From positions 1 through 64,000 of the forward strand of contig WJME01000033.1 of the NCBI GenBank assembly GCA_014728115.1: 64,000 nucleotides of DNA, read 5' to 3'. Made by a program: the position numbers and the translations under genes. The notes under the pieces were generated by a model. The model had not been told where the DNA came from. It did no database searches and saw only the letters and a list, made by a program, of their open reading frames with translations. Shown here piece by piece: positions 1-64,000 of the stretch; positions within the stretch are counted from its first letter, which is position 1, and every line of letters starts with the position of its first letter. The stretch is from Candidatus Zhuqueibacterota bacterium. GTDB lineage: Bacteria; Zhuqueibacterota; Zhuqueibacteria; Residuimicrobiales; Oceaniaggregativiventaceae.

Positions 1-1
1 C

Positions 2-922
2 GACTATTTGATCGAGTGCATCCAAAGCGTTGTCAAGCAAGCCCTCGATCCTGAAACCATGCAGATTTGTGTTTGTGATGATTGCTCAGAGGACCAAACC
101 ATAAAAGAGAAAATTCAGGCTATCGCAGGCACTAGAGTCGAGGTTTACAGACATCCACAAAGAGTAGGCCATATTCGCAATTTCAATACCTGTCTTAATA
201 AAGCCAAAGGCCACCTCGTTCACATACTGCATGGTGATGATCAATTGCGATTAGGGTTTTATGAAAAATTGACTGGGGTTTTCGAATCTAACCAGGATAT
301 TGGGGCTGCATTTACACGATTTATTTATATCGATGACAGAGGTCATTGGCGAGCTCTATCCGGCTTGGAAATGGACAAACCAGGGATTTTTCATTCCTTT
401 TTACCTCAAGTTGCCGTGAGACATTTCATCTTGTCGGCAGCGATGGTGGTCAGGCGTCAGGTATATGAAAAAGTGGGAGGATTTTGTCCGCAGGTCCCTT
501 CTTATGAAGATTGGGATATGTGGAAACGCGTGGGAAGCATCTCTTCGGTTTGGTATGAACCTTATCCTTTTGTTCTTTACAGAAAACATCGCCAGACAAT
601 GTCGATTTATAATCTGGATCGTCATTTCACCATTGATGGAATTTCAAAAAGCATTGAACTGTCAAGGTCCTATTTGCCATTGCACTCGAGAGAAAAATGG
701 ATAAAACAAGCAAAGCAAATCGGTGCTCGCCTTGCAACACAACAAGGGAAAGCCTATGTGAATGAAAAAAAATACAGGATTTCCTGGCGCTATATTGAAC
801 GGGCTTTTAAGCTGTATCCGCATCCAGTTACTCTAATCTATTTTTATCGCTATCTCAAACATGCCATGCGGCATTTTATGCAATCTCTTTCCCAAAGGCA
901 AAGCATAGAAAAACCGGCATGA
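2..922 (+). CDS. Family 2 glycosyltransferase (5'-truncated by window edge)
   Basis: A GT-A fold family 2 glycosyltransferase that would add a sugar from a nucleotide donor to a growing surface glycan on the cytoplasmic side. The frame is open from base 2 and reads D-Y-L-I-E-C-I-Q-S-V, which is the usual segment just after the N-terminal 'VSVIIPTYN' strand, so the true start lies upstream of the window; the TTG at base 8 is not credible as a start. The first donor-binding motif (CVCDDCSED) and the metal-binding HGDD motif follow in the expected order. The C-terminal third is basic with no clear membrane helix. The stop overlaps the next start (ATGA), so it belongs to the long plus-strand operon. 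Donor and acceptor cannot be told. Confidence 0.85.
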   Translation, partial: DYLIECIQSVVKQALDPETMQICVCDDCSEDQTIKEKIQAIAGTRVEVYRHPQRVGHIRNFNTCLNKAKGHLVHILHGDDQLRLGFYEKLTGVFESNQDIGAAFTRFIYIDDRGHWRALSGLEMDKPGIFHSFLPQVAVRHFILSAAMVVRRQVYEKVGGFCPQVPSYEDWDMWKRVGSISSVWYEPYPFVLYRKHRQTMSIYNLDRHFTIDGISKSIELSRSYLPLHSREKWIKQAKQIGARLATQQGKAYVNEKKYRISWRYIERAFKLYPHPVTLIYFYRYLKHAMRHFMQSLSQRQSIEKPA

Positions 923-2067
923 TCATCCATATATCACACGCTTTTTTCGGAAAAGGTGCCGTTTCTACCAGAGCCCGCCAAGAGGTTAAAAGCCTGGTAA
1001 AAATGGGATATGAGGTTGTTGTCATGACCACGACCCTGCGTGGAAGAACCTTTGATCCTGTCTTAAAAAACGTACGATTTCATGTTATGCCTCCCCATTC
1101 TCTTCACGCATGGGTCAGAGAACTGGCTCGTCGGTTTACCTTTGCATTAAAAGTAAGACATGTCCTGACCGAGCTTTATGCAAATAAACACATTGAATGG
1201 ATCATTTACCATCCAGCGACACTATCCTGGATGGTTGAACCCTTTTGTGAAAAGCATCGAATTTCATCCATGTATATTGCGCACTCTTTTCTTCAGGATC
1301 AAATGGCCAAATCCATTTCACCATACAACAGCTGGGAATCTCATTTTTATAATTTTTTTGAAAAACAGGCCATCCGAAAATCAACCTGTTGTGTTGCCAT
1401 ATCCGAATATATGAAATATCAAATCGAAAAAGTACGTCCTGTCAATAAAAAAATCGCATATTTACCGAACCATGTTGACACAGAATATTTTCATCCCGAT
1501 CCCACCGTATCGAAAAACATCGATCTTTTATTCATCGGTCGATTTGCTAAAGAAAAAGGAATCGATATTTTGTTCGATGCGCTGAGCATGCTTGGAACAC
1601 GTTATCGACTCGTGCTCCTGGGGCATGGGCCCTTGTATGACTTTATGCAATTAAAGTCGCGCAAATTAAATTTAAACACCGAATTTCTGGGACATGTCCC
1701 CCCTTTTAAAATTCGGCGATTTTTGTCCAGTTCTCGATATCTCATCCTTCCGTCTTGGGCAGAGCCCCAGGGACTTGTTATCCTTGAAGCACTGGCAAGT
1801 GGTACCCCGGTCATCGGCTCCAACTCTGGTGCCATCCCCGAGATGATTGTTTCCGGTCACAATGGTTGGCTATTCGAACCGGGAGATCCGAGTTCATTGG
1901 CACAAACAATTTCAAATGCCATGCAGAGTCTGGCTTTAGAAAAAATGGCTCGGAATGCAAGAGAATCGGTACTAGAATGGGATTTGGCTTATTTTGGGGA
2001 AAAGTTAAAAAACACATTATCAAGCAACGCTGTTCACATAAACGATACGACATATGTTGACGATTGA
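919..2067 (+). CDS. Family 4 glycosyltransferase
   Basis: GT-B fold family 4 enzyme of 382 residues. The N-terminal half is the acceptor domain and the C-terminal half is the donor domain, which begins near 'LLFIGRFAKEKGIDILFDAL'. The E-x7-E signature of the family is seen in 'AEPQGLVILEALASGTPVIG', followed by 'GAIPEMI'. It probably adds one sugar to a lipid-linked repeat unit at the inner face of the membrane. The ATG overlaps the previous stop by four bases, which indicates translational coupling. The 3' end overlaps the following acyltransferase gene by 14 bases. Substrate unknown. Confidence 0.88.
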   Translation: MIIHISHAFFGKGAVSTRARQEVKSLVKMGYEVVVMTTTLRGRTFDPVLKNVRFHVMPPHSLHAWVRELARRFTFALKVRHVLTELYANKHIEWIIYHPATLSWMVEPFCEKHRISSMYIAHSFLQDQMAKSISPYNSWESHFYNFFEKQAIRKSTCCVAISEYMKYQIEKVRPVNKKIAYLPNHVDTEYFHPDPTVSKNIDLLFIGRFAKEKGIDILFDALSMLGTRYRLVLLGHGPLYDFMQLKSRKLNLNTEFLGHVPPFKIRRFLSSSRYLILPSWAEPQGLVILEALASGTPVIGSNSGAIPEMIVSGHNGWLFEPGDPSSLAQTISNAMQSLALEKMARNARESVLEWDLAYFGEKLKNTLSSNAVHINDTTYVDD

Positions 2068-3106
2068 GCGTTTGAAATCACTCGATGATATTTTGACGAT
2101 GCGAGCAGAGTGGGATACGATCCTGAAGCAAAGAACAGATAGTACGATAAACGATACTTTTGATTGGATTTTAAACTTGTATCGGTTTTTTGCCACGCCT
2201 CAAAACAGTGCATTCCTGGTATTTTCGAGCAACCGTCGCATCGTTGCATTGGTGCCGATGGTCATCGTCCGTCGATATATCAAGAAAATGATCCCATACA
2301 CTCAACTGATCCATATCGGTTCTTTTAGCAAGTTGACAGATTTTTGCAATATCCATTGTCTGCCCGAGTTTGAAAATAAAGTCCTTGCCCGACTTTTAAA
2401 TTACAAGGGTGTTCAGCAAGTATTGATCAGCCCGGTAACCACAATACCTATAGAACTGTGGTCACAATATCCCAATGGAATTAAAACATCCTCCCGCATC
2501 TTATCCATTGATTTCAGTCAATATTCGACTTTTAGCGACTATGTAAGCAAAAGGAGCAAAAATACACGCAAAGAGCTGGTCAAACGGCAGAACAAACTGT
2601 TTAAATACAAGAACTGGCATATCCGATTTGAAACGCAAATGACAAAAGAGCACTGGAAGGCCATTACGACCTTGCATCAAGGTCGGCAACAACAATTACA
2701 GCGATCGAGTATCTTGTGCCAACATCCATATCAGCATTTCATAGAGGCGATCATAGAAACCTTTAACAACAGATCGCTGCTCTATTCATTGCTGACTATC
2801 GATGATCGACCGATCTCGTTTACACTGGGATTTATTTATAACAGCATCTACTATCATTGGCTTGTTGGGTTTGACCCTGCATTTTCAGACCTATCCCCGA
2901 ACAAGCTGCATCACTTTTTCTTGATTGAAAAACTTGCAAAAAATTGCAAAGAATTCAACTTTATGCGGGGTGATGCGAATTATAAATATCAATGGACACA
3001 CACCGATCAACCAGCTTTTGAAATAAAACTCTGGAATCGATCGACATTATATAACCAAATGGTTTGTGTGGTAAAATCCCCTATAAAGGAGAATCACTTT
3101 TCATGA
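2054..3106 (+). CDS. FemAB/GNAT-like acyltransferase (BioF2-like)
   Basis: A 350-residue protein that resembles the FemAB/GNAT 'Acetyltransf_6' family often found in exopolysaccharide loci. The central region (about residues 150-320) carries the pattern of that family: a long basic stretch (KRSKNTRKELVKRQNKL), then 'HQGRQQQLQRSSIL', then 'YHWLVGFDPAFSDLSPNKLHHFFLIEKL' close to the C-terminus. Family members transfer acyl or aminoacyl groups, so it may modify a sugar amine or amino-sugar side chain. FemAB-type proteins also occur in PEP-CTERM exopolysaccharide loci. Substrate is unknown. It sits between glycosyltransferases with overlapping ends (ATGA with the next gene). Confidence 0.68.
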   Translation: MLTIERLKSLDDILTMRAEWDTILKQRTDSTINDTFDWILNLYRFFATPQNSAFLVFSSNRRIVALVPMVIVRRYIKKMIPYTQLIHIGSFSKLTDFCNIHCLPEFENKVLARLLNYKGVQQVLISPVTTIPIELWSQYPNGIKTSSRILSIDFSQYSTFSDYVSKRSKNTRKELVKRQNKLFKYKNWHIRFETQMTKEHWKAITTLHQGRQQQLQRSSILCQHPYQHFIEAIIETFNNRSLLYSLLTIDDRPISFTLGFIYNSIYYHWLVGFDPAFSDLSPNKLHHFFLIEKLAKNCKEFNFMRGDANYKYQWTHTDQPAFEIKLWNRSTLYNQMVCVVKSPIKENHFS

Positions 3107-4035
3107 CACCCAGGGTCTCGGTGATCATTCCCACGTATAATCGTCCACAAAAAACCATCCGGGCTGTCGATAGCGTGCTGGCACAAACGTTGAATTCAAT
3201 CGAGATAATTGTTGTAGATGATGGATCGACAGATGATACGGTGTACCAGTTAAAAAAAACATTTGGCAACAAGATTATACTCATATCCATTCCACATACA
3301 GGTAACCCCAATTATCCCCGTAATGTCGGAGTTGCCAATGCAAAGGCCAATCTTGTAGCATTCCTGGATTCCGATGATTGGTATTTGCCTGAAAAGGTAG
3401 AAACGCAGGTGAACTATTTAGAAAGGCATCCAGAATTTTCTGCAGTTTATTGTGACATGATGCTGGCGGATCCCAATGGCCAAATCCTCTCAGATTCCTG
3501 GTTCAAAGATCGTAACGATATGAAGCAGGGAACGATTTTAAAACAGCTATTGGTCCCCTTTCGACCCCTTGGGTATGAACTCTATTTAAATTGGTTATTA
3601 TTCTCTAAAGACATATTTAAAACCATCGGCCTATTTTCCACCCGATTGTCGTTTCTCGAAGACTGGGAATTTGTACTCAGAATGGCCCTGCGATATAAAA
3701 TAGGGTGTATAAAAAAAAGCCTTTTGGTTGCAGAGCGCAATGATGGTAACAACTATTCGCAACGATTTGTAAAGGATTACCATGCCCAGCCGGCTCTATA
3801 TACACTTCCTATTTTACATTCTATTGCCAATATTGCCGAATCAGAGTATCAGACCATCCGGCAAGCGATCATTGCGCATTGTATCATCAGTGCCAATCGT
3901 CAAGCAGCAGTAGGATCACGGTTAAGAGCCTGGAGATATTGGCGAAAAGCTTTTGTTATGAGTCCTTGCAATCCCATAGTCTATAAATATGCACTAAAGG
4001 TGGGATACAAAGCATACAGGAGCGCCTGTGCATAA
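3103..4035 (+). CDS. Family 2 glycosyltransferase
   Basis: GT-A family 2 enzyme of 310 residues. The N-terminus is canonical: 'RVSVIIPTYNRPQKTIRAVDSVLAQ', then 'IIVVDDGSTDDT', then 'LVAFLDSDDWYLPEKVE' with the DxD-type metal site, and 'FLEDWEFVLRMA' as the catalytic ED region. I place the start at the ATG at 3103, preceded by AAGGAG (3086-3091). An in-frame TTG at 3064 would add 13 residues that do not fit the family. The ATG overlaps the stop of the acyltransferase gene. The C-terminus 'WRYWRKAFVMSP' matches a tail common in such enzymes. Cytoplasmic; adds one sugar to the repeat unit. Confidence 0.9.
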   Translation: MTPRVSVIIPTYNRPQKTIRAVDSVLAQTLNSIEIIVVDDGSTDDTVYQLKKTFGNKIILISIPHTGNPNYPRNVGVANAKANLVAFLDSDDWYLPEKVETQVNYLERHPEFSAVYCDMMLADPNGQILSDSWFKDRNDMKQGTILKQLLVPFRPLGYELYLNWLLFSKDIFKTIGLFSTRLSFLEDWEFVLRMALRYKIGCIKKSLLVAERNDGNNYSQRFVKDYHAQPALYTLPILHSIANIAESEYQTIRQAIIAHCIISANRQAAVGSRLRAWRYWRKAFVMSPCNPIVYKYALKVGYKAYRSACA

Positions 4036-5113
4036 AATCAAAGATAACAAAAAACTCATCCTTTTATGGGTGGTCATCATCATCGTTTCTCTGGCAGAAT
4101 TCAGAACGATTTATCGCATTGAAGGTGGACCTGAATTGCTCGAGAGTTTTGGAAACAATGAAAAACAACTTTTAGAGGGCAATCACCACATCAAAGCGTG
4201 GACCAATCGTTTGCTGGCGCCCCACATGATTCTTGCGTTCCACAATATCACCAATGTCCCCTGGCATTCCACCACCTTGTTTCTATCGGCTATTTTGCTT
4301 GTAGCTAGCAATTTGGTATTCTTTAACTTGTCATGTCGCTTCACTCCCAAGGTTGACATCGCATTCCGATATACGCTTTATTATATCCTCTTATTTATTG
4401 TGATGCAGCACTATTATATGTTCCTTTGGGATTTTATCGATATTCTGATATTTACACTCTTTGCGTATGGTATACTTGTGCATAGACCATTATGGTATTT
4501 TGTTGTTCTATTCGCTGTGCAGATATTCAATCGGGAATCGGCCCTTTTTATTGCATTTTATATCTTTATCGATTCAATTCAATGGCATCCGAGACTTGCG
4601 GTGATTTCAAAGGGGAAACTGGCTGTCAGCCTTTTACTGGCAGCCTTGGGCATGATGTATATCAAATACATACGAGATACGTTTTTTCACGGCCCCCCCC
4701 GCGAATATGCATACCAGGGGCTTCCCGGCCTGATTGGCAGTGAAAATCATCTCTGGCAAAACATCAAATTTTTTGCAGGAAATTTTTACTATCTATTCAA
4801 GTTCAATCCAAATTTCAATGTCATTGTCAGTATTTTTATCATCTTACTTTTCTATTTGGGTTACCGTTTCATGCGCTCGGATACTCCCGAATTGAAACAA
4901 GCATCGGTTATCCTGAGCGTCGTCATTTTTTCCATTTTTGTTTCAGGATTGATCATGGAAACGAGAATGTGGTTGATCACACTGCCTTTTATTGGACTCT
5001 TGCACATTTTTCACACCTATGGAACCAAAGGAATGTTTGAAAACGAGCCCATTCTAAAGACAACAGGAGAAATAAGGCCCAAATTATTAAATCATGAATT
5101 ATGGTATAATTAG
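4028..5113 (+). CDS. Polytopic membrane protein of the glycan operon
   Basis: A 361-residue integral membrane protein with about nine or ten hydrophobic segments and a short basic N-terminus. It starts at GTG (4028) and overlaps the preceding gene by eight bases. I recognise no family with certainty. Size, topology and position among glycosyltransferases suggest a polymerase-, acyltransferase- or polyprenyl-dependent glycosyltransferase-like role. Conserved-looking polar residues in or near the membrane include 'NRLLAPHM' near residue 58 and 'NRESALF' near residue 166. An uninterrupted run of eight C (4693-4700) lies within the frame; a one-base slip there would truncate the protein. Function unassigned. 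Confidence 0.7.
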   Translation: MHKIKDNKKLILLWVVIIIVSLAEFRTIYRIEGGPELLESFGNNEKQLLEGNHHIKAWTNRLLAPHMILAFHNITNVPWHSTTLFLSAILLVASNLVFFNLSCRFTPKVDIAFRYTLYYILLFIVMQHYYMFLWDFIDILIFTLFAYGILVHRPLWYFVVLFAVQIFNRESALFIAFYIFIDSIQWHPRLAVISKGKLAVSLLLAALGMMYIKYIRDTFFHGPPREYAYQGLPGLIGSENHLWQNIKFFAGNFYYLFKFNPNFNVIVSIFIILLFYLGYRFMRSDTPELKQASVILSVVIFSIFVSGLIMETRMWLITLPFIGLLHIFHTYGTKGMFENEPILKTTGEIRPKLLNHELWYN

Positions 5114-6071
5114 TATAGATGTCGAATGTGACAAAGGAGCCGAGTGGAAAATTCAGCGTCCTCTCAAATTTTCATCCGTTCTGGAAGCTATTCCCAACAC
5201 TCTTGCTCCGCTTTTTCGCTCAATGGATATACCTGCAACGTTGCTGTTGAGCCCCGAAGTGATAAAAAGCCACGAGTGTGCTGAGAGTCTTGGCAATCAC
5301 ATTGACCAGAGCACAGAACTCGGCACGCATTTGCATGGAGAGTTTATCGCACCGCAGCCTTTCTTTAACTGTAGCAAAACATCGATGATGCAAAAGGCAT
5401 ACAAACCTGATATCGAGTTTAAAAAGATGGAAAATCTCACCCGGCTGTTCATCGACACGTTTGCAACATCTCCTACCAGTTTTCGTGCGGGTCGATTCGG
5501 CCTGAGTGAAAACACCTTGAAATTCCTTTGTGACCTTGGCTACAAAGTCGATACCTCCGTAGCGCCATTTATGCACTGGAAAAACCAGATTCATTTTTAT
5601 GGTGCACCGACGAGACCATACTTTCCAAGTATGTCGAATCCTTTACAATCAGGAGCTGCAGATATCATAGAGATCCCTGTAACAATAGGTAACCGAATCT
5701 GGGAAAGGTTCCCCACTCTTTCAAAAACCGTTCCTGAACACCCCCTGTTCTGGGGATTTTTGAGAAAATATTTACACCTGGAACACCTGTTCAGGTCTGT
5801 CTGGCTGAGGCCGACATTTTCAACCGTCAAAGAGATGAAAACCCTTATTCAGCGTATGATCAAAAGGAATGAAGGCAAGCAGACTCTATATTTTAACATC
5901 ATGTTTCATAGTGTTGAATTTGCTTTGGGGTGTTCTCCATATTCGGGGTCAACAACAAAGATCGAGCTTTTACACAGACGTTTGGAATCTATTTTACACT
6001 ATCTGCATCATCTAAACACCAAATTTATCACACTAACAGAGGCTGCTGAGCGCTTTCGTGAATCACAATAG
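5094..6071 (+). CDS. Polysaccharide deacetylase-like protein (NodB fold)
   Basis: A 325-residue protein that resembles carbohydrate esterase family 4 deacetylases. The first motif is seen as 'GIISIDVECDKG', in place of the usual TFDDG; the metal-binding HxxxH-like element appears as 'GTHLHGEF'; the 'SFRAGRFGLSENTLKFLCDLGYKVDTSV' segment matches the arginine-containing motif 3. A late histidine lies in 'FNIMFHSVEF'. There is no signal peptide, so a cytoplasmic role on a lipid-linked intermediate is more likely than action on exported polymer. Deacetylases of this kind are regular members of exopolysaccharide loci. It overlaps both neighbours by 14-20 bases. Confidence 0.75.
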   Translation: MNYGIISIDVECDKGAEWKIQRPLKFSSVLEAIPNTLAPLFRSMDIPATLLLSPEVIKSHECAESLGNHIDQSTELGTHLHGEFIAPQPFFNCSKTSMMQKAYKPDIEFKKMENLTRLFIDTFATSPTSFRAGRFGLSENTLKFLCDLGYKVDTSVAPFMHWKNQIHFYGAPTRPYFPSMSNPLQSGAADIIEIPVTIGNRIWERFPTLSKTVPEHPLFWGFLRKYLHLEHLFRSVWLRPTFSTVKEMKTLIQRMIKRNEGKQTLYFNIMFHSVEFALGCSPYSGSTTKIELLHRRLESILHYLHHLNTKFITLTEAAERFRESQ

Positions 6072-7182
6072 GTTTATCCACGTCATCGGTTCCGGAGATC
6101 TGGGAGGCGCAGAACTCTATGCCCATCAACTCGCCTGCAACCAGATGAGATTATATCCGGATTGTCACCCTGTGGTCGTTTATCAAAAATCAAAAGGACC
6201 TTTGCTAAAACATTATCCGCGCTTGGAAAAAATTCAGGCACCATGTCGTTTTTCTCTACAAAGTGCAGCGCAATTTATCAGACTTTTCAAGCATGCAGAT
6301 CGAATACTGTTCCATGGATTTTACCCACAACTTTTATTCCTGGCTTTGATATCAAACCGCAATACATTCTACTTTGTGCACGGAGCCAGGGTTCTATCAA
6401 AACCGGCGTCTACGGTCATCAAGAAGACATTTACGCATAAACACAGACCACGATTTTCCGGCGTAATAAGACGGTTGAAAAAAAAGTGGCTCGAGTTTGC
6501 ATTGCGACATTGTCGGCAAGTATTCGCTCCCAGTGACTGTTATCGAGAGTTTGCTACAAGTATATATAAAATTCCAGAAAAAAAAATCCAAACTTGTGCC
6601 CTCGGTATCGATACGAACAGATTCAACAGGGATTGCTTTTCCCGGCCAATCCCGCATAAAAGAGTGATCGGGTGCATCGCATCCTTTCGGCCCATCAAAC
6701 AACTCGATAAACTGGTTTTGGCTTTTGCAAACCTGTCTAGACAGCATAAAGCCACCCAGCTCTACTTGATTGGCAATGGAGAAGAGAAACCTCGAATCAA
6801 AGCACTCATCGGCAAATTGGGTCTGGACGATAAAGTATCTCTCCTCGATGCCACGCCGCAAATCGAGCACTATATCAACTTGTTCGATGTTTTCGTGTTA
6901 CCAAGCAAATTCGAAAGTTTTTCACTTGTCCTGCTGGAAGCCATGTATCTAAAATGCCCGGTTATTGTATTTTCAGATTCCGGGGGAGCAGCTGAACTCG
7001 TCGAAAAGACCCAAGGCGGACTGGTAGCCAAAGATCAAAACGATCTCGTAAAAAAAATAGCTTATCTCCTACAAAACCAGGATATCAGAGAAAGGGTCGG
7101 ACAGCAGGGATACCTGGCAGTCCGGTCAAATTTTCAAATTGAACACAGTACCCGAAATTTACATTCCTTAACAAGGGCCTAG
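6058..7182 (+). CDS. Family 4 glycosyltransferase
   Basis: GT-B enzyme of 374 residues starting at GTG (6058), inside the end of the deacetylase gene. The N-terminus 'HVIGSGDLGGAELYAHQLA' is the typical glycine-rich acceptor-domain loop. The donor domain begins near 'IGCIASFRPIKQLDKLVLAF', and the E-x7-E motif is in 'KFESFSLVLLEAMYLKCPVIV', followed by 'SDSGGAAELV'. It probably adds a sugar to the lipid-linked repeat unit. The next gene begins on the last base of its stop (TAGTG), which implies coupled translation. Sugar specificity unknown. Confidence 0.88.
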   Translation: MNHNRFIHVIGSGDLGGAELYAHQLACNQMRLYPDCHPVVVYQKSKGPLLKHYPRLEKIQAPCRFSLQSAAQFIRLFKHADRILFHGFYPQLLFLALISNRNTFYFVHGARVLSKPASTVIKKTFTHKHRPRFSGVIRRLKKKWLEFALRHCRQVFAPSDCYREFATSIYKIPEKKIQTCALGIDTNRFNRDCFSRPIPHKRVIGCIASFRPIKQLDKLVLAFANLSRQHKATQLYLIGNGEEKPRIKALIGKLGLDDKVSLLDATPQIEHYINLFDVFVLPSKFESFSLVLLEAMYLKCPVIVFSDSGGAAELVEKTQGGLVAKDQNDLVKKIAYLLQNQDIRERVGQQGYLAVRSNFQIEHSTRNLHSLTRA

Positions 7183-7838
7183 TGCGAACAGAAAATTATA
7201 ATCGTCCCTGGTACCGATGGGCCATTCCACTTTTTCCACCAAATTTAACAGATTATGAAATACTCGATCTGGGAGGAGGAGCTTCAGAAATGGCCCGTCT
7301 CGTAACGACTCGAGGAGCCCGGGTTACTCTTATCGATAACGATCTCGATAATGTGAACAGGGCAAGAGAGCTGGGTATAATTGGAATCCATCACGATTTG
7401 AATTTTCCATTGCCAGCCTTGAAGAAGCAACAATTTGATGGCATTCTCTTGCTGGATGTTATTGAGCATATATGGAAGGCAAAGGAGCTACTGAAACAAA
7501 TCACAGACCTTCTCAAACCTGGAGGTTTTTTGCTTTTGTCCACTCCCAATGTAGCAGCGTTGAACAAACGCTGTCGCGTTTTTTTCAAAGGAGAACCGCC
7601 ATTTGATGAGGGATATCATCAAAGATTTTTCACCGTACGCACCTTGACCAGGCTTTTGGAGCAAAACAGTCTGGAAATTCAGAGCTCGAATCATGCAACA
7701 ATGACGTTCGGGTTGAATCGTCTCTATCGCATTCTGGGACGAGGCCCCATTACCCTTCGTATTCCTGGTGCATGGGAAAATTTACTGGTCAGACATATCG
7801 TTCTCCTGGCAGCTAAGAGACAAAAAGAGATCAAATGA
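7182..7838 (+). CDS. Class I SAM-dependent methyltransferase
   Basis: A 218-residue methyltransferase of the Rossmann-like class I fold. The SAM-binding motif I is 'EILDLGGGASEMARLV', motif II contains the acidic residue of 'VTLIDNDLDN', and the 'DGILLLDVIEHIW' plus 'LLKPGGFLLLSTPN' motifs complete the set. It begins with GTG and shares one base with the preceding stop. Located between glycosyltransferase genes, it probably methylates a sugar hydroxyl or a lipid-linked intermediate; this is inferred from context only. Confidence 0.87.
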   Translation: MRTENYNRPWYRWAIPLFPPNLTDYEILDLGGGASEMARLVTTRGARVTLIDNDLDNVNRARELGIIGIHHDLNFPLPALKKQQFDGILLLDVIEHIWKAKELLKQITDLLKPGGFLLLSTPNVAALNKRCRVFFKGEPPFDEGYHQRFFTVRTLTRLLEQNSLEIQSSNHATMTFGLNRLYRILGRGPITLRIPGAWENLLVRHIVLLAAKRQKEIK

Positions 7839-8959
7839 GATTTTGCTTCATTACAGAAACCTGGCCGGATGATAATGAAAGCCACATTTGTGGATCCGGA
7901 GTTCAGATTTATTACCTGGCTAAAACCTTGGCCCGTAAGGGACATCAAGTCACAGTGGTATTGACAGCGGCACGGAAACTGGAGCAAAACTCCCATATTC
8001 ACTTTTTTGCGTTGCCGCCGGCAAAGAGACTATCATCGCGGTTGTTAAGAGCAGAAAATAAAAAAATTGTAGCAAAAATCTCCGAGTGTGATCCCGAGGT
8101 AATATATACCAGAGGGAAATTACCCGAGACAAAACTGGCATTGAATGTCGCAAATCTGACCGGAGCGAAATTCGTATGGGCCAGCAATTCCGATCAAAGT
8201 GGTGAACGATTCAAATACCTCAATCACACTCTGGACAAAAAGGGGTGGCGGCTGAAATCCATTCCCTCAATTCTAGAATCCTGGTACATAGACAAGACCA
8301 TAGAAGCCACCCTGTCAAAGGCAGATCTCGTCCTCGCCCAAACCACCTGGCAGCAAAAAAGGTTATATCAAAATTTTCAATGTTCATCGGTTCTTTTTCA
8401 CTCAGGTCATCCTGTCCCCCTGCCTATCCAAAAAGCCAATTCCAAACCCAGGATCGTTTGGTTGGCAAACCTGACACCGGTAAAGCGCCCGCGTTTGTTT
8501 CTAAGACTGGTCAAAGAATGCCCCAGGGACATCGATTTTGTCATGGCAGGACATGCTCATAACCCTAAAATCATAAACGAAATTGACACCCTGAAAAAAG
8601 AACGGGACAATTTCAGCTATCTTGGAGGTGTTTCGTTGCGCCATAGCAACGAGCTCATGGCCTCATCTGATATTTTTTGTCTTTCATCAGAGTATGAGGG
8701 TATTGCCAATACGTTTATCCAGGCGTGCTTACATGGTCTGCCAACCCTTAGTCTTGGTCACCAGCCCGAAGATTGGATTACACGATATCGACTCGGTTCG
8801 GTTGCGGACAATTTTAAGGAATGGAAAAATTCCATTCTCGACTATGCTTATGACAAGAGACGACGTCATGATGCCGGGGAAAGAGCTTACCGGTTCGCTC
8901 AAAACACATTCGATATCGAAAAAATTGCAGACCGACTTTTAATGGCGGTGCGCTCGTGA
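7835..8959 (+). CDS. Family 4 glycosyltransferase (tandem paralogue A)
   Basis: GT-B enzyme of 374 residues. The N-terminal domain contains 'GSGVQIYYLAKTLARKGHQVTVV' and 'VIYTRGK'; the donor domain starts near 'RIVWLANLTPVKRP' and has the E-x7-E motif in 'SSEYEGIANTFIQACLHGLPTL'. It aligns along its length with the next gene (shared 'IY.RGK', 'KGW..K', 'W.AN', 'F.NTFIQA'-type blocks), so the two look like an old tandem duplication. ATGA overlap with the methyltransferase upstream. Adds a sugar to the repeat unit; which sugar cannot be read from sequence. Confidence 0.85.
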   Translation: MRFCFITETWPDDNESHICGSGVQIYYLAKTLARKGHQVTVVLTAARKLEQNSHIHFFALPPAKRLSSRLLRAENKKIVAKISECDPEVIYTRGKLPETKLALNVANLTGAKFVWASNSDQSGERFKYLNHTLDKKGWRLKSIPSILESWYIDKTIEATLSKADLVLAQTTWQQKRLYQNFQCSSVLFHSGHPVPLPIQKANSKPRIVWLANLTPVKRPRLFLRLVKECPRDIDFVMAGHAHNPKIINEIDTLKKERDNFSYLGGVSLRHSNELMASSDIFCLSSEYEGIANTFIQACLHGLPTLSLGHQPEDWITRYRLGSVADNFKEWKNSILDYAYDKRRRHDAGERAYRFAQNTFDIEKIADRLLMAVRS

Positions 8960-10158
8960 AAGATCGGCAGCCGACCATTTGTATGGCCTCGAGTTTCCAT
9001 ATTTCTGAAAGGATTGGGGGAGTTGAATGGCAAACCTATTTTCTGGCAACTGCATTAAGAAAAGCCGGTTTTAGGGTGGTTTTTCTTTGCCCGACCTTAC
9101 GCAAAAATATCCCCGAACCCAGCGATGATCTCATTTATTATCCGCATGGGGCTTCGGCGTGGGACATACCAGTGAAACAAATCACAAAGCATTTACAGGC
9201 GATACAGCCCTCCATTATTTATTTACGAGGAAAGAGTAGCTTGCAAGAAAATGGAATCGTTCAGAAATATGCTAAAAAACATTCCATTCCTCTTGTCTTT
9301 GGAGTGTCCTCGGATAGCGATACCCAAAAACATTATCGATTGCAAAAACTGTGGAACGGATCAAAAGGCTGGGCGATCAAAATCCTCCTCACACCTTATG
9401 CTTTTTGGTCTGATCTCAGAATGATAGCAACCCTCAAAGCAGCCAATATGTTGATATTCCAACACAGAGATCAGAAAAACAACTGTCGAATTTCAAAACC
9501 ATCGGCGATCATCCCTTCTTTGCATTTCCCGGTCAAGCGTGCTATTCAAAAATCGGAAGCCAATCTGGTGGTATGGATTGCCAATCATCGTGATGGCAAA
9601 AACGGAGAATTATTCCTGGACCTGGCGAAACAATCCATAAATCTCGAATGCAAGTTTCACATGGTTTTGGGAAATTGTAAAGGGGAAAAAGCTCAAAACA
9701 TTATAAACAAAAGCTACGATATTCCAAACTTAACCATAGAAAAAGGCCTTTCGGTTCAACAGATTGATGCTCTCCTTGAAAAGGCGATCCTGTTGGTGAA
9801 TACAAGTGACAAGCAGCTGGAAGGATTTCCAAATATTTTTATTCAGGCATGGCTCTGGGAAACCGTCACGATATCATTATTCGTTGATCCTGGCGGGATC
9901 ATTACAAAGCACCAATTGGGAAGATGTTCACAATCGACAACGGCATTGTTTCAGGATGTGCGATTTCTCGTCAATCATCCTGAGCAAAGAAAAATCATGG
10001 GAGTAAAGGCTCGAGAATATGCAGAGTTCTACCATGGATATGAAAAGAACTTTCACAAAGCAGGCGAATTATTTGGGCAAATTTTGCAGCACAAAGATCC
10101 TGACCAGTGCCAAAATCAAACACATTACAGCCACTATACTGCTGATGCTTTTGAATAG
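8956..10158 (+). CDS. Family 4-like glycosyltransferase (tandem paralogue B, divergent)
   Basis: A 400-residue GT-B protein beginning at GTG (8956), four bases inside the previous gene. It is a divergent copy of the preceding glycosyltransferase: 'IGGVEWQTYFLATALRKAGFRVVFLCP', 'SIIYLRGKS', 'GSKGWAIK', 'LVVWIANHRDGKNG' and 'EGFPNIFIQAWLWETVTI' match equivalent blocks there. The E-x7-E region is weaker than in other members ('LEGFPNIFIQAW'), so activity or donor choice may have changed. It overlaps the next gene by 14 bases if that gene starts at 10145. Confidence 0.78.
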   Translation: MKDRQPTICMASSFHISERIGGVEWQTYFLATALRKAGFRVVFLCPTLRKNIPEPSDDLIYYPHGASAWDIPVKQITKHLQAIQPSIIYLRGKSSLQENGIVQKYAKKHSIPLVFGVSSDSDTQKHYRLQKLWNGSKGWAIKILLTPYAFWSDLRMIATLKAANMLIFQHRDQKNNCRISKPSAIIPSLHFPVKRAIQKSEANLVVWIANHRDGKNGELFLDLAKQSINLECKFHMVLGNCKGEKAQNIINKSYDIPNLTIEKGLSVQQIDALLEKAILLVNTSDKQLEGFPNIFIQAWLWETVTISLFVDPGGIITKHQLGRCSQSTTALFQDVRFLVNHPEQRKIMGVKAREYAEFYHGYEKNFHKAGELFGQILQHKDPDQCQNQTHYSHYTADAFE

Positions 10159-11182
10159 AAAAGATGTGGTCACCAAAAGACCAACAAGAATAGTGATTCT
10201 GGCGGCTTCGGGGATTGGTGACGCCATTATGAGCCTGCCTCTCATTCACAGGTTACAGCAAAATAACGCACAGATCGCGGTGATTTGTCGAACATGTAGT
10301 CAGGATGTTTTTACAATGGCAAATATACCGACAATCATCAGCTATCCGGTGGCAAAAACCAATCTCTTGTCTTTGTTTCGAATATGGTGCCGCATAAAAA
10401 AATTTTCACCTGAAATACTGTATGCAACCTATCCATCAAACACCCTTTTTCAGACATTGATTGCAATCGTAAGCAGAGCTCGGATGAAAATTCGGCACGA
10501 GCACCCCAGAGATAAAAAATCACATATCGACTATAAATTTGTCTATAACAAAATAATAACCTTGGATCCTAAAAAAAACCAGGTAGAGAATAATCTCAGA
10601 CTGTCAGAAATGGCCACAGTCTATACAAAAAGCCCGTTTCCGTCGATAAAATGGCCATACTCGCTTGAAACTCTGAATCAATCGATCACCCCCCGAAATA
10701 GTGCTATGCCGGTGATTGGTTTGCATGCCGGAGGGAATCAGGCTGTAAAACAGTACCCTGCCAGAACATTCGCAGAGGTGGTAAGGATCCTCGGCCAGCA
10801 GGGATATCATATCATCATTCTTGGATCAGACAAAGAGAAACAAATAAACTCTCAAATCATAAAATATGCTCGAATCAAAAACATTCAGGATCTCACAGGG
10901 CGATTTACACTAGGAGAATTGGGACGGGTTCTCAGCTCCTGTCGGTGTTTGCTCTGCAATGATAACGGTATTATGCATTTGGCGGATTGGCTGGGAATCC
11001 CACTGGTTGTTTTATTCAGTCAAACCGATCCGGTCAAAGTTGGGCCTATCCATTCACGCTGCAGAATTCTAAATCATCCTAAAGATATCTCAGCAATAAA
11101 AAGCGACCAAGTGGTCGCGGAGATCCACACCTTATTAAAAACTGTACACCCCAAAACAGGATTCTCATGCAAAATGGATTAG
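10145..11182 (+). CDS. GT9 (heptosyltransferase-like) glycosyltransferase
   Basis: GT-B enzyme of the GT9 family, 345 residues from the ATG at 10145 (an in-frame ATG at 10019 would extend 42 residues into the previous gene and adds nothing family-like). The N-terminus 'RIVILAASGIGDAIMSLPLIHRL' is the glycine-rich GT9 motif. The C-terminal domain has 'GLHAGGNQAVKQYPARTFAEVV' and 'LLCNDNGIMHLADWLGIPLVVLFSQTDPVKVGP', where the family binds the ADP-sugar. GT9 enzymes normally use ADP-heptose, so a heptose may be part of this glycan; that is family knowledge, not proven here. Confidence 0.85.
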   Translation: MLLNRKDVVTKRPTRIVILAASGIGDAIMSLPLIHRLQQNNAQIAVICRTCSQDVFTMANIPTIISYPVAKTNLLSLFRIWCRIKKFSPEILYATYPSNTLFQTLIAIVSRARMKIRHEHPRDKKSHIDYKFVYNKIITLDPKKNQVENNLRLSEMATVYTKSPFPSIKWPYSLETLNQSITPRNSAMPVIGLHAGGNQAVKQYPARTFAEVVRILGQQGYHIIILGSDKEKQINSQIIKYARIKNIQDLTGRFTLGELGRVLSSCRCLLCNDNGIMHLADWLGIPLVVLFSQTDPVKVGPIHSRCRILNHPKDISAIKSDQVVAEIHTLLKTVHPKTGFSCKMD

Positions 11183-12366
11183 ACACGATAGAACAGCAAG
11201 ATCACTTTTCTGTCAATCAATCTTTACAGGAAAAATCCAAGGGATTTCCCCTGATTGTTTTGATCACCAATATTCCTACGCCATATCGCATCCCGCTATT
11301 TAAAAAGCTGTATGAGCGATGCCGAAAATGCGACTTGGGCTTTCATGTTATTTTTGCGGCTGCAGGCTATCGACGACGTCAATGGGAAATACCGTTTCAG
11401 GAGATGAATTTTCCGTATACGATTCTAAAATCGACAAAAATTTCCTTGAGTCACGAAAGAGTGTGTTTCAGTTATGCAGGAATTCTGCAGAGGATATCTG
11501 AGTTAAAGCCCGATCTTATTATCACCAGTGGTTTTTCCCTAGCTTCCACATGGATCGCTTTACAATCCATCCCATTTTTGATCTGGTCGGAAAGTATCCA
11601 TAGAGCGTCCCATAAATGGACGATCTTTCGGAGATGGCAACGGCAATTCATTACCCGTCGAGCAAAGGGGTTTCTGGTCAGTGGAGAGCGTGCCGGACGG
11701 TATCTGCAATCCCTCGGAGCCAATAAAGAAAAAATCGTTCAAGCCATCAGCACCGTGGATACGGATAGATTTTACCCTCTATCAAAAATCCGAAAAATCA
11801 GATCCCATAATCCTGAACACCCGTTTACTCTTCTCTATGTTGGGCATCTGACAACCGGAAAAAGAGTCGATCGATTGTTGCACATCATGCACCAATGGGT
11901 GCAGGTTTGCCCACAAGCGCAACTGTTGCTCGTTGGACAGGGTATAGAAGAAATTTCCTTACGGCAGCTGTGCACCCAAATGGGGCTTGATGAAAATGTG
12001 AAATTTTTGGGCTTTCTACAGCATGATCAGCTGCTCACTGTATATGCTCAGGCAGATGTCTTTGTTTTTCCCAGCCAATATGATGTGTGGGGAATGGTAT
12101 TGATCGAAGCCATGGCGAGCGGCCTCACCTGTCTGGCTTCGAAACAGGCTGGGGCGACCTCTGAGGTCATCCAACATAAAATGAACGGTTTTAAAGTGGA
12201 TTTTGATAATCCCAAAGAAATTATACAGTATTTAAACGATCTATACCAAAACCCGGGGGAAAATATAGCCATTGGCAATAAAGCTGCGCATTATATACAG
12301 ACTCGTTGTCATCTAGAAAATAGCATTGACGGATTCATGAAAGCCATCTTATGGTTTACCCGATAA
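11167..12366 (+). CDS. Family 4 glycosyltransferase
   Basis: A 399-residue GT-B enzyme. After a polar 20-residue lead it has 'VLITNIPTPYRIPLFKKLY', typical of a GT4 subgroup found in capsule and EPS loci. The donor domain begins at 'LLYVGHLTTGKRVDRLLHIM' and the E-x7-E motif lies in 'QYDVWGMVLIEAMASGLTCLAS', with Asp in the first acidic position (D-x7-E), a tolerated variant. It overlaps both neighbours by 16 bases, so it is co-translated. Substrate unknown. Confidence 0.88.
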   Translation: MQNGLDTIEQQDHFSVNQSLQEKSKGFPLIVLITNIPTPYRIPLFKKLYERCRKCDLGFHVIFAAAGYRRRQWEIPFQEMNFPYTILKSTKISLSHERVCFSYAGILQRISELKPDLIITSGFSLASTWIALQSIPFLIWSESIHRASHKWTIFRRWQRQFITRRAKGFLVSGERAGRYLQSLGANKEKIVQAISTVDTDRFYPLSKIRKIRSHNPEHPFTLLYVGHLTTGKRVDRLLHIMHQWVQVCPQAQLLLVGQGIEEISLRQLCTQMGLDENVKFLGFLQHDQLLTVYAQADVFVFPSQYDVWGMVLIEAMASGLTCLASKQAGATSEVIQHKMNGFKVDFDNPKEIIQYLNDLYQNPGENIAIGNKAAHYIQTRCHLENSIDGFMKAILWFTR

Positions 12367-13598
12367 AAACATGGTGGACATGGGTTTCCAGCCAGCCATG
12401 GAATTTCAGATGGTTTATTCTGCTTGTCCTTTTGAGACCCTTGATCGATATTCTTTGGCAAATCAAAGAACCCTTATTCGGTCTGAATATTCTTCAAGTC
12501 GTTGGTGTCGTCACTCCGACCTTAATCCTATTATTATTTTGTAGCCATCAATTCCCTTCGATAAAACTCGGCCAAGCTGACAAATGGTTTATAGGATTAA
12601 CTCTGGTGATCATGATCAATCTGATCTTTTTTTTCTTTAGCCGCATGACACTGCTGTGGTTGGGGGAAATATTAAAAATGATGCTCCCGTTTGTTCTATA
12701 TCCATTTCTACGACATACCCTATCCAATAAACACGATCTGCATGGTTTGCTAACCACATTTCTCTATTCCACGATCTTTCCGGCGCTCCTGCTTCTTTAC
12801 GAACTCTTGTGGCATCCTCTGGGAATCCAAACCAGCAGAGGAATGGAGAGATATACAGGCGGGTATTCTGATGTCTTGAATTATGCCATTTATTTTTTTA
12901 TTGCTTTTCTGGTATGGGCATATACGACTCTGGCAAAAAAATCGGACAATCGGTTTCCCTATTTTGAGATGGTTCTCTTTGCCATTGCAATATATGTTGT
13001 GTTTTTGATGTACAGTATAAATCACATTACTTCATTGGTGATCTTTGTGATCTTGTTTCTGTACTATCTCATATATCGAATCAGGACCGGTCGTGTCATT
13101 TCGACAATCATCCTATTTCATATCGTTTTGGGGTTCATATTGGTCCGGCCGGAACATACAGACAGTATCGAACGGTTGGTTTCAAGAGAAATTGAGGTGA
13201 TAAAGGGAGAACGCCCCCTGGAAAAGGCATTTCATGGTCGAATGAGTCGCTGGGAAAAAATGCTAAACGATTTTGATCAAACCGACCCTTCATTTAAACT
13301 CTTTGCCCCATCCTTTTCTGGTCTCATAACCACTGGATATATGATCACTGGCACTCACAATGACTATTTACGATTTCTTTTTATGGGAGGCGTCCTGGGA
13401 TTAGGTCTTTATCTTTTATTCCTGTTTGCCATCTGGAGAAATACCCGTTCGCACCATCTCTCTCAAAGGTTTCTCATCTCAGGCACCTTAATCATGCTTT
13501 TGTTATTTTCGATTACATCTGTGCCGACCCTGTATGCACCACTTTTATATTTCACGATGACGATATTTGCCTATTCCAACGAAAGAAAAATGACATGA
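12351..13598 (+). CDS. O-antigen polymerase/ligase-like membrane protein (Wzy/WaaL superfamily)
   Basis: A 415-residue polytopic protein with about eleven predicted membrane segments. The large periplasmic loop in the C-terminal half carries 'GRMSRWEKMLNDFDQ' and 'GTHNDYLRFLFMGGVLGLGLYLLFL'; this 'R..W' then 'HNDYL' arrangement is the hallmark of the Wzy_C/O-antigen ligase superfamily. It would polymerise lipid-linked repeats or ligate a glycan in the periplasm. A second, unrelated-looking member lies in the minus-strand locus (41619-43118). The two loci may make two polymers, or one may act as ligase. ATG overlaps the preceding gene by 16 bases. Confidence 0.82.
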   Translation: MVYPIKTWWTWVSSQPWNFRWFILLVLLRPLIDILWQIKEPLFGLNILQVVGVVTPTLILLLFCSHQFPSIKLGQADKWFIGLTLVIMINLIFFFFSRMTLLWLGEILKMMLPFVLYPFLRHTLSNKHDLHGLLTTFLYSTIFPALLLLYELLWHPLGIQTSRGMERYTGGYSDVLNYAIYFFIAFLVWAYTTLAKKSDNRFPYFEMVLFAIAIYVVFLMYSINHITSLVIFVILFLYYLIYRIRTGRVISTIILFHIVLGFILVRPEHTDSIERLVSREIEVIKGERPLEKAFHGRMSRWEKMLNDFDQTDPSFKLFAPSFSGLITTGYMITGTHNDYLRFLFMGGVLGLGLYLLFLFAIWRNTRSHHLSQRFLISGTLIMLLLFSITSVPTLYAPLLYFTMTIFAYSNERKMT

Positions 13599-14797
13599 AA
13601 AAAAAAGTCCTGCTTTTGGGCAAGATACCGCCCCCCGATTTTGGGCCTGCCATTGCAACGAAAATATTGTTAGCATCGGATTTGAATGATCATTATGAAT
13701 TGATTCATCTCGACACCCGAATCAATCATTCCTTATCTTCCATGTATCATTTTAAAGCCGTAAAAATTTTTAAAATGATGAGAATATATCTCAAAATGAT
13801 CAAATTGCTCTGCACCAGGCGACCAGAAGTCATGATTCACCCCATCAGTCAGAGTACTCTCGGATTTTGTAAAGACTTGTTCCTCTTATATGCAGGTCTA
13901 CTATCGGGAACCAAAGTATTGCTCCATTTGCGCGGCAGTCAACTCAAATTATGGCTTGACTCCTGTCCCCCCCTGATGCGGAAAATCGCCATTATATCGA
14001 TGAAACAGTGTTATGGAGGTATTGTATTAGGGAAAAACCTGGTCTATTTGTTTGAGAATATCCTACCTCGTAACCGTATCTTTGTCGTACCGAATGGAGG
14101 CACCTATCCGTTTCCGGAAAAAACGCCAGCAAGACCCTATTTGAGAATCCTGTGTCTTTCGAACATGAAACCTTCAAAAGGTATCGAGGATGTATTACAA
14201 GCTGCAGCGTTGCTAAAAAATAAATTTAAAATCCCCTTTTCTCTGGATATTGTGGGGGATTGGCCGGATCATCATTTCCAAGATCAAATGCAAGCCTTGA
14301 GCTCTGCACAATCATTACCTGTTACATTTCATGAGGGTGTAAACGGATCCAGAAAACTAGAGTTCTTTGCCAATTGTGATGTTTTTGTATTCACCCCCCG
14401 GGCCCCGGAAGGTCATCCCTGGGTTGTCGTTGAAGCAATGGCCGCTGGCCTACCCATTATCTCGACAGATCGCGGAGCCATTCGAGAGTCGGTATTGCAT
14501 GGATACAATGGATATCTCGTCGAGCATTATACGCAAACCGCGCAATATCTTGTTCGCTTGTATCACAATCCTGAACAACGAAAAATCCTGGGCAAACAGA
14601 GCATCAAACACTATGAACAACACTTTACCGAAGCTAAAATGATAAATAGGTTCCGATTTTTACTAGAGCAGATCATAGGAGAAAAATCTCCAACACTGCA
14701 AACGGGATACAAAGAGTGTGTACAACCCTCTCTTGTCGAACAAAAACCGCCTAAAGCTGGCGTAAATATAGAAACGGAATCATTCATCTCCAGTTAA
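13595..14797 (+). CDS. Family 4 glycosyltransferase
   Basis: GT-B enzyme of 400 residues. N-terminus 'KVLLLGKIPPPDFGPAIATKILL' is typical of a GT4 subgroup in polysaccharide loci; the donor domain begins near 'ILCLSNMKPSKGIEDVLQAAALL', and the 'APEGHPWVVVEAMAAGLPIISTDRGAIRESV' segment holds the E-x7-E motif. The last 30 residues are low in conservation and may be a flexible tail. ATGA overlap with the polymerase gene upstream; 14-base gap to the next gene. Confidence 0.88.
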   Translation: MKKKVLLLGKIPPPDFGPAIATKILLASDLNDHYELIHLDTRINHSLSSMYHFKAVKIFKMMRIYLKMIKLLCTRRPEVMIHPISQSTLGFCKDLFLLYAGLLSGTKVLLHLRGSQLKLWLDSCPPLMRKIAIISMKQCYGGIVLGKNLVYLFENILPRNRIFVVPNGGTYPFPEKTPARPYLRILCLSNMKPSKGIEDVLQAAALLKNKFKIPFSLDIVGDWPDHHFQDQMQALSSAQSLPVTFHEGVNGSRKLEFFANCDVFVFTPRAPEGHPWVVVEAMAAGLPIISTDRGAIRESVLHGYNGYLVEHYTQTAQYLVRLYHNPEQRKILGKQSIKHYEQHFTEAKMINRFRFLLEQIIGEKSPTLQTGYKECVQPSLVEQKPPKAGVNIETESFISS

Positions 14798-14811
14798 GAA
14801 ATGGAAATCGT

Positions 14812-17016
14812 ATGCAACAACTCGTGCAAAATTTAAAAAATGGCACCATGAAAATGACAGAGGTTCCTTTCCCGATTTTAAAGCAAAGCCACCTTCTCGT
14901 GCGTACGCTGTATTCTGTCATAAGTACGGGTACCGAAGGCAGGACGGTCAAAGATGCTCGTGCCTCGATGCTGCACAAAGCCCGTTCAAGACCAGACCAG
15001 ATAGATAAAGTCATAAAATCCATAAGGAATAACGGAGTTTCCTCGACATTGAGAATGGTCAATGACAAACTCGATTCCTGGTCTCCACTGGGCTATAGTT
15101 GTTGTGGCAGAGTGATCGAAATCGACAGTCACGTCAGAGACTTTCAAATAGGAGATCTTGTCGCATGTGGCGGGAATCAAGCCATGCACGCACAAGTCAT
15201 CTCTGTACCCCAGAATCTGGCTGTCAGGTTGCCTCAAAAAACAAATCCAGAGCATGCCGCCTTTACGACGTTGGGAGCAATCGCCCTACAGGGAATCAGA
15301 CAAGCCGACATTCGTCTTGGAGAGACAATCATCGTCATTGGTCTCGGCATTGTTGGACTATTGACCGTGCAACTGTTAAAGGTTGCAGGCACTCGTGTCA
15401 TCGCAATTGACAAATCCCCGTATCGGGTTAATCTGGCTCGAAAAATAGGGGCGGATATCGCATTGACGCGAAAAGAGATCACCAGCGGATCCATAGAAGC
15501 GATGACCGATTCACAAGGAGCAGATGCAGTGATTATCACAGCCAGTACTGCTTCTACAGATCCGGTCAACTTGGCCGGGGAATTTTGCCGTCCAAAAGGA
15601 AAAGTGATTATTGTAGGAAATGTGCCAACAGGATTCCAACGGCCATCATTCTACAAAAAAGAACTCGATTTGCGTATGTCGTGTTCCTATGGTCCGGGAA
15701 GATATGATCCTGATTATGAGATACACGGCCTCGATTATCCTATCGGTTTTGTACGATGGACCGAAAACCGAAATATGCAGGCATTTGTTGAATTTTTGGC
15801 TTCCGGTCAACTGGATCCCGGTTCGTTAATCACACACCGCTTTCCGTTTTTAGAGGCAAATAAAGCGTATGACCTGGTTGTGAAAGACAAAGAACCGTTT
15901 TGTGCTATAATGTTTCACTATCCAACAGAAAAAGAGCCCCAGAAAAGCATTCATTTTGCCGTTCGTAAAAGTCATCACCCCATAGGATTGGGTTTTGTGG
16001 GCGCAGGATCTTTTGCGCGCAATATTCTGCTACCCAATCTTCCCAAAGACTTGAACTGCAGGGGGCTATTAACCGCACAACCTCACAATGCTCGCACGAT
16101 TGCAGAAAAATACCACTTTGACTATTGTACACCGCACTATCAGAAAATCCTGCAAGATCCGGCCATCAATGTGGTCATGATAGCCACACAACATCACTTG
16201 CATGCAGAATATGTGATTCAAGCATTAAAAGCCGGTAAGCACGTATTTGTTGAAAAACCGCTATGTCTGAATCGCAGAGAACTGGCAGAGATAGAACAGA
16301 CCCTTCAAAAGTCACGTTCACATCTGATGGTCGGATTCAATCGCCGTTTTCATCCTTTGGTCAATTCGATAAAAGAAAGACTCGGGTCCCGGCCAAAAGC
16401 TTTTCTGTATCGGATCAATGCCGGTGCAGTGGATAAAAAATCCTGGATAATGGACCCCAACTTGGGCGGTGGACGAATATTAGGGGAGGTCTGCCATTTT
16501 GTGGATCTGCTTTGCTATCTCTCTAATTCACGAGTCAGAACAATCTATGCATCCTCTTTGAATTACAAAGATCAACTGGCTGATACGCTCACTCTGAATT
16601 TGAACTTTACAGACGGTTCAATAGCGACACTATTATACTGTTCAAAGGGAAATAATCGCCTGAATAAAGAGTATCTGGAAATTTTTGACAACGGAACCGT
16701 CATGCTCTTGTCTGATTTTAAAAGACTCTCTATAAAAACAGAAAAAAAACACACAAAAAAGACGGTTCGCACAGGAAAGGGACACCAGCAAGAATTGACT
16801 CAATTTTTCAAAGCGGTGCAAACCGAAACCACGTCCCCGATTCCATATGCAGAACTCAAGCAAAGCACCTTGATTACCTTTGACATCATTGATTCTATTC
16901 GTCAAAACAAAACCATCCACTACGATGAGCATCTCGAATCATTGCATACGAACCCGGCACAGATTGAGGAAATTGATTGTGATACCACAGAGTCTATCCA
17001 CCCTGTCTGCAGCTGA
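14812..17016 (+). CDS. Two-domain oxidoreductase: zinc-type alcohol dehydrogenase fused to Gfo/Idh/MocA
   Basis: A 734-residue fusion. Residues 1 to about 365 form an MDR (medium-chain, alcohol-dehydrogenase-like) domain: 'VRTLYSVISTGTEG', 'LGYSCCGRVIEID' and the NAD(P) loop 'IIVIGLGIVGLLTVQLL'. Residues from about 385 onward form a Gfo/Idh/MocA dehydrogenase: 'LGFVGAGSFARNILLPNL', 'GKHVFVEKPLCLNRRELAEI' and 'FNRRFHPLV'. Such fusions occur in exopolysaccharide and PEP-CTERM-type loci, where they are thought to oxidise or epimerise nucleotide sugars or carry out a redox relay between domains. The reaction is not established. Followed closely by the (alpha/alpha) barrel protein, a common partner. 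Confidence 0.85.
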   Translation: MQQLVQNLKNGTMKMTEVPFPILKQSHLLVRTLYSVISTGTEGRTVKDARASMLHKARSRPDQIDKVIKSIRNNGVSSTLRMVNDKLDSWSPLGYSCCGRVIEIDSHVRDFQIGDLVACGGNQAMHAQVISVPQNLAVRLPQKTNPEHAAFTTLGAIALQGIRQADIRLGETIIVIGLGIVGLLTVQLLKVAGTRVIAIDKSPYRVNLARKIGADIALTRKEITSGSIEAMTDSQGADAVIITASTASTDPVNLAGEFCRPKGKVIIVGNVPTGFQRPSFYKKELDLRMSCSYGPGRYDPDYEIHGLDYPIGFVRWTENRNMQAFVEFLASGQLDPGSLITHRFPFLEANKAYDLVVKDKEPFCAIMFHYPTEKEPQKSIHFAVRKSHHPIGLGFVGAGSFARNILLPNLPKDLNCRGLLTAQPHNARTIAEKYHFDYCTPHYQKILQDPAINVVMIATQHHLHAEYVIQALKAGKHVFVEKPLCLNRRELAEIEQTLQKSRSHLMVGFNRRFHPLVNSIKERLGSRPKAFLYRINAGAVDKKSWIMDPNLGGGRILGEVCHFVDLLCYLSNSRVRTIYASSLNYKDQLADTLTLNLNFTDGSIATLLYCSKGNNRLNKEYLEIFDNGTVMLLSDFKRLSIKTEKKHTKKTVRTGKGHQQELTQFFKAVQTETTSPIPYAELKQSTLITFDIIDSIRQNKTIHYDEHLESLHTNPAQIEEIDCDTTESIHPVCS

Positions 17017-18205
17017 TATGATTGATCGATCTGATCAGACGGTCTGGAGGGATCATTTTGATGCGCTGCACAGCTATATCCAATCCCAAAATTTTACGGG
17101 ATATGATCCCTATGACGGATTAATGGGCATCATTCAACCGAATTTGGTGGGCGCCCGCCTTGCACGGTTTTGGATGCAATTCATGAAAAGGTTTCCTCTG
17201 AACCTACGCTCTTTGTTGCGCATTCCCAAAATGAGAAATCCCAAAGCCATGGCGCTTTTTCTTCAAGCCTTGATAGACTATGATGATCAATGGCCACAAA
17301 ACCCGCTAAAGTCTGATATTCAATTCCTTTTTGAGTGGCTGCAAGCCAACCGTTGCAACGGATTCTCTGGTGACTGCTGGGGCTATCCTTTTCAGTGGTA
17401 CAGCAAAGACTTGCTCATGCCTCCTAACACGCCATCAGTTGTGGTGACAGCCTTTGCCGGCAAAGCAATTCTTCGATACTATGAGATGACCCAGAGTCAA
17501 AGAGCCCTGGAATCCCTGAAAAATATCATCTTGTTTTTTCAAAAGGAAATCCCCACCCATCATGATCAATCTGGCATATGTTTCAGCTATACGCCATTTA
17601 GAAAAGATTGTATCTATAATGCCAATATGCTGGTAGCAGAGCTTTTGATCCGCATGGGTGACATTTGCAATCACTCGAGGTGGTTGGAACTGGGAAAAAT
17701 GGCAACTCGTTTTGTTTTGAGTAAGCAAAAGGAACGAGGTTTCTGGAACTATAGTCTGGATCCTAAAACCGGAATCGAAAAACCACAAATCGATTTTCAT
17801 CAGGGATTTATCCTGGAATCGTTGTACCAGATCAAAAACACAACATATATAGCAGGTCTTGATCAAGCCCTGGAAACCGGAGCACGATTTTATAAAAACA
17901 ATCAATTCAACATGTTTGGACAAAGCAAATGGAGATGGCCAAAATCCTGGCCTGTAGATATACATCACCAGGCACAGGGAATCATTACATTTTCTCTGTT
18001 GAGCAAAGATGAACCCTATTATATGCCTGTTGCTAAAAAAATCGCCGCGTATACTCTGCGCGTCATGAGAAGTCAAACCGGATATTTTTATTACCAGAAA
18101 TGGCCGGTGCTCATGAATCGGATTCCCTATATGAGATGGGGCCAAGCTTGGATGCTCAAAGCCCTTGGTACACTCGTTTACCGAACCAAACCTCTCAAAC
18201 ATTAA
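16979..18205 (+). CDS. Putative (alpha/alpha)-barrel protein of polysaccharide loci
   Basis: About 408 residues, rich in helical and aromatic segments ('GFSGDCWGYPFQWYSKD', 'NANMLVAELLIRMGD', 'DFHQGFILESLYQIK', 'WPKSWPVDIHHQAQGIITFSLL') that fit a six-hairpin glycosidase/terpenoid-cyclase type (alpha/alpha) toroid. Homologues next to two-domain oxidoreductases are usually uncharacterised. It may act on uronate or keto-sugar linkages, but no catalytic set is certain. I favour the GTG at 16979, eight bases after GAGGA (16966-16970), which overlaps the upstream gene by 38 bases. An ATG at 17018, just after that gene's stop, is the alternative. No signal peptide is evident. Confidence 0.62.
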   Translation: MIPQSLSTLSAADMIDRSDQTVWRDHFDALHSYIQSQNFTGYDPYDGLMGIIQPNLVGARLARFWMQFMKRFPLNLRSLLRIPKMRNPKAMALFLQALIDYDDQWPQNPLKSDIQFLFEWLQANRCNGFSGDCWGYPFQWYSKDLLMPPNTPSVVVTAFAGKAILRYYEMTQSQRALESLKNIILFFQKEIPTHHDQSGICFSYTPFRKDCIYNANMLVAELLIRMGDICNHSRWLELGKMATRFVLSKQKERGFWNYSLDPKTGIEKPQIDFHQGFILESLYQIKNTTYIAGLDQALETGARFYKNNQFNMFGQSKWRWPKSWPVDIHHQAQGIITFSLLSKDEPYYMPVAKKIAAYTLRVMRSQTGYFYYQKWPVLMNRIPYMRWGQAWMLKALGTLVYRTKPLKH

Positions 18206-18215
18206 GGGCAGAATT

Positions 18216-19367
18216 ATGAAAATTATGTTCTATTTGGGTCACCCGGCCCACTTTAACCTTTTCCGCCATGTCATTCAATCTATGCAAGAAAATCACCATT
18301 CTGTAATCATTCTTTGCAGAAAAAAAGATGTCTTGCTTGATCTTTTAAACCATGCTGGCTGGAATCATTATAATATATTGCCCAGGGGAAGAAAAAATAA
18401 CAAATTTGCATTGGTGACGAGTTTCATGGCCAAATTTATCAGGATGCTCATGATTTCACTCAAAATACGTCCGGATCTACTCATTGGCACATCTGAAGTC
18501 ATACCCTACATAGGTAAATTGTTGAAAAAGCCTTCGATCATTGTCAATGAAGACGACGCAGAAGCAGTTCCCTATTTCAGCCGATTATCCTATCCATTAG
18601 CAACGCACATTATTGCTCCGGCAGGAGTTTCTGTAGGTAAATGGAGCCACAAACATATTGGATATAATGGATATCATGAACTGGCCTATCTGCATCCAAA
18701 GTATTTTCGGCCAAATGCTCTAGTCTTGAAGAAATATAATTTGTCCAGGCCATTTCACATTATCCGTCTGGCCAGACTCAATGCGCATCATGACAATGAT
18801 AATCGCGGAATTTCTGACAGCATTGTCTTTGAACTTTTAAAGCTATTCGGTACGGAGAACCAAATACTGATCAGTTCCGAACGACCTGTAGATAAATCTC
18901 TGCATCCTTTATTATTTAAAATTGATGCACATGATATGCACCATTTGCTCTATTTTGCACAGCTATATATCGGAGACAGTCAAACGATGGCTGCAGAAGC
19001 TGCGATTTTAGGTACCCCTTCTATTCGATTCAATCATTTTGTTGGCAAGCTATACTATTTAAAAGAGCTGGAAGAAAAGTACGGCTTGAGTATCGGTATT
19101 CCGGATAGTGATCCGCAAAAACTTTATACGACCGTTCGTTTTTTGATAAAACAACAACCCGGCCTAAAAAGGATTTGGCAACAACGAGCCCAACGCATGA
19201 TCAGGGAAAAAGATGATGTGACAGAATTCTTTTTGCAAAAAATAACAATGATATATAATGATTCAGTGGGGACTCCCACAGTGCCCTCTTTTGACTCCAG
19301 GCCAAAATATGAAAAGGAATCTCCGGTACCCTCACTACAATTTTATTATGCAGAAAACAAAGAATGA
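18216..19367 (+). CDS. DUF354-type GT-B fold protein, probable glycosyltransferase
   Basis: A 383-residue protein with the DUF354 pattern: 'MFYLGHPAHFNLFRHVIQSM' at the N-terminus, 'RPDLLIGTSEVIPYIGKLLKKPSIIVNEDDAEAVPYFSRL' in the middle, and 'ISSERPVDKSLHPLLFKI...MHHLLYFAQLYIGDSQTMAAEAAILGTPSIRFN' near the C-terminus. The last block resembles the donor-binding site of UDP-GlcNAc epimerases and GT28-like enzymes. The start is the ATG at 18216 with AAGG upstream; the 17 residues that could be added by an earlier start overlap the previous gene and do not match the family. Activity is inferred only. Confidence 0.75.
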   Translation: MKIMFYLGHPAHFNLFRHVIQSMQENHHSVIILCRKKDVLLDLLNHAGWNHYNILPRGRKNNKFALVTSFMAKFIRMLMISLKIRPDLLIGTSEVIPYIGKLLKKPSIIVNEDDAEAVPYFSRLSYPLATHIIAPAGVSVGKWSHKHIGYNGYHELAYLHPKYFRPNALVLKKYNLSRPFHIIRLARLNAHHDNDNRGISDSIVFELLKLFGTENQILISSERPVDKSLHPLLFKIDAHDMHHLLYFAQLYIGDSQTMAAEAAILGTPSIRFNHFVGKLYYLKELEEKYGLSIGIPDSDPQKLYTTVRFLIKQQPGLKRIWQQRAQRMIREKDDVTEFFLQKITMIYNDSVGTPTVPSFDSRPKYEKESPVPSLQFYYAENKE

Positions 19368-20317
19368 TTGCTGAACGACACCCGCTGTTGATTGATATAA
19401 TCAGCGAACAAAAGACATCCTGTCAAAATCCTCCCGGTCCAGTTCTGATAAAAGAATTGATGAAACATCACACTCGTTCTCTTTTTATCGAATGGCACGA
19501 GCCTGTAACCCTGGAAATGATTTCCGCCTTTTCTCAATTCGTCCCTCAAAAGGTGAAAGTGAATTTGATTATCCGGAAACAGGGTAAAGAATGTACAGAA
19601 TCACAAAATAAAAAAACGCGACAATGTCGATTACGCAAAAGAGATCACATCGATAAAATGAAAATGCTTCATTTGAGTGATTTGTTGGGCGCGCTGGTAT
19701 ATTATGGATTTGATTTAAATGAATATAAACACGATTCAGACAGTGTTTTTATCAGTTTGTATAAAACGCGTGAAAAAAGTGACGACCTCATACAAAGGGG
19801 GTGGTTTATTTCTATACCTCGAGTAGGATTAGGAGGGAAGGTTTTCAAGCTATACAAGATCAGAACCATGTATCCTTTTGCCAGATATTTGCATACCTTT
19901 ATGGTTCGCACACATGGATTTGACCATTCCTGTAAAATAGATTCTGATTTTCGTATCACTCCGTTAGGGAAATATTTGCGAAAATTCTTTCTGGATGAAC
20001 TGGCTCAGATCATGAACATTCTTAAAGGAGACATGACCCTTATCGGCGTTCGGCCCCTCTGTCAAGAAACATTGGCGCTTTATCCGCCGGATTTGCAAAA
20101 CCTCCGATTAAAATTCAAACCCGGATTACTCCCGCCCTTTTATGCAGACCTGCCCCGCAATTACAAAGAGTTATTTGAATCGGAGCGCAATTATCTCAAC
20201 TCCAAATATCAATCCCCATTCAAAACAGATATTAAACTAGTGGCAAAAATAATCTACAATCTTTTCACTCATAAAAAAAGGCAGGTCACTCTGGAGAGTT
20301 CCTGCCATTCAATATAA
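19364..20317 (+). CDS. Bacterial sugar transferase (initiating phosphoglycosyltransferase), N-terminus atypical
   Basis: 317 residues. The C-terminal half is a clear monotopic phosphoglycosyltransferase domain: 'GKVFKLYKIRTMYPFA', 'DSDFRITPLGKYLRKFFLDELAQIMNILKGDMTLIGVRPL' (with the catalytic Asp-Glu pair in LDELAQ) and 'KFKPGLLPPFYADLP'. This family moves a sugar phosphate onto undecaprenyl phosphate and so begins repeat-unit synthesis. The usual hydrophobic re-entrant helix just before the domain is missing; the first 150 residues are polar instead, so membrane attachment differs from the norm. It is the last gene of the plus-strand run, and its final codons contain the terminator of the convergent tyrS transcript. 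Confidence 0.8.
   Translation: MIAERHPLLIDIISEQKTSCQNPPGPVLIKELMKHHTRSLFIEWHEPVTLEMISAFSQFVPQKVKVNLIIRKQGKECTESQNKKTRQCRLRKRDHIDKMKMLHLSDLLGALVYYGFDLNEYKHDSDSVFISLYKTREKSDDLIQRGWFISIPRVGLGGKVFKLYKIRTMYPFARYLHTFMVRTHGFDHSCKIDSDFRITPLGKYLRKFFLDELAQIMNILKGDMTLIGVRPLCQETLALYPPDLQNLRLKFKPGLLPPFYADLPRNYKELFESERNYLNSKYQSPFKTDIKLVAKIIYNLFTHKKRQVTLESSCHSI
20273..20306 (-). terminator. Rho-independent terminator of smpB-tyrS, inside the end of the convergent gene
   Basis: Read on the minus strand: GGCAGG, then an inner AGAGT/ACTCT-type pairing, then CCTGCC, followed by seven T (complement of 20273-20279). The stem arms are 20301-20306 and 20280-20285. It lies 29 bases beyond the tyrS stop and overlaps the last 45 bases of the sugar transferase gene on the plus strand. 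Confidence 0.8.
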
Positions 20318-20334
20318 TAACCCCTTATTGTGAT

Positions 20335-21621
20335 CTAGACAACGACCAGTTGCAAATACCGCTTTTTTCCCATTCGAAGAACAATCTTGCCATTTTCAAT
20401 TAAATTCTCTGCCAGGTTAAAGTCGACATCAGCGACGCGCTTATCGTTGACATATACCCCCCCTTGTTGAACGAGTCGTCGTGCCTCACCCTTTGATTTT
20501 GCCATTCCCAAGTCATTCAATAGATCGATCAGTTTCGGCTGTTGTCTCAAAACCGACCTTTTAATATTGGCACTGGGGATATGATCCTCAGCAGCTTTGC
20601 TTTTGCCTCTTGGAATCGAACTCGAAGGCAACAGATCTTTAGGAATTTCACGTCCGCCAAACGCAGCCATTGCAGCGGATAAGGCTTTTTCGGCTTTTTC
20701 CTGACCATGATTAAGTTTTGTGGTCTCAAAAGCCAAAATCGTCTTGGCCGTATTTAGATCAGCCCCCTGCAATTCGGCAACAGCATCGATTTCATCCATG
20801 GGCAATACAGTAAAAAAGCTGAGAAACTTTTGTACATCCCGATCATCGGCATTGACCCAATACTGATAATACTCATAAGGACTGGTTTTTTCAGCATCGA
20901 GCCATACAGCGCCCTTTTCGGTTTTTCCCATCTTGGTGCCAGTCGCCGTGGTCAGTAAAGGAAAGGTTAACCCATAAGCATCAACGCTCTTTACCCGTCG
21001 GATGAGATCTGTACCTGCCAGGATATTGGCCCACTGGTCGTCACCGCCCATTTGCAAACGGCATCCGTGCAATTCATAAAGTTTTAAGAAATCAAAAGCC
21101 TGCAAGAGCTGATAATTGAACTCTAGAAATGAGAGTCCTGTTTCCATTCGGCGTTTGTAGGTTTCGAACGTCAACATTCTGTTGACGCTGAAATGTCTGC
21201 CGATATCTCGCAGAAATTCGATATAATTAATGTTTCCGAGCCATTCATAGTTATCGATAAGCAGAGCCTGATCCTCACCGAATTGGAGAAAACGCGACAG
21301 CTGTTGTTTGATTTTTTCTCCATTTGACTGTATCTGTTGTCGCGTCAGCATTTTTCGCATCTCGGTCTTTCCGCTGGGATCGCCCACCATTGCAGTCCCC
21401 CCGCCCAAAATTGCAATAGGCCGGTGGCCAAAGCGCTGCATATGAGCCATTCCCATTATCGCAACGAGATGACCGGCATGCAAACTGTCGGCGGTCGGAT
21501 CAATGCCCACGTAAAAAACGACCTTTTCATCGGTCATCAAATGTTGCAGAGCTTCAGGATCTGTGACCTGTTGAATGAATCCGCGTCTTTGTAATTCAGC
21601 AAATGCATTGTCATTGCCCAT
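20335..21621 (-). CDS. tyrS: Tyrosyl-tRNA synthetase
   Basis: Class I aminoacyl-tRNA synthetase, 428 residues, which charges tRNA-Tyr with tyrosine in the cytoplasm. The HIGH-type motif is 'PTADSLHAGHLVAIM', with Ala in place of Ile. The tyrosine pocket is seen in 'SFLEFNYQLLQAFDFLKLYELHGCRLQMGGDDQWANI', the KMSKS motif in 'TGTKMGKTEKG', and the C-terminal S4 RNA-binding domain in 'MAKSKGEARRLVQQGGVYVNDKRV'. Length is normal for the bacterial enzyme. It lies 17 bases after smpB on the same strand and is probably co-transcribed from the promoter before smpB. Confidence 0.97.
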   Translation of the reverse strand: MGNDNAFAELQRRGFIQQVTDPEALQHLMTDEKVVFYVGIDPTADSLHAGHLVAIMGMAHMQRFGHRPIAILGGGTAMVGDPSGKTEMRKMLTRQQIQSNGEKIKQQLSRFLQFGEDQALLIDNYEWLGNINYIEFLRDIGRHFSVNRMLTFETYKRRMETGLSFLEFNYQLLQAFDFLKLYELHGCRLQMGGDDQWANILAGTDLIRRVKSVDAYGLTFPLLTTATGTKMGKTEKGAVWLDAEKTSPYEYYQYWVNADDRDVQKFLSFFTVLPMDEIDAVAELQGADLNTAKTILAFETTKLNHGQEKAEKALSAAMAAFGGREIPKDLLPSSSIPRGKSKAAEDHIPSANIKRSVLRQQPKLIDLLNDLGMAKSKGEARRLVQQGGVYVNDKRVADVDFNLAENLIENGKIVLRMGKKRYLQLVVV

Positions 21622-21638
21622 GTGATATTCCCATTCGA

Positions 21639-22118
21639 TTATAACTTGACTCGAAATTTATTTTTCAATTCGCGTTCTGTATCCCTATGCGCATCTTTTT
21701 TGGCGAGGTCTTTACGTTTATCATAGAGTTTTTTCCCGCGGGCCAGACCGAGCTCAATTTTTGCCCGACCCTTTTTAAAATAGATCTGTAACGGGGTCAA
21801 CGTAAGTCCCTTTTCTTCCACCTGGGACTTTAGTCGTTTGATTTCCTGTTTGTGCAACAAAAGCTTTCTGGGACGCGTGGTATCATGATTCCATACCGTA
21901 CCATGAGAATAGGGGCTGATATGCATGTTATAGATCCATGCTTCATCATCCTTTATATGAGCAAAAGCGTCTTTAAAGTTTGCCTTGCCTTGCCGGAGGG
22001 ATTTGACCTCTGTTCCCTGTAAAACGATTCCGGCTTCAAATCGATCCAATATTTCATATTCGTGAAATGCTTTGCGATTGACAATTTTATGATGCTGTCT
22101 TGCTTGCTTGTCTGCCAT
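21639..22118 (-). CDS. smpB: SsrA-binding protein SmpB
   Basis: A 159-residue partner of tmRNA in trans-translation, which rescues stalled ribosomes. It shows the diagnostic blocks 'IVNRKAFHEYEILDRFEAGIVLQGTEVKSLRQGKANFKDAFA', 'EAWIYNMHISPYSHGT', 'RPRKLLLHKQEI' and 'GKKLYDKRKDLAKKDAHRDTEREL', the last being the basic tail that enters the ribosome. I set the start at the ATG at 22118 (MADKQARQ); longer reads add 20 residues not found in the family. The tmRNA gene itself is not in the window. Confidence 0.96.
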   Translation of the reverse strand: MADKQARQHHKIVNRKAFHEYEILDRFEAGIVLQGTEVKSLRQGKANFKDAFAHIKDDEAWIYNMHISPYSHGTVWNHDTTRPRKLLLHKQEIKRLKSQVEEKGLTLTPLQIYFKKGRAKIELGLARGKKLYDKRKDLAKKDAHRDTERELKNKFRVKL

Positions 22119-22149
22119 ATGTTTTGTGCTCGCTTTTTTATCAAACTGA

Positions 22150-22178
22150 AAAATACAATCTATTTGATGAAAAATCAA
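22150..22178 (-). promoter_or_regulatory. Sigma-70 promoter of smpB-tyrS
   Basis: Minus-strand -35 TTGATT (22173-22178) and -10 TATTTT (22150-22155) with a 17-base spacer. It lies 32 bases upstream of the smpB start and fits the expected leader length. Confidence 0.6.
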
Positions 22179-22229
22179 GAAAAAGCTCTTGAATAGCTCT
22201 TAAAAATCAGTATAAAGACTTTTTTCTTC

Positions 22230-22258
22230 TTGATTTTTTACAAAGAGGTTACTATATT
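22230..22258 (+). promoter_or_regulatory. Sigma-70 promoter of tRNA-Leu
   Basis: -35 TTGATT (22230-22235) and -10 TATATT (22253-22258), spacer exactly 17 bases. The predicted start of transcription is about nine bases before the mature tRNA 5' end. The same TTGATT hexamer is used by the divergent smpB promoter. Confidence 0.62.
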
Positions 22259-22273
22259 TAAAAGCTCTACAAT

Positions 22274-22357
22274 GCCGAAGTGGTGAAACTGGTAGACGCG
22301 CACGGTTCAGGGCCGTGTGGGCATTTGCCCGTGGGGGTTCGACTCCCCCCTTCGGCA
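22274..22357 (+). tRNA. tRNA-Leu (anticodon CAG)
   Basis: A class II tRNA of 84 bases with a long variable arm. The acceptor stem is GCCGAAG paired with CTTCGGC, with discriminator A at 22357. The D arm contains GGTGAAACTGGTAGAC, the anticodon arm is CACGG-TTCAGGG-CCGTG with CAG as anticodon, the variable arm is TGGGCATTTGCCCGT, and the T arm has GGGGGTTCGACTCCCCC. The 3' CCA is not encoded (CAA follows). It reads Leu codon CUG. A strong hairpin terminator follows within ten bases, so it is a single-tRNA unit. Confidence 0.97.
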
Positions 22358-22364
22358 CAAAAGC

Positions 22365-22400
22365 AAAGGCCTGATCAATATTTTGATCAGGCCTTTTTTT
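22365..22400 (+). terminator. Bidirectional terminator between tRNA-Leu and the convergent dehydratase gene
   Basis: GGCCTGATCA pairs perfectly with TGATCAGGCC across a six-base loop and is followed by seven T on the plus strand. On the minus strand the stem is followed by TTTGCTTTT, so it can also end the dehydratase transcript. Confidence 0.88.
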
Positions 22401-22431
22401 GTATATATCGTAAAGTAGGTTACAAGTCGTT

Positions 22432-22716
22432 TTACAACTCGAACTCATTGACGGTTTTGGCCATCTCGATATCCTTTTCGGTAATTCCCCCCTCGCTATG
22501 AGTGGTTAAGATGATCTTGACTTTATTCCATCCATGAATCAAGATATCAGGATGATGATCTGCTTTTTCGGCTTCATTTCCCACTTGATTGACAAAATCC
22601 AGGGCGCCTCTAAAATCGTCGAGTTCAAATTCCCGTGTGATGTTTTTACCATCCATATGCCATTCGGGGATTTGGTGCATTTTTTCTCTCAGGGTCTTTT
22701 GATCCAGGGCTGCCAT
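22432..22716 (-). CDS. phhB: Pterin-4a-carbinolamine dehydratase
   Basis: A small enzyme (94 residues from the ATG at 22716, with AAAGGAG just upstream) that dehydrates 4a-hydroxytetrahydropterin. The full family signature is present: 'EKADHHPDILIHGWNKVKIILTTH', with the paired histidines and proline of the active site, the aromatic residue, the later histidine and the closing Asp in 'ITEKD'. No aromatic amino acid hydroxylase is in the window, so it may act in folate or pterin recycling instead. It faces the tRNA gene and shares its terminator. Confidence 0.94.
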   Translation of the reverse strand: MAALDQKTLREKMHQIPEWHMDGKNITREFELDDFRGALDFVNQVGNEAEKADHHPDILIHGWNKVKIILTTHSEGGITEKDIEMAKTVNEFEL

Positions 22717-22734
22717 ACGCTCTCCTTTCTTTGA

Positions 22735-22762
22735 ATTATATACTTTAAAACAATCCAATCAG
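22735..22762 (-). promoter_or_regulatory. Probable sigma-70 promoter of the dehydratase gene
   Basis: Minus strand: a perfect -10 TATAAT (22735-22740) and a weak -35 CTGATT (22757-22762), spacer 16. It lies 19 bases upstream of the start at 22716, in the gap after the MFS gene. Confidence 0.45.
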
Positions 22763-22780
22763 AGATTACCTTCCGACTAT

Positions 22781-24052
22781 TCACTTACTCTTGACGAATC
22801 CACCGCGATGCCCACAGATATGACACGGATCTGTACCCATTGGCTGATAGCAAATCTTGCATAGTTTTCCTGGTGAACGCAGACTGATGACCCATTTCAA
22901 TGAACGTTTAACAGAGTCCTGAATCATGGTTATGAAAAACAAGACACCCAAAACATAGAGCCCGGCGGCGACCGGGTAAATCATCTGGACCCCAAAAGTG
23001 TCTGCGATTCCTCCAAAAAAATAACCGGAACTCAGCATTCCCAGGTCAAAGATAGAATAATAGACGCTAAATACGGCACCCCGATTTGCAAAAGTGGTGT
23101 TATCAGCCACAAAAGCAGTGAGGGTGGGTTGCTGAGATCCATAGCCGAGTCCATATAAAAGAGAGGCCAGCACCAAAAACCACAAGCTGGTAGTCATACT
23201 CAAGACAACAATTGAAAGGCTGAGCAGCGAGGTCGCCGAAAAGATAACAATCCCCCTGCCATACCGGTCAGCTGCTTTACCTGCCAGGATGCGAATCAAG
23301 AGGACTGAAAACGAAAAGACCAAAAAAAACAATCCTGCATCGACCTGAGGAGCCTTGACTTGCAAAAAGACGGGCAAAAAATTTACAATCCCCCCTTGAA
23401 TGAGGGCCACAATAAAAACGAACAAACAGGGAACCAGAATATACCTTTTTTTCAAGGCTTGTTTCCAGGAGCCTTTGGAGGCACTAAAATGGGGTTCATT
23501 CTGTTTCTGAATAATCAGAACCATGGCTATGGCAAGTATGGCCAGAATCAAGGCATACAGAAAAACCATGTCGATCGAAAATGCGTGATAAAGCTTACTG
23601 GCAGCATAGGGGCCGATTCCAAATCCCACATAATTTGCAACCCCTACGACTCCCATGACATGACCTCTGTTGGTATAGGTGGTTACATCAGAGATCAATA
23701 CAATCGAAGCGGTGGTAAAGGCTGCAATACCTGTACCGTGAAAAAAGCGTACAATCATCAATTGAGGAATATCTTGAGCCAACAAATAGCAACCTGTCGT
23801 GCATGCCAGGGTCAAGGTTCCAAACATCAAAGTCCATTTTCGCCCTTTACGATTCAGCATCCAGCTCACAAGAGGGCGAAATGCCAGAACACCGATCGGG
23901 AAACTGCTCATCACAGCACCCACTTGTAAATTCGAGCTCCCCATAGATTTCAAATACAAAGGTAAAACCGGAAAAAATGAGGTAAAACTGGCAAACACAA
24001 AGAGGGTCGCGGCAAAAAGCCCTATCAAAGTGCGTTTGTTCTGGTCGGACAT
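22781..24052 (-). CDS. MFS transporter with C-terminal zinc ribbon
   Basis: A 423-residue major facilitator with about twelve membrane segments. The typical loop 2-3 motif is 'RPLVSWMLNRKGRKWTLMFGT' and its repeat in the second half is 'GKAADRYGRGIVIFSAT'. After the last helix ('VAAGLYVLGVLFFITMIQDSV') a cytoplasmic tail ends with 'KLCKICYQPMGTDPCHICGH', that is CxxC-x8-CxxC, a small zinc ribbon not normal for this family. Substrate unknown. It may be a multidrug- or metabolite-exporter type. The ribbon could serve as metal sensing or a docking site; this is inference. Confidence 0.85.
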   Translation of the reverse strand: MSDQNKRTLIGLFAATLFVFASFTSFFPVLPLYLKSMGSSNLQVGAVMSSFPIGVLAFRPLVSWMLNRKGRKWTLMFGTLTLACTTGCYLLAQDIPQLMIVRFFHGTGIAAFTTASIVLISDVTTYTNRGHVMGVVGVANYVGFGIGPYAASKLYHAFSIDMVFLYALILAILAIAMVLIIQKQNEPHFSASKGSWKQALKKRYILVPCLFVFIVALIQGGIVNFLPVFLQVKAPQVDAGLFFLVFSFSVLLIRILAGKAADRYGRGIVIFSATSLLSLSIVVLSMTTSLWFLVLASLLYGLGYGSQQPTLTAFVADNTTFANRGAVFSVYYSIFDLGMLSSGYFFGGIADTFGVQMIYPVAAGLYVLGVLFFITMIQDSVKRSLKWVISLRSPGKLCKICYQPMGTDPCHICGHRGGFVKSK

Positions 24053-24254
24053 CCGTTTTTCCTAAAAATCGGTCAAATATATGGCTAAAGGTACAAATTA
24101 TATGCAGATTGCGCAAAGGAATTTATGGCCAAGGGCAGGCTTTGTTGCTGGCGGTACTCAGTGGAAAAGACAAGCGCATGCCAGACAGGTCAAACCCAGC
24201 GAGAAATCCGGGCGGAATTTCGCTGGCAACCTGGTCCGGGAGACGTTTATAGGC
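24053..24254. other. Intergenic region with GC-rich inverted repeat
   Basis: 202 bases without a credible gene. At 24196-24226 CCAGCG-AG-AAAT pairs with ATTT-CGCTGG across a nine-base GC-rich loop (10 bp with a two-base bulge). No T-tract follows on either strand, so it is not a standard terminator. It lies 29 bases beyond the PorV stop and may stabilise the 3' end of that transcript. Short reading frames here show no family features. Confidence 0.5.
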
Positions 24255-25265
24255 TCAAAAGTGTAATGAACCGGAGATTCTATGACTATCTCCTAATTCA
24301 TGCGGAACAAAAGCATAGTCGAGCGTTAGCCATTTAAAAGAAATGCCAGCACCTGCCGTCATCTCGTCATCATAGTATCCTGCACGAAGCGCCAGCGTAT
24401 GAAAAAACCTGGCTTCAGCACCGATATGGCGTTCATCATACTGGCCGAATTCTTTATCAAATGAAAGGGTGATACGACTCTTGAAACGTGCCAAATAGTG
24501 AGACGCAGCCACACCGGTCATGATGTTCATCTGCATCGGATCTTTATGATTGGATTCAGTGTTCCAGCTAATACTCGAACTGGTGAGATCCCGGACGGCA
24601 GCCCCAACTCCGATCCACGATTTGGGCTCATTTTTAATCAAGGTATAGCTGGTAATCCTCAAGAGCGCTCCGGCATCTATGCCCTGTCCGGTACCTGTTT
24701 TATCGTCCAATTTTTGTTGAATATATTTACCGGTCATTCCCAACGAAAGCTCAAAAGGGATAATCTTTGGATCAAATTCATCGCCCATCACAAGATCAAA
24801 ATATCGGGTATGGGCCATGGTTATTAGTAGAGCATCTTCGTTATCCTGAAAATATCCCTCGGCTTTTCCGGTACTGCGATATTCTGATCGGGTCAGACGA
24901 TCATAACGCGAACCTTGGAGTTCACCATAGCGGGGGATCTCGTCAACGCCCAGTCTGATCCATCCCAACGTAAGAGAAAGATTATGCTCCAGACCTATGA
25001 CGGCATGTGCAGAATTGTATTGAGCGAGTCCATCGAAAATAGGAACATGTTCGAATTGCAGCGAAATCGCCGAGCCATACGGACCGCCCGCAGGATTCCA
25101 ATATGCAGAACTGGCATCATTTGCCAGGCCGGTAAAGGCACTTCCCATTGCCAGGGCACGTGCCCCCACTCCGATACGCAGAAAATCTGCAGTATATTCT
25201 CCGGCAAAAACAGGTTGAATGAAACAGATCAGACAGAAAATAATCAAAAATATATATTTTAACAT
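24255..25265 (-). CDS. porV: PorV/PorQ-family outer-membrane protein
   Basis: A 336-residue outer-membrane beta-barrel protein. It has a signal peptide ('MLKYIFLIIFCLICFIQPVFAGEY') followed by the family hallmark 'FLRIGVGARALAMGSAFTGLANDASSAYWNPAG' and a C-terminal strand ending in Phe (GSLHF). PorV-type proteins form a shuttle or attachment complex with PorU in type IX secretion. The start is the ATG at 25265 with GAGG six bases upstream. It lies directly after porU (20-base gap), which supports the assignment over the related PorQ/UPF0164 paralogues. Confidence 0.88.
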   Translation of the reverse strand: MLKYIFLIIFCLICFIQPVFAGEYTADFLRIGVGARALAMGSAFTGLANDASSAYWNPAGGPYGSAISLQFEHVPIFDGLAQYNSAHAVIGLEHNLSLTLGWIRLGVDEIPRYGELQGSRYDRLTRSEYRSTGKAEGYFQDNEDALLITMAHTRYFDLVMGDEFDPKIIPFELSLGMTGKYIQQKLDDKTGTGQGIDAGALLRITSYTLIKNEPKSWIGVGAAVRDLTSSSISWNTESNHKDPMQMNIMTGVAASHYLARFKSRITLSFDKEFGQYDERHIGAEARFFHTLALRAGYYDDEMTAGAGISFKWLTLDYAFVPHELGDSHRISGSLHF

Positions 25266-25285
25266 ATTACACCTCATCCTTCGAA

Positions 25286-28200
25286 CTATTGTAGTTTGGC
25301 CATTTTTTCGATGCGTTCGATTCTTTTATCTTGATGCTGGGCAGTGAATTTCAAATAATAGACCCCGTTTGCAATTTCATTGCCCTCCTCATCGAGACCA
25401 TCCCACTCGTATTCATAGTATCCGGTGAGTTCATATAACTCTATGCTGCGTATGAGCCGGCCGGAAACCGTATATATGCCAAGGGTAACCTTTTCAGCCA
25501 CTTCTGTCAGGGTAAAAGCAATCACGGTTTCATCTACAAATGGATTAGGATGATTGGCAAGGGTAACCAGTTCAAACTCGGAAGCGACTGAAAATTGCAC
25601 CTCTTGCTCGGCAACATTGCCGTTAATATCCACTGCCTTTATCCAAAGGGTATGGGGCTCCAGCGTCAATTCCGGAGAAAATGTCACGGTGACCCTTTTA
25701 CGTGATTCTGGTTCCTGATAAATGCTTACCTCCTGAGCAGGGATTGGAAAATTATCCAGGGAAAGCTGTATCGGCTTTAGACCGACATCAAATCCGCTTT
25801 CATCTTCAAAAGAAATGGTAAAGGTGGGATTCGTCGCTACCCGATCCCCATCGGCAAAATTCTGCCCCTTTACACCGACGAAAATTTTTGGAGCTGTATG
25901 ATCAGTACTGGCAAACATTGCAAATGTATTATATCCGACAGGAAGCGTCGCACTCACCGTATGCTTTTCCGGGTCCAGTTCGCTCTCTAATCCGTTCCAG
26001 GTCTCGGTTGAATCGTTCCAGGCGTACATGCGAAGCGCAGTCTGTAAACTTGTGGTCACAGAATCATTGGGATTATAATACACCTGCACAGTCATCGGTT
26101 TGGATAATTGCATTGTCGAATCAGTCCATATCACCTGACAAGCATACCATCTGTTGACTCCTCTGGGATTGATGGGTTGAATACTGACTTGTTCAGCTGC
26201 TTCAAGATAGGAAGCATCATTCCGATATCGGTAAATCATCGCACCATTGCCACTCGGTGAGCCCGGTGGAATATCCACTGAATAGCCTCCATCAGCAGAA
26301 TAAATGGGGCCGCCTGAACCCTTTTTAGCGGAAATGACATATTGGGTACTATTGGTCAGGTTATTTTTTTCATTCGTTTCTTTGACATCATTTTGCACAT
26401 CGACCTGTATGGTAAACTTGGCTAAGCCGAGCAACTCATCGGGTAAGGAGAAAAACAGACTCGTATCGGCTCCTGCCGGGATACCGGATTCCAGGACTCT
26501 TTCTTCGAGAAGATTGTTGGGATTGATCGTCAAGCCGGAAAAAACAGCCAATTTAAATGCACCGCTGGGCATCTCACCTGCATTTCTCACCGTTATCCGT
26601 AAAGCAGGATCAGAGGACCCGGTCACTGCGACGGAATTATATTCGGTAAATAAATCAGGCAATTTTTTTATCACATATGAATCACCCGGACTTTTAAGCT
26701 GTGTGCCATTATTGCCATTTATGACATATTTGAAGGAGATTCTTGTACCGCCCGAGCGGGTCACAGGGACATCGCTTTTCCATTCACCCGGCTGGCCCTC
26801 GACTTGACGGCAAGGCACGTTCTGCCAATTGATCTGGTCGGCTGTCCATTGGACAGACATTGATGCAATGCCTTGTAATGAAGATTTGACCTGGTCTGGT
26901 ACATTGATAAAAAAGGTGACAGGTTGCAAGTGATTCGGTTCAGCTGGCTGGTGTGTAATTGTCACCGGCCGATCGATGTTGAATGATTCGGCAACCGCGC
27001 TGGTCCCCTTTGCATGTCGATAAAAAACCCTCAAAATTCCTTCGCCCCAGAGGCCTGGCCAATGTTGGCGAATATCATTTGTGAGTTCAAAAACATCCCC
27101 TGAAAATTTGCCATCCGCAATCGTCAGATTTTTTTCCAGCAGGAATTCGTCCTCGTGATCGAATACAGAAACATTGACTTGTGTATCTGCACCCGGAGTA
27201 GGGATTTCACCGCTGAGAGAAAGTGTTTCGCCATCAGTCAGAATGGATTTTGAGAGACTCACATCGATATTCTCATCAGCGATTTGCAGTTTGGAAGCCG
27301 GATCCCCCATGAGAATATAATTTTTCATATGATCCCAGTATCCTGCTCCTTGTTGTTGGGCATTGAATTTGCCAAGAGTTGTAATTTCACCCAGTGTTCT
27401 GGCATTGTGCACAAAAATGGCTTCATGCAATGACTCGTGCATATTATCATAATACCCGATATATGCACGGCCGGCAGAACCGAAATGAGCGACAATCCCC
27501 TTGTCCTTTGCTTTAAGCAGTTCTTCACCCAATGAAGGAATTTCAGGATTATCAAAATGGCCGACAAAACATGTGATACTGAAAATAACCGGATACTTGT
27601 TTTGATTATGTAAAAGTTCAATGTCTTTCACCAGAAATAGATCGGTATCGAGATAAACCCCTCCGCCACCGTGGCCTAAAAAAGTCAACATGAGTTGACC
27701 CTGATTAAAATAATTTGCCAGATCTTCAGTAGTGCCAAAATAGGGTGACTCTGCGGAAGTATTGAGAAAATTGGTGATCATTCTTGCGGGGATATGATCC
27801 CTATAAAGGGTCTTGGCCATATTTTCCAGTCCCGTATCCGTACCCGTCAATAGACATACTTGCCGCTGCCAAGAATCTATATCACTCTTTGTTTCATAAT
27901 CGATAACCTTATTTACAAGATTGATGGCTTCATCAACAGATCCTGCAGGTAAGCGACCCACAAAAAGATCCGGCAAGAGATCATTTCCCTGTACAGTCAC
28001 AAAATAATTATCTGATGAAGTCATTCCCCAGGAACGGGTATACTCCATCATACTGGGTACGAATGATTTTGCGCTGTCTTGTCTTGCAACACTCTTGTCC
28101 ATCAAATGCGTGGTATCCCCAAAAATCAAAAGATGGAGAGGGGCCGGACGCCGCCAATGGTGGTATGCATAAGAGATAAAACGCTTGATAGCATGAGGAT

Positions 28201-30100
28201 CATATAATCCGTGAGAAAACTCGTCATAAATATCCTGCACATCTACCAATTGAACGCTTAGCCCCTGACTTGACCGAAAATCAGCCAGTTCTTGAGCGGA
28301 TTGCATGAAATCGGCATGCGTGATCAAAATGTAATCGGCTTGTAATCCCGTATCTTTGAGATTCGATGACTCGTCTTTGACAATGTCCATAACTTTTTTG
28401 GTTGCATCTCTATTCACCGCATAGACAGTAGTTGAGGTATGAATTCTATTTCCAAACCAGACTGAAAACTTGCCATCCTTTTTACGGGTTCTAAAGTTGG
28501 TAATTTGTTGTCCGCCTTTTGTCAGGACATATAATTGGTCGCTTGCAAAGTTGGACATCTTTATAATGCTATTCGAGTTTCCCGCCAAAAAGAATTCCAG
28601 CATATTATTGGTTGAAATCAATTCTTTTTCATACTCGATAGCCAGCCAATTCAACAACACGGCATCGACATTGACCCCTTCTAGATCTTTTGGTAAGAGA
28701 AACGAAATTCGATTTGCTTCGGATTTCAAATCATCGCTGAAAAAGAGAGATTCAAACAGATATTCGGTTTTACCATCCCAAATTGCATTTCCGATTTTAC
28801 GGCCATTGAGATACACTCTCACTTTATGATCCGGATTGGCTGCAGGGATACTTGTTTGGCCAAAAAATGAAGCCTGAATTTTCACTTCTCCCTCAGGTTT
28901 GGGATGAGCAATGGGCAAATCAAAATGAGTTGCACCGTTTTCCCATTGATCCTCTGGCCCTTCCCAATGATTCAATTGCTGCCAAAACCAGTGATCCAGT
29001 TCTTCCTGAGGCACAAACAGCAAGCGTTGATAGGTGAGATCCTTTTCAAGATGGATACGCGACCGAGCATATCCGACCGTATCCGCATTCGCAATGTCTA
29101 CGGAACCGGGGATCTCGGCGAAACGGGCGCCAGCCCCTTTTCCCCATGTCAACCAATAGACATTTGTTTCCGAATAAAAATTGAGATAAGAATCTTTACC
29201 CGAGTTATGTTCACCGATAAAAATAATTCGGTCCGTTTTATCAAATGTTCCGTCTTGTCCACCTTCGACAAGAATGGGAACAGGATTTCCCCGATTGCTA
29301 AGAGCTAATGAAGAAGGAACGATACTTTGGAGATCGATTCCGGCTTTGATCAATTCATCACCTGATACCGAATAGACCCCATCCTCTTCAACCAATACTT
29401 TATAACGATAGGGTGCCAATCCTTCACTGGTAAGGGACTTTTTCAGCGAGTATACGCTTTGTCTCCAGGATTTGCATTGTTCATAATTCAACAACCCCGA
29501 GCGATACAATTCCTCAAATCCCGAGGATCGCATGGCAGCCACAGTGTTTGACAAGCGTTTCACGGGTGCAGAAAACGGAAAATCGATTCGTATAGTTGCC
29601 CGCTCGAGCAACTGGAGTAAAGTTTGCTTTTGGTGATAACGGGCCGGATTGACCGACAACTTTACCACACGTTGTTCGCGCCAAAAAGCAGGATCAGAAA
29701 TGTCAAAAAATTGCGCGGGATACCACTCGTCCATCTCTTTCAGGGGTTCCTCCAAAGCTGGGTCGGCCGGTTCAATGTTTTCCAGTTGAATCGTGCGATA
29801 TTCGACATTCGAGACACTCAGACTGACCTCTCCCTCGCCTGGTACACCAATCATGGACTGGCTCATAGGTAGACGAGGTAAGCCTGGCTGGCCGAAATAA
29901 CTAAACCCAGGCATAATGACTCTATTATACCAGGTATCGTCTAGACGGGTCTGAATAATAAAAGCGGAATCTATAACCACATCAAATTGAATAAAGGATG
30001 TATGGGTTTGCAGATTCTCTATATGAAAAGATTCATCTGCCTTTAGTGATTGCAGACAAAAGATGATCAAAAACAAAGCTGCCCAATGTATGCGTTTCAC
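25286..30100 (-). CDS. porU: T9SS sortase PorU (C25 gingipain-family peptidase) with sorting domain
   Basis: A 1604-residue secreted protein starting at GTG with AGGAG upstream. It has a signal peptide (about 1-21), a long N-terminal part, and a C25 cysteine-peptidase domain around residues 590-970 ('DYILITHADFMQSAQELADFRSSQG' onward). The expected catalytic pair is visible: His810 in 'TFLGHGGGG' and Cys844 in 'SITCFVGHFDNP'. CARDB/Ig-like segments follow, then a FlgD-like sorting domain from about 1517 ('ANHPNPFVDETVIAFTL') to the end. PorU cleaves the sorting domain from T9SS cargo and attaches cargo to the surface. It is markedly longer than the Porphyromonas protein because of extra Ig-like domains. 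Followed by porV. Confidence 0.92.
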   Translation of the reverse strand: MKRIHWAALFLIIFCLQSLKADESFHIENLQTHTSFIQFDVVIDSAFIIQTRLDDTWYNRVIMPGFSYFGQPGLPRLPMSQSMIGVPGEGEVSLSVSNVEYRTIQLENIEPADPALEEPLKEMDEWYPAQFFDISDPAFWREQRVVKLSVNPARYHQKQTLLQLLERATIRIDFPFSAPVKRLSNTVAAMRSSGFEELYRSGLLNYEQCKSWRQSVYSLKKSLTSEGLAPYRYKVLVEEDGVYSVSGDELIKAGIDLQSIVPSSLALSNRGNPVPILVEGGQDGTFDKTDRIIFIGEHNSGKDSYLNFYSETNVYWLTWGKGAGARFAEIPGSVDIANADTVGYARSRIHLEKDLTYQRLLFVPQEELDHWFWQQLNHWEGPEDQWENGATHFDLPIAHPKPEGEVKIQASFFGQTSIPAANPDHKVRVYLNGRKIGNAIWDGKTEYLFESLFFSDDLKSEANRISFLLPKDLEGVNVDAVLLNWLAIEYEKELISTNNMLEFFLAGNSNSIIKMSNFASDQLYVLTKGGQQITNFRTRKKDGKFSVWFGNRIHTSTTVYAVNRDATKKVMDIVKDESSNLKDTGLQADYILITHADFMQSAQELADFRSSQGLSVQLVDVQDIYDEFSHGLYDPHAIKRFISYAYHHWRRPAPLHLLIFGDTTHLMDKSVARQDSAKSFVPSMMEYTRSWGMTSSDNYFVTVQGNDLLPDLFVGRLPAGSVDEAINLVNKVIDYETKSDIDSWQRQVCLLTGTDTGLENMAKTLYRDHIPARMITNFLNTSAESPYFGTTEDLANYFNQGQLMLTFLGHGGGGVYLDTDLFLVKDIELLHNQNKYPVIFSITCFVGHFDNPEIPSLGEELLKAKDKGIVAHFGSAGRAYIGYYDNMHESLHEAIFVHNARTLGEITTLGKFNAQQQGAGYWDHMKNYILMGDPASKLQIADENIDVSLSKSILTDGETLSLSGEIPTPGADTQVNVSVFDHEDEFLLEKNLTIADGKFSGDVFELTNDIRQHWPGLWGEGILRVFYRHAKGTSAVAESFNIDRPVTITHQPAEPNHLQPVTFFINVPDQVKSSLQGIASMSVQWTADQINWQNVPCRQVEGQPGEWKSDVPVTRSGGTRISFKYVINGNNGTQLKSPGDSYVIKKLPDLFTEYNSVAVTGSSDPALRITVRNAGEMPSGAFKLAVFSGLTINPNNLLEERVLESGIPAGADTSLFFSLPDELLGLAKFTIQVDVQNDVKETNEKNNLTNSTQYVISAKKGSGGPIYSADGGYSVDIPPGSPSGNGAMIYRYRNDASYLEAAEQVSIQPINPRGVNRWYACQVIWTDSTMQLSKPMTVQVYYNPNDSVTTSLQTALRMYAWNDSTETWNGLESELDPEKHTVSATLPVGYNTFAMFASTDHTAPKIFVGVKGQNFADGDRVATNPTFTISFEDESGFDVGLKPIQLSLDNFPIPAQEVSIYQEPESRKRVTVTFSPELTLEPHTLWIKAVDINGNVAEQEVQFSVASEFELVTLANHPNPFVDETVIAFTLTEVAEKVTLGIYTVSGRLIRSIELYELTGYYEYEWDGLDEEGNEIANGVYYLKFTAQHQDKRIERIEKMAKLQ

Positions 30101-30126
30101 AAATGTTCTCCTTAAAATAATATGCC

Positions 30127-30354
30127 TTATTCTTTATCTCCAAGTAGATCAGTAACATAGTCTGAAAGTTTCTGAGCAAAAAATTCAATGCGGTCAAACA
30201 TTTGCTCCTGTTCCACTGTCAGTTGCGGTCGTACTTCATCTCCGAAAACAGCTATATATCCTAGCAAACCGTGAATAAGGCTACGTATCTCGTGTGAAAG
30301 TCGAGAACGCCCTTGATTGTCACCTCCTTGTTTCATATTCTCAGAGTTAGCCAC
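30127..30354 (-). CDS. Stand-alone HisKA (dimerisation/phosphotransfer) domain protein
   Basis: Only 75 residues. After a polar lead comes 'SRLSHEIRSLIHGLLGYIAVFGDEV', the H-box of histidine-kinase DHp domains with the phospho-accepting position at His21, then a second helix 'LTVEQEQMFDRIEFFAQKLSDYVTDLLGD' that fits the DHp hairpin. There is no ATP-binding domain, and the next gene starts soon after, so it is not simply the front of a kinase broken by a frameshift. It starts at GTG, sharing one base with the stop of the ArnT-like gene, and lies just before porU. It could be a phosphotransfer or kinase-dimerisation partner for kinases elsewhere. Confidence 0.6.
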   Translation of the reverse strand: MANSENMKQGGDNQGRSRLSHEIRSLIHGLLGYIAVFGDEVRPQLTVEQEQMFDRIEFFAQKLSDYVTDLLGDKE

Positions 30355-31595
30355 TATAATTGTGCCTCCATATTTGGCCGAAACTTTTGTTTCAGAGCTC
30401 CTAACAGGTGATAAAACGCTCCGGATGCGATGATAATCGTCACAAAATCGAGAGGCAACCGGAATCTTACCTTAGCGATAAACGGTGCATGCACCAGTGT
30501 GTATGCAATGGCCATCAAAAGCCAGAGTAAAAGCCACTTTTGATGTGTTCTTCTCAGAGCGAACATCCCATAAATCATCAAAAGCCACAGCGGAGTGACA
30601 CTCAAAATACTCGCCCAGACCACATGTGGAGAATTCTCTTGTCTTTCTGTGGTTGGTGAAGGTGTAATCCGCCAAAAGGCAACCCCTTTTCTCAACGATC
30701 TCTTTACGAACTGAAAGGGTTTTTCCTGAATATAGTCAAAAGCAAACCGTCGCAAGATCGAATCTCGCCTGCTTTCCGAGTCGACGCCTTTGAGTGCTTG
30801 AAACACCTTTTCTTCAAAAGTCCGGATTCCTGTGGTCGTAAGGGGAGCCTTTGCATTATTGCCCAGATAAAGATTATGCCCCATATTGCTTACCAGGCCT
30901 ACAAACCCAAAGGTCTTGTGGTTACGCCAAATCCACGGGACAGTGACCAAGACAGCAATAAAAACATAGATCATTGCAAAGATCAAACGACGCTGTGGCC
31001 TTTTCTGACCAAACCAAAACAACCATATCGCAATAGCCAGCAAAAGTATACCAGTGATCGGTCGACTTGAAATCATCCAGCCTCCAGCCAATCCTGCCAG
31101 AACAAGATAAATCCAGGAGTCACGGTTTTGAGCCTTTACGGCTGCCCAGATCGTCAAAATAAGCAAAAAACCAATCCATGTGGTGGCCAGGATGGGCCCC
31201 GTGATATAGATGAAATAGGGATAAAGAGCTGTATAGATGACCGCAAACCAGGCAGCATATTGATTATAAATCTCGAGCGACAGATGAAAAATCAAAAGCA
31301 TGGTCAAAGCCATCAAAGCAATATGAAACAATCTGATTTCAGTGATGGTATCCACTCCAATCAAACGCATTGCCGCCAAAACCAAAGGATAGCCCGGAGC
31401 CCGAAAGGCAGTGGGCTCGCCTTCGTCGATGACAAATTCCTGCATATCAACGATATTTTGAGATATCCTGTAAAAATCTTTTTCATCTGCCCAATAGAGC
31501 TTTTCATCCAGTTGGGCGATATATATCAGCCGAATCCCTGTAGCAATGAGAATGACCAGGAATAGACTCAGCTTGCTTTTATTTACTAACGACAT
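30354..31595 (-). CDS. ArnT/PMT-family membrane glycosyltransferase (GT39/GT83-like)
   Basis: A 413-residue integral membrane protein with about ten to eleven hydrophobic segments. The first periplasmic loop has the acidic motif 'KLYWADEKDFYRISQNIVD' and 'AFRAPGYPLVLAAMRLIG', the pattern of the PMT_2 family, which transfers a sugar from a polyprenyl-phosphate donor to protein or lipid on the outer face of the inner membrane. Its place in the porU operon suggests it may glycosylate secreted proteins or the glycolipid to which PorU joins its cargo; that is inference. It overlaps the preceding lipoprotein gene by 17 bases. Confidence 0.82.
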   Translation of the reverse strand: MSLVNKSKLSLFLVILIATGIRLIYIAQLDEKLYWADEKDFYRISQNIVDMQEFVIDEGEPTAFRAPGYPLVLAAMRLIGVDTITEIRLFHIALMALTMLLIFHLSLEIYNQYAAWFAVIYTALYPYFIYITGPILATTWIGFLLILTIWAAVKAQNRDSWIYLVLAGLAGGWMISSRPITGILLLAIAIWLFWFGQKRPQRRLIFAMIYVFIAVLVTVPWIWRNHKTFGFVGLVSNMGHNLYLGNNAKAPLTTTGIRTFEEKVFQALKGVDSESRRDSILRRFAFDYIQEKPFQFVKRSLRKGVAFWRITPSPTTERQENSPHVVWASILSVTPLWLLMIYGMFALRRTHQKWLLLWLLMAIAYTLVHAPFIAKVRFRLPLDFVTIIIASGAFYHLLGALKQKFRPNMEAQL

Positions 31596-32595
31596 GCTTG
31601 TACAACCCTTTTCCTTCAGAACCTACAATAACGGCCCGATCTGTTGTATTGATGGTTTTAATTGCTGTTAATTCCTTCCCATCAATCCCTTCCCCGAACT
31701 TGCTCCAGGTTTGTCCGTCATCCAGGCTCCGATACACGCCATTATCCTTGGTAGCAGCCCATATTTCGGAGACATGATCCGGATCATACCAGATTGAATT
31801 GATATGCTGCCAATGAATTTGTGATCTGATCGAAATCCAGCTTTCCCCCAAATTCGAACTCTTGCAAACATCACCAGAGACCATACAGGCATATAATTGA
31901 CTCGTCATATGGGGATTGAAAACAAATTTGAGAGCATGATCATATCCAAAAGATCCGGTCTTGATCCCGGAATTGGAAAGCTGCCAGGTATTGCCCTTGT
32001 CCGAAGAAAAATAAATGCCTTTATAGAGTTTGCTGCACCAAACCTTATTAGGATCTTGAGGATGAGTAATCACGGCATCCACCCGACCGCTGATTTTTCC
32101 ATCCATCCAGGTTTCGCCCTGATTTTTACTATAAAAAAGACCTCGCACAGTGCCGGCCCAAAACATACCATCTGTTGCAATATGAACAGAGATCACTTGT
32201 TTGTCGGTTCGTTCAAACCAGGCATTTTTCCATGTGCTACCCCCGTCATTGCTCAGATAAAGACCATCTGACTTTGTGCCAATGACCAACCGATTCGGGA
32301 CGATAGGATCAACGGCTATACAGAGGATATAGGTACTGTTTAATCCACTTGACAGGTTTTGCCAGGTCTTGGCACCATCTGTACTCTTGAAAAATCCTTG
32401 TATGGTCGCCACATAAATAGTTTGCTTTGCAAACGGATCGACAGCCAGATCCTCAATAACCTGGCTCTCGATCTCTTTCCCGACAGAGAGCCATTCATCA
32501 GATACCTGAGGAGGATCTTTTTCTTTGGGTTTTGTCGGGTTATCATCGCAACTGAAAAGGAAAAATAAGGCTAAAATGAATATTCCATATTTCAT
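31579..32595 (-). CDS. Lipoprotein with BNR/YCF48-like beta-propeller repeats
   Basis: 338 residues. The N-terminus 'MKYGIFILALFFLFSCDDNP' is a lipoprotein signal with Cys16 as the lipidation site. The mature part contains repeats of the sortilin/BNR type with 'STDGAKTWQNL', 'SNDGGSTWKNAW', 'SKNQGETWMDG', 'SSDKGNTWQLS', 'SSNLGESWISI' and 'SLDDGQTWSKFG', that is the S-x-D-x-G-x-x-W Asp box, spaced about 45 residues, so a six- or seven-bladed propeller is likely. It is probably exported to the outer membrane. First gene after a sigma-54-type promoter and upstream of the T9SS genes. Confidence 0.85.
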   Translation of the reverse strand: MKYGIFILALFFLFSCDDNPTKPKEKDPPQVSDEWLSVGKEIESQVIEDLAVDPFAKQTIYVATIQGFFKSTDGAKTWQNLSSGLNSTYILCIAVDPIVPNRLVIGTKSDGLYLSNDGGSTWKNAWFERTDKQVISVHIATDGMFWAGTVRGLFYSKNQGETWMDGKISGRVDAVITHPQDPNKVWCSKLYKGIYFSSDKGNTWQLSNSGIKTGSFGYDHALKFVFNPHMTSQLYACMVSGDVCKSSNLGESWISIRSQIHWQHINSIWYDPDHVSEIWAATKDNGVYRSLDDGQTWSKFGEGIDGKELTAIKTINTTDRAVIVGSEGKGLYKHVVSK

Positions 32596-32637
32596 ACCAC
32601 CCTCTTGTTTTACATTTCAAACCAACTGATTGGCTAA

Positions 32638-32654
32638 ATGCAAAGATAATGCCA
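32638..32654 (-). promoter_or_regulatory. Sigma-54 promoter of the porU-porV operon
   Basis: On the minus strand the 17-mer TGGCATTATCTTTGCAT matches the sigma-54 consensus TGGCAYR-N4-TTGCW with exact GG-N10-GC geometry (GG at 32652-32653, GC at 32640-32641, plus-strand numbering). It is intergenic, and the expected start site is about 30 bases before the lipoprotein ATG. No copy of the repeat found before the exopolysaccharide operon is seen in the 170 bases upstream. Confidence 0.7.
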
Positions 32655-32827
32655 CCAGTATCAGAACGTTGACAAGTGGAATTCGTTTATAACTCTGCAT
32701 GAAATATATATTTTCAAAGGGGTTACAGCCGCGAACCAAATCCGGGATTATCAGAGCAGAGTGTAAAGTGACATAAAGTATACAGTTATGGGGAGATAGA
32801 TGCCACAAAAGCATGGACTCGGAGGAC

Positions 32828-33826
32828 TTATTTTCTTGACCATAAATATTCCAGTTCGGGCTTTTCCCGGAACCAAAAATCATATTCATGTTGTAACAGC
32901 GCTTTTGTACGATGGTAAAGATCGGGATCTATTGGAGGGGCAGGTTTAAAAAACAAGGACTTTGTCCAATCGGAAAAATAACGCATACCATTATCATCAA
33001 AGATCTCCGCAAGAGGACGACCCAAAAGTCGATGAGCAGGAAACGTTTTGCGCCAGGCCGTCATGATTCCTGATTTGGGAAGGGTCGCACTATTTTTCCG
33101 ACAGGGTATATAGACTTTGTCGCATTTTTCCAATTCTAAAAACTCCAAGACATTGTCCATAATAGCGCGAGGAGTCGAAATGAGGTGTTCCAAAAATACA
33201 ATCTTATAATTCACTTGGAGCTTTTTTAACAGAGGAAGCAACCAAAGACGATAAGAACTGAACGTGAAATAAGAAAACCAGGCCAAAGGATCCATGAAGC
33301 AAGATTTAAAGGGTGCTCTGAATGTGCGAGCATGATAATCAGGCCCAAAATACCCCGCATCGATATGACCGGCATGTGCTGCTCTCTCGCAGTTTGTCTT
33401 CTCGACATCCATATCGAAATTATCGTCAGGGAAAGAATCGACAAGCTCACAAAATCTTCGTTTGTCACGCACCGGCACGCGATTGGCCATATGCTGATAA
33501 GCAGAAAAAGCCCTCATTGCAGGATCGCGAACAAGAATAATAAATTTCGGCCGTTTGACATGGGTAAGAATTTGGATAAAAGCAGATTCGGAAAAGGCAT
33601 AAAGCGAGGATGCTTCCATGGGCAATACGGCCTTTTTCGGAAAAAGCGAGGCATACCAGTGCTCATTTTTTAAAATGACTTTTGAATGCTGGTTAAAGAA
33701 CAAAGGCTCTTTAACTCGAGAAGGTGATATTTGGGGATGCCTGCTGAGCATCTCAAAAAGGGTTGTCGTACCGCTTTTTGCAACACCGGGTATAAAAATC
33801 ATCTGATCAAACCAATATTCGCTCAT
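32828..33826 (-). CDS. Sulfotransferase (PAPS-dependent)
   Basis: A 332-residue cytosolic sulfotransferase of the heparan/Stf0-like class. The 5'-phosphosulfate loop is 'FIPGVAKSGTTTLFEML' near the N-terminus and the 3'-phosphate motif is 'FIILVRDPAMRAFSAYQHM'. 'KEPLFFN' also fits the family. It would transfer sulfate from PAPS to a sugar hydroxyl or amine. Start at the ATG at 33826 with AAAGGAGG seven bases upstream. As the last gene of the exopolysaccharide operon it suggests that the polymer is sulfated. PAPS-forming enzymes are not in the window. Confidence 0.85.
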   Translation of the reverse strand: MSEYWFDQMIFIPGVAKSGTTTLFEMLSRHPQISPSRVKEPLFFNQHSKVILKNEHWYASLFPKKAVLPMEASSLYAFSESAFIQILTHVKRPKFIILVRDPAMRAFSAYQHMANRVPVRDKRRFCELVDSFPDDNFDMDVEKTNCERAAHAGHIDAGYFGPDYHARTFRAPFKSCFMDPLAWFSYFTFSSYRLWLLPLLKKLQVNYKIVFLEHLISTPRAIMDNVLEFLELEKCDKVYIPCRKNSATLPKSGIMTAWRKTFPAHRLLGRPLAEIFDDNGMRYFSDWTKSLFFKPAPPIDPDLYHRTKALLQHEYDFWFREKPELEYLWSRK

Positions 33827-33827
33827 C

Positions 33828-34547
33828 TCACCTCCTTTCAGTAACCAAAATATGCCCAAGCGGAAACTTTTTGGCAGTTTTATCCGATAATTTTGCTATT
33901 CCTGGCACATAAAGAATCATCCGGCATAGCCAAGCGATAATCTTGGAGCATACTTTACTAAAGGAGAAATGTTTGACGATCATATCCAAAAATACATGAA
34001 TGGATCCTCCATAGGCTTCCAGGCGTATGATTTTTAGCTGATGCTGATCGCACAAGTGTTTCAATATAAAAGGTGAGTAACGAAAATAATCATGAGGTTC
34101 TTCATGAAGCCAGTATAAAAAGGGGGTGCCGATAATAGCTTTACCGCCAGGTATCAATATTCTGCTGATTTCAGAAAAAAGCTTATGTGGATGATAGAGA
34201 TGTTCTATAACATCTGTACAAAGGATAGTATCGGCACTTTGATCGGCCAGTGCAATCTCGGAATTCAAATCGCAAAATAAATCCGCATGAATTGTATCAT
34301 GGGTGCTTTTTTGCCAATCGACACAAATGATTTCATCGGCATAGTATCGATACAAAACATATAGGGGTGCGTTTCCACATCCCAGATCGATCAGCACTCC
34401 CTTTACATATTCCTTGATGGTTTTGGAATAGATTTTTCCAAGGAGATCTCCCATTATCCAGGAATGCGGAGGTAAGGCGGGGCCAATTTTCAACGCATTC
34501 TTTTGCAGCAGAAATTTACTCGGCCTCCATTGTTTTATTGCTTTCAT
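33828..34547 (-). CDS. Class I SAM-dependent methyltransferase
   Basis: A 239-residue methyltransferase. The SAM-binding motif is 'KGVLIDLGCGNAPLYVLYR', with the downstream blocks 'ADTILCTDVIEHLYHPHKLFSEISRIL' and 'PGGKAIIGTPFLYWLHEEPHDYFRYSP', the last typical of glycan-locus methyltransferases. Probably methylates a sugar of the repeat unit. It is one base from the sulfotransferase start and one from the preceding glycosyltransferase stop, so it is strongly coupled in the operon. Confidence 0.85.
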   Translation of the reverse strand: MKAIKQWRPSKFLLQKNALKIGPALPPHSWIMGDLLGKIYSKTIKEYVKGVLIDLGCGNAPLYVLYRYYADEIICVDWQKSTHDTIHADLFCDLNSEIALADQSADTILCTDVIEHLYHPHKLFSEISRILIPGGKAIIGTPFLYWLHEEPHDYFRYSPFILKHLCDQHQLKIIRLEAYGGSIHVFLDMIVKHFSFSKVCSKIIAWLCRMILYVPGIAKLSDKTAKKFPLGHILVTERR

Positions 34548-34548
34548 C

Positions 34549-35817
34549 TCAATCGTGTGGCATAAGAAAAGAGTGTTTGCGATCTAGTTTTTTGATTTCA
34601 CCATAGACTTTATTTTCTTCACGACCCAGAACGGTTTTATAGGCCCGCAAAAGTGACGGCACTGAATGTTGCCATGATAAGGTCGAGAGGACTCTCTGTC
34701 TACCAAAGGCTCCCATTTGTTTACATCGTTGGGGATCTTGCACTAAATTGAGAATGCCCTTTGCAAAAGCTCTTGTATCATTGGCAGATACATAAAGCGC
34801 AGCTTTTGAGGCAGTAAGTTTTGTTTCATACAGATCAAATGAGACAATGGGTTTGGCGAACGTCATGTACTCCATCACCTTGTTCATGGTAGAGTGATTA
34901 GCCCATTCTGAATAAGGATCAGGATCGACGCAAATATCCGCTGTGGATAAATAATCGCACAATAGGTCATCAGAAATTCGACCAGTAAACTCTACAACCT
35001 CATTTAACTGCATTTGATGAGAGAGCGCCTGCAGATCGGCAAAAGACGGACCGCCTCCAATAAGACAAAAATGTACATTTTTGACTCCCAAATCATAGAC
35101 AAGGATACGAATAGAGTCAAGTAGATACTCTACGCCATCCTGCGGACACATTTCCCCCAGGTAACAGACCATATAGGGCTTTGTGCGCTTGAGTTCGGGA
35201 CGGGGTTTGCGCTGTTCGAGTCGATGTAAATCCGGACCCGTTCGTACCACAAACACGTTGCTGGCATGTTTCAACCCACGCTCGATGGCTACTGACTTGT
35301 ATGATTGATTGGTGGCCAGAACAACATCCGCAGTCGCAAAGGTGAGCTTTTCCAATAACAGAAGCGTTTTCAATACCCACTGGTTCGGCCTGTCTGCGAA
35401 TTTTGCCTGGTACATTTCCGGAGAAAGATCATGATGATCGAAAATGAATCGCACGCCTAACAAACGATAGATCCGGCCCAACAGAAAAAAAGTATCCGGA
35501 GGATTGCACGCATGGATGACATCAAATCCATGCCAAATATAAATTTTTGCGGTTAATATAGCGGTTCTGATCCAGGCATAAACGAATTCCAAAAAATAGC
35601 CCCAAAATCCAAACGCTTCGAATGGAATCGAATATCTGTAAACATGAATGTCGTCGAGATATTCATAAGAGCTGGAAAATTCTTTTGATTTTGGCGAAAT
35701 AACTGCAACCCGATATCCATGGTCTCTCAATGTTTTGGCTTCAAGCCAAACTCTGCGATCAAATGGCACTGGAAGATTTTGTACAATCATCAGTACTCTA
35801 CCAGCATATTCCTTCAT
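34549..35817 (-). CDS. Family 4 glycosyltransferase
   Basis: GT-B enzyme of 422 residues. The N-terminus 'VLMIVQNLPVPFDRRVWLEAKTLRDHGYRVAVISP' is the classic start of GT4 enzymes in EPS loci, followed by 'DVIHACNPPDTFFLLG' and 'FIFDHHDLSPEMY'. The donor domain begins near 'MVCYLGEMCPQDGVEYLLDSI'; the acidic region is 'EWANHSTMNKVMEYMTFAKPIVSFD'. It overlaps the upstream dehydrogenase by 20 bases. Sugar specificity cannot be read. Confidence 0.88.
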   Translation of the reverse strand: MKEYAGRVLMIVQNLPVPFDRRVWLEAKTLRDHGYRVAVISPKSKEFSSSYEYLDDIHVYRYSIPFEAFGFWGYFLEFVYAWIRTAILTAKIYIWHGFDVIHACNPPDTFFLLGRIYRLLGVRFIFDHHDLSPEMYQAKFADRPNQWVLKTLLLLEKLTFATADVVLATNQSYKSVAIERGLKHASNVFVVRTGPDLHRLEQRKPRPELKRTKPYMVCYLGEMCPQDGVEYLLDSIRILVYDLGVKNVHFCLIGGGPSFADLQALSHQMQLNEVVEFTGRISDDLLCDYLSTADICVDPDPYSEWANHSTMNKVMEYMTFAKPIVSFDLYETKLTASKAALYVSANDTRAFAKGILNLVQDPQRCKQMGAFGRQRVLSTLSWQHSVPSLLRAYKTVLGREENKVYGEIKKLDRKHSFLMPHD

Positions 35818-37120
35818 AATTCACCTCAATGCTTGCCGGAGTCGTGATATTTTGCAAATCAACCAAATCGATTAATTGATGCCCATTGCGCAGCTCTCTG
35901 ATCATCTCGACGTGTTTATAAGTCTTGTTGCCCAGAACAAGCAACTCAGAATGGCACAATAATTCTTGAATTGAATCGACAAGAATGGTTGAGATATGTG
36001 TAAGTTCTTTTTGAATATATTCGCGCGTAGAATCCAGATGAAGGGCATAGTTGATGATATCATCAAAAATTTTAACTTGATATCCATTATCAACAAGTCG
36101 TTCAACCAGTTCAATAATTGGACTTTCCCTCAGGTCATCGGTGTCCTCTTTAAAGCTCAATCCCAGAATACCTATATGTTTCTTGCCTGCCCTGGCAATC
36201 AGGTTATACGAGTGCTGGATATGCTCCTCATTGCTTTTTATGATAGAGTCTATCAAAGGCAAAAAAGTATCCAGTTTCTGAGCTTGCCGGAGAATCGCTC
36301 GAAGATCCTTTGGCAGACAACTTCCTCCAAACGCAAAACCAGGTTTCATATAAGTCGGAGAAAGATTCAATTTTTGGTCCTGTACCACGGCATCCATCAC
36401 TTTACGACTATCGACTCCCATGGCTTTGCAAAAGCGCCCGATTTCATTGGTAAAAGCAACTTTGAGGGCATGAAACGCATTGTCTGCATATTTCAGGACA
36501 GAAGCTTCTTTGAATGAAAGGTGGAAAATCGGCGTATCCAGAGCCTGGTAAATTTCGCAAAGCAAAGTGATGGATCTTTGATCATTCGCTGCAATGACGG
36601 TACGCGGAGGATTCATAAAGTCGTTTACCGCCACACCCTCCCGGAGAAATTCCGGATTCAATGCAAAGCCAAAATCAATGCCAGCAGTTTTACCGGATTC
36701 CTTTTCAATCAACGGAATAATCTGAGTCTCAACCATACCAGGTAAAATAGTACTGCGCAAGGCAATGGTCAAAAATGACGAACGATCCCTCAGCAGGACA
36801 GAAATTTGTTTACATACTCGTTTCACCGAAGAAAGATCGATTTCACCGTTTCGATTGCTGGGCGTTTCCACACAGATAAATAATATATCAGCATGCTTTA
36901 AGGCTTTTGCTATGTCCCCCGTTGCCTGCAAATGCTTGGTTTTCACCTGTTCTCGCAATAACTGATCCAAATCTTTTTCAAAAATGGGTGACAAGCCCCT
37001 GTTGATCATTGCGATTTTCTTATGATTAATGTCATAACCCATGACGCGGTGACCCAGACTTGCATAACAAGCTGCTGAAACACAACCGATATGTCCGAGT
37101 CCAAAGACGCTGATGTTCAT
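35798..37120 (-). CDS. Nucleotide-sugar 6-dehydrogenase (GDP-mannose/UDP-sugar type, AlgD-like)
   Basis: A 440-residue NAD-dependent enzyme that oxidises the C6 hydroxyl of a nucleotide sugar twice to give a uronic acid donor. It has the NAD loop 'ISVFGLGHIGCVSAACYASLGHRV', the central 'ALNPEFLREGVAVNDFMNPPRTVI', the catalytic cysteine in 'PGFAFGGSCLPKDLRAI', and 'GLSFKEDTDDLRESP' in the C-terminal domain. Several of these blocks look closest to GDP-mannose dehydrogenase (AlgD), but a UDP-sugar substrate cannot be excluded. It implies that the polymer made by this operon contains a uronic acid. Confidence 0.9.
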   Translation of the reverse strand: MNISVFGLGHIGCVSAACYASLGHRVMGYDINHKKIAMINRGLSPIFEKDLDQLLREQVKTKHLQATGDIAKALKHADILFICVETPSNRNGEIDLSSVKRVCKQISVLLRDRSSFLTIALRSTILPGMVETQIIPLIEKESGKTAGIDFGFALNPEFLREGVAVNDFMNPPRTVIAANDQRSITLLCEIYQALDTPIFHLSFKEASVLKYADNAFHALKVAFTNEIGRFCKAMGVDSRKVMDAVVQDQKLNLSPTYMKPGFAFGGSCLPKDLRAILRQAQKLDTFLPLIDSIIKSNEEHIQHSYNLIARAGKKHIGILGLSFKEDTDDLRESPIIELVERLVDNGYQVKIFDDIINYALHLDSTREYIQKELTHISTILVDSIQELLCHSELLVLGNKTYKHVEMIRELRNGHQLIDLVDLQNITTPASIEVNYEGICW

Positions 37121-37159
37121 TTTGAATTCCTTCCATTTTAGAACTCTTTGAGTTCGGGC

Positions 37160-38410
37160 CTAGACCGCCATAGTCTTTGCGTGTAAAGGGTCAACGCGAT
37201 TTTGCAAATTTTGATATAGGCTGATCATCTGATCAGCAACATGATTTATATCATAGCGAATTGTCGTTTGCCGGGCTCGTTTCCCCACTGTTTCTCTCAT
37301 CGTGCGATCTGACATTAATTGGAAAAGTTTTCTTCCCACATGTTCTGTATTTTCAGAATCGAATGCGAATCCATTATAATCATTGACAATGATACGTTTG
37401 GTTCCGGGTAAATTCTGAATGATTATGGGTAATTCACTCGCCATTGCTTCCAGAACAACATTCGATTGTCCTTCACTTTCGGAGAGATTGATAAATATGT
37501 CACATGCCTTAAAATACAAATCTACATTTTCACACCGATCTCTAAATTGCACATCAGGCAAAAGATCAAAGGTTTTTAATAGTTGATTCAGTTGAGACAT
37601 CGTAGCAACACTCTGTGTGTTAAAGTGTTGATTTGATGTCCGTAAATTCAAAGGACCGACACAAAGCAACAAGGGCATTGGCAGCTGTCTCTGTTTGAGC
37701 CAATTCATGACTTTAATAACCCTATCTATCCTTTTTCTCGCAATAAATGACCCTACATAGAGTAAAATTGTACGATTGAGTGGAAGCTGTAGTTTTTTTC
37801 GTATTAGGTTTTTGCTCATTTCGTCCACACTATTAAACAATTCTGTATCGACTCCATTGCTGATATTTGCAAAATGGATGCCAGGGTAATCCCGGAGATC
37901 ACTGTCATTGATGGGATTAATGATTCGCCTGATGGATTTCAATAGCATTTTGTTGATCCATCCATACGGTCCACGGGTCAGGCTCTCTATATCATCGAAT
38001 CCCAGGCGGGTAATCTTTTGTATCCCAGGCGTTCGGCTGAAAAACAAAAAAAGATTTACAGGTGCAATAAATGAATGAATATGAATCACATTGAAATGAC
38101 GAGCGTGAGCAACCAGATACTGAATCAATCGTATGGCAAACCAAATTCTCCAAAAGATCGTGGCCTGATAACGTGGAACACGATAGACTGAAATTCCATC
38201 TATATTGCTTTTTCCGATCCATTTACGATTAGAAGCTCCCGCCAAAACATGGACTCGACACCCTTTTCTCTCGAGAGCCAGGGACAGTCTATGAGCTTGC
38301 AAAGCAGCTCCATTGTATTCCGGCAAATAGGTATGGTGAATCATCAAAATTTTCAATCCTGAATGTAGAGATTCAGCACATTTATTCTGTTCGCTAGTAT
38401 TTCTTTTCAT
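37160..38410 (-). CDS. Family 4 glycosyltransferase
   Basis: A 416-residue GT-B enzyme with 'ILMIHHTYLPEYNGAALQAHRLSLALERKGCRVHVLAG' at the N-terminus, the donor-domain start 'LLYVGSFIARKRIDRVIKVM' and the E-x7-E motif in 'SESEGQSNVVLEAMASELPIII', followed by 'GTKRIIVNDYNGF'. It overlaps the upstream GT2 gene by four bases. Adds a sugar to the lipid-linked unit at the inner membrane; sugar unknown. Confidence 0.88.
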   Translation of the reverse strand: MKRNTSEQNKCAESLHSGLKILMIHHTYLPEYNGAALQAHRLSLALERKGCRVHVLAGASNRKWIGKSNIDGISVYRVPRYQATIFWRIWFAIRLIQYLVAHARHFNVIHIHSFIAPVNLFLFFSRTPGIQKITRLGFDDIESLTRGPYGWINKMLLKSIRRIINPINDSDLRDYPGIHFANISNGVDTELFNSVDEMSKNLIRKKLQLPLNRTILLYVGSFIARKRIDRVIKVMNWLKQRQLPMPLLLCVGPLNLRTSNQHFNTQSVATMSQLNQLLKTFDLLPDVQFRDRCENVDLYFKACDIFINLSESEGQSNVVLEAMASELPIIIQNLPGTKRIIVNDYNGFAFDSENTEHVGRKLFQLMSDRTMRETVGKRARQTTIRYDINHVADQMISLYQNLQNRVDPLHAKTMAV

Positions 38411-39396
38411 TGTAGACCTTTTGCTACCCTTTTACGATCATCCATCGTAGACATGCTGAGCATTCTTTTAAATGCTTGAACAAGTTGATAATTAAAAATC
38501 AGTTTATAGATCATTAAGGTCAGAGAATGCCGGAAACGGGATAATTTTTCTGCCAAAACAAGTATAGCAGGTGTCGTCTGATCATTCAAGACCAGTTTCA
38601 GAGCCGAATACTTGAGTTTTCGTCTTATCCTGCATCCTTGCACACAAAGGCCATATCGATTGACCAATTCTCTCTGGACTTCCGGTTCATGCGCATACCA
38701 GAGGGCAATACTTTTACCATATTTTTTTGCTTTATCCAGGTATTGCCCCCAGGTCATAGGATGATAATGGGTCGTAAGAATAGAATTATCAAAAACAAAG
38801 TTTGCACCCGCTTTCCACAATCGATATCCCAGTTCAGTATCCTCAGCAGCACAAAGCTGAGGATTGAATCCCCCGACTCGTATAAACAGTTGTCTCTTTA
38901 TTGAAGTATTGGCGGCTCGGAATGATTGCCATTGGGTATCAAACCGCTCCTTTCTGCCCAATGGCGGATTCCATATCCCATGCCGGACCTGATGCGGCAC
39001 GAGTAGTTCCTTGGCCATTTCCACGCGGCCCTGGAGAATCATGTTTTCCTGTGGATATGCTTGGTGATAAGCAAGGTGTTTGGAAATAAAATCGGGATGT
39101 ACATAGATATCTGCATCCAAAAATATCAACAAGGGAGCAACGGCTTGACTCACACCAAGATTCCGGGCGGCTCCGGCATTTGCCAGTTTACACTGGAGTA
39201 TTCTGATATTTAGCTGGCTATGGTGCCTGAATTGAGAAAGAAGAGAGAACGTGTCATCAGTTGAAGCATCATCGATAACAATGACCTGAAAAACATCAAA
39301 AGGACAGGTTTGCGCCTCTAAATTAGAGAGCACATTGATCAATGAATCCGCTCGATTATGCGTGGGAATGATAACTGAGATTTCGGGTATACTCAT
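38407..39396 (-). CDS. Family 2 glycosyltransferase
   Basis: GT-A enzyme of 329 residues: 'ISVIIPTHNRADSLINVLSNLEAQ', 'QVIVIDDASTDDTFSLL', the metal site 'LLIFLDADIYVHPDFI', and a C-terminal galactosyltransferase-like block 'FRAANTSIKRQLFIRVGGFNPQLCAAEDTELGYRLWKAG' with the catalytic ED pair. Located between the flippase and a GT4 gene in the exopolysaccharide operon. Substrate unknown. Confidence 0.9.
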   Translation of the reverse strand: MSIPEISVIIPTHNRADSLINVLSNLEAQTCPFDVFQVIVIDDASTDDTFSLLSQFRHHSQLNIRILQCKLANAGAARNLGVSQAVAPLLIFLDADIYVHPDFISKHLAYHQAYPQENMILQGRVEMAKELLVPHQVRHGIWNPPLGRKERFDTQWQSFRAANTSIKRQLFIRVGGFNPQLCAAEDTELGYRLWKAGANFVFDNSILTTHYHPMTWGQYLDKAKKYGKSIALWYAHEPEVQRELVNRYGLCVQGCRIRRKLKYSALKLVLNDQTTPAILVLAEKLSRFRHSLTLMIYKLIFNYQLVQAFKRMLSMSTMDDRKRVAKGLQ

Positions 39397-39406
39397 AACG
39401 AATCCC

Positions 39407-40819
39407 TTATGGTTGTCGTAATAGTCGTTTGATCAAGCCTATCAGTTCATGCAAGGATCCGGTGATCATCAAAAAAAAGACATATACCGCCACTCCTCCA
39501 GGTATTACAAGAACGGGTATCGATGATCCAAGACCGGACATGGCGAGACCCATTAATACCATACCTAAAAGAGGAAATTTAATTTGCTCAAAGAGTGAAA
39601 ACCTATCCAGTGTACGACGGACACTCAACCACTCTACAGACCCCAAAATGACTGCGCCGGCCAACATCGACACGGCCAGTCCCTTTTCTGCAAACAGAGG
39701 TATAAGCAAAAAAGAGAGCGAAATAGCAGTAATACTCCCTGACAAGTTTGCAATCAAATCCAATTTTTGCCGGCCATGGCTGATCAGAAATTGCGAAAGA
39801 ATGGGGATCATGGAATAGGGAAGTATTAACCATATCAGCAAGCGAAGAACGCCGGCTGAGGGAGCCATTTTAGGACCAAAGAGTGACGCGATAATATGAG
39901 GAGCAGAAAAATAGATCAATAGTGCTGCAGCGACAGTGATAATGGAGACATATCGCAGCGATGCACCGATAATAAGATGTACCTTTTCGGTTTGTTTAAA
40001 AAATTTGCTAAGAATGGGCAACAACGCCTGACCATATGCAAGTGCAACTGCCACGAGGATATCTACCAGTTTATGAGCAGCGCTGAAATAACCGGTCGCT
40101 TGTTCTCCCTTGATTTGAGTGAGAATGACAATGGGTATCGTCCAGTAGGCACTGTGTGCTATGGTAATCGAGATAAATGTCGGAATTTGCTGCAAATAAT
40201 AATACAAGACGGGCCGATTCAGAATCGCAACGGGCCGGGCAACCTGGACACTTGCAAAAACGAGGCACAACAGGTGTGAAACGATATGGCTCACCGCCAA
40301 AATCCAGGCGACTGTTTCTGCATTTTGATAAGAATTAAAAACGATCAGCCCCACAGTCAATAACAAAAAAATCCTGACAGTTTGTGCCACGGTTACCCAG
40401 TGTAATTTCTCTGCAGCCCAAAGCATGGCTGAACCAAAATGCATCCCTACACCGGTAAAGAGGGTGAGGCTCAAAATTCTGAGCACTCTACCGGAAGAGT
40501 CATGAAGAAAAGAGAGACCTACCATGGCAATCCACAGAAATAATGCTGCCATGGAACCTAAAAATAGGATCTGGGAAAAATATTCTCCAGCCTTTGGTCT
40601 GTTCCGAGCGACATCTTTGGAAAACAAAGGGCGTAAGCCCAGAGAGGATATCATGTTAAATAATTTGTATATCGCCATTCCATAAGCAATGGCTCCCAGA
40701 TCAAAAGCGGACAAGTATCTAATGACAAAAACCCAAAATAGTGCAGAGCCCAATCTGTTTACCACTTCTGTTGCGGTCCGGGCAGTGGTATTACGGAATA
40801 TAGATTTAAAAACAGACAT
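39407..40819 (-). CDS. Polysaccharide flippase (Wzx-like, MOP superfamily)
   Basis: A 470-residue protein with about twelve to fourteen membrane helices. The N-terminus 'SIFRNTTARTATEVVNRLGSALFWVFVIRYLSAFDLGAIAYGMAIYKLFNMISSLGLRPLFSKDVARN' is the typical start of the polysaccharide-transporter branch of the MOP superfamily. It would flip the undecaprenyl-linked repeat unit across the inner membrane. It is the only flippase in the window, so it might also serve the plus-strand locus. Ten bases follow its stop before the GT2 start. Confidence 0.88.
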   Translation of the reverse strand: MSVFKSIFRNTTARTATEVVNRLGSALFWVFVIRYLSAFDLGAIAYGMAIYKLFNMISSLGLRPLFSKDVARNRPKAGEYFSQILFLGSMAALFLWIAMVGLSFLHDSSGRVLRILSLTLFTGVGMHFGSAMLWAAEKLHWVTVAQTVRIFLLLTVGLIVFNSYQNAETVAWILAVSHIVSHLLCLVFASVQVARPVAILNRPVLYYYLQQIPTFISITIAHSAYWTIPIVILTQIKGEQATGYFSAAHKLVDILVAVALAYGQALLPILSKFFKQTEKVHLIIGASLRYVSIITVAAALLIYFSAPHIIASLFGPKMAPSAGVLRLLIWLILPYSMIPILSQFLISHGRQKLDLIANLSGSITAISLSFLLIPLFAEKGLAVSMLAGAVILGSVEWLSVRRTLDRFSLFEQIKFPLLGMVLMGLAMSGLGSSIPVLVIPGGVAVYVFFLMITGSLHELIGLIKRLLRQP

Positions 40820-40828
40820 GAATCGCCT

Positions 40829-41632
40829 CTATTTCTGACACACGAGCATTAAACCATTGCCCTCTTTATTATATTGAATAAAATCCAGCCACATGAGGAT
40901 CATCACAATGGGATGTAAAAAAATCAAATAGAGTGGAAACAACCATCTCACATAACGATGATATTGAACAAGGGTCACCAAATCATAGGACCAGCGACCA
41001 TATCGTCCGTACGTGCTGGTTGATTGCAGGCACTCAAAGCCGACCGAAACCGCTTTGGAGACCAATTCCTCTTTGGAATAATACCGTATATGGTCGTGTA
41101 GCTTGCCTGTTTTTGATTCCAGGATTTGGCGATCCTGAATCCGTTTTAGTGCATAGAGCACCCGTTTTTCCTGACTGGGGACATAGATAATCAAGATCCC
41201 TTTTTCATAAAGCGCATCATATAATTTTTCCAGGGTTTTGATGTCATCTTTGATATGCTCGAGCACGCTGTTGCAGAGGATAAAGTGATATCGATTTTTT
41301 TCGGTCAACTGAGAAATATCTCTGCTATAGAATTCCAAATTTTTCAAACCCATTCGCGCCGCAACATGATTATTATCCTGCACGCGTTGAATCATTTGTT
41401 CAAATCCGGTCACATTTGCAGAGGGGTATTTTTTCGCGATTCGAAAAGCAAATTGACCCATACCGCAGCCAGCATCCAGAAAGGAAAAATTTTGAGGACC
41501 TTTATTTAACTCTTTTTTTAATACAGAACACAAATACCACTCTCGAAGAGTCGTCATTCGTACCAGAATGAAAACCAAATGCCGTAAAAATATTCTTTTT
41601 CCTACCAAACGGGTCAATTCATCGAACCGCAT
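40829..41632 (-). CDS. Class I SAM-dependent methyltransferase
   Basis: About 267 residues from the ATG at 41632 (preceded by GGAAG; a longer read from 41686 lies wholly inside the polymerase gene). SAM motif 'FSFLDAGCGMGQFAFRIAKKYPSANVTGFEQ', then 'YHFILCNSVLEHIKDDIKTLEKLYDAL' and 'KGILIIYVPS'. The C-terminal 50 residues include a hydrophobic segment 'YVRWLFPLYLIFLHPIVMILMWLDFI', unusual for a soluble methyltransferase, which suggests membrane attachment near the lipid-linked glycan. Confidence 0.83.
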   Translation of the reverse strand: MRFDELTRLVGKRIFLRHLVFILVRMTTLREWYLCSVLKKELNKGPQNFSFLDAGCGMGQFAFRIAKKYPSANVTGFEQMIQRVQDNNHVAARMGLKNLEFYSRDISQLTEKNRYHFILCNSVLEHIKDDIKTLEKLYDALYEKGILIIYVPSQEKRVLYALKRIQDRQILESKTGKLHDHIRYYSKEELVSKAVSVGFECLQSTSTYGRYGRWSYDLVTLVQYHRYVRWLFPLYLIFLHPIVMILMWLDFIQYNKEGNGLMLVCQK

Positions 41633-43118
41633 TCCACCATCTTCCTGTTTCGAGTGCCTGATAAAACTCTTTCGCATAGCGTGCATTCAAATAATTAATT
41701 CCCTCGGCAAAGGCCACGATAACCCAAAACAGCAGGATGAGTATATCATTTCCTTTTAAAAAGTCGGCCAGCGAAGAAAAAAGAAACCCTATATAACTCC
41801 CCATCAAACCAATCGCCATGACTCTCAAAGATCGTATACGAGATTGCATCGCTTTACGGATACGAATAAACATTGCGCCTAAAAGCCAAAGATATGCGAT
41901 AAATCCAACAGAACCAAGCTCTACAAGATAGAGAAGATAATTATTATGCACTGCTGACTTTTTGGTAAACGGATCCCTCAATAGCCAATACTTTTCAAGA
42001 TGTGATTCATAATTATTTATGCCCACTCCCCATATCGGATAGTCTTTGAACATTTTCCAGGCGGTTATCGAGGTCGTGATACGGGTTTCTGCGGAGCCGC
42101 TTTCAAAGTTGGTTAATCGTTCTTTGATGACATTTGAGAATCCCATCAAAGTTAAAAGAAAAAAGACTCCCACAAAAGAAAGGTTTATTACGCTTTTTAG
42201 AGAGAATTCTTTATTGAAAAAGAATATAAACAAAATAGCGAAAAACGCAAAAAAGAACCCCATCCATGCCGACCGTGTCAGGCTCATAATTAAGACTGCA
42301 AATCCAAGCAAAGAGAGCAGATGAATAAACCATTTAAAACGGATTTTTAAAGAACTCAAACTCAAGGCGACACTGATCGGCAAAAAGTAGAGCAGGTAAC
42401 GGGAAAAGCTATTGACATTACCAATCGTGCCACCGGGTCTGGGAGCAACAATACCATTGCTTTTATACACAATGCCTGCATATGCTTCACGTGTATACCC
42501 TGGTATCGGGATATCCACAGCCGTATAATATTGCAAAAGAAACACACCCAATTGAGCAAACACTCCGAGAAAAAAGAAAAACATGAGAATATACAGCTGT
42601 TTGATATTGGTAATATGGTTTGCAATATAGAGAAAAAACACAAGTGACTTGAACATTTCAAAAATATCAAATGCAGCAGCCAAAATATCTTGAGCTTGAA
42701 GCATGGAAATGGCACTTACAAGAATCAATGCCAGGGTTGGCAAAGAGATGCGCGGAAAAAACTTTATTTCAGCGACACTCTTTGAGCCGGAAGCCCTGAT
42801 GACCCATTCGATGAGTAACACGAGAAACAGGATCTCAAACACGCCGACTCTGATTGATTCTGCCCCACCCATATTGGGATGCCAAAACAAGTGCAAATCC
42901 AAAGGGATGGTGATGAAAAAAATAGCCAGACCTTGTAACACAAGCCGAATTTTCGGAAGCAAGATAATGACAAAGGGAAAGGTCAGAGTAATAAAACCGA
43001 CCAAAGTCCATTCTCTGTCAAGACTACTGATCATCGTCAATGCCAACGTAGCAGTAATGGCGATAAGAACTAGAGTGGAAAATAAAACAATGCGATTGTT
43101 ATTGGGTATTGCAAACAT
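41619..43118 (-). CDS. O-antigen ligase/polymerase family membrane protein (Wzy-like)
   Basis: A 499-residue protein with about twelve membrane segments. The large periplasmic loop carries 'RLTNFESGSAETRITTSITAWKMFKDYPIWGVGINNYESHLEKY' and 'AVHNNYLLYLVELGSVGFIAYLWLLGAMF'; the R-x3-W/GvGxxny and HN-x-YL elements are hallmarks of the Wzy_C superfamily. It would polymerise the exported repeat units under control of the Wzz-like protein encoded upstream. It differs clearly from the plus-strand homologue at 12351-13598. Confidence 0.85.
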   Translation of the reverse strand: MFAIPNNNRIVLFSTLVLIAITATLALTMISSLDREWTLVGFITLTFPFVIILLPKIRLVLQGLAIFFITIPLDLHLFWHPNMGGAESIRVGVFEILFLVLLIEWVIRASGSKSVAEIKFFPRISLPTLALILVSAISMLQAQDILAAAFDIFEMFKSLVFFLYIANHITNIKQLYILMFFFFLGVFAQLGVFLLQYYTAVDIPIPGYTREAYAGIVYKSNGIVAPRPGGTIGNVNSFSRYLLYFLPISVALSLSSLKIRFKWFIHLLSLLGFAVLIMSLTRSAWMGFFFAFFAILFIFFFNKEFSLKSVINLSFVGVFFLLTLMGFSNVIKERLTNFESGSAETRITTSITAWKMFKDYPIWGVGINNYESHLEKYWLLRDPFTKKSAVHNNYLLYLVELGSVGFIAYLWLLGAMFIRIRKAMQSRIRSLRVMAIGLMGSYIGFLFSSLADFLKGNDILILLFWVIVAFAEGINYLNARYAKEFYQALETGRWWNAVR

Positions 43119-43136
43119 GATCGATTCCTCAAGTGG

Positions 43137-43976
43137 TCAAGATTGTGCCCGATTGAGAGCGACACCGAGCAGCTTTGCGTGTGCCGAAATGAGCTTTCTT
43201 TTGGCAGCCTGGGCATTTTCCCAACGTGTAACACCGGATCGCACCACCAGTATGACACCATCGACCATTGCACCAAGACTCAAGGCTTCAGGTGCTGTCA
43301 GGACCGGGGCCGAATCGAACAATACATATTTATAGGCTTTGCGCCATTCACGGATCATTGCGTTAAACTCTTCTGATCCCATCAATTCGACCGGATTTTC
43401 ACTGCTTTTACCAGCACTTATGACCTTTAGATTCAGATTTTTAACGCTCTTGACAACTTTGTGCCAATCGAGCTTGTGCTCCAATATATCCGCCAAACCG
43501 TCTTCGAGTGTCAGGCCGAAATAACGATGCACGCCGGGATTTCTCATATTACAGTCGACCAACAAAATATCATCCACTGAAGGTTTATCGCTGTCGCTAT
43601 CTTTATCAGATTTGTCGGAGACTGCTTTTTCAAAATCTTTTTTAAACACCTTTTCATCGCCTTTTTCATCCAGAGTTTCTTTTTTAGTCGATTGTTTCTT
43701 GCGCAGCATTCCACCGGCCAAAAGATATGCCAGGTATGAGACAACCGTTGTAGATCCTTCCTGGTCATGACTCCCCACAACAGACAAAAGACGCATCTGG
43801 CCTCGCATGTTAGCGATGCGAACGTATTCTTTGAGATCGTAGAAATCTTTGATGATTTCTTCAGGCAAGCCAAAATCTATAGTCGGTGAATGAGAAGGGG
43901 CTGAATACCATGCTCCACCGCCTTGAGGATTTTCCTTTGCTTCCAATTTCCGCAATTTTTCGTGTATAACACTCAT
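43137..43976 (-). CDS. CpsD/CapB-like exopolysaccharide ATPase with degenerate P-loop
   Basis: 279 residues from the ATG at 43976, with GAGG six bases upstream. The fold is that of BY-kinase/CpsD proteins: 'YDLKEYVRIANM', a Walker A region 'VVGSHDQEGSTTVVSYLAYLL', Walker A' 'ILLVDCNMRNPGVHRYFGL' and Walker B 'KYVLFDSAPVL'. The lysine of the Walker A GK[ST] motif is missing (EGSTT in its place). A highly charged, low-complexity insert (about residues 91-134, rich in K, D, E and S) sits between Walker A and A'. There is no C-terminal tyrosine cluster. It may act as a regulator of the Wzz-like partner rather than a tyrosine kinase. Confidence 0.82.
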   Translation of the reverse strand: MSVIHEKLRKLEAKENPQGGGAWYSAPSHSPTIDFGLPEEIIKDFYDLKEYVRIANMRGQMRLLSVVGSHDQEGSTTVVSYLAYLLAGGMLRKKQSTKKETLDEKGDEKVFKKDFEKAVSDKSDKDSDSDKPSVDDILLVDCNMRNPGVHRYFGLTLEDGLADILEHKLDWHKVVKSVKNLNLKVISAGKSSENPVELMGSEEFNAMIREWRKAYKYVLFDSAPVLTAPEALSLGAMVDGVILVVRSGVTRWENAQAAKRKLISAHAKLLGVALNRAQS

Positions 43977-43995
43977 GATAGACCTCATGCAATAA

Positions 43996-44958
43996 TTATA
44001 TTAAAGAATCGAGTTCGAGAACTCCAAATTCGGATACAGGGTTGTTGTCATCATCTTGAATAGAATCAAGACTGGTTTTTGAAGGTACGGTTTCTTTAGC
44101 ATCTGTTTCAACGATCAATTCGCCGCGGGCATCACTGGATGCTTTCTGCGCCAAAGTGATTTTAGAATGATCTGCTAACTCCCGAATGATTGCTGAATCA
44201 ATTTGTTTTGCATTTCTTTTATGTCCTTCAGCAATGGCATTATCACAAACCTGATTAATCAAACGCGGAACACCATCAGACACCTCTTGTATGGCATCAA
44301 AGGCACCAGCCGTAAAGATATCTTCTCGTTTAGCACCGGCAATGCCCAAACGACATTGGATGTAACGAGTGGTATCTTTTAGGGCAAACCGCGTCAATGA
44401 AGCCTTTAAGGTGATACGTTGTTTGAGCTGATGCAGTTGATCATGGTCCAGATACGAGTTGAGCCGGGGTTGACCCGATAAAATAACCTGCAAGAGCTTT
44501 TTGCTGCTTGTCTCCAAATTAGAGAGTTGCCGAATTTCTTCAAGGACATCGATTTTAAGATTCTGCGCCTCATCAACAATCAAAAGCGTATAAATTCCTT
44601 GTTCATATTGAGCAATAAGGAATTCATAAAATTCCATCAACAGTTCACTGGTATCTTTTCCTTTGGGAGCAAGACCAAAATCCAGACAAATATACTTTAA
44701 AAAATCCCGTGCTTCCAATGTAGTATTAAAAATCCAGGCATAGTGTACTTTTTGGCTAAGACCGGCCAAAAGAGTGCGTATCAGAGTACTTTTGCCCAGA
44801 CCGGGTTCTCCGATAATTGCATTTATACCCTTTCGAGTCTGAACGGATCGAACGAGCCGATCCAAGGCTTCTTGATGCATCTCACTTTTATATAGGAATT
44901 TTGGATCCGGACTTGAGGAAAAGGCTTCTTCCTTGATTCCATACAGTTTACTATACAT
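43996..44958 (-). CDS. ExeA/GspA-like AAA ATPase of the exopolysaccharide locus
   Basis: A 320-residue AAA ATPase like the 'secretion ATPase' found in PEP-CTERM exopolysaccharide loci. N-terminal 'YSKLYGIKEEAFSSSPDPKFLYKSEMHQEALDRL' is the family signature; Walker A 'AIIGEPGLGKSTLIRTLL', Walker B 'TLLIVDEAQNLKIDVLEEIRQL', sensor 'KLLQVILSGQPRL' and 'GVPRLINQVCDNAI' follow. The C-terminal 60 residues are a polar tail instead of a peptidoglycan-binding domain. Start at the ATG at 44958, after GGTGGT; a GTG nine bases upstream is possible. It may energise assembly of the export machinery. Confidence 0.87.
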   Translation of the reverse strand: MYSKLYGIKEEAFSSSPDPKFLYKSEMHQEALDRLVRSVQTRKGINAIIGEPGLGKSTLIRTLLAGLSQKVHYAWIFNTTLEARDFLKYICLDFGLAPKGKDTSELLMEFYEFLIAQYEQGIYTLLIVDEAQNLKIDVLEEIRQLSNLETSSKKLLQVILSGQPRLNSYLDHDQLHQLKQRITLKASLTRFALKDTTRYIQCRLGIAGAKREDIFTAGAFDAIQEVSDGVPRLINQVCDNAIAEGHKRNAKQIDSAIIRELADHSKITLAQKASSDARGELIVETDAKETVPSKTSLDSIQDDDNNPVSEFGVLELDSLI

Positions 44959-44972
44959 GACCACCACCGCCC

Positions 44973-45170
44973 TTAATTTTCTTCTTGACTAAACAATTCG
45001 CACTCTGAAATCCCAAGAACTTGAGAAACTTTGGACTTGAATTCACGTGTTGCTTCTACTCTGTTATTTTCGACCATAGAGAGATAAGTAGCACTGCAGC
45101 CAAGCAGAAACGCCAACTCGTATTGCTTCAAGCCCGCCTCCCAGCGTTTTACTTTGAGTAGATTTTTCAT
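44973..45170 (-). CDS. XRE-family helix-turn-helix regulator
   Basis: 65 residues forming one HTH_3 domain: 'LLKVKRWEAGLKQYELAFLLGCSATYLSMVENNRVEATREFKSKVSQVLGISECELF'. Helices 2 and 3 (QYELAFLLGCS and TYLSMVENNRV) form the DNA-reading unit. Strong ribosome site AGGAGGTG just before the ATG. It is embedded between the chain-length and ATPase genes of the exopolysaccharide operon, so it is probably a feedback regulator of this locus; no operator can be assigned. Confidence 0.85.
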   Translation of the reverse strand: MKNLLKVKRWEAGLKQYELAFLLGCSATYLSMVENNRVEATREFKSKVSQVLGISECELFSQEEN

Positions 45171-45226
45171 GCTTCACCTCCTACAATTGACTGGTTCAGA
45201 TGTCTTTTCATTTGATCCTGCCCACC

Positions 45227-46690
45227 CTAATATGGCCGACGTGCTTTATTAGAGGGCATATCAGATGCTTTATCTACCCGTGCTGCCTCAGGTATTACCG
45301 CGAGAATGGGTAAACCCAAACAGTGTTGAGCATCTTCAACGGTATTGACCGAATGATCAAAGTACTCGACAAAAAAGGCACTACCAAATGCCACGATAAA
45401 CGCGAGCACCAATCCCAGCCCGATAAGCAAGGGACGATTCGGCCAAACCAAATCACGGGGAACCGAAGCAGGCTGTAGCAAACGAACTTGCACCAAGTGT
45501 GCTCGTTCTTGAGCCGCAATATGCGCTTCTTCTCTTTGGCGAACCAACATCGACAGAACAGCTTCCAGATCGTTCACACCGATCGTCATTTGACCCAGTT
45601 CATACTGTTTTTCTGAAATATCAGAAATCGAAGCGGCAACCGTATTCATGCGTTGGACGATTGCAGCTTCCGCAGAACGCAAAGCCTTGATGTTAGCCTC
45701 TTCTTCTTCCAGAATTTCCCTGATTTCCTCTTGTAGTTTTTCACGCGATTCCTGGATCGCAATCAAGAGTTCTTTCATTTTGGGATGATTTTGGGTATAC
45801 TTTTGCTGAAATTGCTCTTTTTGAACCTCATATTCCATGAGTGCGGTTTTCAATTTATTGATATAATCATATCGACTTCGGCTATCTGCAGCACCCAAGG
45901 TGCTGGGAATAGCCAATTCTTTACCCTCTGAGATCTGTTCACGCATGACGTGCGCACGTGCCTCTTTGGAAATTCGTTCCGCTCGCACTTTGGTCAGCTC
46001 ATGATCAAATTCCGATAAGGATTGAAAAAGAATAGCGGATTGCTTGTCACCAGAGATGAAACGATTTTCTTTCTGATATGCCATTCCCCTTTCTTTAATC
46101 TCTTGCAGCTGTCTGCGATAATTCTCGATCTGTTGATCGAAAAATTCATATGCCCGCTCATCGCGACTCAACTGGGGACGTTGCTGAACATATTCTGTTA
46201 CGACTCTGTCCACAACACGTTTGGCCAATTGAGAATTGCGATTTGCAAAACGGACCATCAAAACATTTGTATCCAACTCACGCTCGATTTCCAGGCCATC
46301 TTTGAGTTGTTCTATACGTCGTTCTTTTTCTGATTCAGAGGAAATGACAGGATCATCCTGGGCATCCTTTTTTTCTCCCCAGATCTCATCCGCAACCGGG
46401 CCGAGAATACTGCGCATCTTAAAGATCAATGTTTCTGAAGAGATTCGGTTATAATAACCATGTTCCGAGACTTTATACACATCTAATAAATGAGCCTCAT
46501 CATTATTGTGCTGATAGTTAACCATTACAGCTGATTCAGCCTTGAATGTTCGTGGCCAAACAAATGCAATGACGACTATTGCCAGGAAAATCACTAAAAA
46601 CAGGGTTCCTATGAGCTTGCGCCGTTTCCTTACCACTCCGAGAAAACTGTGCGGAGACATGGGACTTTCGGCTTGATTATATTGAATCAT
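45227..46690 (-). CDS. Polysaccharide chain-length determinant (Wzz/GumC-like, PCP family)
   Basis: A 487-residue inner-membrane protein. First membrane helix at about 27-48 ('LIGTLFLVIFLAIVVIAFVWP'), a long periplasmic coiled coil ('QQIENYRRQLQEIKERGMAYQKE', 'LQEEIREILEEEEANIKALRSAEAAI'), then the proline-containing 'LLQPASVPRDLVWPNRPLLIGLGLVLAFIVAFGSAFF' second helix. It sets polymer length and couples Wzy to the export pore. The kinase domain is on a separate gene (43137). Start chosen at the ATG at 46690; a GTG one codon earlier is equally near the AAAGGGA site. Confidence 0.9.
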   Translation of the reverse strand: MIQYNQAESPMSPHSFLGVVRKRRKLIGTLFLVIFLAIVVIAFVWPRTFKAESAVMVNYQHNNDEAHLLDVYKVSEHGYYNRISSETLIFKMRSILGPVADEIWGEKKDAQDDPVISSESEKERRIEQLKDGLEIERELDTNVLMVRFANRNSQLAKRVVDRVVTEYVQQRPQLSRDERAYEFFDQQIENYRRQLQEIKERGMAYQKENRFISGDKQSAILFQSLSEFDHELTKVRAERISKEARAHVMREQISEGKELAIPSTLGAADSRSRYDYINKLKTALMEYEVQKEQFQQKYTQNHPKMKELLIAIQESREKLQEEIREILEEEEANIKALRSAEAAIVQRMNTVAASISDISEKQYELGQMTIGVNDLEAVLSMLVRQREEAHIAAQERAHLVQVRLLQPASVPRDLVWPNRPLLIGLGLVLAFIVAFGSAFFVEYFDHSVNTVEDAQHCLGLPILAVIPEAARVDKASDMPSNKARRPY

Positions 46691-46727
46691 CACACATTCC
46701 CTTTCATTCTATCATTAAGGCGGCTGC

Positions 46728-47708
46728 TCACCAATCTCGTCTATACCAGTACTTGTATTTGACCCACAAATCAGCCGGAGGCAGTACCCAATCGTAAATA
46801 CGTTCGATAAATGCATCTACATTTGCAATAAATGTTTTGGGTACGTAGATCAAGTCATCTGCTGCGAGCACTAGATCCTGAGATCGATTTTTTTGCAGTT
46901 CACCAAGGTCCATATTCAATCGCATCACCTGAGCACCGCTTTGATAATCGTTACGAATCAGGATAATACTGTTCATTTTGGCACCTTTATCCGACCCACC
47001 AGCTGCAGCCACAGCTCGCAAAACGGTCATTCCAGGTGTCAATGCATATTGTCCGGGCTTACCCACTTGTCCCATCACATAACAATAGTGATCCCCGACG
47101 CTTTCTAACATGACCACGATTTCGGGCTCGACCAGATATTCTTGAAACAATACCACCAGTTCATCGGATAGCTGACTGATCGATTTACCGGCACCCTGTA
47201 CCTCACCGATAAATGGCAGAGATATTTTTCCATCTGGCCTGACTGTTACCGTTTGATCATATTCCGGACTTTTCATAAAGTGTATAGCAATAACATCATT
47301 TTTATTGATGAGATAGTCTCTGGATGAATTAGAGCCGGAACTCTTTGCTGTTTGATATTGTTTGCCGGGTTCTGAGAGCAATGCAGAGACGTCTATTTCA
47401 TTTTGAGAGCTTTTACCAGCATCATCAAAAGATTGCGTCGGTTCATCGATGACAACTTTTTCAAGCGCTTTGGGTTCTTTATCCGACGCATGATTCTCCA
47501 CTGGTGCAATCTCGATAGGCGTAACCAATAGTTCATCATCTCGAGAAGAATCGCGTTCCACATCATTGGGGCCAAAACTGATGGCCACACGATCATCGTC
47601 TCGAGGTTCTCGTTGAGCTCTCGGACGAATCGAACAGGCACACAGCAAGCAAGTCAACACAACCAGTGATATCCAGACTCCCTTTGATCTTTTTATTGAA
47701 TACATCAT
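46728..47708 (-). CDS. Outer-membrane polysaccharide export lipoprotein (Wza/OPX)
   Basis: 326 residues. N-terminal lipoprotein signal with Cys25 in 'TCLLCACSIRP', an acidic linker of about 110 residues, then the Poly_export domain ('YLINKNDVIAIHFMKSPEYDQTVTVRPDGKISLPFIGEVQGAGKS') and an SLBB domain ('YVMGQVGKPGQYALTPGMTVLRAVAAAGG'). It forms the periplasmic and outer-membrane conduit for the polymer. The C-terminus ends with 'DWVLPPADLWVKYKYWYRRDW', aromatic and possibly amphipathic, as in Wza. It precedes the chain-length gene, the normal pairing. Confidence 0.92.
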   Translation of the reverse strand: MMYSIKRSKGVWISLVVLTCLLCACSIRPRAQREPRDDDRVAISFGPNDVERDSSRDDELLVTPIEIAPVENHASDKEPKALEKVVIDEPTQSFDDAGKSSQNEIDVSALLSEPGKQYQTAKSSGSNSSRDYLINKNDVIAIHFMKSPEYDQTVTVRPDGKISLPFIGEVQGAGKSISQLSDELVVLFQEYLVEPEIVVMLESVGDHYCYVMGQVGKPGQYALTPGMTVLRAVAAAGGSDKGAKMNSIILIRNDYQSGAQVMRLNMDLGELQKNRSQDLVLAADDLIYVPKTFIANVDAFIERIYDWVLPPADLWVKYKYWYRRDW

Positions 47709-47736
47709 TTATTCCTCGCTTGTTTTTGGAATCAAA

Positions 47737-47771
47737 TTTTTTCTGGCTCGTTTGATACGAGCCAGAAAAAA
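47737..47771 (-). other. Perfect 15-bp intercistronic hairpin between the T9SS cargo gene and OPX gene
   Basis: TTTTTTCTGGCTCGT, a five-base loop, then ACGAGCCAGAAAAAA. Because the T-run precedes and the A-run follows the GC stem on both strands, it is not a standard terminator. In the mRNA it would form a 15-bp stem in the 77-base gap, perhaps protecting the upstream part or allowing different levels of matrix protein and export genes. Confidence 0.7.
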
Positions 47772-47785
47772 TCAATCATAAGGGT

Positions 47786-48850
47786 CTATTTCATCAGCAC
47801 CATTTTACGAGTTTCCTTGTACCCATTGATTTCCAGGGTATAGAGATAGGTACCCGAAGGTACGGGAGCTCCTTGTGCATCACGGCCATCCCAGACCACA
47901 GAATACTCGCCGGTAAACTGAATCTCGTTGACCAATTCACGGATCATTTGACCCCTGATATTGAAAATTTGCAACCTTACTGTCCCCTGATCCTTTAATG
48001 AATACTGTATTGTTGTCGTCGGATTAAAGGGATTGGGATAATTTTGGTTCAATGTATATGTGGCTGGAGCAGCAAAGGAATTCGCCTCCACCGGTCCGTG
48101 TAATGTAGACACACCATCTGTGCTGATATCTTCGAGCCAATAGAAATATACAATATTTTCTTTCACATCTTTGTCCAACCAAGAGTATTCATTGCGAACC
48201 TGAGAGTTAACAGCCCCCTGAATCAGCTGTTGATTAACACGGTGTCGTTCGCCGTTGACTTGCATGGAACGATGGATATTAAACCCAGCATTATCAGTTT
48301 CTGATTCGGTGATCCAATTCAACTCTATGGCGCCCTCAATGCCCGAGGCATTAAAGGAAGCGAGTTCAATGGGTACAATATCACGGGGCACAAGATGCCA
48401 GGTTCCGAAATCATGATCATCAAAATCTGACAACATTTGATAAAGAGGTGAATTACCATAGGGAAGGTCGACACTACTCACCTGAGGTTCATTCCATGCT
48501 CGCATGTAAACAATTGACCCGGTTGTTAACAGATCGTGGGTAAACGTTTTAGAAAACTTGCCTTCATTTGGATTAAAAGGAAATCCAAATCCTACCTGCA
48601 CGGAATCGATGATAACATCATCTATGGTGGCACCACCCTTTTCATCGGGGATGTCGGGCATACCATTGGGTCCTACCCAGATGAGTTGAATCAAATCACC
48701 GACACCCGTGGTGGCATCTCCTTGAAGATAAGTACTTCCATCAAGATCGATAACACCAGTTGTGGAACTCGCAACTAGAGTTCCGGCTTTGGCGGTGGAA
48801 AAAATAAACACAACCACCAAGAGCGTAACGAGGGCAAACCGTTTCTTCAT
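47786..48850 (-). CDS. Secreted protein with T9SS type A sorting domain
   Basis: 354 residues from the ATG at 48850 (GGAG upstream; a longer read would overlap the preceding gene). It has a signal peptide 'MKKRFALVTLLVVVFIFSTAKAGTL', an N-terminal unknown region, a beta-sandwich of the type often seen before sorting domains ('PIELASFNASGIEGAIELNWITESETDNAGFNIHRS'), and a C-terminal FlgD-like sorting domain starting at 'YTLNQNYPNPFNPTTTIQYSL' and ending 'ETRKMVLMK'. It is a predicted T9SS cargo, displayed on or released from the surface. As second gene of the exopolysaccharide operon it is a likely matrix protein. Confidence 0.9.
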   Translation of the reverse strand: MKKRFALVTLLVVVFIFSTAKAGTLVASSTTGVIDLDGSTYLQGDATTGVGDLIQLIWVGPNGMPDIPDEKGGATIDDVIIDSVQVGFGFPFNPNEGKFSKTFTHDLLTTGSIVYMRAWNEPQVSSVDLPYGNSPLYQMLSDFDDHDFGTWHLVPRDIVPIELASFNASGIEGAIELNWITESETDNAGFNIHRSMQVNGERHRVNQQLIQGAVNSQVRNEYSWLDKDVKENIVYFYWLEDISTDGVSTLHGPVEANSFAAPATYTLNQNYPNPFNPTTTIQYSLKDQGTVRLQIFNIRGQMIRELVNEIQFTGEYSVVWDGRDAQGAPVPSGTYLYTLEINGYKETRKMVLMK

Positions 48851-48881
48851 TTTAATTCTCCTTACATTTATAAAGTTATAT

Positions 48882-50138
48882 TTAAATTCCTGAGAACAAA
48901 TTGGGAATCGTCCAGAGATCCGAAGGACGTTCTCCCTTTCGCCAAAGTATATAACCATAACCAGGTTGAAGTCTTATCTGGCTTTCACTGACACCACTTT
49001 CTTCTCGCCATTGACCATCATAGGGTGTTCCGGTTCCGCCGACCAACCAGGCGATTTCATATTCATGCTGATTTCGAACCCAGTGCATTACCCTGTCCGA
49101 CGCTCCGGCAAAAGATCCGCCCTTGACCACACCGTCTGCGGCTAATTCACTTTCATCCAGAGTCAGCTCGTAAGGAAATGGCACACCCACAAAGTTGGTG
49201 CCCTGGGCGAGATTGATCGGATATTCAGACTCTTGATTTACAAAGCCGCAGATTTTTACATTTTGCTCAACATCTGATTTTCTCATGACCCAAAATGCTT
49301 TTCCCAATCCGATACTCAAATTCGATTCACTTGCCCCTGAAGGCGTTACCCATTTCCCTTCCAATGCACTTCCCGAACCTTCTACCAGCCACGCAACCTG
49401 ATACCGGCTGCCATCCCATACAAAGACCTGATCGGACTGTGGGGAACTCAGCCCTCCATCGAGTTGAGCTCCTAAAACATGGGTTATATGACTGTTTTTA
49501 GGAATCAAAGGAATAGAACAAAGATTTTTACCCTTTGTCACTGAAAGATTAAAAACTCCTACTTTATCAAAGGTGTGCACGACCTGGCCACCGGCGACAG
49601 CTTTGACTAAATAGTAACGGCCCTGCATCGGTCGAGCCTCAGGTGCCGGATCTTGCCAATTCGTTGTTGCCGTAACAGACGCTTGAGGAGTCTCTGAAAT
49701 CGTGCCCGGATGTTCACCATAATAGATATCATATTGATCGGCTTCAGAAACTGCTGACCATGTCAACTCTACTCCAGTATCATCCGCAACGATATCTATT
49801 TGTAACCCACCTACAGAAGCACTCACTTCTTGCGAATAATCACTCTCGTTATTCGACTGATCATAGGCTGTCACTGCGAAATAATAGGTTGATCCCTCTT
49901 GTAACGAATCAATTGTTACAGAGGTCACATTACCAACATCCTTGGTTTTGGTGTATGTGCCTGGTTGTGTACCATAATGAACCCGATAACCTGCCAGATC
50001 CGGTTCGGTGTTCGGATTCCAAGAGACCACCAAAGCACCGGCAAAGAGAGGCACCACCAAACTGAGAAGCATTGGGCAAAACAACCAAAAACGACGAAAC
50101 CACGCGCCCACTCTTTGTCCTGCTGTTAAAAATTTCAT
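48882..50138 (-). CDS. Secreted fibronectin type III protein with internal repeat
   Basis: 418 residues. The N-terminus has a basic start and a hydrophobic segment 'FWLFCPMLLSLVVPLFAGAL', a signal peptide with alanine before the cut. Two fibronectin III domains follow (about 37-115 and 117-205: 'VSWNPNTEPDLAGYRVHYG', 'STYYFAVTAYDQSNNESDYSQEV', 'ELTWSAVSEADQYDIYYG'). The last 200 residues hold two related units with 'W.....Y.(I/V)AWLV.G.G....G.W....G.SES...L..G...W'. No T9SS sorting domain is present, so its export route is Sec only or unclear. Strong AGGAGG before the ATG. First gene of the operon after the sigma-54 promoter. Confidence 0.82.
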   Translation of the reverse strand: MKFLTAGQRVGAWFRRFWLFCPMLLSLVVPLFAGALVVSWNPNTEPDLAGYRVHYGTQPGTYTKTKDVGNVTSVTIDSLQEGSTYYFAVTAYDQSNNESDYSQEVSASVGGLQIDIVADDTGVELTWSAVSEADQYDIYYGEHPGTISETPQASVTATTNWQDPAPEARPMQGRYYLVKAVAGGQVVHTFDKVGVFNLSVTKGKNLCSIPLIPKNSHITHVLGAQLDGGLSSPQSDQVFVWDGSRYQVAWLVEGSGSALEGKWVTPSGASESNLSIGLGKAFWVMRKSDVEQNVKICGFVNQESEYPINLAQGTNFVGVPFPYELTLDESELAADGVVKGGSFAGASDRVMHWVRNQHEYEIAWLVGGTGTPYDGQWREESGVSESQIRLQPGYGYILWRKGERPSDLWTIPNLFSGI

Positions 50139-50206
50139 AGACTTTCCTCCTGCTCATCACGTTATAAATATTTTGTTCCAATTTTGGCCTCTTTCTAAGA
50201 GTCCTT

Positions 50207-50223
50207 AAGCAGAGATTATGCCA
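50207..50223 (-). promoter_or_regulatory. Sigma-54 promoter of the exopolysaccharide operon
   Basis: Minus-strand TGGCATAATCTCTGCTT matches TGGCAYR-N4-YTGCW with exact GG-N10-GC spacing (GG at 50221-50222, GC at 50209-50210, plus-strand numbering). The predicted start site is about 60 bases before the fibronectin III ATG. It shares the TGGCAT-N5-(C/T)TGC pattern with the site at 32638-32654. An NtrC-type activator is encoded 1 kb away. Confidence 0.7.
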
Positions 50224-50328
50224 TTTCATAAAAAGGTGCTGATAATGGACAAAAAGGAGTGTTTATAAGAGCCTAAACCAACACACAAAACCATAAATAA
50301 CATATGCTTATATCAGGTTAATAATTAT

Positions 50329-50370
50329 TTTACTAAATAAAATATTTACTAAATAAAATATTTAGTAAAT
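50329..50370. repeat. Tandem 16-bp repeat ending in a perfect 11-bp palindrome; candidate enhancer site
   Basis: Two exact copies of the 16-mer TTTACTAAATAAAATA (50329-50344 and 50345-50360) are followed by TTTAGTAAAT. As a result TTTACTAAATA (50345-50355), AAA, TATTTAGTAAA (50359-50369) form a perfect inverted repeat. The block lies about 105-150 bases upstream of the sigma-54 promoter at 50207-50223, the normal distance for binding sites of NtrC-type activators. Confidence 0.75.
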
Positions 50371-50434
50371 ATCTTCAATTGGTCGGTCTAGACCTCACTG
50401 TTGTTACCTCGATGTCACATGATGGGAGAGTGTG

Positions 50435-50519
50435 AAAAAAAAGAAAAGAGCTGACAAATAGGGTCTTACAAAAGAAGCAGCATGTGGTGCTAGACTCTGA
50501 TGCCGTATTGTCAGCTCTT
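50435..50519 (-). terminator. Large stem-loop with T-tract after the receiver gene
   Basis: On the minus strand AAGAGCTGACAA (50508-50519) pairs perfectly over 12 bp with TTGTCAGCTCTT (50446-50457) and is followed by TTCTTTTTTTT. The enclosed 50 bases contain a smaller AGCA/TGCT hairpin. It works as a terminator for the receiver gene, whose stop is 20 bases upstream. The long closed loop is unusual and could be a small RNA. Confidence 0.68.
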
Positions 50520-50538
50520 GAAAGTGGGGTGGTGAATT

Positions 50539-50967
50539 TTAGAGATTTGCCTTGATCAACTCGCGTTTTTCGATGATTTTTTCTGTAGCTTTGATAATCG
50601 CCTGTGTTTCGGAATAATTTTTGGGTTTAAAGGTTTGAAAAGTCATTCCCTGCTCGGCAGCGACTTTACGTATTTGGCTGGTAAAATCCTCAGTAATCAG
50701 AATGATTGGCAAGCGGGGTCTTAGTTTTCTTACAACAGGCAAGAGATCAACCCCAACAAATCCACTCATATCCAATTCCAAGATTAACAGATCCCACTCT
50801 TTTTCAAGAATGGTCAACACAGCATCGATTCCCTTGCTCACAAAAAAAGAATCAAAATGACGCCCCCTGAGTTGCATTTTTAAGGCTTTTTGCATATCCG
50901 GGTCAGTCGTTGCGACCAGGATACGTTTTGCCGAGTGTTGAATCGCATCTTCCATTAGCTCATCCAA
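50539..50967 (-). CDS. Atypical (pseudo-) receiver domain protein
   Basis: 142 residues, a single CheY-like receiver with no output domain. It follows the fold ('RILVATTDPDMQKALKMQL', 'DLLILELDMSGFVGVDLLPVVRKLRPRLPIILITED', 'FQTFKPK'), but the phospho-accepting Asp is Glu64 and the acidic pair after strand 1 is Thr20-Thr21. The conserved Thr92 and Lys114 remain. It probably cannot be phosphorylated in the normal way and may be locked by the Glu as a mimic. Start at TTG (50967) after AAGGTG, or ATG at 50955. It lies between the exopolysaccharide promoter region and the NtrC-type regulator. Confidence 0.8.
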   Translation of the reverse strand: MDELMEDAIQHSAKRILVATTDPDMQKALKMQLRGRHFDSFFVSKGIDAVLTILEKEWDLLILELDMSGFVGVDLLPVVRKLRPRLPIILITEDFTSQIRKVAAEQGMTFQTFKPKNYSETQAIIKATEKIIEKRELIKANL

Positions 50968-51016
50968 TGTTGCACCTTGATAAGATTTATTACCTTCCCC
51001 TTTTACTTTTTCTTCT

Positions 51017-51031
51017 ACAATAAGTATGCCA
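51017..51031 (-). promoter_or_regulatory. Weak sigma-54-like site before the receiver gene
   Basis: Minus-strand TGGCATACTTATTGT has the -24 TGGCAT of the two better sites and correct spacing, but the -12 element reads GT in place of GC. It lies about 50 bases upstream of the receiver start. Possible third member of the same regulon; weak evidence. Confidence 0.3.
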
Positions 51032-51154
51032 GTAGATCATTAATCCCACAACTCAAGCTGTCATTATTTTTTAATAACTTACAAGCACAAAATGATGTTT
51101 TTTCACTATAAATGAGACATACAAGCCACTCTGCATCCTATAGATGGACACTCA

Positions 51155-51186
51155 AAAAAAAGAGGCTTGCAAGAACAAGCCTCTTG
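51155..51186 (-). terminator. Rho-independent terminator of the kinase-regulator operon
   Basis: Minus strand: AAGAGGCTTG, six-base loop, CAAGCCTCTT, then eight T. A 10-bp perfect stem 62 bases beyond the stop of the NtrC-type gene. Confidence 0.9.
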
Positions 51187-51247
51187 GATATCTACATTGG
51201 GAAATCGGGTTTAAGAAGAGATGGTAAAGGGAAAGGAGTGCGTTCTC

Positions 51248-52666
51248 TTAGCCATCGGCTTTACGATCATAAAAAATGTTTCGGGATTCCATCAAGCGGT
51301 AGATTGTTTTCCTGTTCAAGCCCGCTTCATCCGCGACTTTGGTAATGTTACCATTGTGTTTTGTAAGGAGACTGGAAATATAATTTTTTTCAAAATCTTC
51401 TATGATTTTTGATTTGGCTTCTTTAAAGTTCAAATCGCTATCGGTGTCCATCACCACACGCCTTCGTGAAGGACGAATATATTCAGGCAGATCTGAATAA
51501 CGAAGTACAGGATGATTTGACATGACCAACATATGTTGAATCACGCCTTGTAATTCTCTGATATTTCCTGGCCACTCATAATCCTGCAATGCCATCAAAG
51601 TATCAGGTGCGATCTCTTTTATCTCTATGGTAGCAGTCGATGCATACTTTTTTAGAAAATGATAAGCTAGAGCAGGTATTTCTTCCCGACGGTCCCGTAG
51701 TGGTGGGATTTCGATTTGTATCACTTTGAGCCGCCAATAAAGATCTTCCCTCATTTTTCCTTCTTTGATCAACTTTTCAGGATCTTGATTTGTGGCGCTG
51801 AGAACCCGTACATCAATGGATTGCTCTTTAAGGCTGCCTATACGGCGTACTGTACGTTCTTGCAATACTCTTAAGAGTTTATGTTGGGTATCGACCCCCA
51901 CCTCTCCGATTTCATCCAGAAAAATAGTACCTGAATCAGCGGCCTCAAATAGACCGGCCTTTTCACCTGTTGCCCCTGTAAAGGCACCTTTAACATGACC
52001 AAACAACTCGGCCTCCAAGAGATTTCCTGGCAAGGTCCCCACAGCAACCGGAATAAAGGGATTCTCGCGTCGGGGGCTATGGTAATGGATTCCCTGTGCC
52101 ATGACTTCTTTGCCCGTGCCTGATTCTCCAGTGATCAGCACCGTGGTATCTGTACGGGCAACTCGCTTGGCAATTTCAAATATTTTTCGCATGACCGGGC
52201 TGGTACTCACAGCTCCGTAAAACTCGCCATCTTCGGATGCATTCAGGCGATTTTTCAAATCAACATTTTCGCGTTGAACCGTAGCAAACTTGATCGCTCT
52301 CTGAATAGGTAACAGAATATCTTGAGTGGTTTGCACTTTTTGAATAAAGTCAAAAGCCCCCTTTTTGAATGCTTCTACAGCGTTGGGTACAGTCCCATAT
52401 GCAGTATAGAGCAGCACCACAGAATCCGGGTCTAAGCGCTTGGATTCTTCAAGTACACTGATCCCATCATTTTCTGAATCCATTCGTAAATCGGTCAGGA
52501 CCACCAGTGGCCGATCGCGTTCGATGATTTCAATTCCTTCTGCCGCAGAAGTGGCGGTTAGACATTTGAAATCATTTTTTTTGAGCAATCTTACCAGGGT
52601 TTCCAAAACTTTGGTGTCATCGTCGATAACCAATATTTTGTCCGAGTTTTTAAAACTGTCATTCAT
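51248..52666 (-). CDS. NtrC-family sigma-54-dependent response regulator
   Basis: 472 residues with three domains. Receiver at about 10-125 ('KILVIDDDTKVLETL', phospho-acceptor Asp near residue 59 in 'VVLTDLRMD'), AAA+ activator at about 165-395 (Walker A 'LITGESGTGKEVMAQGIHYHS', the sigma-54 contact loop 'VKGAFTGATGEKAG', Walker B 'GTIFLDEIGEV', 'WPGNIRELQGVI'), and a Fis-type helix-turn-helix at about 425-470 ('NGNITKVADEAGLNRKTIYRLMESRNI'). It drives open-complex formation by RNA polymerase with sigma-54. Encoded after two histidine kinases in one operon and next to the exopolysaccharide promoter, its likely target. An alternative GTG start lies one codon earlier. Confidence 0.93.
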   Translation of the reverse strand: MNDSFKNSDKILVIDDDTKVLETLVRLLKKNDFKCLTATSAAEGIEIIERDRPLVVLTDLRMDSENDGISVLEESKRLDPDSVVLLYTAYGTVPNAVEAFKKGAFDFIQKVQTTQDILLPIQRAIKFATVQRENVDLKNRLNASEDGEFYGAVSTSPVMRKIFEIAKRVARTDTTVLITGESGTGKEVMAQGIHYHSPRRENPFIPVAVGTLPGNLLEAELFGHVKGAFTGATGEKAGLFEAADSGTIFLDEIGEVGVDTQHKLLRVLQERTVRRIGSLKEQSIDVRVLSATNQDPEKLIKEGKMREDLYWRLKVIQIEIPPLRDRREEIPALAYHFLKKYASTATIEIKEIAPDTLMALQDYEWPGNIRELQGVIQHMLVMSNHPVLRYSDLPEYIRPSRRRVVMDTDSDLNFKEAKSKIIEDFEKNYISSLLTKHNGNITKVADEAGLNRKTIYRLMESRNIFYDRKADG

Positions 52667-52678
52667 CACATCATTCCT

Positions 52679-53707
52679 TCATTTTTCCGATTTTGGCAGA
52701 TAAATCGAGACTGTGGTGCCTTTTTTAACCTCACTGTTGACAAGAATATCGCCGTCATGATTCGCAATAATCCCATAACTGACCGTCAAACCCAACCCAA
52801 TAAATCCTCGTCCCTTTGTTGTAAAAAACGGTTCAAATATTTTAGCAAGGTTCCCTGTAGGGATACCCTTTCCTTGATCTTTTATATCAATGCGCACATA
52901 TTGAGGGTAGTATTTATCTTCCAGTGTGCAGACCTTCAAGCACCCTCCTTGCGTCATGGATTCAAGTGAATTTTTCAAAAAATTAATCAACGCTTGCTCT
53001 AGGATGATTTCGTTTCCTTTAATAAAGGGCACTCGGGGATGCAAATTCATCTCAATAGAAACATCATCATGTGTATTGAGCAATTTGCTCAGCTCTACAG
53101 ACTTTTCAACGATTTCATTAATATTTACCAACGTAAAATCATCTCTATTATGAGGGCTAAACGACTCGAGAGCATTGGTAATCAAAGAGAGTGTATATAT
53201 CTCTTCTTGCAATTCTTCAAGTTCCTTCCGCAAACGAGGAATATCCTGCTCCGTCCAATCTTCCATTAAAAGGCAGCCGACCTGGTTGAGCATTGCAGCC
53301 ATAGGACTATTAAAAGTGTGTACGATATGTGCTGCCAACTCGGCCAGTGTCTGCATTTTATGTACGAGTCCGTTACGTTGTTTGGAGGAGCTCAACGTAA
53401 TGTCAAAGATCTGCAGCTTTACGCCGTCAATTTGCCGATGCTTAACGCAAGGTGAAAAATGGAGTTCTAGCCACCCAGAATGTTGTTCATCAAATTGTAC
53501 GGGAACAGTATGAACAGAAGATTTGCCTTTTTCGAGGGTAGCCTCGCATTCGTAACGCAAAACATGCTGCCAAAGATTCGGTAAAGCTTCTGAGATCGGG
53601 TGTCCGACTTGCAAAGAAGCAGGCTGCCAGGGAATCAGGTCACCATTTTCAACACTTTTGATACAAAATTCTGCATCAAGCTCAATTATCGTCGAATCTC
53701 GAGTCAA
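52679..53707 (-). CDS. Cytoplasmic sensor histidine kinase
   Basis: 342 residues without membrane segments. The first 115 residues are PAS-like; the DHp helix is 'KMQTLAELAAHIVHTFNSPMAAMLNQVGCLL' with His in HTFNSP as the phospho-acceptor; the ATP domain shows the N box 'ILEQALINFLKNSLESM', G1 'IDIKDQGKGIP', F box 'IFEPFFTTKGRGFIGLGLTVSYGII' and 'GTTVSIYLP'. It is of the HPK4-like type common for NtrB partners. TTG start at 53707 is supported by AGGAGAG four bases upstream. It sits ten bases before the NtrC-type gene and is its obvious partner. Confidence 0.9.
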   Translation of the reverse strand: MTRDSTIIELDAEFCIKSVENGDLIPWQPASLQVGHPISEALPNLWQHVLRYECEATLEKGKSSVHTVPVQFDEQHSGWLELHFSPCVKHRQIDGVKLQIFDITLSSSKQRNGLVHKMQTLAELAAHIVHTFNSPMAAMLNQVGCLLMEDWTEQDIPRLRKELEELQEEIYTLSLITNALESFSPHNRDDFTLVNINEIVEKSVELSKLLNTHDDVSIEMNLHPRVPFIKGNEIILEQALINFLKNSLESMTQGGCLKVCTLEDKYYPQYVRIDIKDQGKGIPTGNLAKIFEPFFTTKGRGFIGLGLTVSYGIIANHDGDILVNSEVKKGTTVSIYLPKSEK

Positions 53708-53722
53708 TTTCTCTCCTATTGA

Positions 53723-55549
53723 TTAATCCTGTGTAAATGGCAAGGTGACTACAAATCTTGTTCCCTCGTTTTTGACGCTTTCGACATTGATCGTCCCATT
53801 ATGATAAACTATGGCAGTTTGAACAATAGTTAGACCCAATCCTGCATCTCTTTGATCTTTGGTAGATTTAAAGGGTTCAAAGATGAGATGTTGCAGCGAT
53901 TTAGGTATTTCTGCACCGGTATTGAACACGATGATTCGGTACTGTTTTAGTTTATGATCGATAATCATCTCTATATCCATGACGCCATCCGGAGTAGCAG
54001 CTTCCAGGGCATTGATCAAAAGCTCGCGCAACGCGCTTTCCAAATGGGGTTCACTGCAGCGAAGGAGGGCTTTTTCCTTGGGCAGATTCGTGTTAATTTT
54101 GACAGTTTTGCTCAAATGATGCATATTTATTATCAGCAGTGCATTATCTAAAATCGCCACAAGATCGTGTTCTTTCAAATCTCCTTCTTTGGGTATTTTC
54201 AGGCCCCCGATTCTTTTAGTGAACGATTGTATCTCTTGTACCAAATTCTGAACAGCTGCCACTTTACTAGAAAAATCATGGATATCATTTACAGAAAACA
54301 GGTCGCTTCTCATATAATCGAGTTGAGTACAGAGCGGATGAAGTATATTATTAAAATGATGTATCGCTGGTCCTGCAAAGTCACTAAGCGCTTTTTGTTT
54401 TTGCCGCTGTATCATTTTTTCCGGTGCAATATCACTTTGCTCCCCTATGACAAGTACGGTAGACAATCCTGAGATATTATCAAGAGGAATACATCGATGC
54501 CGGAACAAGGCATCGTGATCATCTTTTCCAAACGGGCCGGTATGTTCAACGACCTGTTCCTTTCCTGTTTCCCAGCAATCTTTTACCGCGTTTTTCAACT
54601 GAGAATACATTTTAAAAGGCTGAAATGCAAACAGCGACTGCCCGATAACGATCTCTTTGGTGCGATCCAAGAGTTTCAGTCCCTTTTGATTCACCATCAA
54701 AAGAGAATCATTTCGGTCAATAACATACAATGGGTGAGGAATGGCATGAAGAATGTTTTCGTAAAACGAAGATAAAAGTATTGAATGATTGAAATCATGT
54801 TCTAACATTTTATTCACTTTGACAGAGTCTTTTCCAAATACCAAACACTGAACAATATGTCCATTGGCATCCTTGATCGCCTGAGCTTTCACACAATAAG
54901 GTCGTTCTTCCGTTATCGGAGTTTTCTGGTTGAACCATTCTTCTGCAGGACAGGAGGGGCATGGAGAATTCAAGTCATATAGTAATTGATAACAATGGTG
55001 GACCGAAAAATCACCCATTTCTGAATAGCGCTTATGAAATCCTTTACTCACCCATTGGATACGATAATCTGAATCGATGAGAAAGAGAACAGAAGGATGA
55101 TCTTCGAGCATCAGTTTTATCTCTCTATCATTTTCTTGTCTTACAGGTTGTTGAAACCGGGTATTGTATTTATTGCCCATCAAGATAGCGACCCCCTGTA
55201 ACTGTTTGTCGAAAGATATTGGAATCATTTCAACATGACAAACTTGAGGAGCATGTGGAGTAAATGCCAATCTTGTGCATATATTGCTCCAATGAGCACC
55301 GGTAGCCATAACCATGCGCCAGATATCCAGTAAACCACTCGCTCGCAAGACCACGTCTGTGCGCAATGATTTTCCTAAAAGTTGTTCGGGGGCAAGACCG
55401 GTAAAATCTTTTTGACGTTCGTTGGCCCAAAAGATTTCGCCACCAGCATTTATCAACATACAACCAAGGGAAAGTTTTGCCAGAACCTGGGGAGAAAAGT
55501 CCATCACAGTGAAGGCAGGCCGCCGGTCCTGGGTATCCGTCTTTTGCAT
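53723..55549 (-). CDS. Multi-PAS sensor histidine kinase
   Basis: 608 residues, soluble. Three PAS-like domains (about 15-130, 150-250 and 270-375); the second carries 'HHCYQLLYDLNSPCPSCPAEEW', a paired-cysteine motif seen in PAS domains that may bind metal or respond to redox. DHp region 'ALSDFAGPAIHHFNNILHPLCTQL' has a double histidine; ATP domain with 'LESALRELLINALEA', 'IIVFNTGAEIP', 'IFEPFKSTKDQRDAGLGLTIVQTAIVYHNG' and 'GTRFVVTLP'. The DHp motif is close to that of the next kinase. ATG at 55549 chosen, with AGGA upstream. First gene of the three-gene regulatory operon. Confidence 0.88.
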   Translation of the reverse strand: MQKTDTQDRRPAFTVMDFSPQVLAKLSLGCMLINAGGEIFWANERQKDFTGLAPEQLLGKSLRTDVVLRASGLLDIWRMVMATGAHWSNICTRLAFTPHAPQVCHVEMIPISFDKQLQGVAILMGNKYNTRFQQPVRQENDREIKLMLEDHPSVLFLIDSDYRIQWVSKGFHKRYSEMGDFSVHHCYQLLYDLNSPCPSCPAEEWFNQKTPITEERPYCVKAQAIKDANGHIVQCLVFGKDSVKVNKMLEHDFNHSILLSSFYENILHAIPHPLYVIDRNDSLLMVNQKGLKLLDRTKEIVIGQSLFAFQPFKMYSQLKNAVKDCWETGKEQVVEHTGPFGKDDHDALFRHRCIPLDNISGLSTVLVIGEQSDIAPEKMIQRQKQKALSDFAGPAIHHFNNILHPLCTQLDYMRSDLFSVNDIHDFSSKVAAVQNLVQEIQSFTKRIGGLKIPKEGDLKEHDLVAILDNALLIINMHHLSKTVKINTNLPKEKALLRCSEPHLESALRELLINALEAATPDGVMDIEMIIDHKLKQYRIIVFNTGAEIPKSLQHLIFEPFKSTKDQRDAGLGLTIVQTAIVYHNGTINVESVKNEGTRFVVTLPFTQD

Positions 55550-55617
55550 CAAATCATCCTATTTACTCGATGCGGCCTGGCGGTGCCTGAACCGGGGGGA
55601 GCTAAAACAATGCAGGC

Positions 55618-55631
55618 GTGTTATGTAACAC
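55618..55631. repeat. Inverted repeat over the kinase-operon start site
   Basis: GTGTTA-TG-TAACAC, six-base arms and a two-base centre, lying just downstream of the -10 element at 55636-55641 on the minus strand. Its position over the expected transcription start fits an operator, but the sequence matches no regulator I can name. Confidence 0.4.
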
Positions 55632-55635
55632 AATT

Positions 55636-55664
55636 AATATAGTATTTTTGTCCCGTTAAAGCAA
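55636..55664 (-). promoter_or_regulatory. Sigma-70 promoter of the kinase-regulator operon
   Basis: Minus strand: -35 TTGCTT (55659-55664), 17-base spacer, -10 TATATT (55636-55641). Leader of about 80 bases to the kinase ATG. Confidence 0.5.
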
Positions 55665-55736
55665 CATTTTTTTAAAAAAACAGGGCAATTTCTTTCGAAT
55701 GAGGCACCTCTGCCCCAGTTGGTTCAAGAATTTTTC

Positions 55737-55765
55737 TTGATATAGTGTCTTTTTTGCACTACAAT
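55737..55765 (+). promoter_or_regulatory. Sigma-70 promoter of ylxR-ylxQ
   Basis: -35 TTGATA (55737-55742), 17-base spacer, -10 TACAAT (55760-55765); the ylxR ATG follows at 55799. A good match for a housekeeping promoter, and it shows that these genes are expressed independently here. Confidence 0.68.
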
Positions 55766-55798
55766 AGATCCTATTATCAATCAGACAAGAGTATGTAA

Positions 55799-56074
55799 AT
55801 GCATATGCCGGAACGCAGCTGTATTGTTTGCAGACAAAAAACAAGCAAATACTCATTGCTTCGTTTTGTACTCGAGGATCAAACTCTGATTTTTGATCCT
55901 CGATACAAAGAGTCAGGCCGGGGAGCTTATCTTTGTCCGCAAAAGAGTTGTTTTATCCAGGCGATTCAAAAATTCATTTTTAATAAAGTATTAAAGACGA
56001 AAAAGATACTCATCTCAACAGAATTAATTCAACAGGTGCAATGTCATATCAAAAACAATTGCTCGGATTGCTAG
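55799..56074 (+). CDS. ylxR: YlxR-family (DUF448) RNA-binding protein
   Basis: 91 residues. The family signature is clear: 'PERSCIVCRQKTSKYSLLRFVLE' at the N-terminus with the CxxC-like pair, 'GRGAYLCPQKSCF' in the middle and a basic helix after it. YlxR proteins bind RNA (RNase P RNA in Bacillus) and usually lie between nusA and infB. Here neither neighbour is present. The start could also be the second ATG at 55805. Overlaps ylxQ by 34 bases. Confidence 0.9.
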   Translation: MHMPERSCIVCRQKTSKYSLLRFVLEDQTLIFDPRYKESGRGAYLCPQKSCFIQAIQKFIFNKVLKTKKILISTELIQQVQCHIKNNCSDC

Positions 56075-56376
56075 GTCTGGCTTTGCGGGCCGGCAAGCTC
56101 GAAATTGGTCGGGATGCTGTGGAAAGATCTGTTCATGCTCAGACAGCGTCGTTGGTCCTTTTAGCTTATGATGCAAAAAATCAAAGCGAAAAATTTGCAG
56201 AGAAAATAAAATGCGCATCCATACCGGTCAGGCGCTGCAGGATTTCTAAAACTCAGCTTGGCAGTCTCTTTCATAAAGATCATGTGGCTCAAATCGCGGT
56301 TCTCGATGCAAATTTTTCAAGAGGAATGATCGATCTCATCGATAGAGGGTCGGGGGATAAATCTTTTCAAAAGTAA
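56041..56376 (+). CDS. ylxQ: L7Ae/L30e-family ribosomal-like protein YlxQ
   Basis: 111 residues with the L7Ae fold: 'KQLLGLLGLALRAGKLEIGRDAVERSVHAQTASLVLLAYDA', 'PVRRCRISKTQLGSLFHKDHVAQIAVLDANFSRGMIDLI'. It binds kink-turn RNA in related proteins. Coupled to ylxR as in the standard nusA-ylxR-ylxQ-infB order, but here the pair stands alone. Its last 60 bases overlap the convergent queT-like gene. Confidence 0.87.
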   Translation: MSYQKQLLGLLGLALRAGKLEIGRDAVERSVHAQTASLVLLAYDAKNQSEKFAEKIKCASIPVRRCRISKTQLGSLFHKDHVAQIAVLDANFSRGMIDLIDRGSGDKSFQK

Positions 56377-56829
56377 CCACAAAAGAGGCAATCCCAAGCC
56401 ATAACAACTGATCACTTGTCCCACCCCAATCCATCCGGCGGTGATCAAATAAGGCATATCTGCCAGGATGTGCAAATACAGACTCACCCCCAGTGCATTA
56501 AAGATAACAGGAGGCAAGGGTGCGAGCCAGGGCTTGCCGAATCGAGCCAGATAACGCGTGCTCAGGGCAGCCATCAAAGTGATAAAACTTCCCCCAAAGA
56601 TATCGATCAACCCGAATCCCCCGAAAATATTTGCTGCCATGCAACCAAAGTAGAGTCCCCAAATGGTTTGAGGAAAAAGATAAGGAAGCACAGTCAATGA
56701 TTCAGCCAACCGTGCCTGAACCGGACCATAACTCATTGGGGCCAGCCATATGGTCAATGCAGCATATAAAGCTCCAACCATACCCGAAAGAGCAATACTC
56801 TTGTTGCGTTCTTTGGATTGTTTCATCAT
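56317..56829 (-). CDS. queT: QueT-family transporter (ECF substrate-binding component-like)
   Basis: A 170-residue membrane protein with about five to six helices. 'SIALSGMVGALYAALTIWLAPMSYGPVQARLAESLTVLPYLFPQTIWGLYFGCMAANIFGG' is the characteristic QueT block. QueT proteins import queuosine precursors, usually with the ECF energising module. No preQ1 riboswitch can be placed, because only nine bases separate it from the upstream gene. The 3' end overlaps ylxQ. Confidence 0.85.
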   Translation of the reverse strand: MMKQSKERNKSIALSGMVGALYAALTIWLAPMSYGPVQARLAESLTVLPYLFPQTIWGLYFGCMAANIFGGFGLIDIFGGSFITLMAALSTRYLARFGKPWLAPLPPVIFNALGVSLYLHILADMPYLITAGWIGVGQVISCYGLGLPLLWLLLKRFIPRPSIDEIDHSS

Positions 56830-56838
56830 AAAGATTTC

Positions 56839-57726
56839 TCAATTTTTTCTGGGAAAATTATTCCGGATATACATTTGAGGTAACAAGATTCCGGTCACGA
56901 TAAACAAAAGTCCGAGCAAAGAATTCATAGAGATGGATTCGCCTAAAATCGTTTTGATAAATAAAAGGGACAAAAAAGGCACCAAATAGACAAAGTAACT
57001 GATTTCGGCTGTATTTCTCGCGAGGGAAAGTGCTTTTTGCCATAGCAAAAACGTGATCCCCATTTCAAAAAATCCTACATAGATGGACGCCAAGCCCGCA
57101 TTCAGGCCAGGCCACTGGAATGAGGCAAAGGTCTTGGTGATCAAGAAAAGCGGTAAAAGTCCGCCGGTAAAATGAAGCAACAGCTTTACCTGCGGTTCCA
57201 ATTTTGAGCGGGTACTAAACAGCCAATATAACGCCCAAATGATCGCACTACCCAAGCCAAAGGGGATCCCCTGCCATTGAGTCCATTGCCCCGCTGTACC
57301 GATCAAAAGTGTACCGATAAATCCGAATACCAGCCCGATGACCTGGATTCCTTTTAACCGATGTCCGAGAACAGGAATTGAAAAAATCACCAACCAGATC
57401 GGCCAGGTATAGTTCAAAGCCTGGGCCTCCTGAGCTGGCAGCTTTTCATAAGCTTTGAACAAAATGATATAATAGGCAACTGGATTGAGCAGTCCCATGC
57501 ACAAATGTATGCAGATCTGACCGGGAGAAACACCGTTCAGCTTTTTTCTCTGTATCAAAAACACAAAAAGCAAAACAGACCATGAGGACAATGAAGCATA
57601 AAGTAAAAGCTGATAGACATCGAGGTCACGCAGGGCTACTTTAAAAGCTGTTGCCACGGTTGACCATAATAGCACTGCCGCACCTGTATAAAAGAAAGCC
57701 TGCTGTCTTTTATGAGCCAGGGTCAT
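56839..57726 (-). CDS. EamA/DMT-family transporter
   Basis: A 295-residue protein with ten predicted membrane helices arranged as two EamA repeats: 'AAVLLWSTVATAFKVALRDLDVYQLLLYASLSSWSVLLFVFLI' and the second half 'GIPFGLGSAIIWALYWLFSTRS'. The pattern fits export of amino acids or small metabolites; the actual substrate is not known. Nine bases upstream of the queT-like gene, so the two may be co-transcribed. Confidence 0.87.
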   Translation of the reverse strand: MTLAHKRQQAFFYTGAAVLLWSTVATAFKVALRDLDVYQLLLYASLSSWSVLLFVFLIQRKKLNGVSPGQICIHLCMGLLNPVAYYIILFKAYEKLPAQEAQALNYTWPIWLVIFSIPVLGHRLKGIQVIGLVFGFIGTLLIGTAGQWTQWQGIPFGLGSAIIWALYWLFSTRSKLEPQVKLLLHFTGGLLPLFLITKTFASFQWPGLNAGLASIYVGFFEMGITFLLWQKALSLARNTAEISYFVYLVPFLSLLFIKTILGESISMNSLLGLLFIVTGILLPQMYIRNNFPRKN

Positions 57727-57727
57727 T

Positions 57728-57925
57728 CTAAAAAAGACCGCGGATGATCAGCAACATTCCCAGAATCATCAGAGGAATACCTATAATCATTCCAATAATC
57801 GTAGCGCTGACGAGAAACCCGAACATGAGAAAAACGATTCCCAATACCAAAGCGACCAGATGACCTGTCAAAGACAACAAGCCCGCTGCAAATTGCCATA
57901 GCATTTTAAATGGCCATAGGATCAT
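57728..57925 (-). CDS. Small membrane protein
   Basis: 65 residues, almost wholly hydrophobic with two to three membrane helices ('HLVALVLGIVFLMFGFLVSATIIGMIIGIPLMILGMLLIIRGLF'). Proteins like this are often annotated as hypothetical. ATGA overlap with rpiB upstream and one base to the EamA gene downstream, so it is read as part of the operon. A shorter version could start at the ATG at 57904. Confidence 0.62.
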   Translation of the reverse strand: MILWPFKMLWQFAAGLLSLTGHLVALVLGIVFLMFGFLVSATIIGMIIGIPLMILGMLLIIRGLF

Positions 57926-58377
57926 GTCTGAGCCTCCTCAAGGTCTTCCGGATGATCGATAAGATATATTCGACGTTCATGACGTCCTGCCTCGAATTCG
58001 GTCGTGAGCCAAGTTTCGACGATTTTTTTGGCCATAGGCCAGGAAATAGTGCGTTCTCCCAAAGAAAGAACATTGGAATCATTATGCTGGCGGGAAAGCC
58101 TTGCAGTCTGTTCACTCCAACACAGAGCACAGCGAATTCCCGATACACGATTTGCTGTTATGGCCTCGCCGTTACCGGATCCCCCCAAAACAATACCCTT
58201 TTCGCATTCTCCCCGGGCCACAGCCTCAGCAGCAGGCCGGACAAAAACAGGATAATCGCATTGTTCGGATGAATGTGTTCCAAAATCGATAACCGTATGC
58301 CCCATTTCTTGCAACAATTTTTCGATTCTTTCTTTATAATCGAATCCTGCATGATCCGATGCAAGTGCTACCTTCAT
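57922..58377 (-). CDS. rpiB: Ribose-5-phosphate isomerase B
   Basis: 151 residues. It interconverts ribose 5-phosphate and ribulose 5-phosphate in the pentose phosphate pathway. 'VALASDHAGFDYKERI', 'VIDFGTHSSEQCDYPVF', 'GIVLGGSGNGEAITANRVSGIRCALCWSEQTARLSRQHNDSNVLSLGERTIS' are the RpiB blocks. The 'GGSGNGE' motif places it in the mycobacterial-type branch, where Glu replaces the catalytic Cys. GGAG before the ATG. The last ten residues form a polar tail. Confidence 0.95.
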   Translation of the reverse strand: MKVALASDHAGFDYKERIEKLLQEMGHTVIDFGTHSSEQCDYPVFVRPAAEAVARGECEKGIVLGGSGNGEAITANRVSGIRCALCWSEQTARLSRQHNDSNVLSLGERTISWPMAKKIVETWLTTEFEAGRHERRIYLIDHPEDLEEAQT

Positions 58378-58387
58378 CTTTCTCCTC

Positions 58388-58657
58388 TCAAGACCTATCG
58401 TTTAAATCTTTCAGAGCTCTCTCTGAAAGTTTGTATTTTTGTACTTTCCCACTGGCCGTCATTGGATAGTCGCTCACAAAAAATACATATTTTGGAATTT
58501 TAAAGCGAGCAATTTTCCCACGGCAGAAATCTCTCACATCCTGCTCCGAAACCGCACCAGGGGTATCGAGTTTAATAAACGCTGCCACTTGCTCGCCAAA
58601 TTTATCGTCAGGCGCAGTTGGGATATTCGCTGTCCCAGAGTGATTTGACCCATGCAA
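58388..58657 (-). pseudogene. Remnant of an AMP-binding acyl-CoA synthetase (C-terminal domain only)
   Basis: Translates to '[61 protein letters not shown]', which is the AMP-binding_C domain of fatty-acyl-CoA synthetases, including the catalytic lysine of 'SGKVQKYKL'. The N-terminal 400 or so residues that bind ATP and acid are absent, and upstream sequence in all frames shows no 'GGENIYP' or 'YTSGTTG' type motif. The reading frame is therefore what remains of a deleted gene. No start with a good ribosome site is evident. Confidence 0.75.
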
Positions 58658-58800
58658 GACTCCTCTTGATTGAAAAAGAATTGCAAAAAATACAAAATCC
58701 AGGCGATCAAATCAACCTTTTATCTGATTTCCATGACCATATGAAATAAATATAACAATCTATATGTTGTTTTAACGAACTGTTAATCAAAGGAGATACC

Positions 58801-60579
58801 ATGCGATTAAAATCGATTCTTTTGGCACTTTTCATACCGATCTCTATTTTCGCTCACACACCAGATAATCCATCAATACACGATATCGTGTCAAATGTTT
58901 TACAAACAATCAAATCGGAATTATCCCATAAAGAAGTAAAAAATCTGGATACTGAAACGGTATTGTCCATTCTCACTGCTGAACAAAAAGAGCAATTGGC
59001 AACTCAAGCGCTCCGTTTTACCATCGATGAGCAAAGCAAGATCTATATTGCTGCGAGAATGGGTCATTCCGGGCCTTTTTGGCTGGAGGAAAGAGGGTTT
59101 ACCCAAACCGGGGATACTCTGAGCAGCGAAAGACATGACACGTTTATTCTCTGGCAAAAACAGATGCCAAAAGGAACGGTAAATTTAGGTGTAAATTCTT
59201 TATATGGAGGGGGCAGACATTATATCATCTTTGTACCAGCGAATACACGAGTTACGGATCTCTATCCCGCAAGCATGAGACAGGTCGCGGCAGACACATC
59301 TGCCGATCTATATGTCGATCGGGAAGGCTCTTTCGACAGCTTGCCCGCGCTTTTAAAGGACACAAAAATTATCCAGGTTCCCTATGATCAGCGCGAAATC
59401 GGTGAAATCATAGGACAGCTCTATGTCACTCCATATCCGGCAGGACCTGAACCGGACCAAATCATGCTCAGCTGGAGCCAGAACCCTCAGACGACCCAAA
59501 CCGTGACCTGGCGTACCGACACCACCATTACAGATGCATCTATACTCTATCGCAAAAAAAGTGATCTGGAACTCTTTAACCCCCAACCTGTTCGCCTTAA
59601 AGCAACGACCCGGCGTCTGCAAACAGACGATATCGTCAACAATCCGGTCATACACCGGCATACGGTTACCCTGACAGATCTTGAACCTGCGACACGCTAC
59701 GAGTTTTCTGTTGGTGAAAATAGCGGGCAATATTGGAGTGAAATGCGTACATTTACCACAGCACCCGCAAGGACAGAGCCATTTTCGTTTCTGTATATGG
59801 GTGATGCCCAAAACGGCCTGGAGAGATGGGGATCGCTGGTAAAAACCGCTGTACGAAAGCGACCTGATGTAGCATTTGCCTTGCTGGCCGGAGATCTGGT
59901 CAACAGAGGAGCAAAGAGAGATGATTGGGACTCTTTTTTCGAAAACGGCGAACTCTTATTTTCAGAAAAACCACTCATGCCGGCCATCGGCAATCATGAA
60001 TGTCAGGGTGGGCATCCAACGCTCTATTTATCTCTTTTGAATCTGCCTGAAAACGGACCGAGCGATATTGAAAAAGAACGCGTCTATTATTTTCGCTATA
60101 GCAATGCGCTTTTTGTCATTTTGGATAGCAACCTCGATCCTGAACCTCAGGCCAAATGGCTCGATCAGGTATTAAGCGAAAACAGTGATGCTGTTTGGAA
60201 GTTTGTCATGTTCCACCATCCCATCTATTCATCGGCTAAAACCAGAAACAATAAAGAACTGAGAGAAACGATGGTGCCGGTATTCGACGAGCACCATGTG
60301 GATCTCGTTTTGCAGGGACACGATCATGCCTATTTACGGACCTGGCCCATGCATAACAATCAGCCCGTAAAAAGCACTAAAGAGGGAACCGTTTATGTTG
60401 TGTCTGTTTCAGGGGTCAAAATGTACGAACAGGGAGATTTTGACTATACAGCTGTAGGCTTTACCAAAACATCTACATTTCAGGTGCTGGATATCTGGAT
60501 AAATGGTGATCAGCTTATTTACCGCAGCTATGATAGCCTGGAAAATATGGTTGATCATTTTATCATTGAAAAGGAGTAA
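58801..60579 (+). CDS. Secreted purple-acid-phosphatase-like metallophosphoesterase
   Basis: 592 residues with a signal peptide ('MRLKSILLALFIPISIFAHTP'). The N-terminal 200 residues are of unknown type; a fibronectin-III-like purple acid phosphatase domain follows (about 213-320: 'PDQIMLSWSQNPQTTQTVTWRTD', 'LEPATRYEFSVG'), then a metallophosphoesterase (about 325-550) with metal-binding motifs 'FLYMGDAQNG', 'LLAGDLVNRG', 'AIGNHEC', 'MFHHPIY' and 'LQGHDHAYLRT'. This enzyme probably releases phosphate from esters in the periplasm or outside. AAGGAG lies five bases before the ATG. The next gene is close and on the same strand. Confidence 0.9.
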   Translation: MRLKSILLALFIPISIFAHTPDNPSIHDIVSNVLQTIKSELSHKEVKNLDTETVLSILTAEQKEQLATQALRFTIDEQSKIYIAARMGHSGPFWLEERGFTQTGDTLSSERHDTFILWQKQMPKGTVNLGVNSLYGGGRHYIIFVPANTRVTDLYPASMRQVAADTSADLYVDREGSFDSLPALLKDTKIIQVPYDQREIGEIIGQLYVTPYPAGPEPDQIMLSWSQNPQTTQTVTWRTDTTITDASILYRKKSDLELFNPQPVRLKATTRRLQTDDIVNNPVIHRHTVTLTDLEPATRYEFSVGENSGQYWSEMRTFTTAPARTEPFSFLYMGDAQNGLERWGSLVKTAVRKRPDVAFALLAGDLVNRGAKRDDWDSFFENGELLFSEKPLMPAIGNHECQGGHPTLYLSLLNLPENGPSDIEKERVYYFRYSNALFVILDSNLDPEPQAKWLDQVLSENSDAVWKFVMFHHPIYSSAKTRNNKELRETMVPVFDEHHVDLVLQGHDHAYLRTWPMHNNQPVKSTKEGTVYVVSVSGVKMYEQGDFDYTAVGFTKTSTFQVLDIWINGDQLIYRSYDSLENMVDHFIIEKE

Positions 60580-60581
60580 AC

Positions 60582-61136
60582 GTGAATTATTCCATCACCA
60601 CCAAAAAGGGCGATCAGGGCAAAACGACTCTATTGGATCATAGTGTCATTGAAAAATCAGATTTGCGGCCTGAAAGCTATGGAGCGCTCGATGAAGCCAC
60701 AGCCTTTATCGGATTGGCAAGATCGTTTTGCAGTCAACAAAATGTTATTGACATTCTAAGAGGCATGCAAAATCATATATATTTGATCAACGCGGAATTG
60801 GCCTGTCCCGTTGACAGGCTCCATTTATTGAAACATATGCTGCAAGAATCGCATCTTGAACAATTGGAAGGCTGGGAAAAACAGATCGAGCAAGACCTGG
60901 AGCTGCCGCGCAAGTTTGTTTTGTATGGTGAATGCAAATCAGCTGCGTATTTGGATGTGGCGCGCGCGGTCATGCGACGCGCCGAAAGGCGCACAGTCAT
61001 TTTGCATCATTCCACCGACTTGCAAAATGAGACAATTCTTCCATATTTGAATCGTGCCTCTGATATTTTATTTCTGTTGGCGAGATATGAAGAATTTAAA
61101 CAAAATATCCCTTATGCACATCCGGATGTCGTTTGA
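60582..61136 (+). CDS. PduO-type cob(I)alamin adenosyltransferase
   Basis: 184 residues. It adds the adenosyl group of ATP to cob(I)alamin. N-terminus 'TTKKGDQGKTTLLDHSVIEKSDLRPESYGALDEATAFIGLAR' carries the ATP-binding TKxGDxG-like motif with a Lys in place of the usual Thr/Ser; 'DVARAVMRRAERRTV' is the conserved Arg/Glu helix. Start GTG with AAGGAG five bases upstream, and the gap to the phosphatase gene is two bases, so it is co-translated. A link to phosphate release is not obvious. Confidence 0.88.
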   Translation: MNYSITTKKGDQGKTTLLDHSVIEKSDLRPESYGALDEATAFIGLARSFCSQQNVIDILRGMQNHIYLINAELACPVDRLHLLKHMLQESHLEQLEGWEKQIEQDLELPRKFVLYGECKSAAYLDVARAVMRRAERRTVILHHSTDLQNETILPYLNRASDILFLLARYEEFKQNIPYAHPDVV

Positions 61137-61212
61137 TGTATACAGTGAAATAGAGACGAATTTTTCAAAAAAGCCCTGCTTTATAAAACAGGATCTATAT
61201 ATCTGGCCCTAC

Positions 61213-61611
61213 TCAGGCAAAAGTGGGCAAGGAGTTTAAGATAATCCGATATTGATCATTTTCATAACGGATATCATCGATCTTGAGGTCAGGGACTTTA
61301 CTTGCGAATGCCTTATGGATATCGATGCGCAAAATCGGATGGGTAATGCTCATAAAATCAGGCTGGGGGATCTTGAAAATTTTCATCATCCATTCAATCA
61401 AAGTATTCGATGATACTGAGAAAAAAACAGCCCCGGCCTTAAACTCCTGAAAACTCATCACAAGGGTGAAACTGGGAACAAAATTTGACATGGATACCGT
61501 GATGACGATATCCTTGCCTCGGGCCTGGATTTTTTTTATCTGAGACGGCAAGGGCACAGATTTTTTTACCAGATCAAGCAATTCTTTACTATTCAGTAAC
61601 AACTGGGCCAC
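61213..61611 (-). CDS. Hypothetical protein
   Basis: 132 residues, GTG start after AAGGA. Alternating hydrophobic strands and a helix ('DIVITVSMSNFVPSFTLVMSFQEFKAGAVFFSVSS', 'TLIEWMMKIFKI') suggest a small alpha-beta domain such as those of lipid or cofactor sensors. I do not recognise a family. It lies alone between convergent and co-directional genes. Confidence 0.5.
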   Translation of the reverse strand: MAQLLLNSKELLDLVKKSVPLPSQIKKIQARGKDIVITVSMSNFVPSFTLVMSFQEFKAGAVFFSVSSNTLIEWMMKIFKIPQPDFMSITHPILRIDIHKAFASKVPDLKIDDIRYENDQYRIILNSLPTFA

Positions 61612-61656
61612 ATTTAAATCCTTTGGAATAAATGATTACTGATCAATTATATATTC

Positions 61657-62808
61657 TTATTCTTTTATCCCTTTACGAGTCTCGTTAAGCATATTGCGAA
61701 GGAACAGATGAGTATTTCCATGCCACGGTTTTGTACAGATATCAATATCTCCATCATGATCGACATCGGCGGCCACAGCTTCATGGCACCGTTTCCCGGA
61801 CAACAATAAATGCTCTTTCCAGCTGTTTCCTGTCTTGTCCAAATTTTCCCAAATATACATTTTATGAGTGGCTTTAGAAAGCGGCCCGCCGCCCGAGAAA
61901 ACATCCAGATCGCCATCGAGATCAAAATCAGCAACGGCCAGCGAATGAAAGTCCTGATCAGTGTCTAATTGTGAAATAGCATGGAAAATCCACCTTTGGG
62001 CCTGATTCACATTTTCCCACCAAAAAACCCGACAGGAAGGATAATCAGCTTCGGCTTGTACAATATCCGGGTCACCATCTTTATCCAGGTCAGTGACCCA
62101 GGATTTGATCGCCAAACCATATCTGCCAACGCGGCTTCCTCCCGGTGGAATCAGGTCGGCATGTTCGACCCATTTTTTTCCTCGATCATGATTCTGAAAC
62201 CAGCTATCCCCTCTCACGACGTCAATATCGCCGTCAAAATCCAGATCCCCGACCCCGGCAGGACTAACGCCTCCATGAATTCCAGTCCCCATACGCGTTT
62301 CGATCCAGGGTTGGGTGGGATCTTGAGGAATGCGATACCAATTCAAGAACGGGTGGGAGGTATCATTACTACAAGCAATCACATCCATCAGACCGTCCTG
62401 ATCGAGGTCCGCGACAACATTATCATGACATCCGATAGCCTGGGAAGAGAAAAACTCGAATGTTTTATCAGCGGGATTTCCGGGGTTTCGATACCATCCG
62501 GTACCGGCAATGATATCCAGCCATCCATCCCGATCGACGTCATGAACAGTTCCGCCGACATCCGTCCTGGCACCCTGGCCCAGATCATGCAATATCCACT
62601 CATCAGCATTGCGATATTCATACCAATACATTTTTCCTCTTTCACCGAACACCCAGTCCATATCTCCATCATGGTCCAGATCTACCAGGGCAGTTTGTCC
62701 CATGCGATTGCCAAATGTATCGATAACAGATACCTTGAATTCCGGCCATTCGGCCATGACAATAGAGATGGTACCCAATATGAGTAGGACAACTGATTTG
62801 ACAGACAT
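61657..62808 (-). CDS. Secreted FG-GAP/VCBS repeat protein
   Basis: 383 residues with a signal peptide ('MSVKSVVLLILGTISIVMAEWP'). The mature part is a beta-propeller of FG-GAP type: repeated acidic calcium-binding loops 'DLDHDGDMDWVFG', 'DVDRDGWLDIIAG', 'DLDQDGLMDVIA', 'DLDFDGDIDVVRG', 'DLDKDGDPDIVQA', 'DFDLDGDLDVFSG' and 'DVDHDGDIDICTK', seven copies spaced about 45-50 residues. Probably extracellular or on the outer surface. No T9SS sorting domain follows, the chain ending soon after the seventh repeat. GAGG before the ATG. Confidence 0.88.
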   Translation of the reverse strand: MSVKSVVLLILGTISIVMAEWPEFKVSVIDTFGNRMGQTALVDLDHDGDMDWVFGERGKMYWYEYRNADEWILHDLGQGARTDVGGTVHDVDRDGWLDIIAGTGWYRNPGNPADKTFEFFSSQAIGCHDNVVADLDQDGLMDVIACSNDTSHPFLNWYRIPQDPTQPWIETRMGTGIHGGVSPAGVGDLDFDGDIDVVRGDSWFQNHDRGKKWVEHADLIPPGGSRVGRYGLAIKSWVTDLDKDGDPDIVQAEADYPSCRVFWWENVNQAQRWIFHAISQLDTDQDFHSLAVADFDLDGDLDVFSGGGPLSKATHKMYIWENLDKTGNSWKEHLLLSGKRCHEAVAADVDHDGDIDICTKPWHGNTHLFLRNMLNETRKGIKE

Positions 62809-62914
62809 GTCTCAACTCCTCATCATTTTAGGAAAATGCAAAATACATAAATATAAACAAATAGGAAAATTGTTTTTACAAAGAGGAGAGAAGAAATGAC
62901 AAATAGATAGAACT

Positions 62915-62940
62915 CCCGGATATGCACAAGCACACCCGGG
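62915..62940 (-). terminator. Possible terminator of the superoxide dismutase gene
   Basis: CCCGG and CCGGG arms (62915-62919 and 62936-62940) flank a 16-base loop, 20 bases beyond the dismutase stop on the minus strand. No good T-run follows, so termination would be weak. Confidence 0.3.
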
Positions 62941-62959
62941 ATTGTTCAATACATAGAGT

Positions 62960-63586
62960 TTATTTTACATATTTTAGATAATACTCGTTGATACGCCCCC
63001 AGTGTAGATTATCGAGGAAATTATCGATATATACAGCTCTGCCGGGACCATCTTTATGATAATAAGCATGTTCGAATACATCGCAAGCAATCAGTGGCAC
63101 TCCGCCCCAAATGGCACCATACTGATGTTCATCGACCAATACATTGAGTAAACGTCCGGAGTAGAGTTTATCAAACACCAAAAGACCCCAACCACTCAGC
63201 TTGGCTGAAAATGCAGTGGCTTTGAAATCTTTTTTCCAATTCTCAAAAGAGCCGAACTCTTTTTCAATAGCCGCGACCACTTCGGGGCCTTTTGAGGGAT
63301 CCCCATCTCCGCCCAGAACCTGCCAGTAGATATCATGTAAGAGCGCCCCCGAATGATTCCAGGTTAAGCGGCGTTTTAATTCGCCGATTTCGCTATAATT
63401 TCCGTTAGCAGCATCGCGGTCAGCAGATTCGAGACCCTTCTCAATTGTATTCAGGGCTGTAACATAGCCTTTATGGTGTTTATTATAATGCCAATCGGTT
63501 GTTTCGCCACTGACAACCTGTTTGAGCAATTCCTTGGCTTCTTCATCCGAGTATGGGCGTTTTGCAAATTTCCATTCATATGCCAT
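62960..63586 (-). CDS. Superoxide dismutase, Fe/Mn family
   Basis: 208 residues. It converts superoxide to oxygen and hydrogen peroxide in the cytoplasm. Metal ligands are seen in 'DWHYNKHHKGYV', 'LTWNHSGALLHDIYW' and 'LIACDVFEHAYYHKDGPGRAVYIDNFLDNLHW'. The second block, with 'NHSGALLHDIYW', looks more like the archaeal and deep-branching bacterial type than like E. coli SodA/SodB. Whether iron or manganese is used cannot be read with confidence. No signal peptide. GAGG before the ATG. Confidence 0.93.
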   Translation of the reverse strand: MAYEWKFAKRPYSDEEAKELLKQVVSGETTDWHYNKHHKGYVTALNTIEKGLESADRDAANGNYSEIGELKRRLTWNHSGALLHDIYWQVLGGDGDPSKGPEVVAAIEKEFGSFENWKKDFKATAFSAKLSGWGLLVFDKLYSGRLLNVLVDEHQYGAIWGGVPLIACDVFEHAYYHKDGPGRAVYIDNFLDNLHWGRINEYYLKYVK

Positions 63587-63664
63587 AATATTTTACCTCT
63601 CATTTTATGTTTTTATTTACATCTACAAATAACGATTTCGATATATGAAACAGGACCCTTATTT

Positions 63665-63693
63665 GAAATATTCCAAAAGGAACAGAATGACAA
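63665..63693 (-). promoter_or_regulatory. Candidate sigma-70 promoter of superoxide dismutase
   Basis: Minus strand: -35 TTGTCA (63688-63693), 17-base spacer, weak -10 TATTTC (63665-63670), about 75 bases before the ATG. Confidence 0.4.
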
Positions 63694-63707
63694 AGAAACT
63701 TGATATA

Positions 63708-63735
63708 TTGCAAAAATTGTTGTATTGTTTATAGA
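63708..63735 (+). promoter_or_regulatory. Candidate sigma-70 promoter of the last gene
   Basis: -35 TTGCAA (63708-63713), 16-base spacer, -10 TATAGA (63730-63735). It would give a 5' leader of about 165 bases before the ATG at 63908. Confidence 0.4.
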
Positions 63736-63907
63736 CTGGCACTCCGAGCATTGCTTACAGGTACGAGAACGAGAAGCATCACAGCTTGCAGCCCTGGCTA
63801 TAAGAACCCATGTGATACCTACCTGACATTGTTAGATTTATGGAACTTGTAAAGTAATGATCACGTCTAATAGCATATCGAGTCACAGCAAAAGGATGTT
63901 AAAAATT

Positions 63908-64000
63908 ATGAAAGTAAAGTTGGTGATACTGGCAATTCTTGCTTTGATCCAGCTCGCGCCGGCACAACCTCAGGATGCGGTTGCAGAACGGGAGTTTTTC
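63908..64000 (+). CDS. Secreted protein, N-terminal fragment (truncated by window end)
   Basis: 31 codons run to the window edge. They read as a signal peptide, 'MKVKLVILAILALIQLAPAQ', with a cleavage site expected after 'APA', followed by 'PQDAVAEREFF'. AAGG lies about 12 bases upstream. The rest of the gene is outside the window, so no function can be given. Confidence 0.7.
   Translation, partial: MKVKLVILAILALIQLAPAQPQDAVAEREFF

Follow-up and report, generated by a model that had tools for sequence, protein, structure and literature searches.

The EPS loci of the PEP-CTERM/exosortase (XrtA) type are under the control of PrsK-PrsR and RpoN (PMC1569441), and for the RpoN-dependent gene pepA the transcription start has been mapped (PMC9850573). 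In P. gingivalis the T9SS is controlled by PorY-PorX-SigP, SigP being an ECF sigma factor (PMC4800418), and PorU and PorV of the same organism are reported to attach cargo to A-LPS (PMC8545088, PMC5562754). For F. psychrophilum one study (PMC9723704) describes a sigma-54 (SM4) promoter which drives the T9SS adhesin operon remFG-sprCDBF, as confirmed by mutagenesis, ECF-type SM6 promoters for porU and gldN, and a mapped sigma-54 regulon which includes DnaK, GrpE-DnaJ and GroES.

The window, which is the whole stretch of 64,000 nucleotides that was analysed, belongs to a KSB1 MAG and not to a member of the Bacteroidota, on which the preliminary description had framed the T9SS background. Like the PEP-CTERM/PrsK-PrsR loci it combines EPS export, chain-length and ATPase genes from the same families with kinases and a receiver-type sigma-54 activator close by. 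Its -24/-12 promoters likewise have an enhancer-like element 5' of them, and an enzyme that sorts surface proteins is again linked to EPS. It differs from those loci in that the sorting enzyme is the PorU of the T9SS, the cargo has T9SS C-terminal domains, and the phylum is KSB1. As exosortase (PF09721) had no match in the present genome and the regulators remain under the PrsR and PrsK cut-offs (384.8 with a cut-off of 502.6 for the activator and TIGR02915, 62.3 with a cut-off of 300 for the kinase and TIGR02916) the locus is not a member of the PEP-CTERM system.

With PorY-PorX-SigP the locus has in common an apparent two-component control of T9SS genes, and a full-length PorX orthologue (706 bits, locus L293, G000 contig C12:23701-25245) occurs in this non-Bacteroidota genome too, so that other T9SS genes may in addition be under PorX-type control. 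In contrast to that system, with its ECF sigma factor and different promoter motif, a sigma-54 element precedes the sortase operon here. The C25-family PorU, the PorV-family protein and a glycan as the expected anchor are shared with P. gingivalis, whereas the sortase genes here are joined physically and, as it appears, regulatorily to an EPS locus. F. psychrophilum likewise has a sigma-54 element before a T9SS-related operon and DnaK and DnaJ among the common targets, whereas the accessible part of that study describes no EPS/activator supercluster. Sigma-54 control of porU-porV had been put forward as new. No published case for porU was found in the literature searched, most subscription papers lying outside its reach, and for the T9SS at large the claim has to be narrowed in view of remFG-sprCDBF (PMC9723704). 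Papers joining T9SS and KSB1 were not found in the literature searched.

The Sigma-54 Element before the Lipoprotein Gene

The element, called promoter C here, reads TGGCATTATCTTTGCA on the minus strand at positions 32639–32654 (32638–32654 with the T that follows), with TGG as -24 and TTGC as -12 element, and is located 43 nt upstream of the ATG (32595) of a lipoprotein gene. It has GG at -24, GC at -12 and the exact sigma-54 spacing (TGGCAT-N5-TTGCA) and differs from TGGCACG-N4-TTGCW at two less constrained positions (C6 to T and G7 to T). With an approximate sigma-54 matrix, written by us from general knowledge, it reached the top score of the window (16.8, followed by 16.2). The preliminary description had given this 17-mer as a match to both elements and as the best site of the window, and both its sequence and its rank were recovered. 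The runner-up at 37868–37883 (minus strand) lies inside a glycosyltransferase gene and is probably a chance match. An open reading frame overlapping promoter C (32617–32889) had no family match and was taken as spurious.

Within the 64-kb window the motif is not found above chance (5 matches with at most one mismatch, 3.2 expected), and what separates promoter C from chance are genome-wide counts and conservation rather than window statistics. In the 6.96-Mb genome, a MAG with 5% estimated contamination, TGGCAY-N5-TTGCW occurs 57 times versus 6 times for a reversed-pattern control. According to a simple codon-based gene caller, an approximation of our own, 42 of these 57 sites lie between genes, with the following gene in the same orientation, the coding share of the genome DNA being about 90%. 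Among the first 100 matches listed for spacers of 3 to 7 nucleotides N5 accounts for 32 and each other spacer for 13–24, and in an unbiased sample intergenic and correctly oriented positions were found for 8 of 11 N5 sites versus none of 19 sites with N3, N4, N6 or N7 (p = 3e-5). The distances from N5 sites to the ATG peak at 28–75 nt, and promoter C with 43 nt falls in this range. TGGCAT-N5-TTGTA sites in the genome are for the most part intergenic as well. The genome contains one RpoN with all three domains and about 33 strong matches to sigma-54 activators. N5-type sites precede dnaK, a dnaJ-type gene and two small-heat-shock-like genes (L171 5780–7708 and 9864–10823, L185 932–1351 and L190 5669–6118, respectively), and as these chaperone genes match the sigma-54 regulon of F. 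psychrophilum they were counted as support for the sigma-54 class. A weak sigma-54-like site, TGGCCTGAAATTTGTA, was also noted about 225 nt 5' of sprA (L265 10902–10917, minus strand).

Conservation in Relatives

A search for the same site in relatives, proposed as a check in the preliminary description, had a positive outcome in all three further genomes of the same family (G001, G002 and G003). In each of them the element is kept before the orthologue of the lipoprotein gene which heads the operon, in flanks that cannot be aligned, and the lipoproteins themselves have 31–35% identity. The elements TGGCATATTATTTGTA, TGGCATTATCTTTGTA and TGGCATATAATTTGTA are located 57–60 nt 5' of the likely ATG, so that with the present genome the placement before the orthologous gene is seen in four of four. 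What does not vary is TGGCAT and TTTGYA, with a constant distance between them. The GC of the -12 element reads GT at promoter C in all three relatives, which is also usual at site A of the cluster described below across the lineage. In the present genome TGGCA-N6-TTG[CT] has matches in 9 of 292 upstream regions, versus 2 of 292 in antisense, and with these background rates the chance of conservation in three of three relatives would be about 3e-5 to 3e-7. Site C is confined to four genomes in which sortase and EPS operons are separated and is absent in the 17 others examined; as these four form one family they represent one evolutionary event and not four.

The Sortase Operon

The operon downstream of promoter C, all on the minus strand, starts with the lipoprotein gene (31579–32595), which codes for Sortilin/BNR repeats and whose orthologues precede porU in about 20 KSB1 genomes. 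It continues with a PMT_2 membrane glycosyltransferase (30354–31595) which overlaps the lipoprotein gene by 17 nt, a small H-box gene of 75 amino acids (30127–30354), a porU-like T9SS sortase (25286–30100) and an outer-membrane protein of the porV/porQ family (24255–25277; 87.9 bits for NF033709, cut-off 90). Lipoprotein, porU and porV had been named in the preliminary description, and to these the PMT-type glycosyltransferase and the small H-box protein have to be added. The H-box gene had been missed in the open reading frame listing; it shares one base with the stop codon of the PMT gene and ends 26 nt 5' of porU. As it fills an apparent gap of 254 nt the operon is tight, with overlaps and a 26-nt gap, and leaves no promoter-sized gap after the lipoprotein gene; the 254 nt before porU are thus ruled out as a separate promoter region, the gene inside being conserved. 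The order of lipoprotein, PMT, porU and porV is kept, in order and class, in 17 further genomes as far as the contigs extend, with the PMT gene missing in one of them.

The sortase has the domain set of PorU, namely a Peptidase_C25 catalytic domain, a Propeptide_C25 domain and a C-terminal FlgD_ig/T9SS sorting domain, and because its score for the NCBIfam PorU equivalog NF033707 is under the cut-off (367.4 versus 420) it is named porU-like. Other T9SS parts in the genome are an SprA_N protein of 2062 amino acids, PorX and the PorV-family protein. The small H-box protein is HisKA/DHp-like (LSHEIRS...LLGY; HisKA 27.1 bits, cut-off 26.9) and consists of two helices without an ATPase domain. Its gene was found in 14 genomes, with an invariant histidine in an H-box of the SHEIRS type, and stands beside porU in most, not all, KSB1 genomes examined. 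A fold search with this protein gave no significant E-value, the best match being a histidine-kinase phosphotransfer domain. Together with the stand-alone receiver of the neighbouring cluster (50539–50955) it could form a phosphorelay.

The EPS/T9SS Supercluster

Upstream of the sortase operon the minus strand of the window carries EPS assembly genes from 34549 to 47708, which comprise export (SLBB), chain-length, PEP-CTERM-type ATPase, Wzy, Wzx, methyltransferase, glycosyltransferase and UDP-sugar dehydrogenase genes. The EPS operon is headed by sigma-54 site B (TGGCATAATCTCTGCT, 50208–50223), behind which follow a secreted fn3 protein (48882–50138) as the first gene and then a T9SS-CTD protein (47786–48850). 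Sigma-54 site A (TGGCATACTTATTGTA, 51016–51031) stands 60 nt before the gene of the stand-alone receiver-domain protein. Where assembled the cluster is arranged on one strand in the order of two kinases, activator, receiver, fn3 protein, T9SS-CTD protein, export, chain-length, ATPase, Wzy, Wzx, glycosyltransferases, UDP-sugar dehydrogenase, glycosyltransferase, lipoprotein, PMT, small H-box gene, porU and porV. Sigma-54-like sites were found at A in 13 of 14 genomes, at B in 10 of 13 and at C in 4 of 6, as compared to 4 of 93 other gaps and 3 of 33 antisense regions (p = 1e-17). The sigma-54 promoter which the preliminary description placed before the sortase operon is thus supported, and it is now seen to belong to a larger EPS/T9SS supercluster under putative sigma-54 control.

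The gene preceding the lipoprotein gene is on the same strand in all 17 further genomes, and in at least 14 of them it is a glycosyltransferase homologous to the one at 34549–35817 of the window, with a gap of usually about 10–72 nt, or about 215–240 nt in a few; G029 has another gene in between. The EPS operon thus runs on into the sortase operon in these genomes, of which there are at least 14. In G001, G002 and G003 oppositely oriented genes are inserted between the two operons, and in the present genome the two genes preceding the lipoprotein gene are on its strand. Three boxes of the type TTTAGTAAA/TTTACTAAA were observed upstream of promoter B at about 50320–50373 (minus strand). Most relatives have the box 5' of site B too, which may mean that a second regulator is active at this promoter.

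Candidate Activator and Enhancer-Like Element

The candidate activator (51248–52669, minus strand) has a receiver, a sigma-54 AAA+ and a Fis-type HTH domain, which is the NtrC/PrsR architecture, and is adjoined on the same strand by histidine kinase 1 (52679–53707) and the PAS histidine kinase 2 (53723–55552). An orthologue with 44–64% identity was found in 14 of 16 genomes searched, other matches reaching at most 46%, and it shares contig and strand with the sortase operon in 8 of these 14 genomes.

A 19-bp element, AGTGGCTTnnngGCAACAA, occurs about 100–140 nt 5' of site A in most genomes and about 180–200 nt 5' of site B in several. Its copies on the minus strand of the window are AGTGGCTTGTATGTCTCAT (51112–51130) upstream of site A and TGTGACATCGAGGTAACAA (50401–50419), 196 nt upstream of site B. 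The element was first spotted by eye, and a matrix was then trained only on site-A elements outside the present family; a dyad search had returned mostly AT-rich words and was discarded. Upstream of promoter C this matrix gave 18.3 in G003 (at 131 nt), 13.6 in G001 (135 nt), 6.3 in G002 (144 nt) and 4.35 in the present genome (about 154 nt), while among 258 background regions of G000 a score of 12 is reached by 0.4% and a score of 5 by 12%. The present genome has a weak candidate half-site, TGTGGCATCTATCTCCCCA (32789–32807, minus strand), with a score that does not stand out, about 150 nt upstream of promoter C in the position of the enhancer in relatives. The enhancer pattern has 12 matches in the genome versus 7 for the reversed control, and six of its seven intergenic loci have a sigma-54-like site at a distance of up to about 200 nt, among them sites A and B and the locus of a subtilase that bears a T9SS sorting domain. 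By this distribution a single activator is indicated for sites A and B as well as for C in two relatives; the same activator is likely to act at promoter C in the present genome.

The subtilase, a secreted protein (L230 1253–4297, plus strand), has a strong copy of the enhancer together with the sigma-54-like TGGTTCAGCTTTTGCA 45 nt 5' of its ATG and is likely to be cargo in the same regulon. A near-perfect palindromic copy, GTGGCTTTTATGTCACA, was observed at L304/L305 (G000 contig C283:5462-5479), 41 nt 5' of the gene of a signal-peptide protein of about 490 amino acids, with TGGCACACCTTTTGTT at a distance of 128 nt.

Alternative Readings of the Element

A chance match in AT-rich intergenic DNA would agree with a pattern count in the window that is not over expectation. 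Against it stand the preservation of the element in three of three relatives, the genome-wide behaviour of the site class and the placement 43 nt 5' of the ATG, and with the conservation test this reading is strongly disfavoured, to the point of being negligible. Very little probability also remains for a housekeeping promoter, either a Bacteroidota-type -7 box TAnnTTTG or a sigma-70 promoter TTGTCA-N18-CATTAT. The sequence TATCTTTG does fit TAnnTTTG in the present genome and G002, the sigma-70 match is 9 of 12 with a TG before the -10 box, and TATAAT lies within the element of G003. TAnnTTTG is broken in G001 and G003, however, and in the present genome it is found 25 times in sense and 22 times in antisense before genes, so that for want of enrichment the -7 box was rejected as an explanation; the sigma-70 reading was rejected as its -35 box is not conserved in relatives. 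Invariance is limited to TGGCAT and TTTGYA at their fixed spacing, and the N5 class of the same anatomy is specific for gene starts. A strand asymmetry analysis of k-mers for a housekeeping consensus returned mostly Shine-Dalgarno-like and T-rich words.

Two further readings concern the use of promoter C rather than its class. The sortase operon might mainly be read through from the EPS operon, that is from promoter B, with promoter C minor or relict. In favour of this the operon continues the EPS operon in at least 14 further genomes, the preceding genes of the present genome are on the same strand, and a terminator-like hairpin was not found in the gap on the minus strand. G001, G002 and G003 keep the element despite the oppositely oriented genes which separate the two operons there and make read-through unlikely in these genomes, and on balance we consider this reading improbable. 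Somewhat less improbable, though still the weaker choice, is a sigma-54 promoter served by another of the about 33 activators, for example one responsive to envelope or protein stress. The weak enhancer at promoter C of the present genome and the chaperones within the sigma-54 regulon would fit such a regulator. Against it, G001 and G003 have a good enhancer at this same distance, and the linkage of one activator with the cluster is conserved.

Overall, the best explanation is that 32638–32654 is very probably a working sigma-54 promoter which would be opened by an activator and drive the operon from lipoprotein to porV. The sigma-54 control of lipoprotein, porU and porV claimed earlier is thereby supported at the level of sequence, by spacing-specific sites at gene starts, conservation, RpoN with activators, and a tight operon.

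Proposed Mechanism and Its Meaning

RpoN-RNA polymerase would form a closed complex on the -24/-12 element at 32638–32654. This complex would be opened by an enhancer-binding protein of the receiver type, for which the PrsR-like activator at 51248–52669, phosphorylated by one of the adjacent kinases, is the most likely candidate, and transcription would start about 12 nt downstream of the GC of the -12 element. The transcript is predicted to span lipoprotein, PMT, small H-box gene, porU and porV. Across most of the lineage these genes form the 3' end of an EPS operon starting at sigma-54 promoter B, and in the present family inserted genes have split off the sortase operon, with sigma-54 control kept via its own promoter C. 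The outcome would be that polysaccharide, PorU sortase with PorV and T9SS cargo are produced together. Promoter class, conservation, synteny, the presence of RpoN and activators and the enhancer shared by the relatives can be read directly from the genomes, from which we infer transcription from promoter C and the identity of the activator which acts on it in the present genome. By analogy with P. gingivalis, the EPS might be the glycan that PorU joins to the cargo.

The best reading of these data is a sigma-54/activator regulon which joins EPS assembly, the PorU sortase and T9SS cargo. A more far-reaching proposal, which we regard as tentative and somewhat short of even chances, is that in KSB1 EPS assembly, PorU operon and T9SS cargo form a single regulon under one two-component sigma-54 activator which has an enhancer of its own, and that in this regulon PorU takes the role of the exosortase and the EPS is the glycan of PorU, an A-LPS-like anchor co-encoded and co-regulated with the sortase. 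The comparison suggests that exosortase/PEP-CTERM and PorU/T9SS, two unrelated surface-sorting systems of Gram-negative bacteria, have a common regulatory logic in their link to EPS, namely sigma-54 together with an activator of the receiver type.

Such control would extend the regulation of the T9SS beyond Bacteroidota and beyond ECF sigma factors. It also connects a T9SS sortase with a specific polysaccharide locus, both physically and in regulation, in a way that can be tested, and this has a bearing on the glycan used by PorU outside Porphyromonas. Control of both together would make functional sense if PorU required a glycan from the neighbouring locus, much as A-LPS is used by PorU of P. 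gingivalis.
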